Part shown: piece after piece, positions 1 to 64,000 of the stretch | How the letters are laid out: the number at the start of each line of letters is the position of its first letter | Numbering within the stretch: the stretch's first letter is position 1 | DNA from: Cladophialophora immunda | Taxonomy: Eukaryota; Ascomycota; Eurotiomycetes; Chaetothyriales; Herpotrichiellaceae | DNA length: 64,000 bases | Direction of reading: 5' to 3' | NCBI RefSeq assembly: GCF_000835495.1 | Contig: NW_015622546.1 | Span: forward strand, 2,970,955 to 3,034,954 | Notes under the pieces: model-generated | Seen by the model: only the letters and a program-made list of their open reading frames with translations | The model's database searches: none | Told to the model about the DNA's origin: nothing | Position numbers and translations under genes: made by a program

Positions 1-25
1 TTGCTGCTGCCTCGATGTTTTCTGT

Positions 26-487
26 TTAAGTTAGTTTATATTCCTTTGGAAATGGCTGCAATAAAAACGGACTCGTGATATTTAGAGCGTATGCTTGACG
101 ATCGTCATCGCCCAGTCCCGGCCACATATATAGGTCGGAAGCGTCGGTACCAAACTGGGGCCACTTCTGTGCCCCTTGAGCTATTTGCGTGGCATCGAGG
201 ACTGCTTGTTTATAGAAGTCAAAGCGGTTTGCGTACTTCTTCGTATCGATATTCCTTGTGTCGGTTTTACACTTCCCGCTAATAGCAAAATATGACTGAG
301 GTTCGATGAATTCGAAGCCTTGTTCGATGATTGAGTTGCGAACTTGCTGTGAACGATCCTGCGGAGAAATACTCTGTCGCTCTGAGAGGTATTGAAGCTT
401 CTCATGAAAAGGATATGCTTTGCTTGAAAGGAGAAAGAAAGAGAGAAATACTAAGTAAACAAGAACTCTTGAGTAAGCGAGAGCCAT
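26..487 (-). CDS. small secreted protein, function unknown
   Basis: This is a 153-residue open frame. It begins with a clear signal peptide: a short start, then a hydrophobic core from about residue 8 to 22 (LVYLVFLSFFLLSS), followed by a polar mature part. The mature region is rich in charged and aromatic residues and has a stretch (QAVLDATQIAQGAQKWPQF) that faintly resembles the start of the mature part in fungal secreted metallo-endopeptidases. No zinc-binding HExxH is present, so enzyme activity is not supported. The protein could be a truncated copy or the first exon of a longer gene that continues left of the window. Secretion is well supported; function is not. Confidence 0.5.
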   Translation of the reverse strand: MALAYSRVLVYLVFLSFFLLSSKAYPFHEKLQYLSERQSISPQDRSQQVRNSIIEQGFEFIEPQSYFAISGKCKTDTRNIDTKKYANRFDFYKQAVLDATQIAQGAQKWPQFGTDASDLYMWPGLGDDDRQAYALNITSPFLLQPFPKEYKLT

Positions 488-1537
488 CAGGATGCAAAGG
501 GAAGCAGATGAACAACGAGAAACTTGATACCTGCCCTTTACTAAAATAATCTTAAGACCTGATCTTTATATACGTTCATCTAGCGGCCGAGGTGCTGTTA
601 ATTGGGCCGTAGGGTCTCGCATGAGCCGCGCGACTCATGATGATATTGATGAAAGAATCTCGTCGCACGATAGAGGTCTTGTTGTGGTCAAGAAAGCGCT
701 GCGTTCGAAACACTGCCACCGCGCTATTTATGAGACTGGCCAGCTTGAGGTCTGCATAGTTGAGGTTAACTAAAGTGATCGACGTCTCTCCGCCAGCGAA
801 GAGCCTATGGAAGTTATAGTCAGTCGCAATAAGAGTTGGAGATGTCCGCCTCACACACCCATCGACGGATGAGCCTTTGAGATGTGTAAGCCATCTTTGC
901 AAAGTTTGCGGATAGCAAGGCGCGATATGCAAAGGGAATTAGTAGCACTTGGTACGTGTGAGAAATATGCCAAGACACTAGTAAATGTAGCACTCCCAGG
1001 CTACATGTGATGTCATGCGCTTCTAAACAGGGTAACTTTTTGTGGCCTGAGTAATGCCAAGACTTGTAAAGACCCGAGGTACGAGGTAAGATGCGTACAT
1101 CTTCGAAAGGTATGTAGTCAGACAGCCCCCTGGACCCTCCGAAATAGGGCAAGTCCTCCGTCAAATCACAGGATTTTCGACACCGGATCGATGTATCGAT
1201 ACACTACCGGAGACTGTATCGGATGTCTCACCGATATTCTACTTGTGACGATATTTTGGGCCACAGCTTTCCCAGCCTAAATGCATACCATTGGACCATT
1301 TCTGCGACATTACCCTGGGGCCAAGATATGCCCCACCATAACTTTGTGGCAATCCCCACGGTTTCAACAGAGTTTTACGGTACTGCACTGCCGGCCGCGG
1401 CGAACCGCGCGCGTATCTACTTGCCGCCGAATTTTTCAAGGACACATCATCATTATGCCGGCCTATTATTAGTTACGGCTCATCTTCGTCGCCTGTTCAC
1501 GAAATTGCATTTGAATGCCATCAACTTCTGATTTCAG
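488..1537. other. intergenic, no supported gene
   Basis: Only short overlapping open frames with no recognisable domain, good start context or splice structure. It separates the minus-strand secreted-protein gene from the plus-strand Hsp70-like gene and should contain both promoters. Confidence 0.5.
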
Positions 1538-2945
1538 ATGCTGCCACTGCTAAAAATGCCTCCTTTATGTTCACGAGTTGTGCGAAATTGGGCATGGGTC
1601 GTATTCGCCTTGATGACCCTGATTAGTCTTACGAGCCGCAGTCTCGTTTGTGCGACAGTGGTTTGTGCTGAATGCCGTCCACTTAGTCTCCAAGAAGCTC
1701 CCGGTATGTGCTGAGAAGGACAATGCTCTCTGTCTCCCAAATCATCCAATGCTGAATCTTGACGTGTTTTTCCAGGAGTTGGCTTGTCATTAGCACCTGG
1801 CTACGGGTATCTACCGACCTACACAGGAGAGATCGGAAAAGCAACCTTGCTGATCTGTTCCAGTTCCGTAAGCATTCGATTTGCTAATGGCACGTTTTCG
1901 GATGTTGCTCTCGTGAAAGGAACAGAGGCATACCTCCGAGCTATGAAGCGTTGGCAGTATTTTGTCTCGGATCACCCTACTGCAGGAGGCAAGCACGAGT
2001 AGGCGCATACCCCTCTCACAATACTTCTATGGCTTTATTTACCTATGCTCAGTGCTGACAGACAAAAGTTCCAAGATGAGCAACTCGTCCCTGGAACGCC
2101 TTCGATCCTGGTTCCAGTGGGGACTGCCAAACCCCGCGGGAACCCTCTATGAGTCCCTCGACGATTCTCTTATCCCTATCGTGGAGATGATGAGAAAACT
2201 TTACCACGAAGCGAATCAGTCGGTACCACTGACAAACAACAACGTGTTCCTGGCAGTCCCAGACTTACAATACGCTATGACCTATGAAACCTCGCGGCAT
2301 ATCGAACCGCTTCTCCAAGCAGCGGGACTCAACGGCCTCTTTTACTTAAGACAGAGCCAGCTCTCATTACTACATCTATATAACCTAGACAACTGCTACG
2401 ATATTTGGCTAGATGAAGTCACTTGGGTTCCAGATGAAGAATGCGAAGAATATCACGACAGAAATATACAGTCGGTATTTTCCATCCATCTCGACGAATC
2501 CTCCCTGACCTTGCGATCAATGATTCGCGATGACGGCCTCTTTCCCTACGAGCCCGGTGACGTCCAGTACTTTTGGGCAGATGAGGGTGTCGGACAAGAC
2601 AAGCTTGCTTATTGGGACTGGCTGGAGCATTCTTTGCGCGGGTTTTTGCACGACCGCGACGTCGCCTATGACCTGTTGTTACTCTCCGGGACGCAGGCCA
2701 CGGCCCTGGACTTCCAACAAATTATACAAAGCGTGTTGAAGGACCATAAGAAAATTGTGCCTCGGGACTACCTGCGGAGGCCAATCGACCACACATATGC
2801 TGCTGCGAGAGGGGCCGCTCAGCTCGCGAGGGTGTACTTATGCAGCTCCTCATGTATGTCTGCCCCGTGGTGTCCGACCAGTAAGCACTGTAAGAAGTGG
2901 GCACGGCACCGGGACGATGAGGGAGCGAAGAAGATAGAACTATAG
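1538..2945 (+). CDS. fungal Hsp70-like (actin-fold ATPase) protein with N-terminal hydrophobic anchor
   Basis: A three-exon model fits: 1538-1703, 1776-1998 and 2069-2945, total 1266 nt, 421 residues. Intron 1 (GTATGT..TTCCAG) and intron 2 (GTAGGC..AAAAG, with a TGCTGAC branch site) both keep the frame. The first 40 residues contain a hydrophobic segment (WVVFALMTLISL), so the protein is probably secreted or membrane anchored. The rest follows the degenerate Hsp70/actin-like layout of a common fungal family: a strand with SVSIRFANGTFSDVALVKG, the pair VFLAVPDL / AAGLNGLFYL in place of the Hsp70 VPAYF..AGL segment, then LLLLSGTQA and a final ARGAAQLAR helix. The canonical DLGTT phosphate loop is not visible, so ATP binding is uncertain. 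It is probably a divergent pseudochaperone. Family placement is likely; role unknown. Confidence 0.75.
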
Positions 2946-3593
2946 GGTAGCTTTGGGCAACAATGTGAAATTCTGGCCTTCTGTGATACAACCGTTAGAG
3001 GAGCCTAAGTTTATAGAGGTGTCGGAACGTCTCAATGAGCTCCTTCTATAGTTGAGTGTGTCACTTGTCGTGTAGGAGTTCAGTGACGACAAGCCAGCAT
3101 CAAGTGGATGGGCGGTGAGGGAGGCCGGTTCAAGAAGAAAAGAATGGTATCCGAAAGTGTAATAGGGATACTAAAGCTGGGTTATCCTGTTCCGATTGAC
3201 CGTAGTACTCTCATTTATGAATGGCATCAACCGAATGCTGAGCTGGTGCCTTCCCACCACTTCGGCGTCTCTTTACCCGAATGAAATCCAGGTCCCACGT
3301 CTTGTAGCTCGAGATTGTCGTTATAGGCAATGTTGCGATCTCTACTTGTTGGTGCTGAGAGGACTAGACGGTGTCATGGAAGATAGATAGGCGGGGTTAC
3401 GCCATCCATTTGGTCTCGCTTGAAGAGGATGGTTGCAAAGTGTGGTGCACCTTAAGACATTTTCCGTGCGAACCGGCCTCATCATGACTCCTCTTCTTAC
3501 CGATGGGGTGTTCGGATCGACTGAGTCCATCCTCTCGGCTTCTGGCTTCGTTGTTTGACGTCAACAGTATTTCTTGAAACTCCACAAGCCAAT
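2946..3593. other. intergenic between convergent genes
   Basis: No supported gene. It holds the 3' flanks of the Hsp70-like gene (+) and the WD40 gene (-). Short open frames here are antisense or non-conserved. Confidence 0.4.
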
Positions 3594-4802
3594 TCAAACC
3601 GTTCCGGCCCTGGCGCCTTTGACAAGCGTAGTGGGAGTGTGCGAGAGAGTGGAGTGACCCTGAGAGGTACCGTCCGGGACGAAACCCAAATTGAGGTAAT
3701 TGGCACGACCGTCGAAGCGGATGGCCCGGCTCGCGTGGGCAATCTCGTCCTGGTGCACCCCCCGGATCTTGAAGTGTAGTTGCCATTGAGATAGTTTATC
3801 TGGCGGAGACGTCTCGTGGGTGACTACCGATGAAGGGACTGTTCCCTCGACACACTGCTGCGTCGAGATATTCCAGACTTGCACTATGTCATTGGACAAG
3901 CACAATATTATCTGTGACCCTTCCGGCGACAAAACTACCCCATTCGTTTCGAGGGGAATATCACTGCGCGAGTATTTCGGACGGAATATCTGTGCCTGGG
4001 CATCCCATTTGCTCACGGCTGGCATCTTTAGGCGCAGGGTTTTGCTAGACTCGTCCGGCGACTCCAATCCCGTGCAGAGGATACCAATATTGGGATCGAC
4101 AAGGAAAAGAAGCTCGCCCGTTAGCACATCCCAGACAGCCACATATATATCGTCGATGCATGCGGCGACTCGAGACCCATCCGTTGAGAAAACAACTCTA
4201 AAGGTTGCCTCGGGTAGACATGAGCATTCACCGAGGACGGGGTTGTATGTTGTGCGGACGACCATAGGGCAAGAGTGACTTGTGCGCCGGTCCGTCTGTA
4301 AGGCCCACGTCTCCGCAATCTTCAACAGCCTGTCTTGACCCAAAGTCGGCATCAAGGCAAGTGCCACACGCGACCCATCCGGCGAAAATACCGCGCTTCT
4401 GACTGGGATTGGAGAGGTGTGTAGGGTGTGTCGACAGTCACCTGTCCTCAAATCCCACACCCTCACCATCTCGTCGCTTGCGGCCGACGCGACTTGCGCC
4501 CCGTTCGGCGAAAAAGCCACGCTCTTGACGGCCGTTTCGTCCGAAACCCCAAGTATGTACCGGCAGTCGCCCGTGGCCACTTCCCACACCCTCACCGAGC
4601 CGTCGTCTGAAGCTGATGCGACCTGCACACCATCTGGCGAAAATGCGATATGATTGACCAATTTACAATGGCCCTTTAACGTCTTTTGCCATTTCCCCGT
4701 TTTCAAACTCCATAAATGTATGTTGGAATCGTCAGCTGTCGCCAGGCAAGACCCATCCGGCGACGATATGAGGGTATCCGGTACGAAGACTGGTGCCTGC
4801 AT
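3594..4802 (-). CDS. WD40-repeat protein, possible remnant of a NACHT-WD40 receptor
   Basis: The 402-residue frame reads as a beta-propeller with five or six WD40 blades. Each has the FSPDG turn and a WD-type end: VWEVATGDC, VWDLRTGDC, VWDVLTGEL, VWNISTQQC. Blades 1-3 are well formed and later ones are degenerate, with a longer insertion around residues 150-200. Such propellers usually form the ligand-sensing end of HET/NACHT-type fungal NLRs, but no NACHT domain lies upstream. The frame stays open upstream of the first ATG to about 4930 (a serine/arginine-rich stretch), so an extra 5' exon or an earlier start is possible. It could be a free-standing scaffold or the C-terminal half of a broken NLR. 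Confidence 0.6.
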   Translation of the reverse strand: MQAPVFVPDTLISSPDGSCLATADDSNIHLWSLKTGKWQKTLKGHCKLVNHIAFSPDGVQVASASDDGSVRVWEVATGDCRYILGVSDETAVKSVAFSPNGAQVASAASDEMVRVWDLRTGDCRHTLHTSPIPVRSAVFSPDGSRVALALMPTLGQDRLLKIAETWALQTDRRTSHSCPMVVRTTYNPVLGECSCLPEATFRVVFSTDGSRVAACIDDIYVAVWDVLTGELLFLVDPNIGILCTGLESPDESSKTLRLKMPAVSKWDAQAQIFRPKYSRSDIPLETNGVVLSPEGSQIILCLSNDIVQVWNISTQQCVEGTVPSSVVTHETSPPDKLSQWQLHFKIRGVHQDEIAHASRAIRFDGRANYLNLGFVPDGTSQGHSTLSHTPTTLVKGARAGTV

Positions 4803-5461
4803 GGTACGCGCGCGCTCTTCGCGCTCGCGGGAGGAAACTTGCTCGCACTCCCGAAGGCGACTAAAAAAGGACGGTGACGGATTCGAGCGTAAGAGGGAGC
4901 CTGGAGGCAGGCATACGGGAGGAGGGTAAAGAAGTTACAATCACGTTCGAAATAAGTGGCTATGTAAAGGCAGTGCTCACGTAGGGGGCCAGTTGATCGA
5001 GGGAGAATTTTCGTGACAGGCACCAGTGGACACGTCTCTGTCGGTTCGAAAAGAGGGTCTAGCGCCACGGTCACGTGCGGATGTATTTTTCTATATGTGA
5101 CTGTGCCTGACAGGAGATTTAACTGTGGGCTGTGCCTTCAAGAATGATCGAATTCTCGAAAGACGTCGAAGGGCGAGGGAAGGAGGAAGTAGATATCCCG
5201 CGGAATCCTCGACGACGTGATTGAAACCGGTATCTCACGTACGAGGTTATTGGGGGTGTGCATAGGTTAAGATGATCCAGGGGTTACTTCCGTCAGGAGA
5301 CGAGGCGTTCATGCATCTAACGGTTCTCTGATGGCAAAAACGAGAATTTATTGTGATAATAACCAGTTACCGTTCCGCGATTGTAAGACAAATAAATCAC
5401 AGAAACCACAACTCGTCCCTGGCGATTGTGAGTCAAGGCGGACGCGCACGACATAACATAG
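4803..5461. other. upstream region of the WD40 gene
   Basis: About the first 130 bases may code a low-complexity N-terminal extension of the WD40 protein on the minus strand. The remainder shows no gene that I can support. Confidence 0.3.
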
Positions 5462-5875
5462 AGGTACGCCTACGACCTCAAGGAAGGCCTTATTAACGTC
5501 TGTGTGAAGAAGGAAATTTGGGAATGGTTTAGTACGGACCCCCACATTGTAGATTGCTATCCAGTCCGGGTCACCACAAAACCGACTGTGGAAAAGGCCA
5601 CTTTGGCCGCTCGAAAGGCTCTACAGGATGAATTGGGGGGGAGACGAGACGTACGAATATAGGACGAGGTATATGAAGATGACGGGCGGCTAAGGATTCG
5701 AGCAATCTACAAAGATCCAGCCAACGATGTAAAGGCGATCGTTTGGGTGGAGGAAGAAATAGTTGACGAACCCATTAGCGATGGAGGCGAAGACCTAGAA
5801 GATGGTGACATAATGAGTGAGGATGAGAGTATGGATGATGATGACGTAGGAGGAGGATGAGGGAGACAGCGATTA
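5462..5875 (+). pseudogene. coding relic with acidic C-terminus
   Basis: One reading frame runs from 5462 to a TGA near 5873, interrupted by a single in-frame TAG at 5660-5662 and with no start codon at its head. The translation looks protein-like rather than random: a charged, tryptophan-containing first half (KKEIWEWFSTDPHIVDCYPV), then a strongly acidic tail ending in SEDESMDDDD. I do not recognise the family. The missing start and the internal stop argue for a decayed gene, although an unseen intron across the TAG cannot be excluded. Confidence 0.3.
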
Positions 5876-7639
5876 CATAGACAATAGTATATTATAGTTA
5901 TCTCATTGACTACTGGAGGTAGAGCACCAGATCTTATTGTTCCGCTATTGACCAGGCTATCCAGATCAAGCTATATCTTGAGCGCGGAGGCCCCGGAAAC
6001 CGCAGCTTAGTTCTCTGCCTCGAAGATTTGTTTACCGGTCGAGTAAGCCTTACCCTTAACAACAGTAAACGGGAAGGCGAGATCTAAGCCGCGTGGCGCC
6101 GGTACTAAGAGCAGCATCAGTTCAAGCGGCCCCTCTGGCTCGTGCTGCACCATCTCATTCTGGAGCCAGTTGAGTTTTGCGGGCGTAGGTAGTCGGCTGT
6201 AAAGCCGTCAGTGACGTAGTAACGAGGTAATGAAGTTATATAGAGCGAGAGCAACTAACTGCTTTCCTATATTCTTCGGCTCTTTCTCCGGTGATCAGTC
6301 GCGTTTTCTTCCTCGCCCTTGTCTCGGGCTGAATAGTTCCGTTTACCTGTGGTCATTCAGTTAGGTTGAATTCTAAATAATGAAAGGTGTTTCCTACGAC
6401 TTGAACGATCAAGCTTAACCTGCTGGCGGTCAGCTTTGTCGTGATATTTTTGCGCTGCGCCTATGTCCTGTTTTGCAACACTGGCTGCCATATCTATTGG
6501 TATGAGTGGAATGGAGGACAAGTCCACCATGTATAGTACACGCAGAAAACTGAGACCGAACAAGCGTGGTCGCAGGCTGCTCTTGAAAGCTGCGAACCAA
6601 CGAAACTCACGAGCACCTAAAAGCTTGGCGGCCAGGAAGCAGCCAATCATGAATTTATCGCCCCTAACTACAAGGCAACCCTCGTCACACACGAAACGTG
6701 ATGATTTTCGTGCGGGCCCGTTTTGTCGATTCGCCCACTAATAGCTTGGACTGCGGGAAGACTATATTTAACACTGCTGCCAACAAAGCGAGACCATTTG
6801 ATGTCCTCTCAATAATGCACCATGTCTCAATCTTGTAGTAGCCTGGGATAGCCCTGACAACGAGGCAAAATGCGCAGCATTTCTGGAGTAAGAGGATGTC
6901 CTATAGACATGACGACTGAATACATTGTACAGTATAATGGTTTACGCTTCAAACAGGACGTCGTCAATATAAGTGTGCAGGATACGGTGCATGACTTCCA
7001 CAGCCTCTACTTCTGCGCAGTATACCACTCATACTACCATTTCTTGTGGGCTTCCCTTCAGTAGGTCGAGATAAGCGGACGGAAGTCGTGGTGTTTATCG
7101 AAACCGGTCGCCTGTTTTACGAGGTTATTCGCTTACCCTAGGGTCTTTAGTTGAACCATAACCGTCTATGGTCAATGCCCATTGTGGAGTTAGGGCGCCC
7201 TTTGAACCACTGTTTTTCATATTCTACCAGATGAGACTCGCCGATGCATCGACGACGGAAAACTATCCCCGAAACCGCCGACCACCACTTTGCGAGGTTC
7301 GATAACCTATGATGATGACTAAGAAGCCCCGAACGGTTCGGCGAAACCATTACCGTGCATGTGCTCTGTGACGCTAAATGGTTTCATAATTCATAGATTT
7401 GCCCAATCGGCTAGCTGGAAGACATCGTTTACCAACCAGTCTCTGTGACGGGTGGAGCCGAGGAGTTTGCCGAACCCAGGTTCTATTGGCCAGCTTTCGA
7501 TTGCATAGTTAGATATCAAAATGTCTTGCCCAGGTCGTTGCAGCATAAAAACAACATCTACGCCTGTATAAGCCAGGTTGCTCTGGAGGCATTGCTCTCC
7601 CAATTGTTTGTTGTCAATAGAACAGCGCCTCCACCGCCC
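5876..7639. other. long intergenic region upstream of the bZIP gene
   Basis: No supported gene across 1.7 kb. Short frames on both strands have no domain and no splice partner. The right end should contain the bZIP promoter. A frame continuous with the bZIP gene extends upstream to 7445 but its residues look non-conserved. Confidence 0.4.
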
Positions 7640-8606
7640 ATGGGTATTTTTGAGAGTCATTTAGGCATGTCGTCAGCTGGCGTCTTCCCCGCCACCCCGA
7701 GCATCACTGACCCCAATGGCTACACCCTCCGTGACTATCCCCGTTCCAGTCCTAGTGATGCCCTTCTTCAAATCGACGAAGTTGGCTTTGACCCACAGAA
7801 ATCCACAGCACTCAATGACTACCAAGTCTACCTAGCGTCGCAATGGCCTGAGTTCGAGCGTGAGGATGACTTAAAATCCTCAGAGAATCAAGTGAAGCTC
7901 GAGCCCTGCGAGACGGACAAGTTCGTCAACACGGTGTAACACAACCCTACCACAACCATCTCGCAGTACGGTCAACTAACACCACCACAGATCCAACTCT
8001 ACTGCCAGCACCAACTCCAGAGAAGACGGATTACCTGCCAAGTCTCAACCGGCCGAACCACCACGAGATCGAGGGAAAGGTTGGCCGAGGAACTCGGAGG
8101 TGACAACAACTACCGCGGGGCGCAACCGAAAGCCCACGCGAAAGCCGTCCACCACCATTGAAGTAGGAGACTCGCCAGAAGAGCAGAAGCGGAAACAGTT
8201 ACTCGAAAAGAACAGACAGGCTGCTGCAAAGTGGAGAATCAAGAATAAGGAAAAGACGAAAAAGTTACAACGGGAGAATGCGTACCTCAAGGACCAGGTG
8301 GAGCGCATGAAGAACCAGATCCAATATATAAATGAGATCCCAGTCGCACACACAAACTACAAAGGATACAAGTCTCCCGAAGAGATCCCGGCCCACCTCA
8401 ATGCCCTTGACAATGACTTTTTCATTCAACAGCTTACCTTCGCCGGCTACGACTTTGGAGAATTTTCTCAGATGGACTTCTCTGGCCTCTCTGACACGCC
8501 TAACCGTCTCTTCTCAACCTCAAATCCCGGCGCAAGTATGTATGCGCCTCTCCAAGAATTCAATCCCACAGCAGAGTTCGATGTACACACTCCAGCAGCC
8601 GATTGA
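7640..8606 (+). CDS. bZIP transcription factor (ATF/CREB-like basic region)
   Basis: Two exons, 7640-7935 and 7991-8606, give 303 residues. The 55-nt intron has a GTAACA donor, a CTAAC branch site and a CACCACAG acceptor. The basic region reads EKNRQAAAKWRIKNKEKTKK, matching the N-x7-R signature, and is followed by a leucine zipper with heptad positions in LQRENAYLKDQVERM. A proline/serine-rich N-terminus and an acidic, aromatic C-terminus look like activation regions. It should bind DNA as a dimer in the nucleus. The residue before the invariant arginine is tryptophan where most bZIPs have cysteine or serine. The start chosen has good context (GCCCATGG); the next in-frame ATG at 7667 is an alternative. 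No uORF or regulatory site was evident. Confidence 0.85.
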
Positions 8607-9151
8607 AAAAGACACTTTACGGCGAGATTATCATCCTTTCCCCACAACAAATACGACGCTTGATCTGTTTTGGTTTCCTAGGAGAGCTGGGGAAGGGGCA
8701 GTCGACAATGTTGTTTTCCGTCTTATGCCGACAGAGGAGGCTCGTGTTTGAAGATACCCATCAACAGAAGTTCGTTTGCGGCTTCAACTGCTATTCTTCG
8801 TCATCCCCGAAGATGGTAAAATCCCCATTTTCCCGCCTTTGGTGGCGAACAAGAAGTCCGCTGCCTAGATCATAAACTCGAACGCTATTGTGGATAAAAA
8901 AGAGTTTCCTTATCGCATGTGCATATATATAGAAGGGGTGCCCGCAAAGTTGCTTTTCAAACGGTGGGGCCTTGAAACAGGACGGTTACTTGCGCAAGAG
9001 TTTGAAAAATTATCAACCTCTCCGACATAGATTGCTCTCTCCTTTCTGCTTCCCATCGCTCTGCCTCTCGCTGTGTTCACAACTGCTTTCTCTCACGTGC
9101 GGTTTTTGCTGCCGGTTCTGTAACATTTCGGCCTGCAGACCAGGATTTATG
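8607..9151. other. 3' flank of the bZIP gene, no supported gene
   Basis: Contains the presumed terminator region of the bZIP gene. Open frames here carry no recognisable domain. Confidence 0.4.
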
Positions 9152-9739
9152 TTAGCCTAGGTGAAAAGGGATGGACTGTAAACTTTCCTTTTTAGCTCTA
9201 CACTCAACTAAGTACTGTTTGGTAAGCTTCTGCGCAGAGCGACGACCGTATGGATGTTTCTCGACACTCAGTCCCTTCAAGGACCTTGAGACTTCGTCAT
9301 GGAGGCATCCATTTGGCTCGATGGTGTCGTCGGGTGGGAGTTGAACTGAGTCGCTCACTATAGTTGACAGCCTAGTGAAGCGATCAATGCGGTCTCGAGG
9401 TGTTGGTGACTTTGATGTGTCATAGGTTTGTTTGAACCCCATGAATTCCTGATGAATCTTTTTCAGTGGTTTCTCCGTCTTTGACCTATACATCTGTTAA
9501 ATCTAAAGTTACAAATGGGTGATAAAGGCTCACCGCTGATAAAAAGGTTGAAAGACTGCCTGTTCTTGAGTGAAGGCCATCGCTGTGAGTGCTTGTGTTA
9601 GAAATAACTCGGAAGCTCGCAGTAAAACCTCAATCCATCTTTTTAAATAGGTAAGGGCCATAAATCTTGAAGGCTGGGAAGCTCGAGGGAAAACACGCCA
9701 TGGACCGTGTTCGAAACGCGTGATATAGCCTCTTCCCAC
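9152..9739 (-). CDS. possible two-exon hypothetical gene, 5' end unresolved
   Basis: Two minus-strand open frames abut across a plausible 40-nt intron (GTGAGC..TTTAACAG) near 9490-9530. The downstream part (FMGFKQTYDTSKSPTPRDR, then DSVQLPPDDTIEPN) is polar and charged and looks like a regulatory or coiled segment. The upstream part has no ATG in good context, and a neighbouring frame (RGWEVVDPEGKRWEEAISRV) also looks protein-like, which suggests a frameshift or another intron. I cannot name the family. It may be a decayed gene. Confidence 0.25.
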
Positions 9740-9989
9740 CTTTTCCCTTCTGGATCCACAACCTCCCAGCCTCTAGACGTCAAAATTTCGATGGTGGGGC
9801 GAGAGTCTCATGTAAGTCGCGTTAAAGTCGCGACACCCGCGACCTCTTAGAATAGCCTAGAAGGAGAACGGCTGGCTTTCAAAGACTGACCATTACCAAG
9901 GCTGCGTGCCCACTTTGCCAAACCAATGCGACTCGCAGGCTAGGCCACACCCAGTCTTCCAGTTTTTCCCATACGTCCACTCAGATTCG

Positions 9990-10265
9990 CTCAGCAAGCT
10001 GGTCTAACAAACAACGGTTCCAATCTTCCAATCGCAGGGCCAGGAGAGGCCTCGAAGCCTGGTTCTGATCCTGCTATAGTCGCTGTGATGGTGTGCGGGT
10101 TTTCGGCACTCGATGATCGATAACAGCAACCATCCAGTTCCGCAAGAGGCACGGACCCGTACTCGAAACCATTAAACGCTTCGTCATAGTTGTTGCCTGT
10201 GCGGCAGCCCAGAGCAGAAGAGAAGTGGACCATATCCATTCCCAAAGTTTCATGAACTCGACCAA
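9990..10265. repeat. dispersed repeat fragment (3' flank of the CK1-like family)
   Basis: Contains words shared with the region downstream of the intact CK1-like gene: CGATGATCGATAACAGC, GTTGTTGCCTGTGCGG and AGAGGCACGGACC. The order of blocks is rearranged relative to 21895-22195, so this is a scrambled fragment. No coding capacity is supported. Confidence 0.5.
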
Positions 10266-10974
10266 GGGATCCTAGACTCTTGACTGCTGTTAGGTTGTGT
10301 TTTCCTCATTCTTGCATTCTCTCCTCTCCAACAGTATCATAGGACGACCATTCTGACGGTATGGAGACTAGCCTAGCTAGCGAGCGTACTGGGAAGGAGC
10401 AAAAAAACAAAAAACAAGAGAAGGAAAAAAAAAGCCAAACAAAACAAAATAAAAAGAGCGGCCGCCACTCTTCGACAAGAGCCTATCGTTTCAAAAAGAT
10501 GCCAGCAGGTACCAGCGGATCAGCGAATAGGTGGAGCCCGAGCAAGAGCGCTACGTCGCACTCGACTAGCATGAACAAGGCTTTATCTCAGGATCTAGCC
10601 TCAGGACCAATTACACAGTCGAGGCCACGAGAGCTTTTGCGACGTTTGAACATCACCTCGACCACCCAGAGAGCACCACCCAGAGAGCGGATAATCCCTG
10701 CGGCTGGCAACGTAGGAAACCAGAAACTCTTCTAACCAACCCCCTACAACCATCTAATTAAAGGCTTCATCAGAAGATAGACCCACTCCATAGTTGTCCC
10801 ACTCATCCCGAGAATGAAAAATGAATCTAGTGGCTGGCATCTGTTGAATGGAGGCGAGGCAGAACGGAGTCCTGAATGTGACTCAGGCAGCTCGTCCAAA
10901 GAGGAGGTGACATTCTCAACATGGTGTGGCGAGCAATGAATAAACAATCAGTCTAGTAATCATCTCAGCCTACC

Positions 10975-11480
10975 CTGCAAAGTGGTCGCCATAACGGTCG
11001 TTGCACAAGCAACAATAACGACTAGCCCCTTAACGGTGAGGGATTTAGGCAAGCTTTGCCTCAGTGCCCAGCCAACCGTTTGCGTTTCCCGCCTTCCAGT
11101 CGGAATTGATACCTACGAAACGGTTGGCTCTCGATGATAGATACGTTCCCATCCCTTTGAGAATCATGGCCACTATCGTCGAGTTGCCTACCTCCTGGGC
11201 TCCACAACATGATGGGCTTGGTAGTGTCTGATCTTCATCTCCTATCCACACCATTCGATGTGAGAGGACATTGGCGTCGAGCTCCAGCCTCTGGAATTCC
11301 CGGATCGTCCAGTTAAAAACGTTGTGGTATTCGAACCCTTGATCAACAGAATCAGCCAAACCTACCGTCGTTTAAGGGATCATCGCACCGATATCAACCA
11401 TGGCCAAGCCTCTTAAATATTGCTTCCTGCGAGATGGTTGACTCTCGATGATCAATAACAGCCATCTTCGAATTTCACAG
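10975..11480 (-). repeat. CK1-like family fragment: 3' flank plus kinase C-terminal tail
   Basis: On the minus strand the segment around 11285-11347 encodes QGFEYHNVFNWTIREFQRLE, the same tail as the intact casein-kinase-like gene at 22268. The adjoining 11000-11135 block matches its 3' flank (GGTCGCCATAACGGTCG; ACGGTTGGCTCTCGATGA). A second short flank piece lies at 11405-11480. The kinase core is absent, so this is a 5'-truncated copy. Confidence 0.6.
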
Positions 11481-12584
11481 GAGGAGCATCGCTGCCATTC
11501 TTAGGGCCTTCTCCATAAAGATATTACGACGACTAAAGCAAAGTCGCTTACATCAAAAACATCCGACTCCCATCCAATCTATGGCCTTGTTTACTCCAAC
11601 GAACCACACAATATTCTAGGTATCGACCACCAGGATACGCTAGCACATTCAATTAATTAACCACTGTCACCCAGTCAAGGACGTTAAGATGTGGGTCAGT
11701 GACCATTTCGGTATTACTATTGGTGTTAAGGTGCCTTGATCCAATTTGAACGCCTAGGGTGAGTGGCCTCGCGTCATACTTCTCTGTCTACTAACCGTTT
11801 ATCTCTACCACCGTCCTACTTCGAATCGGCATAGCTGGTCGCCCGAGCATCACGTGACATAACTCCGCTGGCGTACTTATGAGATTTTGAAGCTGAGCTC
11901 GACCGAATGAAAAAAATTTAGAATTGAACGCTTGAGAAAAGACCTAAACTTATGCATTATTTGCGAAATACTGTCAGCTTCGTTGGCGACCTCACCGACA
12001 ACTCCTTGGATATGGTACATGTAATTCCGCTTCTTCTCGAGCGAAGTGAAGTGCGGTGCGGCCGCACTCGATGTGGCAAATCCACAGAATGCACACAGTA
12101 TGACTCTCACGGTTAGAGGAGTCGTCGAACTGTTTATGCTTGTGAAGCGCGAGAAAGAGCTTCATCGGAAGGTCCTCGCGTTTACAATCCTCCGACCGAT
12201 CAGTGAGGATTTATGGCCATTATCCTGTTATCGCGGGCAAAAGGACCACCTATTACCGTCATCTAATTCGAATTCAGCTTTATCGCACTTAACGGGAAAG
12301 AAAAATGGACGGCATATAAGTTTACTAAGAGTGGAATGAGCGCTCTAGCCAAGAGCTAAGCCATGGCTGTCGAGGGCGACGTGGTCTCCCTCTAGGTCGC
12401 CCTCTGGGTCGCTTCTTGGGCTGATGTTTCTGTGGCTTAGTGGCCATTGCTTTTGTCTGCACCGTCTACAGACTGAACAACACCCCTCAATCCGGCCACC
12501 GCGGCCTACTTTATTCCTCACCCGGTTCCTCAACCGCTACACTTAACGCACCATGTTTGTCCTCAACGAAGACCTTCCTTCGAA
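11481..12584. other. no supported gene; contains one copy of a short dispersed motif
   Basis: A motif at 11851-11880 (CACGTGACATAACTCCGC..) is related to motifs at 19844-19878 and, inverted, at 32022-32055. Otherwise nothing recognisable. Confidence 0.35.
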
Positions 12585-14551
12585 GAAGCGGTGACGAGAT
12601 ACTCTCGAATCACTTCCTCAAGACTCCGCCGAGGACTCTCCCTCGCCGAAGAGAAAGAAACGCACATTAGAAGCGGAAATATACCGGTGGCACCGTACTC
12701 CCAGCTTCTGGAATCGGCTCTCCAAGGTCCATCTAACTCGAGTAGTCGATACTACACCTCAAGACCACCCCGATCGAGCCCGTTAGTTGAATAACCTTAG
12801 GATCTGGCTCGGCAGGCGATTCGAGAGGACTGGATCGATGGACGATCTCAGCTATGGCCTTACTTCTTATAAACAAAGCTGGAGTTGCCGCAGCGCTCCC
12901 CCGTCCGTTCGTATTTGTTCAGCTCGATCTGCCGCCAGTATTCTTATCTCTCAGTCAAATTGGGAAGAATCAGGCGCGTTACTAGACGAAGCGGTAACCC
13001 TCATCCCCAGCGTGAGCCCAAGATTATTACAGCATACCGACAAGCAGCACATGCTCGCAGATTTCGCCGGCTTGGCTTCGACGACAGCGGCTATCGCTCT
13101 AATTGCAGGAAAGGACGCCTATCACGCTTTGTAACTCCTCGAACTAGGCCGCGGTGTCATTACTGGCTTATTAATGAAGATGCGTGGAGATATTTCTGAC
13201 CTTAAACAGGAGTACCCTGATCTAGCGGACGAATTCGTCTCCCTTCGGAGCGAGCTGGAGTCGCCGGCTGACAGAGTAACTGGTTTAACCGCTGATGGTA
13301 TATCTTCCTGGGAATCACAAGCGAAACGACGGCGTGAAGCGGAAGAGCAATTCAGCAGCTCATTACAACGATTCGCGCTCAGCCTGGATTCCACGGCTTT
13401 CTTCTTCCACCAACGAGAGACGAGTTGATGGCCGCGGCAGATCCAGATCCTATCATTGTTATCAATTTGAGCTCGCACCGCAGTGATGCGTTTCTCATTG
13501 AGCGTGACCAAATGAGGGTCTTAGAAATGCCTGATTTAACCCTGGAAGTAGTCTAGAAACGGACCTAAGATCTCCGAACGGGCCATGTCAATATAAAATC
13601 GCTACTCGAGTGGCTCTGGGATATTATCGATCGTCCATGTTTAGAAGAGCTTGGGTTTAAGACGCCCGTCTCGGATGGTAACTGGCCTCGTGGATGGTGG
13701 ATTCCCACGGGACTCCTCAGCCAACTACCATTTTATGCAGTGGGACGCTATATGCATGGCTCTACCGAGACAGTCCTTGACAGAGTGATGTCGTCGTACG
13801 ACTCGTCGGTCAAGGTATTAGTATATGGACGTTGACACCAGATTCACAACGGTAGAGGACCTACGTCGGACTATGCTCTCTTGGTTTCTATGCGCGACAC
13901 GCCAGGGTTAGCTACGAATCCGATTCTTCCATCTGCTGAGAAGGAAGTGGAGACGTTAAGCGACCTGTGTCAGTCTCATCAGCTCATGCCGGTTGTGCTG
14001 ACGGAGCCGCACAAGGACGATGTGATCAAATACTTGCCAGTGTATAGGATATTCCACTTTGCCGGTCACGGACAGTCGAATCCAACAGAGCCCTCACACA
14101 GTTGTTTGCTCCTCAAGGATTGGCAGACGAATCCGCTGACAGTGGGTGACCTCCGTAACCACAGGCTCCAGGATCACCCGCCGTTTCTCGGTTACCTATC
14201 GGCGTGTTCGACTGGGGCCAGTGAGGCGACAAGGCTCGCCAACGAAGGAATCCATCTCATCAGCGCCTTCCAATTGGCAGGATTCCGGCACGTAATAGGA
14301 ACGCTCTGGGAAGTATTGGACGAACACTGTGTCGATGTGGCAAGAATACTCTACGAGAGATGCTGATGGGGGAGCTGACGGACTTGGCGGTTTGTCGGGG
14401 TCTACACCTCGCGGTAAAGGCCCTGAGGGACAGACAGGCGGGGGAGGAAAGCAAGAGGGATGCGCAGCTCGTCCTAGATGTTGGGATTGGAGAGAGGATA
14501 GAAAGGACGCCGGCATTTCCTTGGGTGCCATACGTCCACTATGGTGTTTAG
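12585..14551 (+). pseudogene. decayed TPR-CHAT protein gene with chimeric 5' end
   Basis: The conceptual protein matches the fungal TPR-CHAT family: a TPR remnant (WLGRRFERTGSMDDL; SQSNWEESGALLDEA), the linker QHTDKQHMLADFAGLAS, and a CHAT (caspase-like) domain with both catalytic motifs, His in IFHFAGHGQSN and Cys in LGYLSACSTGASEA. It is broken by nonsense codons at 12784 (TAG), 13132 (TAA), 13554 (TAG), 13566 (TAA) and 13833 (TGA), each one C-to-T change from Gln or Arg. One-base deletions occur near 13356 and near 14357. The last 60 codons resume in another frame to 14551. The 5' 150 bases (YRWHRTPSFWNRLSKVHLTR) resemble the N-terminus of the DUF7924-type protein at 23822, so the locus appears fused. 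It cannot make an intact protease. Confidence 0.85.
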
Positions 14552-16059
14552 CGGATAAACGCGGTCGTGGCGCATGGAGAGCCGATTGAAGTGGCGCATT
14601 GGACAACTGTACGATGAAACTGTGAGCTGAATACTCCCGGAGTTTCGTTCGGTTCTGGGCTGGGTGCGATGATGGATCGAGGAAGGGGGAGGTATTTGTT
14701 CTCGAACTTGTGACGCTGGCTCGTGATCACTGCAATAGTTCAGATGGCCAGTCCAAATCTAAAGCGTCCGCAAAATCGTCCATTATGTCGAGTGGTGCTC
14801 GAGAGGGAATTAAGGTGACGAGTTGCCGTCCTAAGCGTTTTCAACTAGGAAGCACGAAGGCCGAATGTCTCTCCCCTGAACCCCTAAAATCTATCTATCT
14901 CATCACGCCGATTTTGTCGCCCTTAGATTGCGGAGCCTCGTGCCAGAGCCTCCTATAACCTCACACCGCAAATTTGGCCCAGTCTTTAGGCATCTTATAG
15001 CCGCGATGTAGGAAATGACTCAGTGTCGAAGCGCGTCAATCTGCTTCTACATTCTTAGCTACCATAGACACTAAACGGGGATAATAATACCTACCGGTTC
15101 AAGGGGTCGGGGTGCTTCTACCTTCCATTGGTTTAGTTGCCGGTGAAGGCTGTACTTGGATTCACCGAAAAGGGACTTGAGGAGTGTCTCAAGCCTTGAT
15201 CTGTCGATATAGCGGCTGTCAAAAGTCTGCACGCTGTTGTGTTGTTGCAGTGGAGGCATGGTGCGTCGGTGGGTTGCGGGCTGCAAGCTTAGGGTCGGGT
15301 ACCGAATGTGCAAAGATACTGTATGTACCATGTATAAGATAGAGGACATGAGGATTAAAATAAAAGGTCACTGAGCAATGATGCAGTCCTAATTTATCTT
15401 AGTAGGTATGTGATTGGGGCAAGCCGAGACACGTAATGACCATTGGAATGGGGGTCTGGGCCTGTCCTTTGGAAAGTATACACAGTATAGTCCCTGAGAC
15501 CCCTTCAAATCCGCCATGTCCTCTAATTGAGTCATAAACGCCCAGACTAGGTAACATGTTACATCACATGAAAAGAAGATGGTTGGGCTGCAGGGCTTCT
15601 TGGCAAACATATGATGTACTCTAAACCTTCTTCGCAGGCCGAACCAGTCTTTCCAGAGTGCACTCGTGCTTTGTCGAATCCGTCCGATCGAAACTCTGGT
15701 TGGCTGTTGAACGGTGATTGTTCGTCTTGTCACGCGCCTGGCAAGGCATGTTCTCTGCGCCCGAAGGGGACAGGCACGACGCTTCCGACTTCGAACCATA
15801 AGCTTAACCGTATTTTACAAGGCTTCCATAGCGATAGAGATATGCGCTCGGTGCATTTCAATGGGTACGTGCCAAAGGGAAATGTTTCTTCGTCACGAAG
15901 CATGGTCGCATGGGCTTACGGATGGCGGTGCCTTTAAAGCTTGGCGGCCATGCAGCTGCCAATTATTCAATCGATCGTCCCTCAATCTATGAGGCTTCTT
16001 GTTACACACATGTGCGTGACGAAAAAGCCCAACGACGGCCATCACTCCTCTCGTATGCA
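14552..16059. other. no supported gene
   Basis: Several overlapping short frames on both strands, none with a domain or splice pairing. A 15-bp word (AAAGCTTGGCGGCCA) at about 15937 also occurs near 6618, hinting at old repeat debris. Confidence 0.35.
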
Positions 16060-16290
16060 TCTGAAATGCTGGTAGCTGGGATCGTGGGCGTCCGTGCCTC
16101 TTGTGAAACTGGAGGGGGGCCGTTATCGATCATCGAGAGCCAACCATTTCGCAGGCAGCAATACCGACAGGGAGGCAGGCACCTCTGAACGAAAGCCTGT
16201 TTTTCACTGGTTTGGAGGCCGGCCATTAGTTGTTGCCTCGTGGTGACCGTAATGGCGACCACCTTTGAAACTTGGGATTCATTTCTATTT
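16060..16290 (+). repeat. dispersed repeat fragment (CK1-family 3' flank, opposite orientation)
   Basis: Carries TTATCGATCATCGAGAGCC, AACCATTTCGCAGGCAGCAA and GTTGTTGCCT..GGTGACCG. These are the same blocks found downstream of the CK1-like gene at 22268, here on the opposite strand relative to most other copies. No kinase sequence is attached. It lies about 290 bp upstream of the 2OG-oxygenase start, so it may form part of that promoter. Confidence 0.55.
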
Positions 16291-16575
16291 TCAACGCTTT
16301 CATCCAGTGCTGCGCAGTATTGCCACATGTTACAGCGAACCAACGTCCGCAAAACGCACTCGGCGAAAGCCCCATGAGACGAGTCTGCATACGATTTTCT
16401 TCTTCTTCGCTGGTTTCTCCAAGAAATCTTCATTCTCTTCCTCTTCATGGGCTAAGTAACGAAGATTCTTTGTGTCCTTCTTAGTTCTTTTCCTTCCATT
16501 CGACTCGCTTTTCTGCGGTTGAAAACATTCTCAAACACTCAGACAAGAGTACAGCTCAAAGGCTCGCTTGCTAAA

Positions 16576-19500
16576 ATGGCGAGCGACTCGGAGAAGAGTT
16601 CGACCTACGATGATGTCGAAGAAATGAATGAAGGCGAAGCTGCAGCGTACAACTTCAAACAAACTCTCTTCGACCGCATCCAAGAAATCCAAGCGACAGG
16701 ATCCTATGCAACTGGCAATGTTCTTCAATCCGTTCCAATTCCAGGCATCTGCGTGGATGGCGGCGAGCCTATTGCCATTCCGCTCTCAAAAGAAGCAGCT
16801 GAAGACCTCGCTAAGAAAAGTGACAAGGCACCCTTCGGCAAGCGCAGACAAACGGTCGTAGACGAGACAGTGAGAAAGACGCTGCAGATCGGCGCAGAGA
16901 GAATCAGCTTCAAGAACCCACAATGGAACGCGTTCGTCAACACACTTGTCCAGCGTGTTGTTGAGGAGCTTGGAGTACCACCTGCTCCTAAAGGTCCCAC
17001 TGTCCATGCCGAGCTATACAAGAACCTTCTCTACCCGCCGGGAGCCATGTTCAAGCCTCACAAAGAGTAAGTAAAGACGTGTCTCGGCACATGAGCATCG
17101 TCACGGAGGGCTGACAGTCTAACATAGTACCGAGAAGGATCCGCGCATGTTTGCAACCCTCGTCATTTGCCTCCCTTCGGAACATACTGGCGGTACTGTC
17201 TGCTTGCAGCACGGGGATGCTTCAATAGAATTACCTACCGCTGAGACGTCGGCGTTCAACTACTACTACCTTGCTTGGTACACAGATGTCACCCACGAGG
17301 CAAGTCATGTCTTAGCTCCGAGGCGACCTAGTAGTACTAATTGGTACAAAGATCAAGCCAGTCCAGACAGGATACCGATGGGTTCTTACGTATAACCTCA
17401 TCATGGGTGACAGGAAATCTTGCCTATCGGCCTCGACGCTGGATTCTCAGACCGAAAATCTAGTACAAGCTCTGTCATCGTGGGAGAAGCTAGAGTATAA
17501 GCCAGATTTCCTTCTTTATCCTCTCGATCATCAGTACACACCGAGGAACTTGCGTCTTTCCAGCCTGAAAGGCTTCGATTACCAACGCGCTCGCTGTCTT
17601 GCAGACAGCTGTGACCGGCACGGCGAATTCAACTTGCTTCTTGCCCAGTACAATAAGTCCAAGACTTGGGATAACGATGAAGGGGGTGAAGAAGACATGA
17701 CTCGCAGGACCTATCTGGACAACGTCTGCAGCCTCGAGGGCTTCGTGCTATCTAATGAAACGGTGGACGTACATAAGTCTACGCTTTTGGTCCCTATCAA
17801 CTATCACGACAGAGACCCGGACTACCGCGCCGGTGGAGAATATATGGGAAATCAACATCAAGAGATGGAGGAAAACTACGAGGATATGGTACGCTCCCTG
17901 AAGTCGATGCAACGAGATCATCACAAGCATGACGATTTTAATAATGGTTATTTGATGACAGGTGCTTGTTATTGTTCGGACAGTATGCATTGACGTCCCC
18001 CTCTTTGACAGCAAAAACTCTCCTCAAATTGCGAACAAGGTCATGACGCATTTACTGAGGAGTGTCAACGACAACGCCAGGGCGACGCTGCAAACGATAC
18101 TTGTTCGTCTCTGGCGCGTCATCTTGGATGAGAGGATTGCCGCCAAAGAGGCGAACGACGTGTACCTTGGTTACGTCGCAGTCACTAGTGCGTCTCTCGG
18201 GGATTGGCCTATCTTCAAGGAAGCACAAAAGAACACTCGCAAAGCCTGGGACATGGGCTCCTGGTCCGCACTCGGTGGACTGATTGATCTCCAAGATGGC
18301 TCAGTTGACGCAAACGAGTAAGACTCACCCCGATTCCACTGAACTGCTTGTTGAATAGTACCGCTGACAAGCACGCCCTCTCAAGCATATATAATTGCAT
18401 GGTCCAGTGTGAGAACTTGCGTCTTGTTTACCAATTTCTAACCCGATTCTACAACGGGTTCTGTTCATCCAACATTCGCCGAAAAGACCCAGCAAAGGCG
18501 GAGTACTGGAAGCAGTGGTACAGCGACAGCCTGATTAGGACGCTTAATGGGTGCAAGAATTGTACGGGAAAAGATGACGCTGTTACAATCAAAGAAATTA
18601 TTTTGGACCTTGATGTCAAATACACATCATCACAGCAGTAAGAGACCCCGATGCCCCTGAGTTTGTGTTTTGGCCTTTTTTTTACAACCCAAATCATTCG
18701 AGTTCCCAGCGACAGATCGGACATCTAACTAACTACTCATATAGAAATGAAGTAGACAAGGCAGTCATGAATCTTGTTGATCACTTCAAAGACAACAAGA
18801 CGTTCGTGAATGCGCTGACAGTCGAGCTCCTCCTTGTACTATCGAAGCCGGATAGTGCCCGGACAGATTTCCTTCGCCGCGTATTCGATGTAATTTTGGA
18901 AGCCGCAATCTCGACATTCGACCTTGAACTCTACTATGCATACGCCTATCCTGTGCTATTCTACCAGGGCTACTCTGACACACTCATTCGAGATTTCTAC
19001 AGCCAGGCATTGGCGCATAGCGAGGACTCAGCTTTTGATCTGTTGCGGCAGTTTTCAAGCCAGGCTTCCAAGGCCAGCAAGGACACAGTGTCGAAGATTC
19101 TATTGTCGGTGATGAAACAATTACTTCCATCGGTAGATACAGGTTCCCCAGAGGTGCAGACTTGCTTTCAACTGCTCGTGGAAGCCTACATTACCCAGAC
19201 CGTGGGCAAGGAGCCGCTAAAGCCAGAGCCAGAAGACTGGGCTCGCCCGGAGGAAGTGCACGAGTGCTGGTCCGGGTGTGAGAGGTGTCCACAGCTGAAC
19301 GCCTTCGTCAAGGACCCCAAAGCGAAGGAAGAAACGATAGCCATGAGCGACAGTTGCCAAAGACATCTCAAATATTACTTTAAGTATCTCGAGTTTGAGA
19401 AAGGGAACCGCGAGGGTGAAGTCCGTATCACAAAGACGCTGAGAGGATGGGAAAGAGGCCACGAAGACTGGGAGTCCAAGGCTAAAAGGGTACAAGAGCA

Positions 19501-19741
19501 GCTCCGAGACATGCCAAAAGAGTTGAAAGAAGCACTCGGCGACAAGTACGACACGCTGATGGCACTCGACCTGATCAGGATTGACAGGAGCATTGCCGAA
19601 GAAGGTGGGATCAGCCAAGCTTCTGACAAGACCCAGCCATCCACGAGACCGAAACGCTCGCGTGAAAAGGACGCGCAAGACACTGAGCCGAAGAGGACTT
19701 CGAAGCGTACGCGACGTGGGGGAGCAGAAGTCGAAGGCTGA
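16576..19741 (+). CDS. 2-oxoglutarate/Fe(II)-dependent oxygenase, large fungal type
   Basis: Six exons (16576-17066, 17128-17299, 17352-17888, 17962-18317, 18359-18637, 18745-19741) join in frame to 2832 nt, 943 residues. The oxygenase core is near the N-terminus. The iron ligands are H162 and D164 in MFKPHKD, created across the first splice junction, and H220 in WYTDVTHE. The 2-oxoglutarate-binding arginine is R230 in TGYRWVLTYNL. These follow the prolyl-4-hydroxylase-like pattern, so the enzyme should hydroxylate a protein or small substrate with O2 and 2OG; the substrate is unknown. The remaining 650 residues are helical, ending in a basic Lys/Arg-rich tail (about 915-943) that could be a nuclear signal. 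Intron 2 uses a GC-AG pair (GCAAGT donor). Intron 4 is only 41 nt. The gene appears intact. Confidence 0.85.
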
Positions 19742-20544
19742 GAGATGGAAAGAAGGCGAAGGGGAATGGTGACTGACGGATATTGCACGTAAGAGGTGAT
19801 AACGGCTCGTTAAGATTCGGGATAGATCGTAAACTTGGCCACCACATGTCATAACTACGCAAGCGGAGTTTTGGCACGTACCCGACAGATCCGACAGGGA
19901 TACTTTGCTTGCCCCCAAAACCCTGTGCTGTACCCGACAGTGATTTCTTTCTTTGTAGTGATGGCTATCCTGAATTTACCCGCTACAGGCTTGCCCTCGA
20001 ACCGAGCTGAAGGATTACGGTGGTGATTTAAGAGTTTATAGATGTTGCCGATCTCGATCTCAGCGTAGTTAATCTGAGCAACCTTAGGTTCGAAGGGGAG
20101 GTGACTTCTGACGAGCTTGATACACTCGATGGTTGCGATACATGTTGGGTGGTGCTAATTTCCCCGTCATATTCCCGATAATGGCACCCCGCTTATATTG
20201 CTTGATGGCGTCTTTACTGCATCCCTACAAGTAGGCTTCTGGTCATTTGGTGTGGCTGGGCTGGGTGCGCCAGACTTGCTATCGGGTTCGCTTTCGGCGG
20301 CTCAGCGAGGCTGTGAAGCGACGGTTTCGGATTTTCAGTGCTCGAATGACAGGGATCATCGGCGATGCTATCCCCGGCAGACCTCGAGAACTAGTGATTG
20401 TTGCAGCTTTTTTCGTCATCCATTGACCTGGATCATCTGTCTTGTGTCTTGCAAGGCATTAACTAACTCTATAACGAGACGCAACCTCTTCGATCCAGTA
20501 CCTCCGTCAACATCTCTTCCACTGTGCTACAGTATTGTACCAAG
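19742..20544. other. no supported gene; short dispersed motif at 19844-19878
   Basis: The motif (CATAACTACGC..GCGGAGTTTTGGCA) is found inverted at 32022-32055. Apart from that the stretch contains only the 3' flank of the oxygenase gene and non-coding sequence. Confidence 0.35.
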
Positions 20545-21095
20545 CTACCGACTTTCAAGGGTGGCCGCCATAACGGTCGCCGTGCAGGCAACAACAGTGA
20601 CCGGCGTCTTAACTGGTGAGGCATTTAAGGTTTGAAGAAAGAGTGCGGCATAGACCTTATGGGGCTTTTGTTCAGTGGTGTGCTACTGTAACACCGGCTA
20701 ACGATTTGCCTTCGACACTTCCTGCCTCCCTTGTCTGTATTGCTTCCTGCGAAATGGTTAGCTCACGATGATCGATGACAGCCACCCTCTAGTTTCGTAA
20801 GAGGCACGGACCCTAGGATCACCAGCATTTCAGAGGCAAACGACTCTTGGCCGCCAGGCTCCAGCCTCTGGAATTCTTCGAATCGTCCCAGTCAAGGACG
20901 TTGTCACGCTATGATTCGTTCGCATCAGCTCTTCTTCGACGCCTCTTTCGGTCACGTCTGCATGCAGGGGCCCGCTGCGTCGTTTGCTCCCCAACGTTAG
21001 GACGAGGCACAGGACGTTGACTGCCTTTCAAACTCTCGAATCGTCCAATCGAACACATTGCGATGCTCGAAACCTTTGCGGCGAAAGAGGCGACC
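20545..21095 (-). repeat. CK1-like family fragments: 3' flank and two kinase tails
   Basis: 20545-20820 matches the 3' flank of the intact CK1-like gene (GGTGGCCGCCATAACGGTCG; TTCCTGCGAAATGGTTAGCTC; AGAGGCACGGACC). Two separate tail segments follow, at about 20866-20915 and 21030-21095. The second encodes [20 protein letters not shown] on the minus strand. The kinase core is missing. Confidence 0.6.
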
Positions 21096-21161
21096 GAATA
21101 AGCCCCGGAGGGCTTCTGCTACCGGCTCGGCCAGGGACCCGATGCACCGTGGCCCTGAGAC

Positions 21162-21365
21162 GTCGACGTCGGAGACTGTGTGGCTCATGAAGACAGATAA
21201 TGTCATGGATATTGAAGAACATGGTCAGAAGACGCGTAAGGAGCGCCATAAAAGGCGCACACTGGTATCGCGTGCCCGGTCCTTTTATCAACACACCGTC
21301 TATTATGAGAATGTAGCAAGTATGGCTGAGCATTCCACTCAAATCATACAGAGGAATCTACTGAG
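21162..21365. repeat. 204-bp inverted repeat, left copy
   Basis: By eye identical, apart from one base, to the reverse complement of 44356-44559. The repeat starts GTCGACGTCGGAGACTGTGT and ends AATCTACTGAG; sequence outside these limits differs. It has no recognisable gene. The very high identity over 204 bp, 23 kb away, points to recent mobility or conversion. Confidence 0.85.
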
Positions 21366-21894
21366 AGCAGACCGGTCAATGCGTGGGGCGTGACTCACGT
21401 AGCTGTAGAAGGCGTGGCAGTCGGCATTAGCTGTCGCGGTAGGTGTCATGGAGGTTCGTTTTCTAGCCAAATCAAACGAGTTCCGAAATGCTAGATCCTG
21501 GTTGATAGCATGGAGACTTCCGAATGTGGTCGGGCAAGGCTCGTGGAAGATGGAATCTAGGTTTGGCCTAAGGCGCAGACGCAGGCGCGTGCCCACCTAT
21601 TTCGACGGTTGAATACCCTGCTTGGGGGAGTACTGCACCACTAAACGGTGGTTGACTCTCTGAGGGGTTTTTTGAAACAAGGAGTATCGACTTTCTGAGT
21701 TGTGACGCTATGCTAGCCCTCTAACTGGTCAGGGATAAAGAACGGGACAAGCCAGCGTATGTGATTGGAACACCCCTGCTACTCACCGAGTCCCAAATTT
21801 CCTGGAATAGCGAGCGCTTGACCACCGTATTGCAGAGGAGCTCGAACAGGTAAGCTCTTCGATCCCATCAGCCATGTCAACTTCTCTTCTGCCC
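21366..21894. other. no supported gene
   Basis: Sequence between the 204-bp repeat and the CK1-family flank. No conserved frame seen. Confidence 0.3.
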
Positions 21895-22195
21895 TGTCAC
21901 CAAGCTTACCCACCGGCTTTCGAGGGTGGTCGCCAGAACGGTCACCGCACAGGCAACAACTATGACCAGGCTCTCGACCGGTAAAGCATTTAATGGTTTG
22001 AAGCTTGGTGCGGCACAGACCGTACAGTCTTTCGCTCGGTGGTGTGGTAGTACCAACCAATGATCAGCCTTCGACGCTTCCTGGCTCTCTGTAGGTATTG
22101 CTGCCTGCGAAATGGTTGGCTCCCGATGATCGATAACAGCCACCCTGCAGTGTCATAATAGGCACGGACCATAGGAACCGATCATCAGCTTTTAG
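21895..22195 (-). repeat. 3' flank block of the CK1-like gene family (reference copy)
   Basis: This block lies just downstream of the intact CK1-like gene. Versions recur at 9990-10265, 10975-11480, 16060-16290, 20545-20820, 31215-31545, 33285-33410 and 45315-45515. Shared words include GGTGGTCGCCAGAACGGTCA and CGAAATGGTTGGCTC. It may be a 3' untranslated region carried along with the gene, or part of a transposon that moved it. Confidence 0.65.
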
Positions 22196-22267
22196 ATGCA
22201 TACGGGAGGGCGCGAAAGTCATGATTGGCATGTCTATTGGTCCTCCTCATGCATGTCGAGCATATCA

Positions 22268-23433
22268 TCACCTCTTTCGACGTGCCGCCTTGGTCACATT
22301 CCGTGCTGCATCGCCTGATGGCCTCGGAGTCTCCTCTTCTCGTCGTTCATCCGCACCTCCCGATGCAAGCGATTCTTGGGCTTTTGGCTCCAGCCTCAGG
22401 AATTCTCGAATCGTCCAGTCAAAGGCGTTGTCGTATTCGAACCCTTGTCGGCGAAACAGCTTGTTGAATATTTTCCGCAGGTGCTGATAGTCCGGCTGAT
22501 CCTCGTCGCGCAAGTTGCGGACATAATTCATGTAGTCCTCAAACTCGCTTGGTAGACCTGCACAAAGTTCGTGCGCACTGATTGTCTGCTTCTTCTCCAA
22601 AACCAGCAGATATTTGGCATCCCGTTTCGCCTTGAGGCCTTGCCAAGGAAGTCTCCCACGCATGAAATACACCAGCATGTAGCCTAGTGCCTCCAAGTCA
22701 TCGCGTCGGGATTGCGCTGGGGGGACAGTTAGCCGACCTTCTTGCATGGTTGAGCACAGTGGACGCGTCACCTACCAACGCCTAAATGCCCGTTGATGCT
22801 CGCGTATCTGCATGTGCCTAATAGCTGAGGAGGACGCGCTGTCACAGCACGGGGAGGAGTGGTACTCGAGCTCCACTGGTCAGGGCGGCGGTAGATCGCA
22901 AGACCTAAATCGGTCATGTAGACAACATTCCCCCGCTCACCCATACCCAGGAGGAAGTTTTCAGGCTTGACATCCCGGTGAAGGTAATTGTTTGAATGAA
23001 GACTCTCGAAGCGACGAAGTAGTTGGTCGGCGAGCATCAGCGTCGTCTTCAACGAGAATTGGTTGCCACAATATCGGAATAAGTCTTCCAAGTTCGGCCC
23101 TAGCAGTTCGAAGACCAAAATGGTAAAGTCATCTTGATGTCCATGCCAGTATACCTGAGGAAAACCAGCTTTCCCGGCCAGGGATTGATAGATGCCCACT
23201 TCCTCCTCAAGCAAAGATGGCGCGATACTGTGATGTTCGAGTTTCATGGCGACTTCGTTGCCGGTTTCAGCGTCACGCCCTGTTGAACGTGAGATTTCAT
23301 TTGAAGCCACGGGCGTTGGGGATGTGGCCATACCCAGATAGACATTGCCAAAGGAACCAGATCCTAATTTTCGCACCAAGTGGTACCTGCCGCCGATGGC
23401 CATATTTTGAACACGCTGCACAAAGCTGTCCAT
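22268..23433 (-). CDS. casein kinase 1-like protein kinase, intact family member
   Basis: Two exons on the minus strand, 22776-23433 and 22268-22716, separated by a 59-nt intron (GTAGGT, GCTAAC branch, CCCCCAG), give 368 residues. The glycine loop is [12 protein letters not shown] (residues 23-34). The ATP-binding lysine is K64 in VAMKLE, preceded by an unusual insertion of about 20 residues. The catalytic loop is [14 protein letters not shown] (H152-R153-D154). The Mg-binding motif is DLG (175-177) rather than DFG. The CK1 hallmark YASINGH replaces the APE motif and the substrate-site [14 protein letters not shown] follows. All catalytic residues are present, so an active acid-directed Ser/Thr kinase is likely. 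The C-terminal tail ([14 protein letters not shown]) is copied in several broken relatives in this window. Confidence 0.85.
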
Positions 23434-23821
23434 GCTGTTGTCGTTACAATCGTCCGTCGTCGATATCCACTCATGGTGGTTTACTCATGACAGTTTAATC
23501 TTCGGCACTCGCTACACTTTCCCCCAGGGGCCTCATGTTGTCCATAGTTGCCTAGAACCCCGCAGGCTCAGGCCTGATACGCTAAGGCGGTTCACAACCT
23601 CTGATCCAATCAACCATTTCCTTAGCGCCGGAGGCTTGAAGTCGTGTCTCAACCTCCCATCCACGCGACCAATACCGTGACTGGATGCGAAGTGCTGCAT
23701 CGATATCCTGCCACACTTCTTCTCTCAACATGCAACCCTGCCTAACTGGTCGCGCTATATCGTGTCCTTCTTTGAGGCCACCTCCTCACACCTTTCTCCT
23801 CGACTCTTTCTCTCTTCACTC
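23434..23821. promoter_or_regulatory. divergent intergenic region between CK1-like gene and DUF7924-type gene
   Basis: 388 bp between opposite start codons. It should hold both promoters. CT-rich tracts occur just before the plus-strand start (CCTTTCTCCTCGACTC), as is common before fungal start codons. No specific site recognised. Confidence 0.4.
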
Positions 23822-25585
23822 ATGTTCGCCCTCGAAGAACCCCAGTCGAGAAAGCGACAACGGTCCTCACAAGAGCCTGGGGATCTTGAGCCGGAGCCGG
23901 TAGCAAAGAAACAAAGATCTCTTTCGGAAAGCCGTGACCTCCCTCGCCATCGTCCTCCGACCTTCTGGGACACGTTGTCCAAAATTCGATTGAGTCGCGG
24001 CGCTCTCCGGGAGTTTGACCGCAGGAACATTGAAGAGAAGGTTCAGCCACCTTGCACACCCACACCGAAGGTCGAATATCCCCAAGGGCGTGCTCGCCTA
24101 CGGCTCAAGAGGTTTGCTCGTCGTGGTGGGCCTGACCTATCACACCTTCGAGGGGTGCGTCTTTTCGTTTGTCCGATCGAGATCATGGTGTATGCTAATG
24201 GATGGTTGTGGCAGATTGCCAGCTTACCCCTTCGGGATCCCGACACAATGAGCGACTATGCCAGTTCTCAGAGCCTGAAACGGTCTTCCGCCTCTTCGAA
24301 GCCGACTGACTCCTCCAGAACCACCCCGTACAGCGGCAATTTTGAGCAAAAACTGATTGACACTGGCATCTACCCCAGCCTATACGAACACCCGGATGGA
24401 CGCCTACCACAAAAGCCGGCGAATTTGAGCGACATCCAGGCCGCACAACGCGTCCCTCGGGCATCTCTCTCACCTTCCCGATTCACAGATGAAGATTTCG
24501 AAGCATTTCAGCGGGCAAATGCAAGAGCGTCCGGCGAGACTACGGGGATGTATAATGTACTCCCTTTCATTGCCGGAAATGAGGCGACCCATCGTTTCGA
24601 GATGGGCCTGCCAATGAGCAACCTGAAACCGTTCGACAAAGATCTCAGCGACCCCAGGCCCGACGTCTATCACGGAGCGGCACTCTCGACCATCCATCCG
24701 CGGGTTCGTAGTGACTTGGGACAATACATCATCCCATCGACGGTCGACTTAACTCGTCCGGCCGCTCCGAATTTCTTCGTCGAGGGCAAGAGCGCTCAAG
24801 GTCGAGCGGATGTGGCAAAGAGACAAGCCCTGATTGATGGAGCAATGGGAGCCCGAGCCATGCACCAGCTCCAGAATTACAAAGCCGAGGAACCAGAATA
24901 TGACAACAAAGCACGAAGCTTCTCCGCTACCTACCAAGACGGCCATCTTCAACTTTATGCACACCATCTCACTGCGCCTCTCACTCCCGGAGGGGAGCCA
25001 GAGTATCATATGACTCAAACGGGTTCATACGCAATGACGCACAATACAGAGCGGTTCCGGGAGGGTGCTACTGCCTACCGGGGCGATCGAGACCTAGCAA
25101 AGACAGAGCGGGACAGCTCTATTGCCCACGCCAACCAGGTGGCTCGCCAGATGCCTGCGCCCAGCCCCAACACAAGCTTCACGACCAGCCGCACGTCCCA
25201 GTCGACGGCCGTTATTACCGGGTCTGACACCTCTGAAGACGAGCTGGCTCGCGACGAAGTAACCCCAGTCAAGCGCCTGAGACTCAGTGCGGCGTCATCT
25301 GTAAGCTACGATTCTACAACTAGACGAGATAGTCGCGCTACCTTCGAAACCCCAATGGCTATTAGCAGAGCACCCGTGACTTCTCCACAGAATACCACGT
25401 CGGCATCCAGACGCAGTGGACGGACTTCTGCGGAGGGAAGCATATTGAGGTATTCAACTACCCACACACGGAATGGAACGGACGGATCTTCAATGGAGAG
25501 ACCTTCAGACCTCTCCGGGCAATCTCAAAGCGTGCAGGGCTCGGGACGAGGTCGTCAAACCCGTCCAATGGTTGAGGTTACTTAG
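23822..25585 (+). CDS. DUF7924-type fungal protein, possible PD-(D/E)XK nuclease fold
   Basis: Two exons, 23822-24153 and 24223-25585, with an in-frame 69-nt intron (GTGCGT..GCTAAT..AG), give 564 residues. The N-terminus has the family segment RHRPPTFWDTLSKIRLSR followed by FARRGGPDLSHLRG. After a Ser-rich linker come LIDTGIYPSLYEHPDGRLP, SLSPSRFTDEDFEAFQRAN, and the core around residues 285-330 (IIPSTVDLTRPAAPNFFVEGK, then GAMGARAMHQL). I recognise this as the common fungal family annotated DUF7924. The E-x-K in FFVEGK resembles the metal-binding part of PD-(D/E)XK nucleases, but this is inference. The C-terminal 120 residues are low-complexity, Ser/Thr-rich. An alternative model without splicing is also open but inserts 23 hydrophobic residues. 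The role is unknown; related genes occur in many copies in fungi. Confidence 0.75.
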   Translation: MFALEEPQSRKRQRSSQEPGDLEPEPVAKKQRSLSESRDLPRHRPPTFWDTLSKIRLSRGALREFDRRNIEEKVQPPCTPTPKVEYPQGRARLRLKRFARRGGPDLSHLRGVRLFVCPIEIMVYANGWLWQIASLPLRDPDTMSDYASSQSLKRSSASSKPTDSSRTTPYSGNFEQKLIDTGIYPSLYEHPDGRLPQKPANLSDIQAAQRVPRASLSPSRFTDEDFEAFQRANARASGETTGMYNVLPFIAGNEATHRFEMGLPMSNLKPFDKDLSDPRPDVYHGAALSTIHPRVRSDLGQYIIPSTVDLTRPAAPNFFVEGKSAQGRADVAKRQALIDGAMGARAMHQLQNYKAEEPEYDNKARSFSATYQDGHLQLYAHHLTAPLTPGGEPEYHMTQTGSYAMTHNTERFREGATAYRGDRDLAKTERDSSIAHANQVARQMPAPSPNTSFTTSRTSQSTAVITGSDTSEDELARDEVTPVKRLRLSAASSVSYDSTTRRDSRATFETPMAISRAPVTSPQNTTSASRRSGRTSAEGSILRYSTTHTRNGTDGSSMERPSDLSGQSQSVQGSGRGRQTRPMVEVT

Positions 25586-26249
25586 AGCGGATGCGCTATA
25601 AAGATGAGTCGGGTTGGTGCGTCGAGCACCGGGGCAAGTCAGCGATTGCGAGAAGGATGGACGGCCGACTCTCTACTGCGCTCGTCTCAACGTCTTCACG
25701 TATCGGCCCAATGGCAACAGGCGTCGGTGAATGCACTAAGAATTCTAAGGAGGCGGGAAAGCGTTAGTGTAAACGAGGTCAGCATTGCTCCGCATGACAT
25801 CTGTGTTTCCAGTCACTTTTAGTCGCCATGGGATACATACTGTAGTGTTTGGGACTTTTCAGCAATGTCTCTCGTCGATTCAACTATACTTGTCAGGCGT
25901 AAGAAGAAAGTCGACTTTGGCGGTCTTTGCCTCCGCTTCACGTTGATGCCCTACTTGATGAAATGAGCCTTGGTACTTCCTCCGATCGACGGTATCCCAA
26001 TCCTTCGTTCGCAGAATATCCTTACATATGTACCAAGACTTGACACTTTCATGCCCGGCTTCCGTGAACTGTCGACAAATCAGTCAAACTGCCATGGAAG
26101 AATGCATATCAGCAATGTCCCGATAGACATGGATCGTCTCCTATCAGGTTTACAGCAGCGTTCAGGTAAATATGACCGAGCAGGTGCCGGGCCTTAGTGT
26201 CTGTGGCTCGTTGTGTTATCATCGAGAGCCAATCATTCCCGCCGTGATG
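25586..26249. other. intergenic with small repeat traces
   Basis: A segment near 25750-25815 (GGAAAGCGTTAGTGT..; AGCATTGCTCC) resembles 42390-42460 beside the CK1 pseudogene. A flank word (TATCATCGAGAGCCAATCATT) occurs near 26218. No gene supported. Confidence 0.35.
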
Positions 26250-27502
26250 CAGGCAAGAGATACTAACCCCACAAGTAGGCGCGACTGAATGCTTCAGCAG
26301 CATGCCCTGCTTGTGCACATCGGCCACACACTACCTCGTTCGATTGGCACCGAGCCTCTTGGTGGCCGTATTGGTGACACTTCTAACATCTCGTAGGGAC
26401 TTGTCGTCTTTCATATCGCCGCGTGTACGCCATCTCCCTGCCGATGTCCATTCTCCCTCTCGCCAACAGTGCAGCCTCGTGCGGGTGAGTCAAGAACATG
26501 ACGACCGATCCATACATCTTGTGTCGCTCGGCTGAGCCAGCGGATCCGTTCAATTTGTACTCCGTTTTCCTGTGCCACCGCCTCCGTCGCTTCTTTGGAC
26601 ACTGCCAGCGTCCCATCCGGGCTGAGGATGGCGCGATGGACTCGATCAACCTTGACCGGATTGTTCTCCGAGCATGCGGGCCTGGTCAAACCGATCCGCT
26701 TGCAGCCACTGGACGTGCTGTCGCGCTGTCTTGGCCATTTCCTCCGAAGCGAAGGAGAGCTTGACTTGGTGCACCTCTCCCGCTCGCCTCTGCACGTTGG
26801 TCTGACTGAGATCGACTATAATGTCGGACTGCGATAAGTTCGACGGTTGGGAAGCGGAGCTACTAGGGTTCACCGAGCTTCTGGGAGGAGACGGTCGGGA
26901 CGCCGGCCGAGGAACTGTTCGCGGCGGGCGCATTTGCAACCACCTGGGCCCAGCTTTGTGTCATCTTGATTGTTCATTCGCACTGTTCTTGATCAGTTCC
27001 ATCATACGTTGATTCTGGGTTTCCAAGGCCACAATGCGCTCCACGCTCCACGTTCTTTTGGCAATCTCCAGTAATGCCTCAATCTTGTTCTCGTACGCCT
27101 TCAGGCGGTCTTTCATTTTCGTCTCGTAGCTCATTGCCATGCCTTGAACCAGTTGTAGGACTTGGGCCATGGCCAGGGTGGATGTTTCGGTTTGGACTTG
27201 CGCCTGTGGTGATTTCGGCGGTCGACCACGCCGACCTTTCGTCTGTGGTTCATGTTCCGTGTTCTCGCTATCAACGCCTATGTCGCTGAGAGTTCCGTCA
27301 TCAATCTCGCGCGCGCGTTCCGTTGGCTTCTTGGGCCGTAAGGATCATCGTTGAGTTTGCGGAATTGACGCGTCACGGGCGTTCGAGCTCGTTGGAGTAG
27401 TTGGAGTGGTGTCGATTCGAGTCGCTGGGCCTTCGGTGGCAGAAGAGAAGTGATAAAGAGAGGCTGGGGCCTCCCCCAAAGCAAGGGCTTCTACTGTCGC
27501 CA
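26250..27502 (-). mobile_element. degenerate Tad1-like LINE ORF1 (gag-like) fragment
   Basis: Reading the minus strand through several frameshifts gives the order of a fungal LINE ORF1: an acidic N-terminus with an AT-hook-like GRRGRPPK, a coiled coil (KMKDRLKAYENKIEALLE), a Ser/Pro linker, a segment with VHQVKLSFASEEMAKTARQH, then VKVDRVHRAILSPDGTLAV and IERIRWLSRA. A damaged CCHC-like knuckle (CGRCAQAGH, last Cys missing) lies near 26310-26350. This order is characteristic of Tad1-clade ORF1 proteins, which bind the element RNA. ORF2 (endonuclease and reverse transcriptase) is absent. The copy is dead because of frameshifts and stops. Confidence 0.65.
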
Positions 27503-28951
<1,449 letters not shown>

Positions 28952-28956
28952 CACCG

Positions 28957-29836
28957 AAGAGGCTGCACAATGGATAAAGGTTCACGGAATAGTTTATGGT
29001 CAAAGACACATGGGCGTGTCGGCCTACGACCCGGAAAAGAAGAGATGTTATAATTGCCACGAGCCCGGGCATTTCCAGAGAGACTGCACAAGACCAAGGA
29101 GGTGTCGCCACTGCAACGGCGAACATGACCGACGAGACTGCTCATTTGACGGAGAAGCCAGAGGCAACCACGTCAACGGGCCAGAACAGACGGAAGCCGG
29201 TGATGACAATGGACCTACTCCGGCAATCCGCCATCAATGAATCAAAACACACTGAAAATATTGCAGTTGAACATTATGAAATCACGCGCCGGTGTGGAGG
29301 CCCTCATCAATGACCAAGCAACACAGGACCTCGATGTACTGGTGATACAAGAACCATCAATCACGACTTACCAGACATATGTCAACCACCGCCTCTGGTA
29401 CACATATCAACCAACCAACCTAGATGGCCATATCCGAAAGCGTAGCCTTATCTACGTCAATAAAAAAGCCTCCACCTCAGCACACCGCCAAATAGCCTGT
29501 AACCATCCAGATGTCACGGCAATCAAAATCCGGAACGAAAGGAGGCAAATACTGGCGTTCTCGGTATACATAGAACCTATTGACCTGCATCGTGTCCACG
29601 AAATACAAAGCATGCAAGCCACCCTGAACGAGATCGTGGCGACAATCGAAGAACATAGTCGAAACTGCCCAATACCAACCAGCCTCATCATAGCCGGGGA
29701 CTTCAATCGCCACCACCCGGCATGGAGCGGTACATACGTGTATGCTCGTATCATGACGCATGCAGAAGAACTGATCAATTTCATTCACGCCAAAGGACTG
29801 TCGTCGTCTCTTCCTAGCGGCACTCGACAATGAATC
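28957..29836 (+). mobile_element. Tad1-like LINE fragment: zinc-knuckle end of ORF1 and endonuclease of ORF2
   Basis: The left part encodes the end of ORF1: EEAAQWIKVHGIVYGQRHMG, then two knuckles, CYNCHEPGHFQRDC (CX2CX4HX4C) and CRHCNGEHDRRDC. ORF2 starts at 29237, overlapping the ORF1 stop by four bases, and encodes an APE-type endonuclease: ILQLNIMKSRAGVEALI, LVIQEP, and SLIIAGDFNRHHPAWSG. It ends at 29833 before any reverse transcriptase. The endonuclease motifs are intact, but the element is truncated. Confidence 0.8.
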
Positions 29837-30059
29837 AGACCGATCTTCGCATACTGCAGCTGAACATCATGAAATCGCGCGCAAGGAATGGATGCACTGA
29901 TCAATGATCCCGCAACACAAGACCTCGACATTCTCTTAATACAGGAAAGAATATTGAAGACACTGGAATACTATACAGTGCTCCCTCTTCCTCCGCCGGT
30001 TTTGGAAGCACCGGAACCGAAAGTCTCACGCTGTAGGCATATATTCCAACGAGTCGTGA
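29830..30059 (+). mobile_element. second, damaged LINE ORF2 start
   Basis: Immediately after the first endonuclease stop, the ORF2 start is repeated (LRILQLNIMKSRA), with a frameshift after about 15 codons. It resumes as MDALINDPATQDLDILLIQE. Homology stops after that point. This is a head-to-tail second insertion or a local duplication. Confidence 0.65.
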
Positions 30060-30320
30060 CTAGGCTAGTAAGCTCTGAGTGATAAGCTCAGAGTAAAGAG
30101 TAAAGAGTGATCTGCACAAGGCAAAGTCGATCATAAACACCTTGAAATGACCAGTGAATCGGTCATTTCGAATGAGGAAATCCAGGAATTTCATGTCTTC
30201 ATTCAGGATGCCTAGATTTCCGAGCTTGCGGATAATCTCAATAGCAGCTTCGCCGATCTGCTGCCATTTTGGCCGTGGAAGCCAATTCATAAAATAACTA
30301 AACCGATAGATGACCAGCAT
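30060..30320 (-). pseudogene. fragment of a fungal kinase-like protein
   Basis: The 86-residue frame contains the catalytic and metal-binding neighbourhood of a family of degenerate fungal protein kinases: EIIRKLGNLGILNEDMKFLDF (the place of the HRD loop) and FKVFMIDFALCRSLF (the place of DFG). The flanking kinase lobes are absent. The catalytic Asp position in NEDMK is kept, but the fragment is far too short to fold as a kinase. Confidence 0.5.
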
Positions 30321-30423
30321 CCCCGAATAGATTTTGTCCTCAGGTCAGTCATACCACTCGCCCTTGCATTGCCTTGGGGCACATTGCTCGATGAGTCGTT
30401 CCTTCGCGGTCGATAGTCCTTGT

Positions 30424-30885
30424 TCAGGTCAGGGATGCCGTGACGCGTCGCTGCAATGGTGTGTCGGACTCGATCAAGTCCGCGCCTTCGGGAGAGAGGA
30501 TTGAATTATGCGAGACATCCGTGGTCTTAAAGAAGGCGACGTATGAGTTTCCCAGGGGTTCTGGGCGGAAGTTGCGGCTCAGTCTACTAGAGCTATGAAT
30601 GTGGCCAGGCTGTCGACCGCGGGAACTTCGAGGAGTGGTAGGGTTGTTTCCAAGGCCGAACTGTAGCAGGAATCGGCTGATGAAGGTGACGAACGACGAC
30701 ATCGCCCTTTTGTAAATGGATTGCAAGAGTCTGTTAAGTTCTAGTTTAGAATATAAGAACCTGTCTACTTCCTTGTATGGCTTACCCGAAGATAAATGAA
30801 TGCATGGAGAGCTCCGATTGTGCGTGAGGAAGATGTCCTTATTGGGTGCCCTCGCGTTTCTCTCTTTTACTGTAGATCTTCTCAC
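30424..30885 (-). CDS. hypothetical protein, weak support
   Basis: A 153-codon minus-strand frame with a mildly basic N-terminus and Ser/Arg-rich middle (SSRGRQPGHIHSSSRLS). No domain recognised. It may join the adjacent kinase-like fragment through an intron (both are on the minus strand), but I could not fix the junction. Confidence 0.2.
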   Translation of the reverse strand: MRRSTVKERNARAPNKDIFLTHNRSSPCIHLSSGKPYKEVDRFLYSKLELNRLLQSIYKRAMSSFVTFISRFLLQFGLGNNPTTPRSSRGRQPGHIHSSSRLSRNFRPEPLGNSYVAFFKTTDVSHNSILSPEGADLIESDTPLQRRVTASLT

Positions 30886-31214
30886 TGGGAGAAGATAGGT
30901 CTCTCACAGGCGAAGACATGACTAAAAAAGTATTGAAAGAGCCCTCAATCTGCACCAGACTTGACATTGATACCTGGTTGTTCCTCAGTATTCTTATGCT
31001 CGGCCGTACTTATTACATACTGCCTTAAAAGAGTTAACTCATCTGTCGCAGGTAGACGGTGTGTGAATAAAAGGACTGGGGATTATGCTTCGACCATTCG
31101 TAACCCCGATCGGAAATATCGAGCCGAACGAAGTATGGCCAGTGGCTGTTTCATGTTGGGAATCGCTGGGCGAGGATATGTATCGTCAACTTCTTTTTCG
31201 CTTCAGTGCCAGAC
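30886..31214. other. no supported gene
   Basis: A word near 31050 (TAGACGGTGTGTGAATAAAAGGA) resembles part of the 204-bp inverted repeat, so this may hold a degraded third copy. Confidence 0.3.
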
Positions 31215-31545
31215 CTACCCACCGACTTCCAAGGGTGGTCGCCATTACTGTCGCTGCGCAGGCAACACCAACGACTAGAGTCTCAACCAGTTAGACCGCA
31301 CATCAGCCTGCCTAGACTACACAGTGGACGCCACGGTCGCCGCAGACAACAATGACGACCAGCCTCTCAACCGGTGAGGCATTTCATGGCTTTCAAGCAG
31401 ACTTTCGCTCAGGTGTCTGCCAATGCCATCCAACCATTTGCCATTTAGATTTCCTGCCTCCTGTCGGTATTGATCCCGGTGAAATGGTTGGCTCTGGATG
31501 ACAGATACCCTCCATCCCCATATTGAGATCTTCCCTTTCGACAAA
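31215..31545 (-). repeat. CK1-family 3' flank, partly duplicated in tandem
   Basis: Matches the flank block downstream of the CK1-like gene. The word group GGTCGCC..TGTCGC..AGGCAACA..CTCAACC appears twice (31230-31290 and 31330-31375), so the copy is locally duplicated. It ends in GGTGAAATGGTTGGCTCTGG. No kinase tail attached. Confidence 0.6.
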
Positions 31546-32376
31546 TTGCCTCAGGGCGTCTGCCTTTTTGTCCATTCATTCGTGATTATTGCGCAGTCGG
31601 TACGACAAAGCTTGAAAAGGCTGGACATTGACTGCCTATTGTTCTTCTGGGATGCCACCTGCTAGCCTGCGGGTCTTTCTGAGCCAAACCGTAAAAGTTG
31701 GCCGGCCTTGATGCCAAAGGAAGACGGGAGAGTGCAAGGAGGCGCAGCTGTCTGACATCAAACGAGAAGCATAGGCACTTTCCTTGCATGGCAAATGCCG
31801 ACTGCCAATGAATCCGCCATGCCCAGCCACCTTCACACAACCATCTTTCTGCTCGACGAGTTTCAGCTTTCAGGCGTTTGGCGTAAATGGTTGGGCCCTG
31901 GTGGCCCGACTCTTCTTGCAACCCTTTTGAGTCGACGTGTTCGGATTGCGCCCAATCTGGACTCCTGCAACGGGGATGAGAGTTGACTGTCCCGGGCTTT
32001 CGAAGACATGGGTCGAGGTACCTGCCAAAACTCCGCCGGCGTAGTTATGCCACGTGATTGCAGGATAGCGAGCAGTTGAGGAGGATGAAACCCGGCAAGA
32101 TTCTATCAATACCTGAATGTGAGCGAGTGGAAAAGCCTCATTCTTCGCCATCTTGGCCTTCACGAACCCAATCAGTGGCACTGTCGCCATCCACGCTGCA
32201 AACATTTTGAAGACTCCGCTTGATTCTACAGTGGCTTCGACAAATCAGCCGTACCCGCATGGAAGCTGAAATGTGAACTGTGTGCCATAGAGACGATTAA
32301 GGAGATAGCCCATCGCGGTTATGACGTGACCCGGCTTGATCAGACTTTTGCATCCAGAATGATCTCGTAGAGGCGG
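31546..32376. other. no supported gene; inverted copy of short motif at 32022-32055
   Basis: TGCCAAAACTCCGCCGGCGTAG.. is the reverse complement of the motif at 19844-19878. Both can be read as a short peptide ending NYAGGVLAGT or NYASGVLART, so a shared coding fragment is possible. Confidence 0.3.
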
Positions 32377-32802
32377 TTAATCGTTCTTGTGTCCGACGCA
32401 CTCTTCCTCTCCGATGCTCTCTTCCTCTCCGATGCTCTCGTCCTGTCCGATGCTCTCATGTTTCTGATCGCTCTCCTCGCAAAATGCGTCTTCCTTCCCT
32501 TCCTGCGAAAAGTTGTGCAGCTTTAGCGCGTTGACAAAGCCATGCCGCTCAACATCATAGCGGAATAATTCAAATTCGGCATCACTAGGCGGAGGACTGT
32601 CTCGCGGCTTTTCCAGAATTTCCCTGATCTGCTTAATCTGTGCTTCGTCTAGTGGCTCCTGCGTTTCGGCCATGAATTCAAGGCTCTGGTTCACTTCATT
32701 CGCAATGATATGAAAGTGAATGCGTGGGAGCGAGGAGGTCTGCTCCCATACAAAAGTCGAAATAGTGCCCTCTGGGGGGTGGCCTTGGTTCGTCTGCGAC
32801 AT
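32377..32802 (-). CDS. small acidic protein with IGEEE repeats
   Basis: Starting at the ATG ending at 32802 (MSQTNQGHPPEG) the product is 141 residues; an upstream in-frame ATG at 32955 would add 51 less convincing residues. The middle is a compact charged region (FHIIANEVNQSLEFMAE; AQIKQIREILEKPRD). The C-terminus is short tandem repeats (ESIGQDESIGEEESIGEEE). No known domain. The repeats are coded by near-identical 21-base units, so length variation between strains is likely. Confidence 0.45.
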   Translation of the reverse strand: MSQTNQGHPPEGTISTFVWEQTSSLPRIHFHIIANEVNQSLEFMAETQEPLDEAQIKQIREILEKPRDSPPPSDAEFELFRYDVERHGFVNALKLHNFSQEGKEDAFCEESDQKHESIGQDESIGEEESIGEEECVGHKND

Positions 32803-33284
32803 AAAAGCTGCGTCAGACAATGTTAGATTATGGATCTTCCGGTACAGATATTTCAGATTTGTTAGGATATTTAACACTAAGGGCCTTTCAACTAGAAGAA
32901 AGGATAAATAAAATACTCGCATAACGTACCTGGTGAAGCTTGCAAAGAGCTGCACAGTTTAATCGCCTACTCTCGGTATTTTCTAAGCGAGAGATTATGT
33001 TGAATTGTGGATAGATTATAACTTGAAATTGGACGAAACTCTTATTATAAAACTTTGGCACGAGGCACACCGTGCTATTTGGAAAGCAGGGAGAGTCACA
33101 GTTGGTAGGTGGGTGGGGTTCAGGCTTCTTCTAATACCCTGGTTAGTGGGATTAATAGCCCGAGACAGATAGATCCAGTTGTTGGAAGCATTGCTGGCAC
33201 ACAAATTTCCAGCTAGAGCCATGTCTTTTGAAATGATAGGCCCTAGTTGAGATCATACAGGCCGCGGATTCGTTTTCGGGAACA
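32803..33284. other. no supported gene
   Basis: AT-richer stretch upstream of the small acidic protein; may contain its promoter or a further 5' exon. Confidence 0.3.
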
Positions 33285-33410
33285 ATTTAATGGGTTTCGA
33301 GCAGGCTTCGCTCAGTGGTCTGCCAATGTCAGCCAACCATTTACAATTTACATTTCCTGCCTCCTGGTCGGTATTGCTCGCGGTGAAATGGTTGGCTCTC
33401 GATGACCGCA
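33285..33410 (-). repeat. CK1-family 3' flank fragment
   Basis: Contains GCCAACCATTTACAATTTA, TCCTGCCTCCTGGTCGGTATT and GTGAAATGGTTGGCTCTCGA, closely matching 31430-31500 and 45425-45505. It lies 0.5 kb from the 3' end of the first coiled-coil gene; the paralogue at 45824 also has such a repeat beside it. Confidence 0.6.
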
Positions 33411-33930
33411 GTAATTCTTGCAAGGGATTTCTCTGACATTGGTTCTGTAGGCTCTGCCTATTTATGAAACAGTTATTTCGACGAAGGCTACACAAAAAGA
33501 GGTCAGGAGCCAGCCTCCAGACGACTCGAAACCATTGGAATAATTCTCCCCTCTGTTGTTACAACTCGGCAAACCTTCCTTCCCCTTCATCCCCAGTCTG
33601 TTAGCCCCCACGGGTGCCTGCGCGGGTTTGCTTGTGATCTTCCCTAACACCGCGGACAACTCCAGCACAGCAGCAACCTGTGGAAACGCCTAACCCTCGC
33701 AGAAGCAAGCCACTGCAACAGCTGATGAAGCAAATGTCATCGCTCAAAGTCAGTGCGCTGAGCTATAGCCACCGAGCCCACTTGCTGAACTTTGTTCAGA
33801 AGGCAACCAACTATAATATAGGATGCCTCAAGACGTCAAACGAATGCCTCTTTCACCGCTATTTGTTTCCTATTAAGAACCATTTGGGTCCCTCTTCGAT
33901 AGTTCAGCAAACCGAGTGAAAATATTCATA
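33411..33930. other. no supported gene
   Basis: Spacer between repeat and the 3' end of the coiled-coil gene. No conserved frame. Confidence 0.3.
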
Positions 33931-35763
33931 TTACTGAAATCCGCAGTGTCCGTGCTGTGCCACTAACCGCTGGCTTTTGCGTAAGGTACTGTTTCTACTC
34001 GTGGCAGTCTGTTTCGTTCCGGGACTTCTTTTGGCGATCGGACGCCCCCTCTGTGTAGATTGTTGTCCAGAGGTCACATCTCGTTTCGGAGTCTTAGTGA
34101 CTTTCGCAGAACGAACGGAATGTAGAACATTCATATTAGGGACTTGCCTTGTTTGGCGGTCCTTGGACGGTTGCAATCGTTCGCTTCGGCGACGGGGGAT
34201 AGGCTTTTCAACAGGATGTTGCTGTGTTGTGCTCGGTGATAGAATCTGAGCGCGTATGACCTGCCTTGTGCGATCCGGCTTTCTCTTTGACGACTTCGAG
34301 ATCCTAGAGGAAGAATATGGACTGAGAACAGACTTGGTCTCTACATCTTTTCGCCGATGCGGCCGAGCACGCAGTGTCTGCTTCCGGCCAATTCCCCCGA
34401 AACGTTGGGTCACATTGTTCCTGCTGTCATTGTTAATATATCCGCATTCGGCCGCGATGGCGGGATATTGGGCGTCGATCCACTTCACAAACACTTCCCA
34501 TCTCTTGACATCGAGCTGCGCCGCCCTTAGCTCAGCTCCAGCTATAACCACGACCTCCTCAGCGCATTGTAGTTCAGAGCCATCACGGAGTCTCCTCATT
34601 TCTTCAGATCCAGATACCTGCTTCAGGTTATCTCCTGCAGAATGGAGTTTCTGTTGCGCTATTTCAATTAGCGCGGTCTCTTTCTTTGATTTGTTTCGTT
34701 GTGCGGCCTCTAATTCTTTCTCTGCTGATTCCACTCTCGAGTTCGCCTCGGCAATCGCTCGTCTCGAGGCCACAATGTCCCCTATTCGAGCGCTCAGAAC
34801 TTGAGGATCGCTGATGACATCGGTCAGTCGTGATTGGGCATCCTTCAATTGCTTCTCTCTGAGCAATAGGTTCTGCTTCGCCGGCGCGACCAGTTTCTCA
34901 TATGCTTTGAGCCTCCGGTAGTAGAACGCACGAAACTCGTTCCAGTCCTCCAACCGGTTCTGCTGGTGTCGGTCCTCCAGCACTGGGAGATCCCATTTGC
35001 ATCCTGCGTCTGCTTGACTTTCCCGAATGAGGGTTTCGTACTCTTGAAGCCGATTTCGTGGGACGTAATATCTCCGCTTTCGATCTTGATATTCCCGGAA
35101 TTCCCTCCACTCAATGAGTTGATAACGGAATTCAGCGTAATACCCGCCATATTGAGAATGCCAAAACCAGAGGATGTCTCTATACTGCTCATACTCTTCG
35201 GGGTTGTCTATCACGTCGTACCCGAAAGTCACAGGATGAGACGGTCGACCTCCTTCGGCCACTAAAGCATGATAGGCTTCCACTTCCTCTTGCCAGCCCT
35301 CCTCTTTATCTTTCTCCGGGTCGATAGTCGAAGCGGACGACGAGCGGTAGCCCGGGGCTGGGGGTGACACTCTCGAAGAAAGACGGCTACACTAGAAGTC
35401 AATAACTTTTATGTCAGTCGGGGAGAGGAAAATCGTACCCTAATCGGTCCCCAAGTTCGCCCGCGTCTATGGGCCGCGACTGATCTTTCTCGGCGCGCTG
35501 GTCAACAAGTTTTCTAAAGAGGAAAAAAAGGCCAATCATCAGCATCGCAGTCCGTAAGGGTAAGAAAACCAAATAGATTCTCACCGTAAATGTGCTAGAT
35601 GTTCCTCAGTTTGGTTCTCCGGATCTTTAATCCCAACAAGGCTAAATTATCGTCAGTAACAAAAAGATGGACGCAAAGGCAGTCGATGATTTTCGTACAT
35701 TTCATCCCCCAAGTCATCCACCGTTAGGCGGAGGAGTTCGTGGGCGTACACTTCGATCGTCAT
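33931..35763 (-). CDS. basic coiled-coil protein, copy 1 of duplicated pair
   Basis: Four exons on the minus strand (35699-35763, 35585-35641, 35439-35513, 33931-35386) total 1653 nt, 550 residues. All junctions are GT..AG with the same phases as the paralogue at 45824-47654. The small N-terminal part (VYAHELLRLTVDDLGDE; DPENQTEEHLAHLRKL) is well conserved between copies. The middle is helical with a coiled coil (about residues 230-340, RVESAEKELEAAQRNKSKK). The final 170 residues are Lys/Arg/Ser-rich (RRRSERLQPSKDRQ), resembling a disordered nuclear or DNA-binding tail. No known domain. It is transcribed divergently from the FHA-kinase gene at 36088, and this arrangement is duplicated, which suggests joint regulation and perhaps joint function. 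Confidence 0.8.
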
Positions 35764-36087
35764 GGCGATGGTGAATGAGGTGGTTAGAGGGGTGGACGTT
35801 GAGGGGGGAACAAAAGAAAAGGTGGTCACAGTTAATGTCGCCGCAGTCACCTGACCGTATTAAAGGTGCTGGTGTGGCGCCGTGGCTGGGCATGAAAATG
35901 ATAGGCTCCTGGTGATCCTGGCAAAAGACGCTAAACGTTAGCGTAAGCGCCAACCCGGCCCAATTAGAGGGGATAGGTATGTATTGTATTGTGGATTTGC
36001 CCCGCGGTCGGGCAGCCTGACTGTTTAAATGTGTTCAACCGCCCTGCCGCAGAGGACAATCATTCTCCATGTTCTGCTCCGACAGAG
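35764..36087. promoter_or_regulatory. bidirectional promoter of copy-1 gene pair
   Basis: 324 bp separate the two start codons. A palindrome GCTAA-ACG-TTAGC at 35930-35942 is kept in the copy-2 promoter (47798-47810), within a longer conserved context (AAATGATAGGCTCC about 40 bases upstream). The inverted symmetry suits a dimeric regulator. Confidence 0.5.
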
Positions 36088-39000
36088 ATGGATGACCCAA
36101 ATATCTTCTTGACCCTCACCCCCTGTGATAAATGGGGACTGACCGCCGATTCGTTCCGTTTACCACATAATGTTGCTCGATATGTCCAGCCGTGTCCTAT
36201 CAGCCGCGAGACCACGCCTGGTGATTCTGTCCACGACGAAACTCCGGTGAACGAACTGGAATACTTCCACCGCATCCAATTGCGTTTTGACCAGGAGACC
36301 AAAGTCAAAGGCCGTGTCACATTTGGAAGTGATCCCGAACTGTGTGATGTACTTCTTGATTCGAGAAGACCACGATTTTACATCACTTTCGATAGCAAAC
36401 AACGACCCGTGATCTGGGATGACTCCAACAATGGTTTCACTGTCAGCTATGACGGGCAAGCTAAAGACGAGCGGCGAAATCACTTTAAGTGGATCTTCTT
36501 CACCGGGTATAAGACAATCAGAGTCACGATACCGCTCCGGAAGGAGAGACAACTCGCCTTTGACGTCCACCTCCCTCCGCACTACAAGACCCATCGAGAG
36601 GAATACAAAAACAACGTGGAGAGGTTCATGGCTGATGCTCCTCAAGACTATGACGTGGCCTTCGACAACCTAGCTCTCCGCAGCGAGGGACCCTCGTTCG
36701 CGCCGAGTGAATCCCTCTCTCCAACCAAACGACCTATTTACTTGAAGGGAAGAGAATTGGGAAAGGGCATTTTCGGACGGGTGTGGAAGGTGCAGGACGC
36801 TTCTACGGGGTTTGAATACGCTGGGAAGAAGTTTTTCCATTCGACAGGCTGGGAGCGGGAAATTGAAATCATGAAAAAGCTTCGACATGTATGATAACAA
36901 CTATCCTTCGGTCTTCCTAAGTTACTGACACTCTCTAAAGGACCATGTCGTTCGGTTTTTCGACTTCAAAAGGGACCCGGGACCACTTCTCGTGATGGAA
37001 TATGTGCCACTAGGAAATTTACAACAGCAAAACACAGACAGCCCGATTGCCGTGGAAGAATGGTCAGTCCTGCTATATCAATGTCTCACAGCTCTCGATT
37101 ATCTCCACCATCGCAATATAGCGCATCGAGACCTCAAGCCTGACAACATCCTCGTATGTTCCAGGACCCCCTTTTGGGTTAAAGTGGGAGATTTTGGTCT
37201 CGGCAAAGAAGACGAAGATGAAGACTTGAAAACACGCTGCGGGAATGACCGATATTCAGCCCCAGAAGCCTATTCCAATCGGCCTTACACAAACGCAGTG
37301 GATATATGGCAGTTGGGAGTGATTGTCATGGAAGGTCTCTATGGACTCCCTCGCGATACACGACGAAAAAATGTGAAACAGCCTAACGAAATTCAACGGC
37401 AGGCTCTTGGCTGGTGTCAGCTTATTATTGAAGCAGCAGAGGACTGGGAGTCGGATTCAATGATAGACTTTCTTAGGGGATGTATGATCATATGGGAACC
37501 AGCAAAGCGACTCCCCGCGGACGAATGTGTTCAAAAGGGATTGGAAGCCGGCCTTTTCACCGGAGTATTTTCGCAGACGGGAAATGTCACCCCCCGATTA
37601 CAACCCGATGGAGGCACTGGCGATGTCAATATAAAAGAAGCGTCGACCGTCATGGGACCCTTGTGGCAAAATGTCAGGACGTCCCCCAGAAACGAAGAGC
37701 GTACATTGCGATTACGAGGCACTCCTTCTCCGCCGCTCCACGAATGCGAACAAGTACCACAGTCTCATGGAGGCATAAGCTTGAACGACGACGAGAGCAC
37801 TTCACTGGTTACTCCAGAACGATACGACAACAGGTTTGCTAAACGCAGACGGACCACGGACGATTTTGAGCCTAACCTTCAGTTTCCTGGTTCAGTCCAG
37901 CAACTTGGCTGGCCTCAGCTTCCCCAAGTAGCGGCTAATCGCGGTGAGAAGGGTTCAATGGGTAGGGAAGGGTACACCGCAAGACCAGCCGTGTCAGACG
38001 AAGACCCAGATCAAGATGATGAGATCACGGAGATTCCGCCAGTCCAGCCACCTCTTGAGCGACGCGGCAAATTTATCGTGCAGTCCACTGAGGAACACCA
38101 AGCCCTTTTACGCATAATAGATGGCCAAGTGAACTTTACTATGGACACGTCATCAATTGCTCCTTGGATCGATATTCACACTGCACGGGAGCTATGCTCA
38201 ATTGCCAATGTCGGTGCAAAGTTTCAACCGCTCTTTTCTTTTGGAGAAGCCCGACAAGCTCAGGTCCCGGTGATCCGGCCCGAGCCGCAACAGCAAATGA
38301 TACAGAACGGGGCAGGGCTTCCTGCATTTACGCCTCTCATCTTTAACGGAAACACTGTTTTAGTCCGTAATGCGGACTCTTGGATCAATGCGACTCAAAT
38401 TCTTCGAGCGGCCGGGTTTAATCGCCCCCCATTTAGTTGGCAGGATCAGAACTTCGCCTATGAGAGAGTGGGGCCCCTGGGAGTCTTTGTAAATGTCGAT
38501 ATCGCCATCCGATTCTGTGAGCTCTACAACTTACCGGAGCTTGGCATGATTTTGCGAGGAGAATTCCAGGGAGAGCATCAAGATCTAGTGTTCACGCGTC
38601 GACAGCGCCAGAAAGACAAGGATAAGTTTCACCTTGTCAGTTGCGCGAAGGACACTGTGGCAGTCAGGCGGAGTGACTTGAAAGTCAACTTGGCTCATAT
38701 TTTTAAAGCGTCACCGGCGCATCGCAGTCATCGTGACGCTGCATTGAGGTTCAAGAAGAGGAACCCTTTTTCTGTCGAGGTTGTGCGAGGCGACTCGAAG
38801 ACTCAAGGTTCATACGTCGACATCTCACTAGCAACCAATCTTTCTCAGTTACTTGGCTTGCCCTTGATCGCCAAAGCCCTCGTTCAGCTAATCGGAGAGA
38901 ATTTGTTACCGCAGCGCGAAGGACCTTCTACGGCGGCACAACCCAAAGGCATCCTAGCACAACCTGGACCGGCCAAAGATATCAACAATGGTGACAACTC

Positions 39001-39620
39001 AGGCCCAGACATGACCATCTCCGAGATCGATAGGCTATTGAACGTTTCTCAGCCGTCCTTTAGGTTCATGATGCCATCACGGCACTCACAATCGTCGCGC
39101 TTAGGAATGGATCATCCGCAGAACAATGGAGGCGTGCAGAAGCCAGGTGAATGGATGAGCCAAATCAGCTTGTCCTCCCTCATCATTCCATCCGACCTTT
39201 CATGTTTCAAGCAAGACGAGCCAGAAAACTTCCCGAATCAGGAGCAGGATCAGGAGGAACGGGAAGCTTGTCCGGACCAGCCTGGTGTAGCTGCGCCCTA
39301 CCCTCAACCGGGACCAGGTGTCCCAGGACCGTCTCCAACTTCCGCAACATCGCAAACTCCTCAAGTATGCAATCATCTACTTCCGTTCTTACAGCATATT
39401 GCTAATGACTTGGACCTAGAGATTCGTTTTTGTGCCGAATGAACAGCCTAAGAGGCCCCGTCGAAAACCAGAGGAAATCGAGAGGCTGTACAAATGTGGG
39501 TGGAATGGTTGCGAAAAAGCTTATGGCAATTTGGGTCACCTGAATCAGCATGTGTCGAAACATTCTCATGGACCAAAAAGAAAAGGTGACAATCTTCTCG
39601 CTTCTCAATATATTATCTAA
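36088..39620 (+). CDS. FHA-like / Ser-Thr kinase / twin APSES-KilA-N / C2H2 zinc-finger fusion, copy 1
   Basis: Three exons (36088-36888, 36941-39364, 39420-39620) give 1141 residues. Residues 75-125 form an FHA-like domain (RVTFGSD; NNGFTVSYDG). The kinase spans about 220-465: loop GRELGKGIFGRV, K247, HRD 329-331, DFG 351-353, SAPEAY; all catalytic residues are present. Two APSES/KilA-N-like domains follow at about 730-800 (VLVRNADSWINATQILRAAG) and 830-910 (VAVRRSDLKVNLAHIFKAS; VVRGDSKTQGSYVDI). The last exon adds KRPRRKP and one C2H2 finger (C1101, C1106, H1119, H1123) very like that of Con7-type fungal regulators. A nuclear kinase able to bind DNA is the simplest reading. The FHA domain lacks the usual SxxH phosphothreonine contact, unlike its paralogue at 47966. 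Domain boundaries are by eye. Confidence 0.85.
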
Positions 39621-39794
39621 CTCGACACTAGGCCGGGGGGATGGCTAAGTATAGGTGGGACTGTGTACCGGACGGGCCGGGCAGCAGTCACATACTTGCA
39701 ATTTGCGAGATCAGGGCCGTAGGATGACGAATGAGGAAAGGTCGTGCCATTCCCTTAAGGAAGTGTTACTTCTAGGATGGGAGTTGGCAAGTAA

Positions 39795-41265
39795 ATTCCC
39801 GTACGAGGCTGGTTGCATTATCTCTGGTATAACCCAGATCGACTGGTAACGGGTGCGCAGCCATATAAGGGGGATGTCTATATTGAAGGTCAGCAGCCTT
39901 AATCATACTGGCATCATCTTTTGTAGAACCTGGGCTAATTTTCCGCGCAGGCCAACGAATTATGAACGTTGGGGAAGTCCCGCAGAAAGCACAGCTTATG
40001 CGTGATGCTAAAGTCAAGGTGATTGACGGCAGAGGTCGTACACTCATGTCTGGTCTTGGTGATGCGCATACGCATCTTACTTGGAATGGCGATATAGGTT
40101 AGTGAGACTACCCCACGAGAAATCGATATCGGGAGAGAATAAAGCTGACAACCATTCCAGCGGGTCTAGGCACTATGGGTGTAGAAGAGCATACCATTCT
40201 CACTGTACGCTCAGCTCAAATCTACCTAGACTCGGGGTATACAATGTAAGAGGTATCCAGGTCGACGTTGATGACGTATGGCGTTGACCATCATTGCTGC
40301 CAGGTGTTTCGGCGCGGCTTCGGCCAAAGACAGACTTGACTGTGTGGTCCGGGATGCCATTAACGCTGGTGACATCCCCGGCCCCAGATACTTGGCCAAT
40401 GCAAAGGAAATAGCTCGTCGAGACGGGACGCTGCTGCCAAGCATTACCGCTTTCGCTGACGGTAAGGTGACTCTCATTCTTCTACTTGGAGTCTTATCGT
40501 CTAATATATCCATCTAGGTCCAGATGAAATGCGGGAAGTCATTCGTCGTCATATCGGGTTCGGCGTAGATAATATTAAGCTGAGTATGTCTGGCGAGGAA
40601 GTATGGCCCCCAAATTCCTCATTCCATATTGCAGCCGCTGACTTCGCCGCCTCAAAAGATTACAGAAACGATGCGTGCTGAAGATAGCTACTTTTCTGAA
40701 GAAGAAACTGCAGCCTGTGTTGACGAAGGTATGTTCTACTTCTATCCTTGGCTCCAAATTATAGGCACAATGTACTGACTGCAATTGAAGCTCATAAATA
40801 TGGGAAAAGGTAACATTACATTTCGGAAAGGACAACCCAATACTTACAGAATGGGAAGGTTGTGCTCTCACGCGCGCTCAGCGGAGTCAGTCAAACAGTG
40901 TATCCGGCATGGCATCGAAGTTATCTTCCATGCCAGCTTCATCGATGACGAAGGCATGGATATGCTCGAAAAAGCGAAGAGCAAACATGTCGTTGCACCA
41001 GGCCTCAACTGGCTGCATGCAATGCTCTACGATGCCGATTCTTTCGGCTACAGCTACCAGAAGGCTGAACAGGTGGGATATAAGAGAGAGTACGACGCTG
41101 CAATCCGAGGATTGAAAGAGATGCATAGGCGCGGTATCACTGTACTACCGTGAGTCATAACATTACGGCACCATATGTCACGATGAATATACACGGCGGT
41201 TGTCACGAACCTGATAAGCATAACTATTAAACAGGTGCAATATCTGCTACGAAGTAGCAGGATAG
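39795..41265 (+). pseudogene. amidohydrolase gene truncated at both ends
   Basis: Exons ending or starting at 39888/39951, 40097/40161, 40245/40304, 40461/40518, 40600/40659, 40728/40791, 40809/40850 and 41149 all splice in frame. They encode a metal-dependent amidohydrolase of the imidazolonepropionase-like group: GDVYIEGQRIMNVG, the metal motif GLGDAHTHLTWNGD, EEHTILTVRSAQIYLDSGYT, the carbamylated-lysine region (VDNIKLSMSGEE), LCSHARSAESVKQCIRHG and NWLHAML. No start codon exists upstream in frame. After GITVLP, the expected GGDYGFAWTPHG exon with the last metal-binding Asp is missing; the next splice would add only ten residues and a stop at 41263. Internal exons are strikingly clean, so truncation is probably recent. 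Confidence 0.8.
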
Positions 41266-41340
41266 ACTGTCTTTTAAACACCCCTTAAAAGAGTTGGCAC
41301 CTGTTCCTGACAGCGGTTCTGCTCTCCTTTCATGTTTTCA

Positions 41341-41695
41341 TCACTCCTTTTGGATGCATGAAATCGGGATCGCTGTGTCTTCAAGGTCCTCTCTGTCGTT
41401 GACCACAGCTGTTTTCTTCGACAATACTCCGCGGGTGATTCCACTTTCGTCGAAAATATGATCGAGATCCTCTAAACTCATCTTCGCTGTCTCGGGAAAG
41501 AAAAAGTACGTCACTGGTACTATGATTACCCCATTTAGGAGAATGAAAATGATCCATCTATGGTAAGATTAGAAGTATCCATGTTGTGATGCATTGAGAG
41601 GACTTACATTTTGTAGCCGATGTTGTGGACACAGATAGGGGTAATCTCCACTACCATGAACTCGATAATCCACGTTCCCACCGAAGCAAAACGAG
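41341..41695 (-). pseudogene. 3' fragment of an MFS sugar-transporter gene
   Basis: Two minus-strand exons (41608-41695 and 41341-41557, 50-nt intron) encode the end of a fungal sugar porter: WIIEFMVVEITPICVHNIGYK, then a transmembrane helix (WIIFILLNGVIIVPVTYFFF) and the PETAKMSLEDLD signature, with a normal C-terminal tail and stop. The rest of the transporter is absent; homology stops at about 41695, where CK1-family repeat sequence begins. The original gene was convergent with the neighbouring amidohydrolase, so the two may once have formed a small catabolic cluster. Confidence 0.8.
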
Positions 41696-41739
41696 AGGAG
41701 TGATAAGTCATTCGTTAGGCATATCCACGGTCCTCTCCA

Positions 41740-42400
41740 TCCCCATGTTAGAGAGTTTCATCACTTTCGACGAGTTGCCTCAGTCACATCCCGGGCTCCA
41801 GAACCTGATGGCTTCGTTGTGTCCCCTCTTCTTTGTCCCTCGTCCACATCATTCGATGCAAGCTGTTTTGGGGGTTCAGGCTTCAGCTTCTGGAATTCTC
41901 GAATTATCCAGTCAAAGACGCTATCGTATTCGAACCCTTGTCGGCGAAACAGCTGGTTAAATATTTTCTGCAGGTGCTGATAGTCCGGCTGATCCTCGTC
42001 GCGTAAGTTACGGACATAATTCGTGTAGTCCTCAAACTCAGTTAGTAGACCTACATAAAGTTCGTGCGCACTAATTATCTGCTTCTTCTCCAAAACTAGT
42101 AGATATTTGGCATCCCGCTTCGCCTTGAGGCCTTACCACCGAAGTCTCCTACGCATGAAATACACCAGCATGTAGCCTAGTGCCTCTAAGTCATCGCGTT
42201 AGGATTGCGCTAGGGGGACAGTTAGCCGACCTTCTTGCATAGTTAAGCATAGTGGACGCGTCACCTACTAACGCCCAAATGGCCGTTGATGCTCGCATAC
42301 CTGCAGGTGCCTAATAGTTGAGGAGGTCGCGCTTTCACATTACGAGTAGGAGTGCTCGAGCCCCAGTAATTAGGATGAGAATTCTGGGGAGACGGGAAAG
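41740..42400 (-). pseudogene. CK1-like kinase pseudogene with RIP-type mutations
   Basis: Colinear with the intact kinase at 22268 from the region just before the [12 protein letters not shown] motif through the C-terminal tail (FEYDSVFDWIIREFQKLK). The N-lobe and catalytic loop are missing. Stops and changes in the QSRRDD and MRG segments break the frame. Compared with the intact copy, nearly all transitions are C-to-T or G-to-A, mostly at CpA/TpG. It abuts the truncated sugar transporter. Confidence 0.8.
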
Positions 42401-43352
42401 CGTTGGCGTTGAATAGCTTAGCATTGCTCCACGTATTTACGTCTATATCTCTTCCAGTCACACTGGGGTATGTGACGTTTTGGAATTTGGACCATCACCC
42501 CTCGCACACAAAGCCGGCGACTATCACACACAACATGCATAAACTCTCTGACCTTGAAGACAAAAATGTGCGCCAGTCGGAGAGCTTTGATTGGTTGAGG
42601 GAATTACTAGAGCTCCGATTATTGCGCTAACCAGATCTAGACTTCCTGATATCTCGACTATTCTTAGATTCAGATCGCACAACGCCAGACTGAGTGTATT
42701 ATGTATCTGGAGAAGGGGCCCGCTGCAAGACGGGGGAATATCGAGGTGCCCCAGCTCCAAATACAAAACGAATTCTTTGGTGACATACCGTGCTATCAAG
42801 CCTCCACTTTTGACGGGACATGCACAAGGAAAGGATGAGCGGCTGTTTCATTTTGGCCCCATTGATGCACACGGTTCGCAAACAGCCAAACATCAGTTAA
42901 TTATTATTAGGCGCCCGTTTTGGGCGCCAGCCCCCAATTCCTTTCATTGGGCCGCAGCAGCTTGAAATTTATATGCCACTAAGAAATAGCGGAATGCAAA
43001 CTTCCAAACTCCGTCATCAGTTAAAGTACAATAACCCCAACTTAAGCGCCTTCATACATCGCTGTTGGAGGAGAGATCTTTACAGCCCCTCTTTAAACTG
43101 GACCTCCTCGTTCGAACTCGTCCTAATATTATTAAAGACATTGTATAGATTGCCCGAAATGCGCCAATTTTCGTTCGTTTGTGCATTCTCGATATCCTGC
43201 GACTGCCGCCCCTCCGACTACTTCTCATCTCAGAGGTTTAGAAGTCCTCCATCGTACCTGCCTGCGTTATCCTCATTCGTTGATCCTAAATCCTCGTTCC
43301 TACCTCACCTCTCCTCAGTGCATCTGCCTTGACGTGCACCTCCAGTCACTAA
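42401..43352. other. no supported gene
   Basis: Short non-conserved frames only. The right end is CT-rich and may be the promoter of the gene at 43353. Confidence 0.35.
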
Positions 43353-44304
43353 ATGAAAGACTCCCTATATTTACAACAGCCAAATACCAAGATTATGATT
43401 CTGAAGGCTAGACAAAGCGATACTCAGAAAGATATGGATTTACGTCCGCCTCAGGCTGGGAGGCTAGAGAAACGAAGGAAACGCTTCCAGTCGCCGACGG
43501 GCGTAGGAAGTAATAACGGTATCAAGCGGCTGCGATCCACACAATCATCGAAAAATGATGGGGATTCGAGCGAGTTGGAGTCGCTGCAGTCTCTAGCTAG
43601 CGGCGAAGACAGCGACGACTTCTCAGAATACCGTCCCTCAACGGACAGCGAATATTCTTCAGACGGCCACGCCAACGCTCCTAGTGCCATAAGATGTAAG
43701 CGAATCTCCGAGCTCCGATGTGGGTCCCAATGCTAATAGCTTAGATTGTGGCTTGGTGATCAGGAAAGGACAGTTCGTTTTTGTCAAGAACGACTCTCCA
43801 GAGGATTGGATCGCTCGCGTGGAAAAGTTCCACCGGAAGCAAAGGAAACTTTACGTTCGCTGGATGAAGGAAGATGGTCCGGAAATTGTGATGGGTGATG
43901 GTTATGCGTGGCTCTCAGTAAACACCATACAGGATATTGCTGAAGTCGAAAGGCGCGTCACCGACCCAGACACTGAGGAGCGGTGGGTGCATAAAGTCCC
44001 GGTCCAGCCCGCTTCCTTGTCGCCTACAGGAGATCAACAGAAGCTTTTGCAGACCGTTTGGGCAGAGGAAACCATTTTGCGTCACACCCCCTCTCTAGAC
44101 TGCTGCTTAGCAGGGACAGCCATATGTCCGCTTGCAGGTGATGATCCCGAGGGCGATCGCAATCTTGTCCGGCCAAGGACCACGAAGATTAAGTTGGCAC
44201 CATTTCGGCCATGTGCATCTCGAGAGGGAAGTTTGCCTTCACTTTGGGATGCAGTAGGTGATTATCGTGATAATCACCCTGGGTTGAGATGTGCTGAGGT
44301 TTGA
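43353..44304 (+). CDS. hypothetical nuclear-type protein with a BAH/agenet-like segment
   Basis: Two exons, 43353-43695 and 43745-44304 (49-nt intron: GTAAGC, TGCTAAT branch, CTTAG), give 300 residues; M15 at 43395 is an alternative start. The N-terminal 110 residues are Ser/Asp-rich with a basic patch (RLEKRRKRFQSP) and an acidic tract (SGEDSDDFSEY), typical of a disordered nuclear region. The second exon opens with RKGQFVFVKNDSPEDWIARV and KLYVRWMKEDG. This resembles the beta-barrel start of BAH or agenet/Tudor chromatin readers, though similarity is weak. No catalytic motif. Splice and frame support are good; function is uncertain. Confidence 0.6.
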
Positions 44305-44355
44305 TGGGGTGATCAATCGTATCTGTGAACATTCACAAACACTAGCCGATCACTG

Positions 44356-44559
44356 CTCAGTAGATTCCTCTGTATGATTTGAGTGGAATGCTCAGCCATA
44401 CTTGCTACATTCTCATAATAGACGGTGTGTTGATAAAAGGACCGGGCACGCGATACCAGTGTGCGTCTTTTATGGCGCTCCTTACGCGTCTTCTGACCAT
44501 GTTCTTCAATATCCATGACATTATCTGTCTTCATGAGCCACACAGTCTCCGACGTCGAC
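44356..44559. repeat. 204-bp inverted repeat, right copy
   Basis: Reverse complement of 21162-21365 with one mismatch by eye. It lies about 50 bp downstream of the gene at 43353-44304. Confidence 0.85.
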
Positions 44560-45224
44560 CTGCCGACAAACTAGCAATGAAGGGGATGTATGAGGGTATG
44601 CACTCTACTGAGTAATCATTGCACATCCAGGCTTGAGTGTAGGTCTCCCCCTATATGGCATATGTATCTGGGGCAGCATCGTGGAATAGATACTGGTCAA
44701 ACCACTCTTCAGCATCAAAGATAATTGCCTTTGTTGAATAAAGCTCGTTGAGCACACTGTTCAGTTCTGCAGAAGGAGTAAGCCGTGAACCATGAATTTA
44801 AAAATTAAGGCTCACTGGATGGCTCTAGCTGGTGCAGTGATTAGAGTGAGAACTTAGAGCCCTCATGTTGAGTCGAGGTTGATCGGTTTACACATACATT
44901 GACTCCTCTCGGTCCAAACAACAGTAAAAATACTACGCAATTATTTTCGAAACTTGAAAAGCGCGTGTTTTGTCATACCAGAGAACAAAAAAATCCCAGT
45001 CATTGGCTTCCTCGACTAGCTACACAGCACCGGAGCGCTTCGTGCTGCACTGTAATTTCCATGCTACCCGATTCATGTTTGATGGGTACGGGACAAGAGG
45101 ACTGCGTTTCCAATGACTGCTCCAGGACTATTGGGATGCCAATGTCTTGACCGGGATGTGACGGTTGCTAATCGGGCAGCCGTCTCCTCTTTGGGAATTT
45201 AGACCTGGCCCCAGTCTGCGGAGT
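44560..45224. other. no supported gene
   Basis: Only short frames without domains. A stretch near 44820-44890 looked superficially tRNA-like but fails the B-box test. Confidence 0.35.
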
Positions 45225-45800
45225 GCTCCAGTCAAAGACATTATCTTGGACATCTTCCGGAGGAGCTGATAGCCGAGCAGACACGAGCGCGTGATGAGCT
45301 CGAACCCGTCAGCCTGGGCCACACGATGGTCGCCAACGGTCGCCGCACAGACAACAATGACGACCAGCCTCTCAACCGGTGAGGCATTTGATGGCTTTCA
45401 AACAGGCTTTCGCTCAGTCTGCCAATGCCAGCCAACCATTTGCAATTTAGATTTCCTGCCTCGCGGTCGGTGTTGCTCCCCAGTGGAATGGCTGGCTCTC
45501 GATGACAGATACTTTCCACCCTCTAACGAGTTGCCTTGGTCACATCCTAGGCTCCACTACCCTGATGACTTCGTGGTGTCCTCTCCTGGCCTCTCGTCCA
45601 CGGCCTTCGATGTAGAGGGCTCCTAGGCGTCAGGCTCAAGCCTCTGGAATTCCCGAATCGTCCGGTCAAAGACATTGTCGTACTCGAACCCTTGGCCGCG
45701 GAAAAGTTTGTCGACATCTTCGGGCCGATCCTCATGACGCTTGGCTAGACCCCGCATAGAGCCACAGGTCGCCTGCTTGTTCAAAACTAGCAGTTGCAAA
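45225..45800 (-). repeat. CK1-family fragments: tail pieces and 3' flank
   Basis: 45315-45515 matches the flank block (GGTCGCCAACGGTCGCCGCA; CTCTCAACCGGTGAGGCATT; AATGGCTGGCTCTCGATGA). 45640-45720 encodes the kinase tail on the minus strand (GFEYDNVFDRTIREFQRLE). A third piece at 45225-45300 resembles the segment around the tail in scrambled form. The repeat ends within about 30 bp of the second coiled-coil gene's stop codon. Confidence 0.65.
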
Positions 45801-45823
45801 AAGAAGGCAAATAAATATTCATA

Positions 45824-47654
45824 TTACTTGTATCCGCAGTGTCCGGATTGCTGTGCCAACCGTTGGCTTCTGCGTAAGGTTCTGTTTCCACTCGTGGCAG
45901 TCTGTTTCGTTCCAGGACTTCTTTTGGCGATCGAACGGTCCCTCTGTGTAGATTGTTGTCCAGGAGTCACATCTCGTTTCGAAACCTTGGTGACTTTCGC
46001 AGAACGAACGGAATGCAGAACGTTCATGTTAGGGACTTGCCTTGTTTGGTGGTCCTTAGACTGTTGTAATCGTTCGCTTCGGCGAGGTAGGATAGGCCTT
46101 TCAACAGGAAGTTGCTGTATTGTACTCGGTGATAGAATCTGAGCGCGTCTGACCTGCCTTGTGCGATCCGGCTTTCTCTTTGACGACTTCGAGATCCTAG
46201 AAGAAGAATTTGGACTGAGAACAGACTTGGTCTCTGCATCTTTTCGCCGATGCGTCCGGGCACGCGGTGTCTGCTTCCGGCCATTAACCCCAAACCCTTG
46301 GGTCACATTGTTCCCACTATCATTATGAAGGTACCCGCATTCGGCCGCGATGACGGGATATTGGTCGTCAATCCACTTCACGAACGCTTCCCATCTCTTG
46401 ACATTGAGCTGCGCCGCACGTAACCCACCCTCGGCGTGGGCCATAACCTCCTGGGCTATATGTAGATCATAGCCATCACGCAGTCTTCTCATTTCCTCAG
46501 AGCTAGAAACGTGTATCAGACAGTCTCTTGCGGACCGAAGTTTCTGATACGCTGCCCTAATCAGGCTGGCCTTTCTCTTTGAATTGTTTCGTTTTGCGGC
46601 TTTCAATCCATTCTCTGCTGATTCCACTCTCGATTTCGCATCAGCCACCTCTTTCTCTGAGGCCGTAATCTCATGCAATCGGCTGTAGAGGACTTGCGGA
46701 TCAGTAATGACATCGGTTAATCGTGTTTGTGCTTCCACTTCCTCTAGCTTTTTCTGATAGTGCAAGAGCTCCCGCTCAGCGGGCTCGATCCTTTTTCGAT
46801 AGGCTTTGAGTCTTCGATAGCAAAAGGCCCGAAACTCGTTCCAGTCCTCCAACCGGTTCTGCTGGTGCCGGTCCTCCAGCACTGGGAGGCCCCATTTGCA
46901 TCCCGCGTCTGCTTGACTCTCTCGAATGATGTTTTGATACTCTTGAAACCTGTTCCGCGGATTGTAAAATTCTCGCATCCGATCTTGAAACTCCCGGAAC
47001 TGCCTCCAATGCCCGAGTTGGCAGGAAAATACACTTAGGAAGCCGCATCCACCGAAAGATTGCCAAAACTTGATAATATCTTGATACTCTCCAGGATTAT
47101 ATAGCACATCGAAGCCAAGATCAATAGGGTGTGATGGCCGGCCCCCGTCAGCTTTTAGAGCACAATATGACTCCTCTTCCCCGATCCAAGTCATTTTTCT
47201 GATTTCTTCCTCAGTAAAGGATGGAGTGACGGACAATGAGCGGGAACGGGAGGAGGGCGTCGACTTTCGCGAAGGGAGACGGCTATGTTCGTAGTCAACA
47301 AGTCTGAGCTTCTATTTCAGCGAGGAGATGCTCGTACCCTAGCCGATCCCCGAGCTCGTCTGCGTTCACCGCCCGCGAGCAGTCTTTCTCAAACCGTTTA
47401 TCGATGAGTTCTCTGTAATACGAAAAGTAATTATCAGCACTAGAGTATGATAAGGAGAGCGAAGTAGATCCCGACCGTAGATGTGCTAAATGTTTCTCAG
47501 TTTGGTTTTCCGGATCTTTGATCTCAATAAGGCTGAGTGTTCGTCAGTAACAGAAAAACAGACGGAAAGCCGGTGGATGATTCTCTTACACCTCATCCCC
47601 AATATCTTTCACCGTTAGGCGTAGGAGCTCGTCGGCATACACTTCGATCGTCAT
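45824..47654 (-). CDS. basic coiled-coil protein, copy 2 of duplicated pair
   Basis: Four exons on the minus strand (47590-47654, 47476-47532, 47338-47412, 45824-47282) total 1656 nt, 551 residues. The first three exons have exactly the lengths of copy 1 (65, 57 and 75 nt). The N-terminus (VYADELLRLTVKDIGDE; DPENQTEKHLAHLREL) and the block ESQADAGCKWGLPVLEDRH are very close to copy 1; the basic C-terminal tail (RRSERLQQSKDHQTRQV) is also conserved. Substitutions are spread through the coiled coil. The intact frame in both copies argues that both are under selection. It pairs divergently with the FHA-kinase at 47966. Function unknown. Confidence 0.8.
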
Positions 47655-47965
47655 GACGATAGTGAGGTGGTTGAGGGTCGATGGCGAAGGAAAACGAAAG
47701 ATGCGCGGGGGTTTGATGTTGTCGCAGTCACCTAAGTGCAGTTTGAGATGGTGCTGGGCATGGAAATGATAGGCTCCCAGTTACTCTGGGAAGGGCCGCT
47801 AAACATTAGCGTCGGCGGCAACTCAGGCCCAATAGGAATCGTGTGTATGTTGCGATCGCCGATGCCCACAGAGTAGTTCCCTACAGCCTGAGTGTTTAAA
47901 CACATCCAACCTCCTCAAGTTGTTAAGGCAGAAAGCAAAACTCTCCAATTTTATCTTGGACGAAG
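47655..47965. promoter_or_regulatory. bidirectional promoter of copy-2 gene pair
   Basis: 311 bp between start codons. Keeps the palindrome GCTAA-ACA-TTAGC at 47798-47810 and the GAAATGATAGGCTCC block, at nearly the same spacing as in copy 1. Confidence 0.5.
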
Positions 47966-50900
47966 ATGGATGAGCTGAATACCATCGTGACATTGACTCC
48001 CGCGGACAACCTCGGGATCGCGTTTGGTGCATTTCGTTTACCGCATAACCGTTCTCGATATGCGGAACCATTGGCATTCGATGACGGCCCGAGCCGTGAT
48101 ACGACGCCGTTCGGCCCTGGGGACGACGAACCTGCCATCGACGACCTGGTATACTTTCACCGCATCTGCTTGTCTTTTAACCAGGAAACCAAAGTGAAAG
48201 GTCGCTTCGCATTTGGAAGTGATCCCAAGTCCGATGTGCTGCTTGCTTCGAAGAGAAGGCACTATGGCATCAGTGGGCTGCACTTTTTCATCACGTTTGA
48301 CGACCAACGACGGCCCGTGATTAGAGATATGTCGAAAATGGGTCTTTCTGTCAGCTATGACGGGGAAGCAAAAGACGAGCGACGCAATCACTTTCAGTGG
48401 ATCATCTTTCCCGGGTATAAGACGATCACCGTAACGATACCGCTGTTCCTTAACGGTCGGCAGCAGGGAGAACTCGCCTTTAACGTCCACCTCCCTCCGC
48501 ATTACAAGACGCATCCGAAGGAATACAAAAACAACGTGGAGAAGTTCATGGCCGATGCCCCTCAAGACTATGACGTGGCCTTCGACAATCTGGCTCTTAG
48601 TGAGGGGACCTCATTCGCGCCGAGTGAATCCCTCTCTCCAACCAAACGACCTATTTACTTGAAGGGAAGAGAATTGGGAAAAGGCGCTTTCGGACGAGTA
48701 CGGAAGGTGATGAATGCTTCTACTGGACAGGAATATGCTGGGAAAGAGTTCTTCCGCGACAAAGGCTGGGAAAAAGAGATTGAAATTATGAAACATCTCT
48801 ACCTGACTAAATGGAAGTATGCTCATGTGCGCGCTCACTAAGCAGTCTTTCCTAATTGTTCAGCCGCCTGCTAACTCTCGAAAGGACCATATCGTGCACT
48901 TCGTCGACTTCAGAACGGTGCCGAAGCCCCTTCTCGTGATGGAATACCTACGGTTAGGAAACCTGGAAGCACAACACAAGGTCTCTCCGATCAGCGACAG
49001 CGACATGATAGTCGTCTTTAAACAGTGCCTCCAAGGTCTGTGTTGTCTCCACGAGCAGAAGATTACACATCGAGACCTGAAGCCAGAAAATATCCTTGTG
49101 CGTTCTAGGACGCCTATCATTCACATCAAATTGGCGGACTTTGGACTGGCACAGGACAGATCGGATTTGAAAACTTTCTGCGGAAGCCCTATGTATGCCG
49201 CTCCAGAAATCTTCCTTGGTCAAAACTATACGAACGCCGTGGATATCTGGTCACTTGCGGTGATCATAATGAAGTATATATATGGATTCCGTCAAAACAT
49301 CGAGTCTGAAAATCTCGAGGCGACAGCAGAACTACGATTACGGGGTCAGGTCTGGTGCAACTCTCTGATAGAGGAGGCTGATGACTGGGATTCAGATAAG
49401 GTGATCGACTTTCTTACTAAGTATATGCTTAGGTGGGAGCCTCGGGAACGACTTTCCGCAGCGGAATGTTTGAGTACAGCGTCAGAAATTGGTCTATTCG
49501 ACGATTCAATTCTGCAGATAGGAACTCTCATGCCTCGACTAGAATCCGACTGGGACACCGACAACACCGACACGGACACCGAAGAAGCATCGACCATTAG
49601 AGAACCCTTATGGCAAAGCATCGGTACACCAGTGCGAGACGAGGGGAATGTACCACGACCACCAGGCCCTTGTCCTTCGTGTATCCCTGACCAGGACCAA
49701 GTTGAACAGTGGCCTGTAAGAGCTGAGGCCCGTAGTGCGGATGAAAGTGTTTCACCCGTCTCCTGTCACAACCGGTCTACTGAACGCAGACGGACTGTAT
49801 ACGGTCCGCCTAGCCTTCAGAGGGCTTTTCCTCTAAAGTCCGCCAGGACGGGAAGGAGGAGGTGAGCGAATACGTTGTCAGTTCCCATACGCACTCCATC
49901 CTTACTGACCAGATGTCCTAGGCGTCCTGATACGGCAAAACTCGAAAAGTTTTACCGTACCAAAAAAGCCCCCACAGCTAGCGATTATGAATACCTGGCC
50001 ACGGAGACAAAGATGGATATGGGCGCTATTCGAGTAAGGTCCAGTGCCCCTTTATGCCATGGCAATAAAAGACTGAAAAGAGCAGACTTGGTTCCAAAAT
50101 CGAAGATACAAAGATCGACAACAACTGCGCGAATTGGCTTTGGTAGAACCACAGCTGGGGGAAGGCTTTGCAGCCATTCGAAAGACACAACCCCATAACC
50201 AGCCCCATATCGCCCCTAGACCGCTCTCTCTGCCGGACAAAACTCCCTTTGCAGATGCAACTTGTCATATGCACCGGCCTGAGTGGGAAGCTGAGCAGTC
50301 GAAGTACTTGTCTCTCCAATGGCGTGGTGGGACAATTCCCATTCGAAGGGCGGATCATTGGATCAGTGGAACTCATCTTTTCAAAGCATCCGGTCTGACA
50401 GGACAAGAGATCAACATCCTGAAAACGACATGGGACTTCGAATTAGAAGTCGTATCAGGCTCTTTCCCGTGGGCCGGGACATATATCCATTACATCACCG
50501 GGCTTCAAATCTGCCAACTATACAATTTCCAAGAGCTTGGAACTCTTATTAGAGAGTCTACACCGGCAAGATTAAGTCGAGATAAGCTGCCACTTCAACC
50601 CGAATTCTCGGTCATCGGATACGGTGAAACTCTGATCTCGGTCAGAAACGATGGTTATGTGAATATTTCTCACATTCTGCTGCGAATTGCACAATGGAAA
50701 CATGCAAAGATACAGAAACTGAGACAGCTGAAAAAGGAAATTGACTTTCAGGTTGTGCGAGGAGGTAACCGAAAGCAGCAAGGCACGTATGCAGAATACT
50801 CGGGAGCACTTGAGATCTGCGAAGAATATCAACTCAGGTCCGTGGCTGAATGCCTCAGAAAGTTCGCATCTAGATGGAGCTTTGGCACCGCTTCATGCGA

Positions 50901-51114
50901 GATTCCACCACTGCCCCAACTACCACCTAATTGCATCGACCATTCTGCAACAGCTAAGGACGACACTCCTCTTTCTCCGCCGCATCATTGCGGTAACCAC
51001 CAGGTGGATTCATTTGTGGGTATATCGCAGCAGTCCCATTTGAGTGGGATACGGCCCACTTTAGAACCACGAAGTTTGTCCTGGCACTCGAATCTATTTG
51101 AGGCGAGTTCCTGA
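47966..51114 (+). CDS. FHA / Ser-Thr kinase / homeodomain / twin APSES-KilA-N fusion, copy 2
   Basis: Four exons (47966-48826, 48885-49861, 49922-50033, 50083-51114) give 993 residues. FHA-like domain at about 80-135 with S103 and H106 kept in GISGLHFFITF. Kinase about 230-480: loop GRELGKGAFGRV, K260, HRD 349-351, DFG 372-374, AAPEIF. Splicing exons 2, 3 and 4 creates a homeodomain at about 606-665 (KLEKFYRTKKAPTASDYEYL, then helix 3 TWFQNRRYKDRQQ with the invariant Asn at about 656). Two APSES/KilA-N-like domains follow at about 731-799 (IPIRRADHWISGTHLFKASG) and 827-901 (ISVRNDGYVNISHILL; VVRGGNRKQQGTYAEY). The C2H2 finger of copy 1 is absent. It is probably a nuclear, DNA-bound kinase. 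The homeodomain depends on a 49-nt intron with acceptor AAAAGAG. Confidence 0.85.
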
Positions 51115-51155
51115 CGGACCATGGCAATCTTTGTGCCCTTTCACGATGGTCTTGT

Positions 51156-51641
51156 ATGGAGTGCACGAAACCAAAGCCGAAGGGCACAGTGTTCAATACA
51201 CCAGATCCACCTCCCACCGCAGTTGAAACCCCGTTACTCGCCGTCGCTATCAACCGACAGGACTTCTGTTGCCCAGTCATCCTCAAGTACAGTAGAGGTC
51301 ACATTGTCGGACCCGAGGTAGATATCCCGGATTTCACTCCCTCTCACGATCTGTCTACAGAAGGGGTAGCGTTTCCCGGGCCCACCAGCAGTGTAGTCAT
51401 CCGTCGGCTACCGCAGCCAGTGGGTCAGGCACTCTTTACAAAAGCCGTGACTACACTTGGCCACAGCATTTTTGATGCTGTCTCTGCAGATATTGCAGCG
51501 CAGATGGTCAACCTGATCCAAATCTTTATGCGCAGCCTCCAGATCACTCTCCCAGTTCTTGGTTACGGCGGCGCCGCGACCGATTTGTGGCTCTGCACTG
51601 CAGCAATTTGTTGCCTTGCGTTCGCAGCTTGTTTCGTGTGA
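51156..51641 (+). CDS. hypothetical protein with a C-terminal hydrophobic segment
   Basis: 161 codons from ATG to stop, beginning 42 bases after the FHA-kinase stop and on the same strand. A Cys-rich start (MECTKPKPKG) is followed by a proline-rich stretch, then a helical region (IFDAVSADIAAQMVNLIQIFM) and a hydrophobic end (WLCTAAICCLAFAACFV) that could be a tail anchor. No family recognised. It may be an alternative 3' exon of the upstream gene, or not coding. Confidence 0.3.
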   Translation: MECTKPKPKGTVFNTPDPPPTAVETPLLAVAINRQDFCCPVILKYSRGHIVGPEVDIPDFTPSHDLSTEGVAFPGPTSSVVIRRLPQPVGQALFTKAVTTLGHSIFDAVSADIAAQMVNLIQIFMRSLQITLPVLGYGGAATDLWLCTAAICCLAFAACFV

Positions 51642-52489
51642 TGTCAGCAGAGATTTTGTGATCTGTCAGCTCTTGTTAATGTCGAGTGATGAGATAGTCG
51701 AGCTCGGCTTATTTGGCCAGCAGTTCGGTCTGCAATTGTCGAGCCTGGCTCACGATGAAGGAAAACTTTCTCCATATCGAGAATGGGAATACTGAAACCA
51801 TTCCCTACTTTCTTGTCTTTTTTTAGGGAGGAGCGCCCCATGCCGCGCCTTGTAGCACCGATTGGCACTCAGAAACCAATACTCCTGCCCTTGATTCCTG
51901 CAGGAAGGGGCGAAGTTTTGGTCATGAATGGGGGCCTCTGTCCCTAGCAACATCAGCGTTCTCAGCTCAAGGTGAAGGTTCATCGGTTTCTCACCTGTTT
52001 GCCCCATCTTTGTGTGGCGTGAAATTGAAGGGTGACACTATGCAAATTGTATGGACAATTATCAGGACGCAAGCGGGATGCTTAGTATATGTTGTCTCTT
52101 TGCTGTGGTTTCATACAGTTGGAGACAATCTCCGACACGTTTCTTGATCGCGCCAGGGGTCTTTAGGTATGCTAATTTAAGCGAGTCACGCGGTTCTTAC
52201 ATGATTCCGAGGTCCCTATTCGCCTTATCTTACCCTGATCGAGATAGCCTTCTACGAGTTAATGGAGTAGTTGAGGAAGAACCGCGACCTTAGTTATATA
52301 TATAAGTATGAATTCGAGACCTTTCTATTCCTAGGGATAGAGGTAGTTTATCTAGCGAGGACGGCTAGGAAGTACTTTAGATCTTACGACTATAGTCTAT
52401 CTATAAGGACTAGTCAGGAGGACCACGAGGATCGAGGCGGTGGTGAAGATACTGATGGATGCGGGGCTCCTGTGGGCAGGTCTCTTATA
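51642..52489. other. no supported gene; TA-rich stretch
   Basis: Around 52290-52420 the sequence is rich in TAG/CTA words, which looks like RIP-damaged repeat DNA leading into the CK1 fragment at 52490. Confidence 0.3.
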
Positions 52490-52560
52490 GTCAAGGCGTC
52501 GCTTCGAGAGTCTTCATTCAAACCATTACCTTCACCGGGATGTCAAGCCTGAAAACTTCC
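52490..52560 (+). pseudogene. CK1-like kinase catalytic-loop fragment
   Basis: On the plus strand this short piece encodes [20 protein letters not shown] and FLLG, almost identical to residues 140-163 of the intact CK1-like kinase, then runs into a stop. Stops (TAG) occur just upstream. It is the only fragment here that carries the catalytic loop rather than the tail. Confidence 0.6.
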
Positions 52561-53060
52561 TCCTGGGTTTCCCGCATTTCTAAGGACATTGTCAGCCTTT
52601 GTGACCTGGCGATAGGTTGGTTGTTTGCGATGGTATGCGTCAGAGACGATAAGGTGGTTACAAGTGCCTTGCACAATTATCTCGTGATAGGGGAGACAAA
52701 TGGCTTGCTCGCCCTTCCCAGCTTCGACACAATTACCACTACAGTGATGTGCGAAAGTGGTGTCCTAAAACCCATAAAATTCGTTGAAAGGCGATCGCGT
52801 CTGCTCCACTGTGGGGCTGCGCTTAGCTAAAAATGGCAATTTTTAAGATTCGCTGTTCGACCAATGAACTTGCCACGGGAACGGGTCCGTACCGATCTTA
52901 CTTTACATACATTATTCCCCTCCGGTCATTTGAAGCTCATTATTTTGCCATGTAATTTGCCACGGAGGTTCTGGTCGGAGTCCTTGGGCAGCCCTGCAGC
53001 TCGCCAAATGGGCAGAGAGGGGGTGTAAGGGACGGAACAGGACTTTGCCAACTGATGACG
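52561..53060. other. no supported gene
   Basis: An open frame here continues out of the CK1 fragment in another phase but shows no domain. Confidence 0.3.
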
Positions 53061-54035
53061 TAACGTGCATCCCTACGCGATGAAATGCCCTGGGTGCAGA
53101 TCCACTTTTAATTTGCACACCTCTCTATCCAACACCAACGCGAATGTCGCACATTGAATGAAAGGAGCTGATAGCGTGGATGCTGAATTACCCATATACC
53201 TGCACATTGTATAAAATTACCACGCTGGTGTGACTATAACGCCCGGAAATCGGCCGTACCCTTTCGGCTCTCTTCTTTTCGGGCGTCTCGGCCGGAGCAA
53301 TACGCTTCTGCTCAGCATAGTAGACAGCAGTTATGGACTGTCCGCTCATTTATCTTGCACGTCAACAATCTCCGAAATGGAATGACTCAGTCGTTGGTGA
53401 GTACTGTGGTGCATTGCCGATCTCGTGGGAGGTCTGCATGCGATAAAGTGGGTCTCCGGTAAGAGCCGAGGACCAGCCGAAGTCCCTTGGCATGGACGTA
53501 ATAACCGTGCCGTTGCGGTAATGTTATGGATTGGACCAACTAAATATATTGGTCACTACGTCAAAATGCAGCTCTATGGGCCGTCATTTGAACGTGCTTT
53601 CGCGTTTTACTGTATTAACCTTACTCAGTCCATCTGGCCCACGCCACAATCGCAAAGGCGGTGCTGGGGTTGACGCTACACATTTCAGCCCCCCATCCTT
53701 ATGCCTTCTTGCTGCGCAGCCACCACGCTGCCTTGCGCCGGCCACATGCGCCGTCTGGACGTACACCTGCAGCCTGATCGACCGTTCTTCACAATGCGTC
53801 TGTATAATCGCTGGGTCGGTCTTGGCCATGGTCCAGCATTGAAAGGCCGCAAGCCGTTGAGTCGCCTCTCACTGTCCAGCGTATACCGCGCCCGCCTCCC
53901 ACCCAACTGGCGTCGTTACCGTGCCCTAATTGCAACCACGACGACCGCGTCTCTTCGATCGCACGGCTTGCCAAAGTGGCATCCCACGGCGGATCACAAC
54001 GAGCACTGAAGCTATTTTGGAGCCGTGAGAGGCAC
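53061..54035. repeat. about 1-kb inverted repeat, left arm flanking the NLR gene
   Basis: Colinear with the reverse complement of 59068-60028. Shared blocks from outside in: TAACGTGCATCCCTA, TTTGCACACCTCTCTATCCA, GGCGTCTCGGC, CATGCGATAAAGTGGG, CCGCGCCCGCCTCCCACC, CACAACGAGCA. Divergence is substantial with indels, and frames are not conserved, so the repeat is probably non-coding. Confidence 0.75.
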
Positions 54036-54266
54036 GGCTACCCTCCGCTTGGCCAATCTGTTCAGCCTCACGCGGCTGGGTCTTTCTGAACGAAAACCCA
54101 GCTGGAGACATGACCTTCACTCGAACTTTTGGCTCAATCTATTAATCTGCCCTCAGTGTACGAACTTGATGGAGAGCAACTCTCAGACTTGTCGAAGTCG
54201 CCGTCGCAGTCAGACTCGAACCCTCTTCCACCTCCCTCCTGAGCCTCACGACATCCCTACTTGACA

Positions 54267-57200
54267 ATGCGTCTTTTGGAAGCACTGCCAGACGGACGGT
54301 TTCGTCTGACCGAAGACCTCCCCGACCACGCCGTCCCTCCCTATGCCATCCTCTCACACCGATGGGAAAATGATGATCAGGAAGTCACTTATGGAGACAT
54401 AGTCAAAGGTCAGGGTCGAGACAAGGCTGGATATGACAAGATCCAGTTCTGTGGAGAACAGGCGACCAGAGACGGCTTACAGTACTTCTGGGTGGACAGT
54501 TGTTGCATCAATAAATCGAGCGAAGGTGAACATCAGAAAGCTATCCAATCCATGTTCCACTGGTATCGCCGAGCGAGTCGCTGCTATGTCTACTTGTCGG
54601 ATGTTTCTGTATTTCCTGGTGACAACAATGATATGCAGCAATGGGGACCGGATTTCCAAAACAGCAAATGGTTCACTAGGGGCTGGACACTCCAAGAGCT
54701 GCTAGCCCCAGCTTCGGTCGAATTTTTCTCTCGCAACCGCGCACGACTTGGTGATAAAGGTTCGCTCCTGCAACAGATTCAGCAGAAAACGGGAATTGAT
54801 GTACGAGCACTTCAAGGAGAACGCTTAACTCGGTTCAGCATCAACGAACGATTCTCATGGATGGAACGCCGCAAGACCACAGTGGAAGAAGATAAAGCGT
54901 ACTCACTGCTAGGCATTTTCGACGTCTCCATCCCTATTCGTAATGGTGAAGGTATGGCGAATGCGTTTAAGAGGCTCGAAGACGAGATTAATAAGCGGTC
55001 GAAGTGTATCCAAGACCTACGCGTCACGGATCCCCGTGATGACAAGAAACGGATTGAGGACACCAAAGGTGGCTTGCTAGCGGACTCATACCACTGGATC
55101 CTGGAAAATAGTGACTTTCAGCGATGGCGTGGTAACCAGCAAAGTCACATGCTGTGGATTAAAGGCGACCCAGGCAAGGGCAAGACGATGCTTCTCTGTG
55201 GCATTATCAACCAGTTGAGGAGTAGCATGCCCAAATCCCATCTCTTGTCCTACTTCTTCTGTCAGGCAACGGATTCGCGAATCAACAACGCCGTGGCAGT
55301 TTTGCGAGGCCTCTTGTTCTTGCTTGTTGACCAGCAGCCTTCGCTAGTCTCGCATATCCGAAAAAAGCATGACCAAGCCGGCGAAGATCTTTTCAAAGAC
55401 GCCAACGCTTGGGTTGCTTTGTCCGAGATCTTTACCGACGTTTTGCAGGACCCGTACCTGGAACCTACTTATTTGATAATCGATGCGCTCGATGAATGCA
55501 CAGTAGACTGGAAGAAGCTCCTGCGCTTTATCGCTGCTGGCTCGTCGCTGTCTCCACGTGTTAAATGGCTTGTATCGAGCCGCAACTGGCCTCCTATTGA
55601 GGAGCGGCTAGACAAGGCCGAGAGTAAGGTGAGGCTATGCCTCGAGCTGAATTCCGAGTCCATTTCTGCGGCTGTCAAAATCTACATCGAGCATAAAGTG
55701 TGTCAGCTGACGCAGGAGAAGAAGTATGACGACAAGACGCGAGATGCGGTGATTGAACATATGTCCTCGAACGCAAATGACACATTCCTCTGGGTTGCTT
55801 TGGTCTGCCAAAGCCTCGAATCGGTCCCTCGATGGAATGTTCGTGCAAAGCTGAAGACTTTTCCACCCGGGCTTGACTCTCTCTACCAACGAATGATGGG
55901 ACAGATTAGTGATTCGGAGAGCCCACCACTCTGTAAGCGGATTCTTGCCTTGATCGCAATCGTATACGAACCCATCACTATGTTCGAATTGACGTCACTT
56001 ATCGACACGCTCGAGGATATGTCCGAGGATCCAGAGTCATTACAGGAGATTATTGGTTTATGTGGTTCGTTCCTGACCATTCGAAAAGACACAATCTACT
56101 TTGTGCATCAGTCAGCAAAGGACTATCTACTCTTGAAGGCGTCCGTTGAGATCTTTCCATCCGGGAAGGGAGAGTCCCACTATACGATCTTCTCAAGGTC
56201 ACTCGAAGTTATGTATAGGACGCTACACCGGGACATGTATGGCTTTGGTGATCCAGGATATGCGATTGAACGGGTCAAACAGCCAGACCCCGACCCATTA
56301 TCGGCGTTACGCTATTCCTGCATCTATTGGGTTGATCACCTCTACGAATGTGAAGCTCACAGTCTAGTAGATCACCAAATCGACCTACAGATGTTCGTGA
56401 GAGAGAAATTCTTACATTGGCTTGAAGCTCTTAGCTTATTGAAAGCTATGTCGAATGGAGTCCTTGCAATGGCGAAACTCGAGAAACTTGTCCAGGTAAC
56501 CTATGACTATCGTAATTATAGATGTATACTTCCTCTAATAAAAATCTAGGATAGAGCAGACGCACCCGCACTACTCGAGCTGATTCACGATGCTCGTCGA
56601 TTCCTCATGTACCACAAGCAGGGAATAGAGATCAGCCCTCTTCAAGCATATACCGCTGCACTCATCTTTAGCCCAACTAACAGCCTGATAAGGCGTCACT
56701 TCAAAAAGGAAGAGCCAAAGTGGATCGCGATAAAGCCGGGTACGGGAGAACGATGGAGCGCCTGCCTACAGACGCTCGAGGGCCACAGCGACTTTGTCAA
56801 CTCGGTAGCCTTCTCGCCCGACTCGGCCCGGCTCGCGTCGGCGTCAGGGGACTGCACGGTGAAGATCTGGGACACTAGTAGCGGCGCCTGCCTAGATACG
56901 CTCGAGGGCCATAGCGGACCTGTCAAGTCGGTGGCCTTCTCGCCCGACTCGGCCCGGCTCGCGTCGGCGTCATGGGACTGCACGGTGAAGATCTGGGATA
57001 CCAGTAGCGGCGCCTGCCTAGAGACGCTCGAGGGCCATAGTAAGGGTGTTAACTCGGTGGCCTTCTCGCCCGACTCGGCCCGGCTTGCGTCAGCGTCGAG
57101 GGACTACACAGTGAAGATCTGGGATACCAGTAGCGGCGCCTGCCTAGAGACGCTCGAGGGCCATAGTAAGGGTGTCAACTCGGTGGCCTTCTCGCCCAAC

Positions 57201-58739
57201 TCGGCCCGGCTCGCGTCGGCGTTAGGGGACCACACAGTGAAGATCTGGGATACCAGCAGCGGCGCCTGCCTAGAGACGCTCGAGGGCCATAGCGAAACTG
57301 TTAACTCGGTAGCCTTCTCGCCCGACTCAACCCGGCTCGCGTCGGCGTCATGGGACCACACAGTGAAGATCTGGGATATCAGCAGCGGCGCCTGCCTAGA
57401 GACGCTCGAGGGCCACAGCGAAACTGTTAACTCGGTGGCCTTCTCGCCCGACTCGACCCGGCTCGCGTCGGCGTCATGGGACTGCACAGTGAAGATCTGG
57501 GATATCAGCAGCGGCGCCTGCCTAGAGACGCTCGAGGGCCACGGCAGCTTTGTGATCTCGGTGGCCTTCTCGCCCGACTCGACCCAGCTCGCGTCGGCGT
57601 CAGAGGACTACACAGTGAAGATCTGGGATATCGGCAGCGGCGCCTACCTAGATACGCTCGAGGGCCACAGCGGCCCTGTCAAATCGATAGCCTTCTCGCC
57701 CGACTCGACCCGGCTTGCATCGGCGTCATGGGACTGCACGGTGAAGATCTGGGACGTCCGTAGCGGCGCCTGCCTAGAGACGCTCGAGGGCCACAACGGC
57801 TCTATCGACTCGGTAGCCTTCTCACCCGACTCGACCCGGCTTGCGTCGGCGTCAGGGGACTGCACAGTGAAAATCTGGGACATCCGTAGCGGCGCCTACC
57901 TAGAGACACTCGAGGGCCACAGCGACTTTGTCAAGTCGGTGGCCTTCTCGCCCGACTCGACCCGGCTCGCGTCGGCGTCATGGGACTGCACGGTGAAGAT
58001 CTGGGACACTAGTAGCGGCGCCTGCCTAGAGACGCTCGAGGGCCACAGCGACTTTGTCAATTCGGTGGCCTTCTCGCCCGACTCGGCCCGGCTCGCGTCA
58101 GCGTCGAGGGACTACACAGTGAAGATCTGGGATACCAGCAGCGGCGCCTGCCTAGAGACGCTCGAGGGCCATAGCGGACCTGTCAAGTCGGTGGCCTTCT
58201 CGCCCGACTCGGCCCGGCTCGCGTCGGCGTCAGGGGACCACACAGCGAAGATCTGGGATACCAGCAGCGGCGCCTGCCTAGAGACGCTCGAGGGCCACAG
58301 CAAGGGTGTCAACTCGGTGGCCTTCTCGCCCGACTCGGCCCGGCTCGCGTCGGCGTCATGGGACCACACAGTGAAGATCTGGGATATCAGCAGCGGTGCC
58401 TGCCTGCAGACGCTTAGTATTGGCACAGTACTCGATAACATATCATTCGACATCACAGGATCGTCTCTTTATACTGATATCGGTATCATCGTCGTTGATA
58501 CATCTGCAGCTTCAAGCATAACGCCGGACAAAATGGAACATCAGAACCCGCGATATGAAGGCGTGAGCCTGGGTCCAAATAGAGATTGGATTAGACGAGA
58601 TTCAAAGAACATCATATGGCTACCATCCGACTATCGGCCATCATGTTCAGCTGTGTCGGGGAGGACGATCGGCATCGGGGCAGGATCTGGAATGGTGTGG
58701 ATGTGTAACCTTGAGCGCACCGGCTTTGAACATTGTTAG
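54267..58739 (+). CDS. HET-NACHT-WD40 NLR (HET-D/HET-E-type incompatibility or immune receptor)
   Basis: Two exons, 54267-56495 and 56550-58739 (54-nt intron), give 1472 residues. N-terminal HET domain (residues 1-230): YAILSHRWEND, GLQYFWVDSCCINKSS, RGWTLQELLAPASVEFFS. NACHT NTPase: Walker A GDPGKGKTM at about 298-306 and Walker B TYLIIDALDEC at about 405-415, followed by the winged-helix region ending FVHQSAKDYLL. The C-terminus has 13 WD40 repeats of exactly 42 codons (56772-58409) plus one degenerate blade and a tail with WLPSDYRP. In characterised relatives the propeller senses a ligand, NACHT oligomerises and HET triggers cell death. The frame is fully open, so the gene is probably functional. 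It sits within large inverted repeats, and a deaminase-fold gene follows. Confidence 0.92.
56772..58409 (+). repeat. 13 tandem 126-bp WD40-coding repeats
   Basis: Thirteen units with no length change (13 x 126 = 1638 bp). The consensus unit begins ACGCTCGAGGGCCA and codes TLEGHSxxVxSVAFSPDS.. ending VKIWDxxSGACLE. Differences cluster at repeat positions 7, 8, 10, 26, 28 and 35-36; position 19 alternates Ala/Thr. Such homogeneity implies frequent unequal exchange or conversion. Confidence 0.95.
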
Positions 58740-59067
58740 AGCCATCTGTGTGACAAGTTTGAATTTTGTTATACTGTGCTGTAATTAATATTTTTATTAT
58801 CTTTAATTCATAGAGGGGTCTGGGTTCCAGCATGAATAAATTGCCTGCATGCTCAAGTCGAAGCTTCTGGAACATTAGCACGCACGCCCAGCTTCAAAGC
58901 ATCCTATCACATCGTTACGCCACTGATCGTGTAAGGGGGGAGGGTTATCTTTGAAGGTCTCCGGTCAGGCTGAGCTCGCCCTTGTCGAATTTCAGAAGGC
59001 GCATTGTGTCGGGTGCGCTCTGGCGGCACGTCATGAGTAGAGGTGCGTGCGGCCTAGACAAGCACTG
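58740..59067. other. 3' flank of the NLR gene
   Basis: AT-rich right after the stop (likely poly-A region, ATTAATATTTTTATTATC), then spacer to the right inverted-repeat arm. No gene. Confidence 0.4.
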
Positions 59068-60028
59068 CGTGCCTCCAATGGCTCCAAAAAGCTTCACTGC
59101 TCGTTGTGGCCCGCCGTGGGGATACTACTCTGGCAGCCTTGCGGGCGAAGAGAGGCAGTAGTCGTTGAGCAATGAAGGCGTGGTAACGGCAAAGTTAGGT
59201 GGGAGGCGGGCGCGGTAAACACAGGGCGCGATAGACGACTGAATGTCTGTCGAGACACCTAATGCTGAACCATAGCTAGGTATGATCCAAGGATTATAGA
59301 AAGGCATTGTGAAGAGGGACCGATCAGGCCATAGACATCGGATCTGGTCTGCGTTATGGCAGCCGGGCTCCTGGGCAACAGGGTCGCAGGCACGAGGAAG
59401 GCTTGAAATGTGTGGCCTGAACCCGCGTGAGCGCCTTTGCTGTTGTGGCGTGCGGTGTAGACTAGTAGTAATAATACTGCAGAGTGGGAAACTGCCGTTC
59501 AAATGACAGGCAGCTACAACGCGAATTCGACGTGGTCGCGGCATCAAGGGTCGTCCAACCCGTGACAATACCGCAACGATAACTGTATTACGTTCGTGCC
59601 AAGCGATCTCGGCTTGTCCTCGGCTTTTACTGGAGGCCCACTTTATCGCATGCATACCTTGCACGGGGTAGGCCATGCACCACTGCACCCACCAACGACT
59701 GAACCTGTCCATTTCGGACTTCTGCAATGTGCAAGAGGAGTGGCCCTGTCAGTGCGGGACTGCTGTCTAGCATGCTGAGCAGGAGTATATTAGTGCTGCC
59801 GAGACGCCGGAAAGGAAGAGGGGCGAAGTGGCATGGACTATTTCCATGCGTAATGGTCGCACAACTGTGGTACTTTTAAGCATTATGCGGGGATATGGGT
59901 GATTTAACATCCATACAGCCAGTTCTGTCCTCCAATGAGCGATATTCGCATTTGTGTTGGATAGAGAGGTGTGCAAAATAAAAGTGGGTCTGTACCTAGG
60001 GCATTTCATTGCATAGGGATGCACGTTA
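59068..60028. repeat. about 1-kb inverted repeat, right arm flanking the NLR gene
   Basis: Reverse-complement partner of 53061-54035. A 200-codon minus-strand open frame inside it is not conserved in the left arm and is likely fortuitous. The outer end lies 55 bp before the start codon of the OTT_1508-type gene, so this arm should contain that gene's promoter. Confidence 0.75.
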
Positions 60029-60082
60029 CTTGTGTTCATCGCAGGGTGTTTCGTGTCAGCACGTGACTAAAGCGCAGTTAGG

Positions 60083-62612
60083 ATGCTGGTCATCGCAGGG
60101 AAATCTCACTTTTGCCGCCACTGCGTCCAGCTCGTCCAGACCCTAGCTCGTACACGCATACGCATGATGGTATCCGTGGATGTCTGGCAGGGAATCGACC
60201 GTTTGGCATTTCACGAAAATGCCATTCTACTCGATGTAAAAGTACGATCTCAAGGCGATCCCATCAGATCTGCCATTCACAACCACGACCATGTTGAATC
60301 TCAAGATGGCCTTACCCCTCAGATTATATGCGACGTCCTCGATGACTTTGCACTTGTGTTATCTGGCAGTGGTGGGAAGGACAACGTTTCTGCGGCCTGC
60401 ATGGAATATGATGAAGAGCTTCGTACAATCACTCTTCGCATCTCAAGCAACGATGGCATTGAGAGACTAAAGCACGCAGATCTACAGAGACTTCTGCAAT
60501 TGATCACAAATGTTTTTGGTCCAAACACTGAAATGCGAAGGGAAGAAGTGCTGATCTTCATCCTACAACAGTGCGCTACCTCATTTGTGAAACATGTGAA
60601 TAAATTCATGAATGAACTCAAACAGGCCCAATGTCCAGGCACACACCTACGGTTCCCTGCCTTTTCCCTTCATGACCGCACCGCTGAGTCGGCAACCGAT
60701 ATAGACCACCTGGGACCTTATAATCACGACAGCCACCAAGCATACATGCGGCTTAGTTCCGAACGACTGCAAAATCTGCGAAAGATCTCTGGTAATTTGA
60801 CCACCTCAGGAATTCAATCAGACGTTTCAGAAATGGGGCGGTTGGCCAAAGCAGCCTATGATGTCCAGCTATCCAGCTCATTCTATCATTTTTTGCGCTA
60901 CAACCTTCTTGCCAGTAAGAAACCAATGGCTGTGCAGTTGATGGCTCAAAGTCTGAAAGAGCGGTTAGGGAAGATGTCAAGATATTGGAGAGCTGCAAAG
61001 ACTCTGACGGCGTTTGGATCGGCAATGATAATCCACGACTTTACAGTCAATCTTTTGTGTCTGCCTACTTCCAGACAGCCGGTCCGGGAGATTTGCAGGC
61101 GGACCCCTGCGCAGCTGCGAAGTCGCGGTGGCCTACACTTCCAGTCGTGCAACAATGGGCAGCTGCAAGGAAAACTTGAACAATGGCAGAGCTATCGCCT
61201 ACATTGTGAGATGCAGCTTGTCGTCTTCTACGAGGAAAATCCACATCTGCAGCTGCGAAGTCATTACATCGGTTGCAATAAACTGGCATGTTACCTGTGT
61301 TATAACTTTATCACCAACCACGGACAATTTCAGGTCAAAGGATGCCACCAGGGGCTGTACTCGTTGTGGACAGTGCCCCTCACCATTAACTTTGCGACGC
61401 ATGAACGAGCAAGCGAATTCAGCAGTGCGTTGAGACAACTGGCCCATATCCTCGAAAACAAGGTAGATTTGATTCGCAGGGCGTCCAAGTCACAGTGGAA
61501 ATATAGGACAAATAATGAATCCACAGCCAATCTTTCTCGTATATCCCTCCAGTGGCCAAGTTTAAGAGGAGCAACCACCAAAGCTACAACTGAGGTTTCC
61601 GCTATCAATGAATCTAGACTGCTGTCCCAGCCAAGAAACCAGAGCAGAAGACATGATTCCAGCGAACGGTATCGGAACAATCTGGAAACCCCTCCTTCGA
61701 CAAACATCACGGGAGATAGATTAGCAATGCAACCAGCTCAATATCCAACGCTGGATCGTGTACCGGTTGTGGTAGCCAGCACTACCCAAACTCGCGGCAA
61801 CACCGGAACTGACATAGATGTGCAGCCAACGTGGAACCTCGGCGCCACTTTGCCGGCTCCAAGAGAATGCAGAAATCTGTCCACAGCGGCGATCACCTCG
61901 CCAGTACCTCCCTTGTTGCACATCGAGATAAGCAAGAACGATACTTCGATGGTTCCGCGGTCTCAAGACAACGCACCCGCGACAGCTTCACAAGAGATCG
62001 GACGATCGCCTCTGTCACTACCGTTGGACTCAACAAGCCTTGTACCGCAGATGTCTTCCTCGAAGGAAGAGAATTACTCGCAGTGCCAGGATGAACAGGG
62101 AGAAGAAGAGTATGTACAAAGCACACATGATTTTTCGTGAGGAGCGCCTCAAAGACTGACAACTCTTCAGAACCAGCTCACCTGGACAGAGACAGGCGCA
62201 GGTTCGACTATCCACGGATCTCGTTTATGAGCAGAATTATCATTCCGCACATATCATTGGAGATCATGAAAGTCGAACCTCCGACATGCCGTCCAAGCAT
62301 GGCACGCGGGAAGAACAAACGACTGGTCAATTCCGCATGCCATGTTTGAACGGCATGAGTCGAACATTCGACTTTCATGAAATGGGTCTCTTCCTTGAGA
62401 TTGAGTGCCCAAGAAGCGCACAAGTTAATGTTTTGCAGTGTTCAAGACCGCAGAGATCGACAGCTAATCCAGTTGTTGAGGTCGATAAAATTGAGCCTGG
62501 AGAGTCCGTTGATTTTGACATGGGGGAAGACTTCTCCAAGACCCGATTAATGTTCCTTATAAAGCGCAACAATAACGGAATCGATCAATGGTTGGAATGC
62601 CGTTGGAAGTAG
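60083..62612 (+). CDS. OTT_1508-like deaminase-superfamily protein
   Basis: Exon 60083-62136 joins 62171-62612 through a very short intron (34 nt, GTGAGG..ACTGAC..TTCAG) to give 831 residues. Without splicing the protein stops at 685. The N-terminal 330 residues are helical. The deaminase core lies at about 370-440: a zinc-site His and proton-shuttling Glu in LHCEMQLVVFYEE, then the CX2C ligands in CNKLACYLCYNFI, followed by GLYSLWTVP. This matches the fungal OTT_1508-like group of the nucleic-acid deaminase superfamily as I know it; the substrate of this group is not established. A Ser/Thr/Pro-rich linker leads to a compact C-terminal beta-rich domain (VDKIEPGESVDFDMGEDFSK). The start is 55 bp from an inverted-repeat arm. 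Confidence 0.8.
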
Positions 62613-64000
62613 GGTAAGGAATACACACTGTGTTGAGAAAAGTAGGGAAATAATGGGAGGATTGCAATTTGCGAAGGTCTTTATTGTGCGGTCTATCGAT
62701 GCCAAGCCGGCGTCTTTGGTTTCCGAAAAATCATTGTTGCACAAAGTGAAAATACTGTAGCCGAGGCGTTACTTCGGAAAATTTCCCGACATAGTTTCCC
62801 CACGATTCGCAGAGGGGACGACATGCTCCTCCAACTATATTATAAGATCCCACACTTGCTCGACCTCACCTGCACCTCCGACCTGACTTTCAAGGACAAC
62901 AGTGCAAAGAAACACCGTGGGTCCTACCTCACTGAACATCATGGGGAAGAGCAGACGGGGAACACAGGGTAAAATATGCTGCATCAACTCGCAATTGGCC
63001 TGCGAAGAGGAAAGAATTGCTTTTACTTCGCTTCCAAGAGGTGTTGCTGGACACATGGTTGTAGTTCTCAGTCAGCCAGATTGTTCCGACCATGTTAAGT
63101 TTGCGACAGTACGATATGTTGTACCCTGAAGTCCGTCCGAACAATTTGACTTACTCGTGGTGATAGATTACTTCAAGTGCCTAAGGCGATGTTCAAGGGA
63201 ACCGGTATCCTTTCCAGCTTCACCTACGCGATTACAATAATCAATTCCTCGCCCCCCCCTCTTCGGCCCTTCCTTTACGTTCATATCTAAGGGCAGAAGA
63301 GCATGTGGTCTCGTTGGAGACACTATTGCCGGTTGAAGGAGATTTCGGTGAGTATCTAACGTTGAAAAAAGAGTCGGTTAATAAACTAGTGTCTGCACTG
63401 AAGCGAAGCGTACAAGGGCAATCGCTCATACCCTAGAATAAAAGATGCTCGGATGGTCGCATCTCAGGCCAGTAGGGTGGAGTAGAACCGTATATGGGAA
63501 TACTATAGCACCCGTCACGGGAAGACCTCTCCGAAGCATTCTTTCCGGCTGCGTTTTTTAAGGCCAATAGCAGTGGAACGGCTTGCTTTTGCTGGCACAG
63601 TACCTGTCCCCTAAGCTACTAGGAACGAGTCCGGCCAAGGGAAGAGCACTCTTTGACTTGCTGATCGAGCAGAGAAGCATAGCCCATTTATCCATTGTTT
63701 GATCCTCAACCGCGGAGATCCGGTTCAGCGTATGGGTTCCCTTCAACCTCAAAAAGTCCATGTTTGTCCATTGGCTCAAGGGGTCTTTCCATTCTCTCGC
63801 TGACGCATTATACCACCAGGTGCAGACCTATCGGGGAAATGAATGTTTGCCAGTTGGAACAAAAATCGTGTAGCAAGACTGATCTGACGCGGTGACGCAC
63901 TGCGGGGTATCCTCGGCTATTTTAGGATCAGGCAACTGTGTCAAAATGTCGTCACGTGATACTCCGGGTGTCGCTCCTCCAATCGATATAAGAAAAACTA
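62613..64000. other. no supported gene to window end
   Basis: Short frames on both strands lack domains and splice partners. A CACGTGATACTCCGGGTG word near 63953 weakly recalls the short dispersed motif seen at 11851. Confidence 0.35.

Follow-up and report, generated by a model that had tools for sequence, protein, structure and literature searches.

Neighbouring FHA-kinase genes of Cladophialophora immunda with predicted twin APSES-type domains and added modules of DNA-binding classes

The described systems closest to the proteins presented here are the Rad53/Chk2 checkpoint kinases, the APSES (MBF/SBF) factors Mbp1 and PCG2, the Con7 factor and Bqt4. FHA domains bind phosphothreonine through an Arg, a Ser, a His and an Asn, the Arg reading the phosphothreonine itself, and kinases usually reach chromatin via partner proteins. 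Domains of the APSES fold can bind peptides instead of DNA, as in Bqt4, which is not known to carry a kinase. The origin of the KilA-N/APSES domains is treated in PMC4862756, where "protein kinase" occurs once in the accessible text, and Con7, a C2H2 transcription factor, is described in PMC11277718. We describe two genes for which the reading that we favour, at slightly better than even chances and from sequence and predicted structure, is that two Mbp1-type APSES domains tether an FHA-kinase core to particular sites on DNA, where it phosphorylates proteins.

The window analysed, a stretch of 64,000 nucleotides (G000:C6:2970955-3034954), lies within the 42.2 Mb genome of the black fungus C. 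immunda, a member of the Eurotiomycetes, Chaetothyriales. Both loci were confirmed present in this genome and hold neighbouring genes. Copy 1 (PV07_10541; 36088..39648, plus strand) codes for an FHA-like domain, a kinase, two KilA-N domains and a Con7-like C2H2 finger, and copy 2 (47966..51114, plus strand) for an FHA domain, a kinase, a homeodomain and two KilA-N domains. A sequence-only reading of this DNA had seen two paralogues with FHA-like, Ser/Thr kinase and twin APSES/KilA-N domains, and these calls were borne out by Pfam, a family HMM and the predicted fold of copy 2. The NCBI model of copy 1 has the exons 36088-36888, 36941-39364, 39420-39585 and 39632-39648, while ours has 36088-36888, 36941-39364 and then 39420 onward; the NCBI protein (P0005, PV07_10541, 1135 aa) equals our model plus one extra 3' intron (39586-39631). 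The exons of copy 2 are 47966-48826, 48885-49861, 49922-50033 and 50086-51114. Removal of the GT-AG introns gives products of 1141 aa and 992 aa for copy 1 and copy 2, respectively. The NCBI protein P0001 ("hypothetical protein, variant", C. immunda) matches copy 2 identically from exon 2 onward; its first 22 residues are translated from sequence that precedes and includes intron 1, and the rest joins the same copy 2 exons, homeodomain included.

A fusion of neighbouring genes by mis-splicing was rejected for copy 1. One uninterrupted exon, 36941-39364 (2424 bases), encodes the C-lobe of the kinase together with the two KilA-N domains within an open frame of 837 aa, so these parts are not separate genes. 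In copy 2 the linkage of the parts hinges on two introns, of 60 and 52 bases, both gene models being predicted ones; mis-splicing is unlikely here since relatives such as P0002 and P0014 hold the kinase and the KilA-N domains in one protein, and also since P0001, the NCBI variant, has these exons spliced together in like manner.

The kinase was over the Pfam cut-off in both spliced proteins, at 1.2e-45 for copy 1 (aa 219-466; 36742..37537, plus strand, intron 36889-36940 inside) and 2e-47 for copy 2 (aa 232-484; 48659..49475, plus strand, intron 48827-48884 inside), and the kinase motifs (catalytic Lys, HRD and DFG) are intact. The FHA domain of copy 2 (approximately 48143..48490, plus strand) stood exactly at the Pfam cut-off when cut out (20.7 bits), and the predicted fold agreed, its best PDB fold matches being Rad53 and CHK2. 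The FHA-like domain of copy 1 (approximately 36256..36600, plus strand), in which the GISGLH loop with the S-x-x-H is missing, was not detected by Pfam; an N-terminal FHA fold before the kinase was thus found for copy 2 directly and for copy 1 only through its alignment with copy 2. A second FHA domain was not reported by Pfam on either spliced protein. The FHA Arg is kept in 2 of the 31 aligned rows and is absent from both copies, and the domain therefore departs from the canonical FHA of checkpoint kinases. The Ser and the His are present in copy 2 and missing from copy 1, the S-x-x-H is also missing from four relatives, and the Asn is a Met in copy 2. Judged by these residues, the usual recognition of phosphopeptides by the FHA has probably become weaker across the family and been lost from copy 1; DNA would then serve as the principal address.

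The family HMM found two KilA-N/APSES domains in copy 1 (aa 730-808, 38327..38563, 82.6 bits; aa 830-917, 38627..38890, 89.8 bits; plus strand) and two in copy 2 (aa 724-808, 50305..50559, 98.6 bits; aa 824-910, 50605..50865, 84.0 bits; plus strand), each of the four being itself a seed of that HMM. Copy 1 may hold a degenerate third KilA-N (aa 650-698; 38087..38233, plus strand), which was named by eye from relatives and had a negative family HMM score and no Pfam match; the second KilA-N domain of copy 1, scanned alone, also had no Pfam match. PF04383 stayed under its gathering score of 23.8 bits in both whole proteins, at 15.5 and 17.2 bits (0.015 and 0.0046), and its scan of the whole genome gave no match at either locus; Pfam alone would therefore miss these KilA-N domains. 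The HMM searches on spliced proteins that the sequence-only reading had proposed thus came out divided, with the kinase and the homeodomain over the cut-off and KilA-N and C2H2 under it.

Mbp1 was the top PDB sequence match of the copy 2 KilA-N pair (7.6e-4), and Mbp1 and PCG2 were its only PDB sequence matches at E <= 10. The predicted beta-beta-alpha-alpha-beta-beta-alpha-alpha fold of both copy 2 domains matches that of Mbp1, the domains of copy 1 being assigned by sequence only. Structure prediction, also proposed earlier, therefore agreed with Rad53/CHK2 for the FHA part and with Mbp1 for the APSES part, but Foldseek with the copy 2 twin domain gave nothing at E <= 0.001 (best 1.4e-3). 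The family HMM, the Mbp1 sequence match and the predicted fold of copy 2 are the basis of the putative KilA-N call. The APSES-like pair could instead be a protein-binding platform like Bqt4, the kinases then being scaffolded signalling enzymes. This seems quite improbable, as the fold scores of Mbp1 and PCG2 are clearly above that of Bqt4, the two together cover both halves of the copy 2 pair, no other structure was matched by sequence, and the extra modules acquired belong to DNA-binding classes. A C-terminal-half profile search, limited in length and scoring the 7997 candidates sharing most words, found no stand-alone twin KilA-N relatives; the matches listed in this search were four proteins, three with a kinase and one partial (1308-base contig).

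Placement of a homeodomain between the kinase and the APSES domains of copy 2 (aa 617-662; 49932..50121, plus strand, intron 50034-50085 inside) proved correct, with a Pfam match (PF00046) of 1.4e-10 and 41.3 bits for a gathering score of 22.9, and the WFQNRR core is kept. A PF00046 scan of the genome, which did not list copy 2 itself, its homeodomain being split by an intron, gave five matches, all elsewhere. The longest match to the copy 2 homeodomain among the five had 33% identity over 57 aa, and none of these five could be recognised as a recent donor. Among the 228 distinct proteins on which our family counts are based (the best 120 of 4799 matches and the best 120 of 290), the homeodomain pattern was in P0001 alone. 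The C-terminus of Exophiala oligosperma P0011 resembles the first two helices of a homeodomain, near the position of the copy 1 finger. This stub, sub-threshold at 14.6 bits (against 22.9) and absent from the whole-protein scan, is cut at the position where copy 2 holds its intron; a homeodomain was perhaps also gained at the C-terminus in E. oligosperma.

The Con7-like C2H2 finger that had been called at the end of copy 1 is upheld by its zinc-ligand pattern and by its similarity to a Con7-like gene. Zap1_zf1 was under its cut-off of 27.2 bits in the whole protein (4.8e-5, 23.4 bits) and reached 28.3 bits when the finger was cut out with an artificial pad. Elsewhere in the genome the finger matches two sites, the better one at C2:5149621, in the Con7-like gene; the naming of L027 as Con7, from its finger, is our assumption. 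A third Con7-like finger (G000:C3:13027-13125; 60-64% identity) lies 13 kb off a contig end. Comparison of copy 1 with the Con7-like gene showed 70% identity over 53 aa in the finger exon, and the intron position before the finger and a proline-glycine linker are common to both. The linker match scored 100 while 2000 shuffles averaged 39 and reached 75 at most, and two DNA matches (1.3e-8 and 7e-12) flank the intron. From the linker score and the matches on both sides of the intron, the copy 1 finger seems to be a gene piece captured with its intron from a Con7-like gene, not an mRNA copy; this piece (39295..39585, plus strand) comprises an upstream exon end, the intron 39365-39419 at the same place and the finger exon. 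The capture is probably recent, because P0014, whose two KilA-N domains share 75% and 72% identity with those of copy 1, ends before the captured tail. The C2H2 pattern was found, among the 228 proteins, in P0005 and in P0196 and P0222, both of the latter outside the KilA-N set.

What was duplicated is a pair of divergently oriented genes, a minus-strand neighbour ORF and the plus-strand kinase gene, with 72% DNA identity between 33920-37352 and 45813-49293. The neighbour ORFs of copy 1 (33931..35391, minus strand) and copy 2 (45824..47311, minus strand) are paralogues with 68-69% aa identity and no Pfam family, duplicated along with the kinases, to which they lie head to head; they are possibly functional partners. 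Identity between copy 1 and copy 2 was 68% in the FHA, 79% in the N-lobe, 48% in the C-lobe, and 29% and 25% in the KilA-N domains. DNA identity per 100 alignment columns was 85-93% in 36453-36740 and 79% in the next window, the remaining FHA-kinase windows having 48-78%, and dS was 0.38 in this tract, whereas three further segments had 0.87, 2.4 and 4.7 (the latter two saturated). The identity peak and the low dS point to a probable gene conversion tract at 36453..36840 (plus strand), which shares 79-93% identity with 48361-48757 in copy 2.

Trees of the segments conflict. The C-lobe puts copy 1 and copy 2 in separate clades (100/99 and 100/97), P0014 has its C-lobe with the clade of copy 2 and its KilA-N domains with that of copy 1 (97/99), P0022 and P0028, judged by identity, combine the two types in the same way, and P0007 and P0012 join an FHA of the copy-1 type to a C-lobe of the copy-2 type. 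Rows P0017, P0018 and P0021 were left out of the KilA-N tree because they have no twin KilA-N. AU tests, for which some groups were picked after the trees were seen, rejected the exact swapped groupings (p 0.0026 down to 3e-72). On the C-lobe, P0014 with copy 1 (3e-72) and P0007, P0012 and P0010 together (3e-7) were rejected, but the joining of the whole copy 1 clade by P0014 (p 0.109) or by P0007 with P0012 (p 0.136) was not. Pairing of the two copies was rejected for FHA 1-225 (0.0037) and the C-lobe (1e-37) but not for segment 140-280 (0.48), where copy 1 in its usual clade was rejected (0.020). P0014 could be an assembly chimera (6044-base contig), and the model of P0007 is doubtful because of its foreign-looking N-terminus (PF20684). 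The conflicting trees and the AU results make it appear that blocks were swapped near domain borders. The module exchange between paralogues put forward earlier is therefore retained for three blocks (FHA/N-lobe, kinase C-lobe, KilA-N), whereas the finger and the homeodomain were gained by events of their own.

KilA-N-bearing relatives named among the matches listed come from Exophiala (Chaetothyriales), Myotisia (Onygenales), Flavoplaca (Lecanoromycetes), Variospora, Psora, Oleoguttula and Paraphaeosphaeria minitans (Dothideomycetes). In Flavoplaca navasiana P0023, four KilA-N domains score above 20 bits with the family HMM, and the Pfam KilA-N cut-off was passed by three (P0010, P0019 and P0023) of the eight relatives scanned. 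Within the same genome, the nearest match to cover both the FHA and the kinase is an ORF of 1065 aa (FHA 8.7e-10, kinase 2.8e-66), which we take for the Rad53 of C. immunda. The FHA-kinase-KilA-N core is thus a family spread over the Pezizomycotina and not a private invention, the finger and the homeodomain alone looking local. A combination of FHA/kinase with KilA-N/APSES or a homeodomain was not found in open-access PMC text, where the hits listed were judged by title. No PV07 name occurs in the accessible main text of the C. immunda genome and transcriptome paper (PMC5595782), and the genome announcement PMC4319495 concerns a different, 466-contig assembly. As far as searched, the architecture is real and undescribed within open-access PMC text, its domains being known singly and the combination and captured modules being new.

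Downstream of copy 2, a RING-finger fragment (51408-51665, minus strand) follows directly, and DNA at 51439-51756 has 69% identity to a site upstream of the window (L040 1893-2209). Two abutting frames at 54243-58739 (plus strand), 3 kb downstream, code for HET and NACHT (NPHP3_N) domains and then 13 WD40 stretches, and by these domains would be an NLR-type (HET-NACHT-WD40) incompatibility gene. The window also holds a frame with an OTT_1508-like deaminase domain (60071-62140, plus strand), a further kinase-domain match within a 238-aa frame (22876-23385, minus strand) and a frame with DUF7924 (23681-25585, plus strand). Outside the window lie two fragments of copies 1 and 2, of which one (C6:2967831-2968001; L040 6877-7047) is recent, being 93.75% identical over 144 bases, and the other (C6:2846661-2846996; L035 6661-6996) is rearranged and continues into DNA that flanks the neighbour ORF. 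Cargo of a Starship or mobile element found no support, the DUF3435 genome scan having given four matches, none within the window. We read the locus as an unstable, lineage-specific neighbourhood. The copies could be rapidly evolving paralogues of this lineage that sit in an unstable island, with a finger and a homeodomain that are functionless, neutral by-products of rearrangement, and the two fragments on the same chromosome, the nearby NLR-type gene and the lack of the FHA loop in copy 1 are in line with this. We nevertheless consider it rather unlikely, given the long intact frames, a dN/dS of 0.18-0.30, and the conservation of the zinc-ligand pattern and of the WFQNRR core.

In the reading of a DNA-held kinase, the twin APSES domains would hold the Rad53/Chk2-like core at particular DNA sites, where the tethered kinase would phosphorylate site-bound proteins (transcription factors, histones or repair factors). 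Duplication of the divergent gene pair would have given two diverged copies in C. immunda, each gaining one further module of a DNA-binding type, the homeodomain in copy 2 and the Con7-like finger in copy 1, which would change or sharpen the DNA address. The idea of a kinase with its own DNA-binding domains is thus partly supported: the anatomy says so, while nuclear location, DNA binding and substrate choice by tethering are what we infer from it. The kinase could also act on its own chain or dimer partner and set DNA binding, making the copies transcription factors with a built-in switch. Inspection by eye showed long linkers rich in Ser, Thr and Pro and a recurring RRRT motif between the kinase and KilA-N; these would suit such a switch, as would a kinase core that stays while the DNA-binding modules vary, but this core resembles a trans-acting checkpoint kinase and we think the switch unlikely. 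A more speculative extension of the DNA-held kinase, which we regard as rather doubtful, is a class of DNA-addressed kinases with a conserved FHA-kinase core, a recombining APSES pair and a variable linker or C-terminus that takes up new DNA-binding modules out of host genes, possibly driven by a conflict in which foreign or selfish DNA has to be recognised. If true, a kinase that by nature includes its own sequence-reading domains would mean direct writing of phosphorylation at chosen loci. The captured Con7-like exon is unusually readable exon shuffling, its donor gene and flanking intron being recognisable in the same genome, and it becomes testable how a signalling enzyme acquires a new address in the genome.

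Comparison with the known systems showed that the copies share with Rad53/Chk2 the order of an N-terminal FHA followed by a kinase, but add KilA-N, homeodomain and C2H2 modules, have no second FHA reported by Pfam, and belong to a family in which the FHA Arg is rare and the S-x-x-H is missing from copy 1 and some relatives. Unlike in Mbp1 and PCG2, the two tandem APSES-type domains sit behind a kinase, are very diverged in sequence and are accompanied by no ankyrin repeats reported by Pfam. From Con7, copy 1 captured the finger part alone. Bqt4, an inner nuclear membrane protein according to PDB titles, differs in its lower fold score for the copy 2 twin domain.
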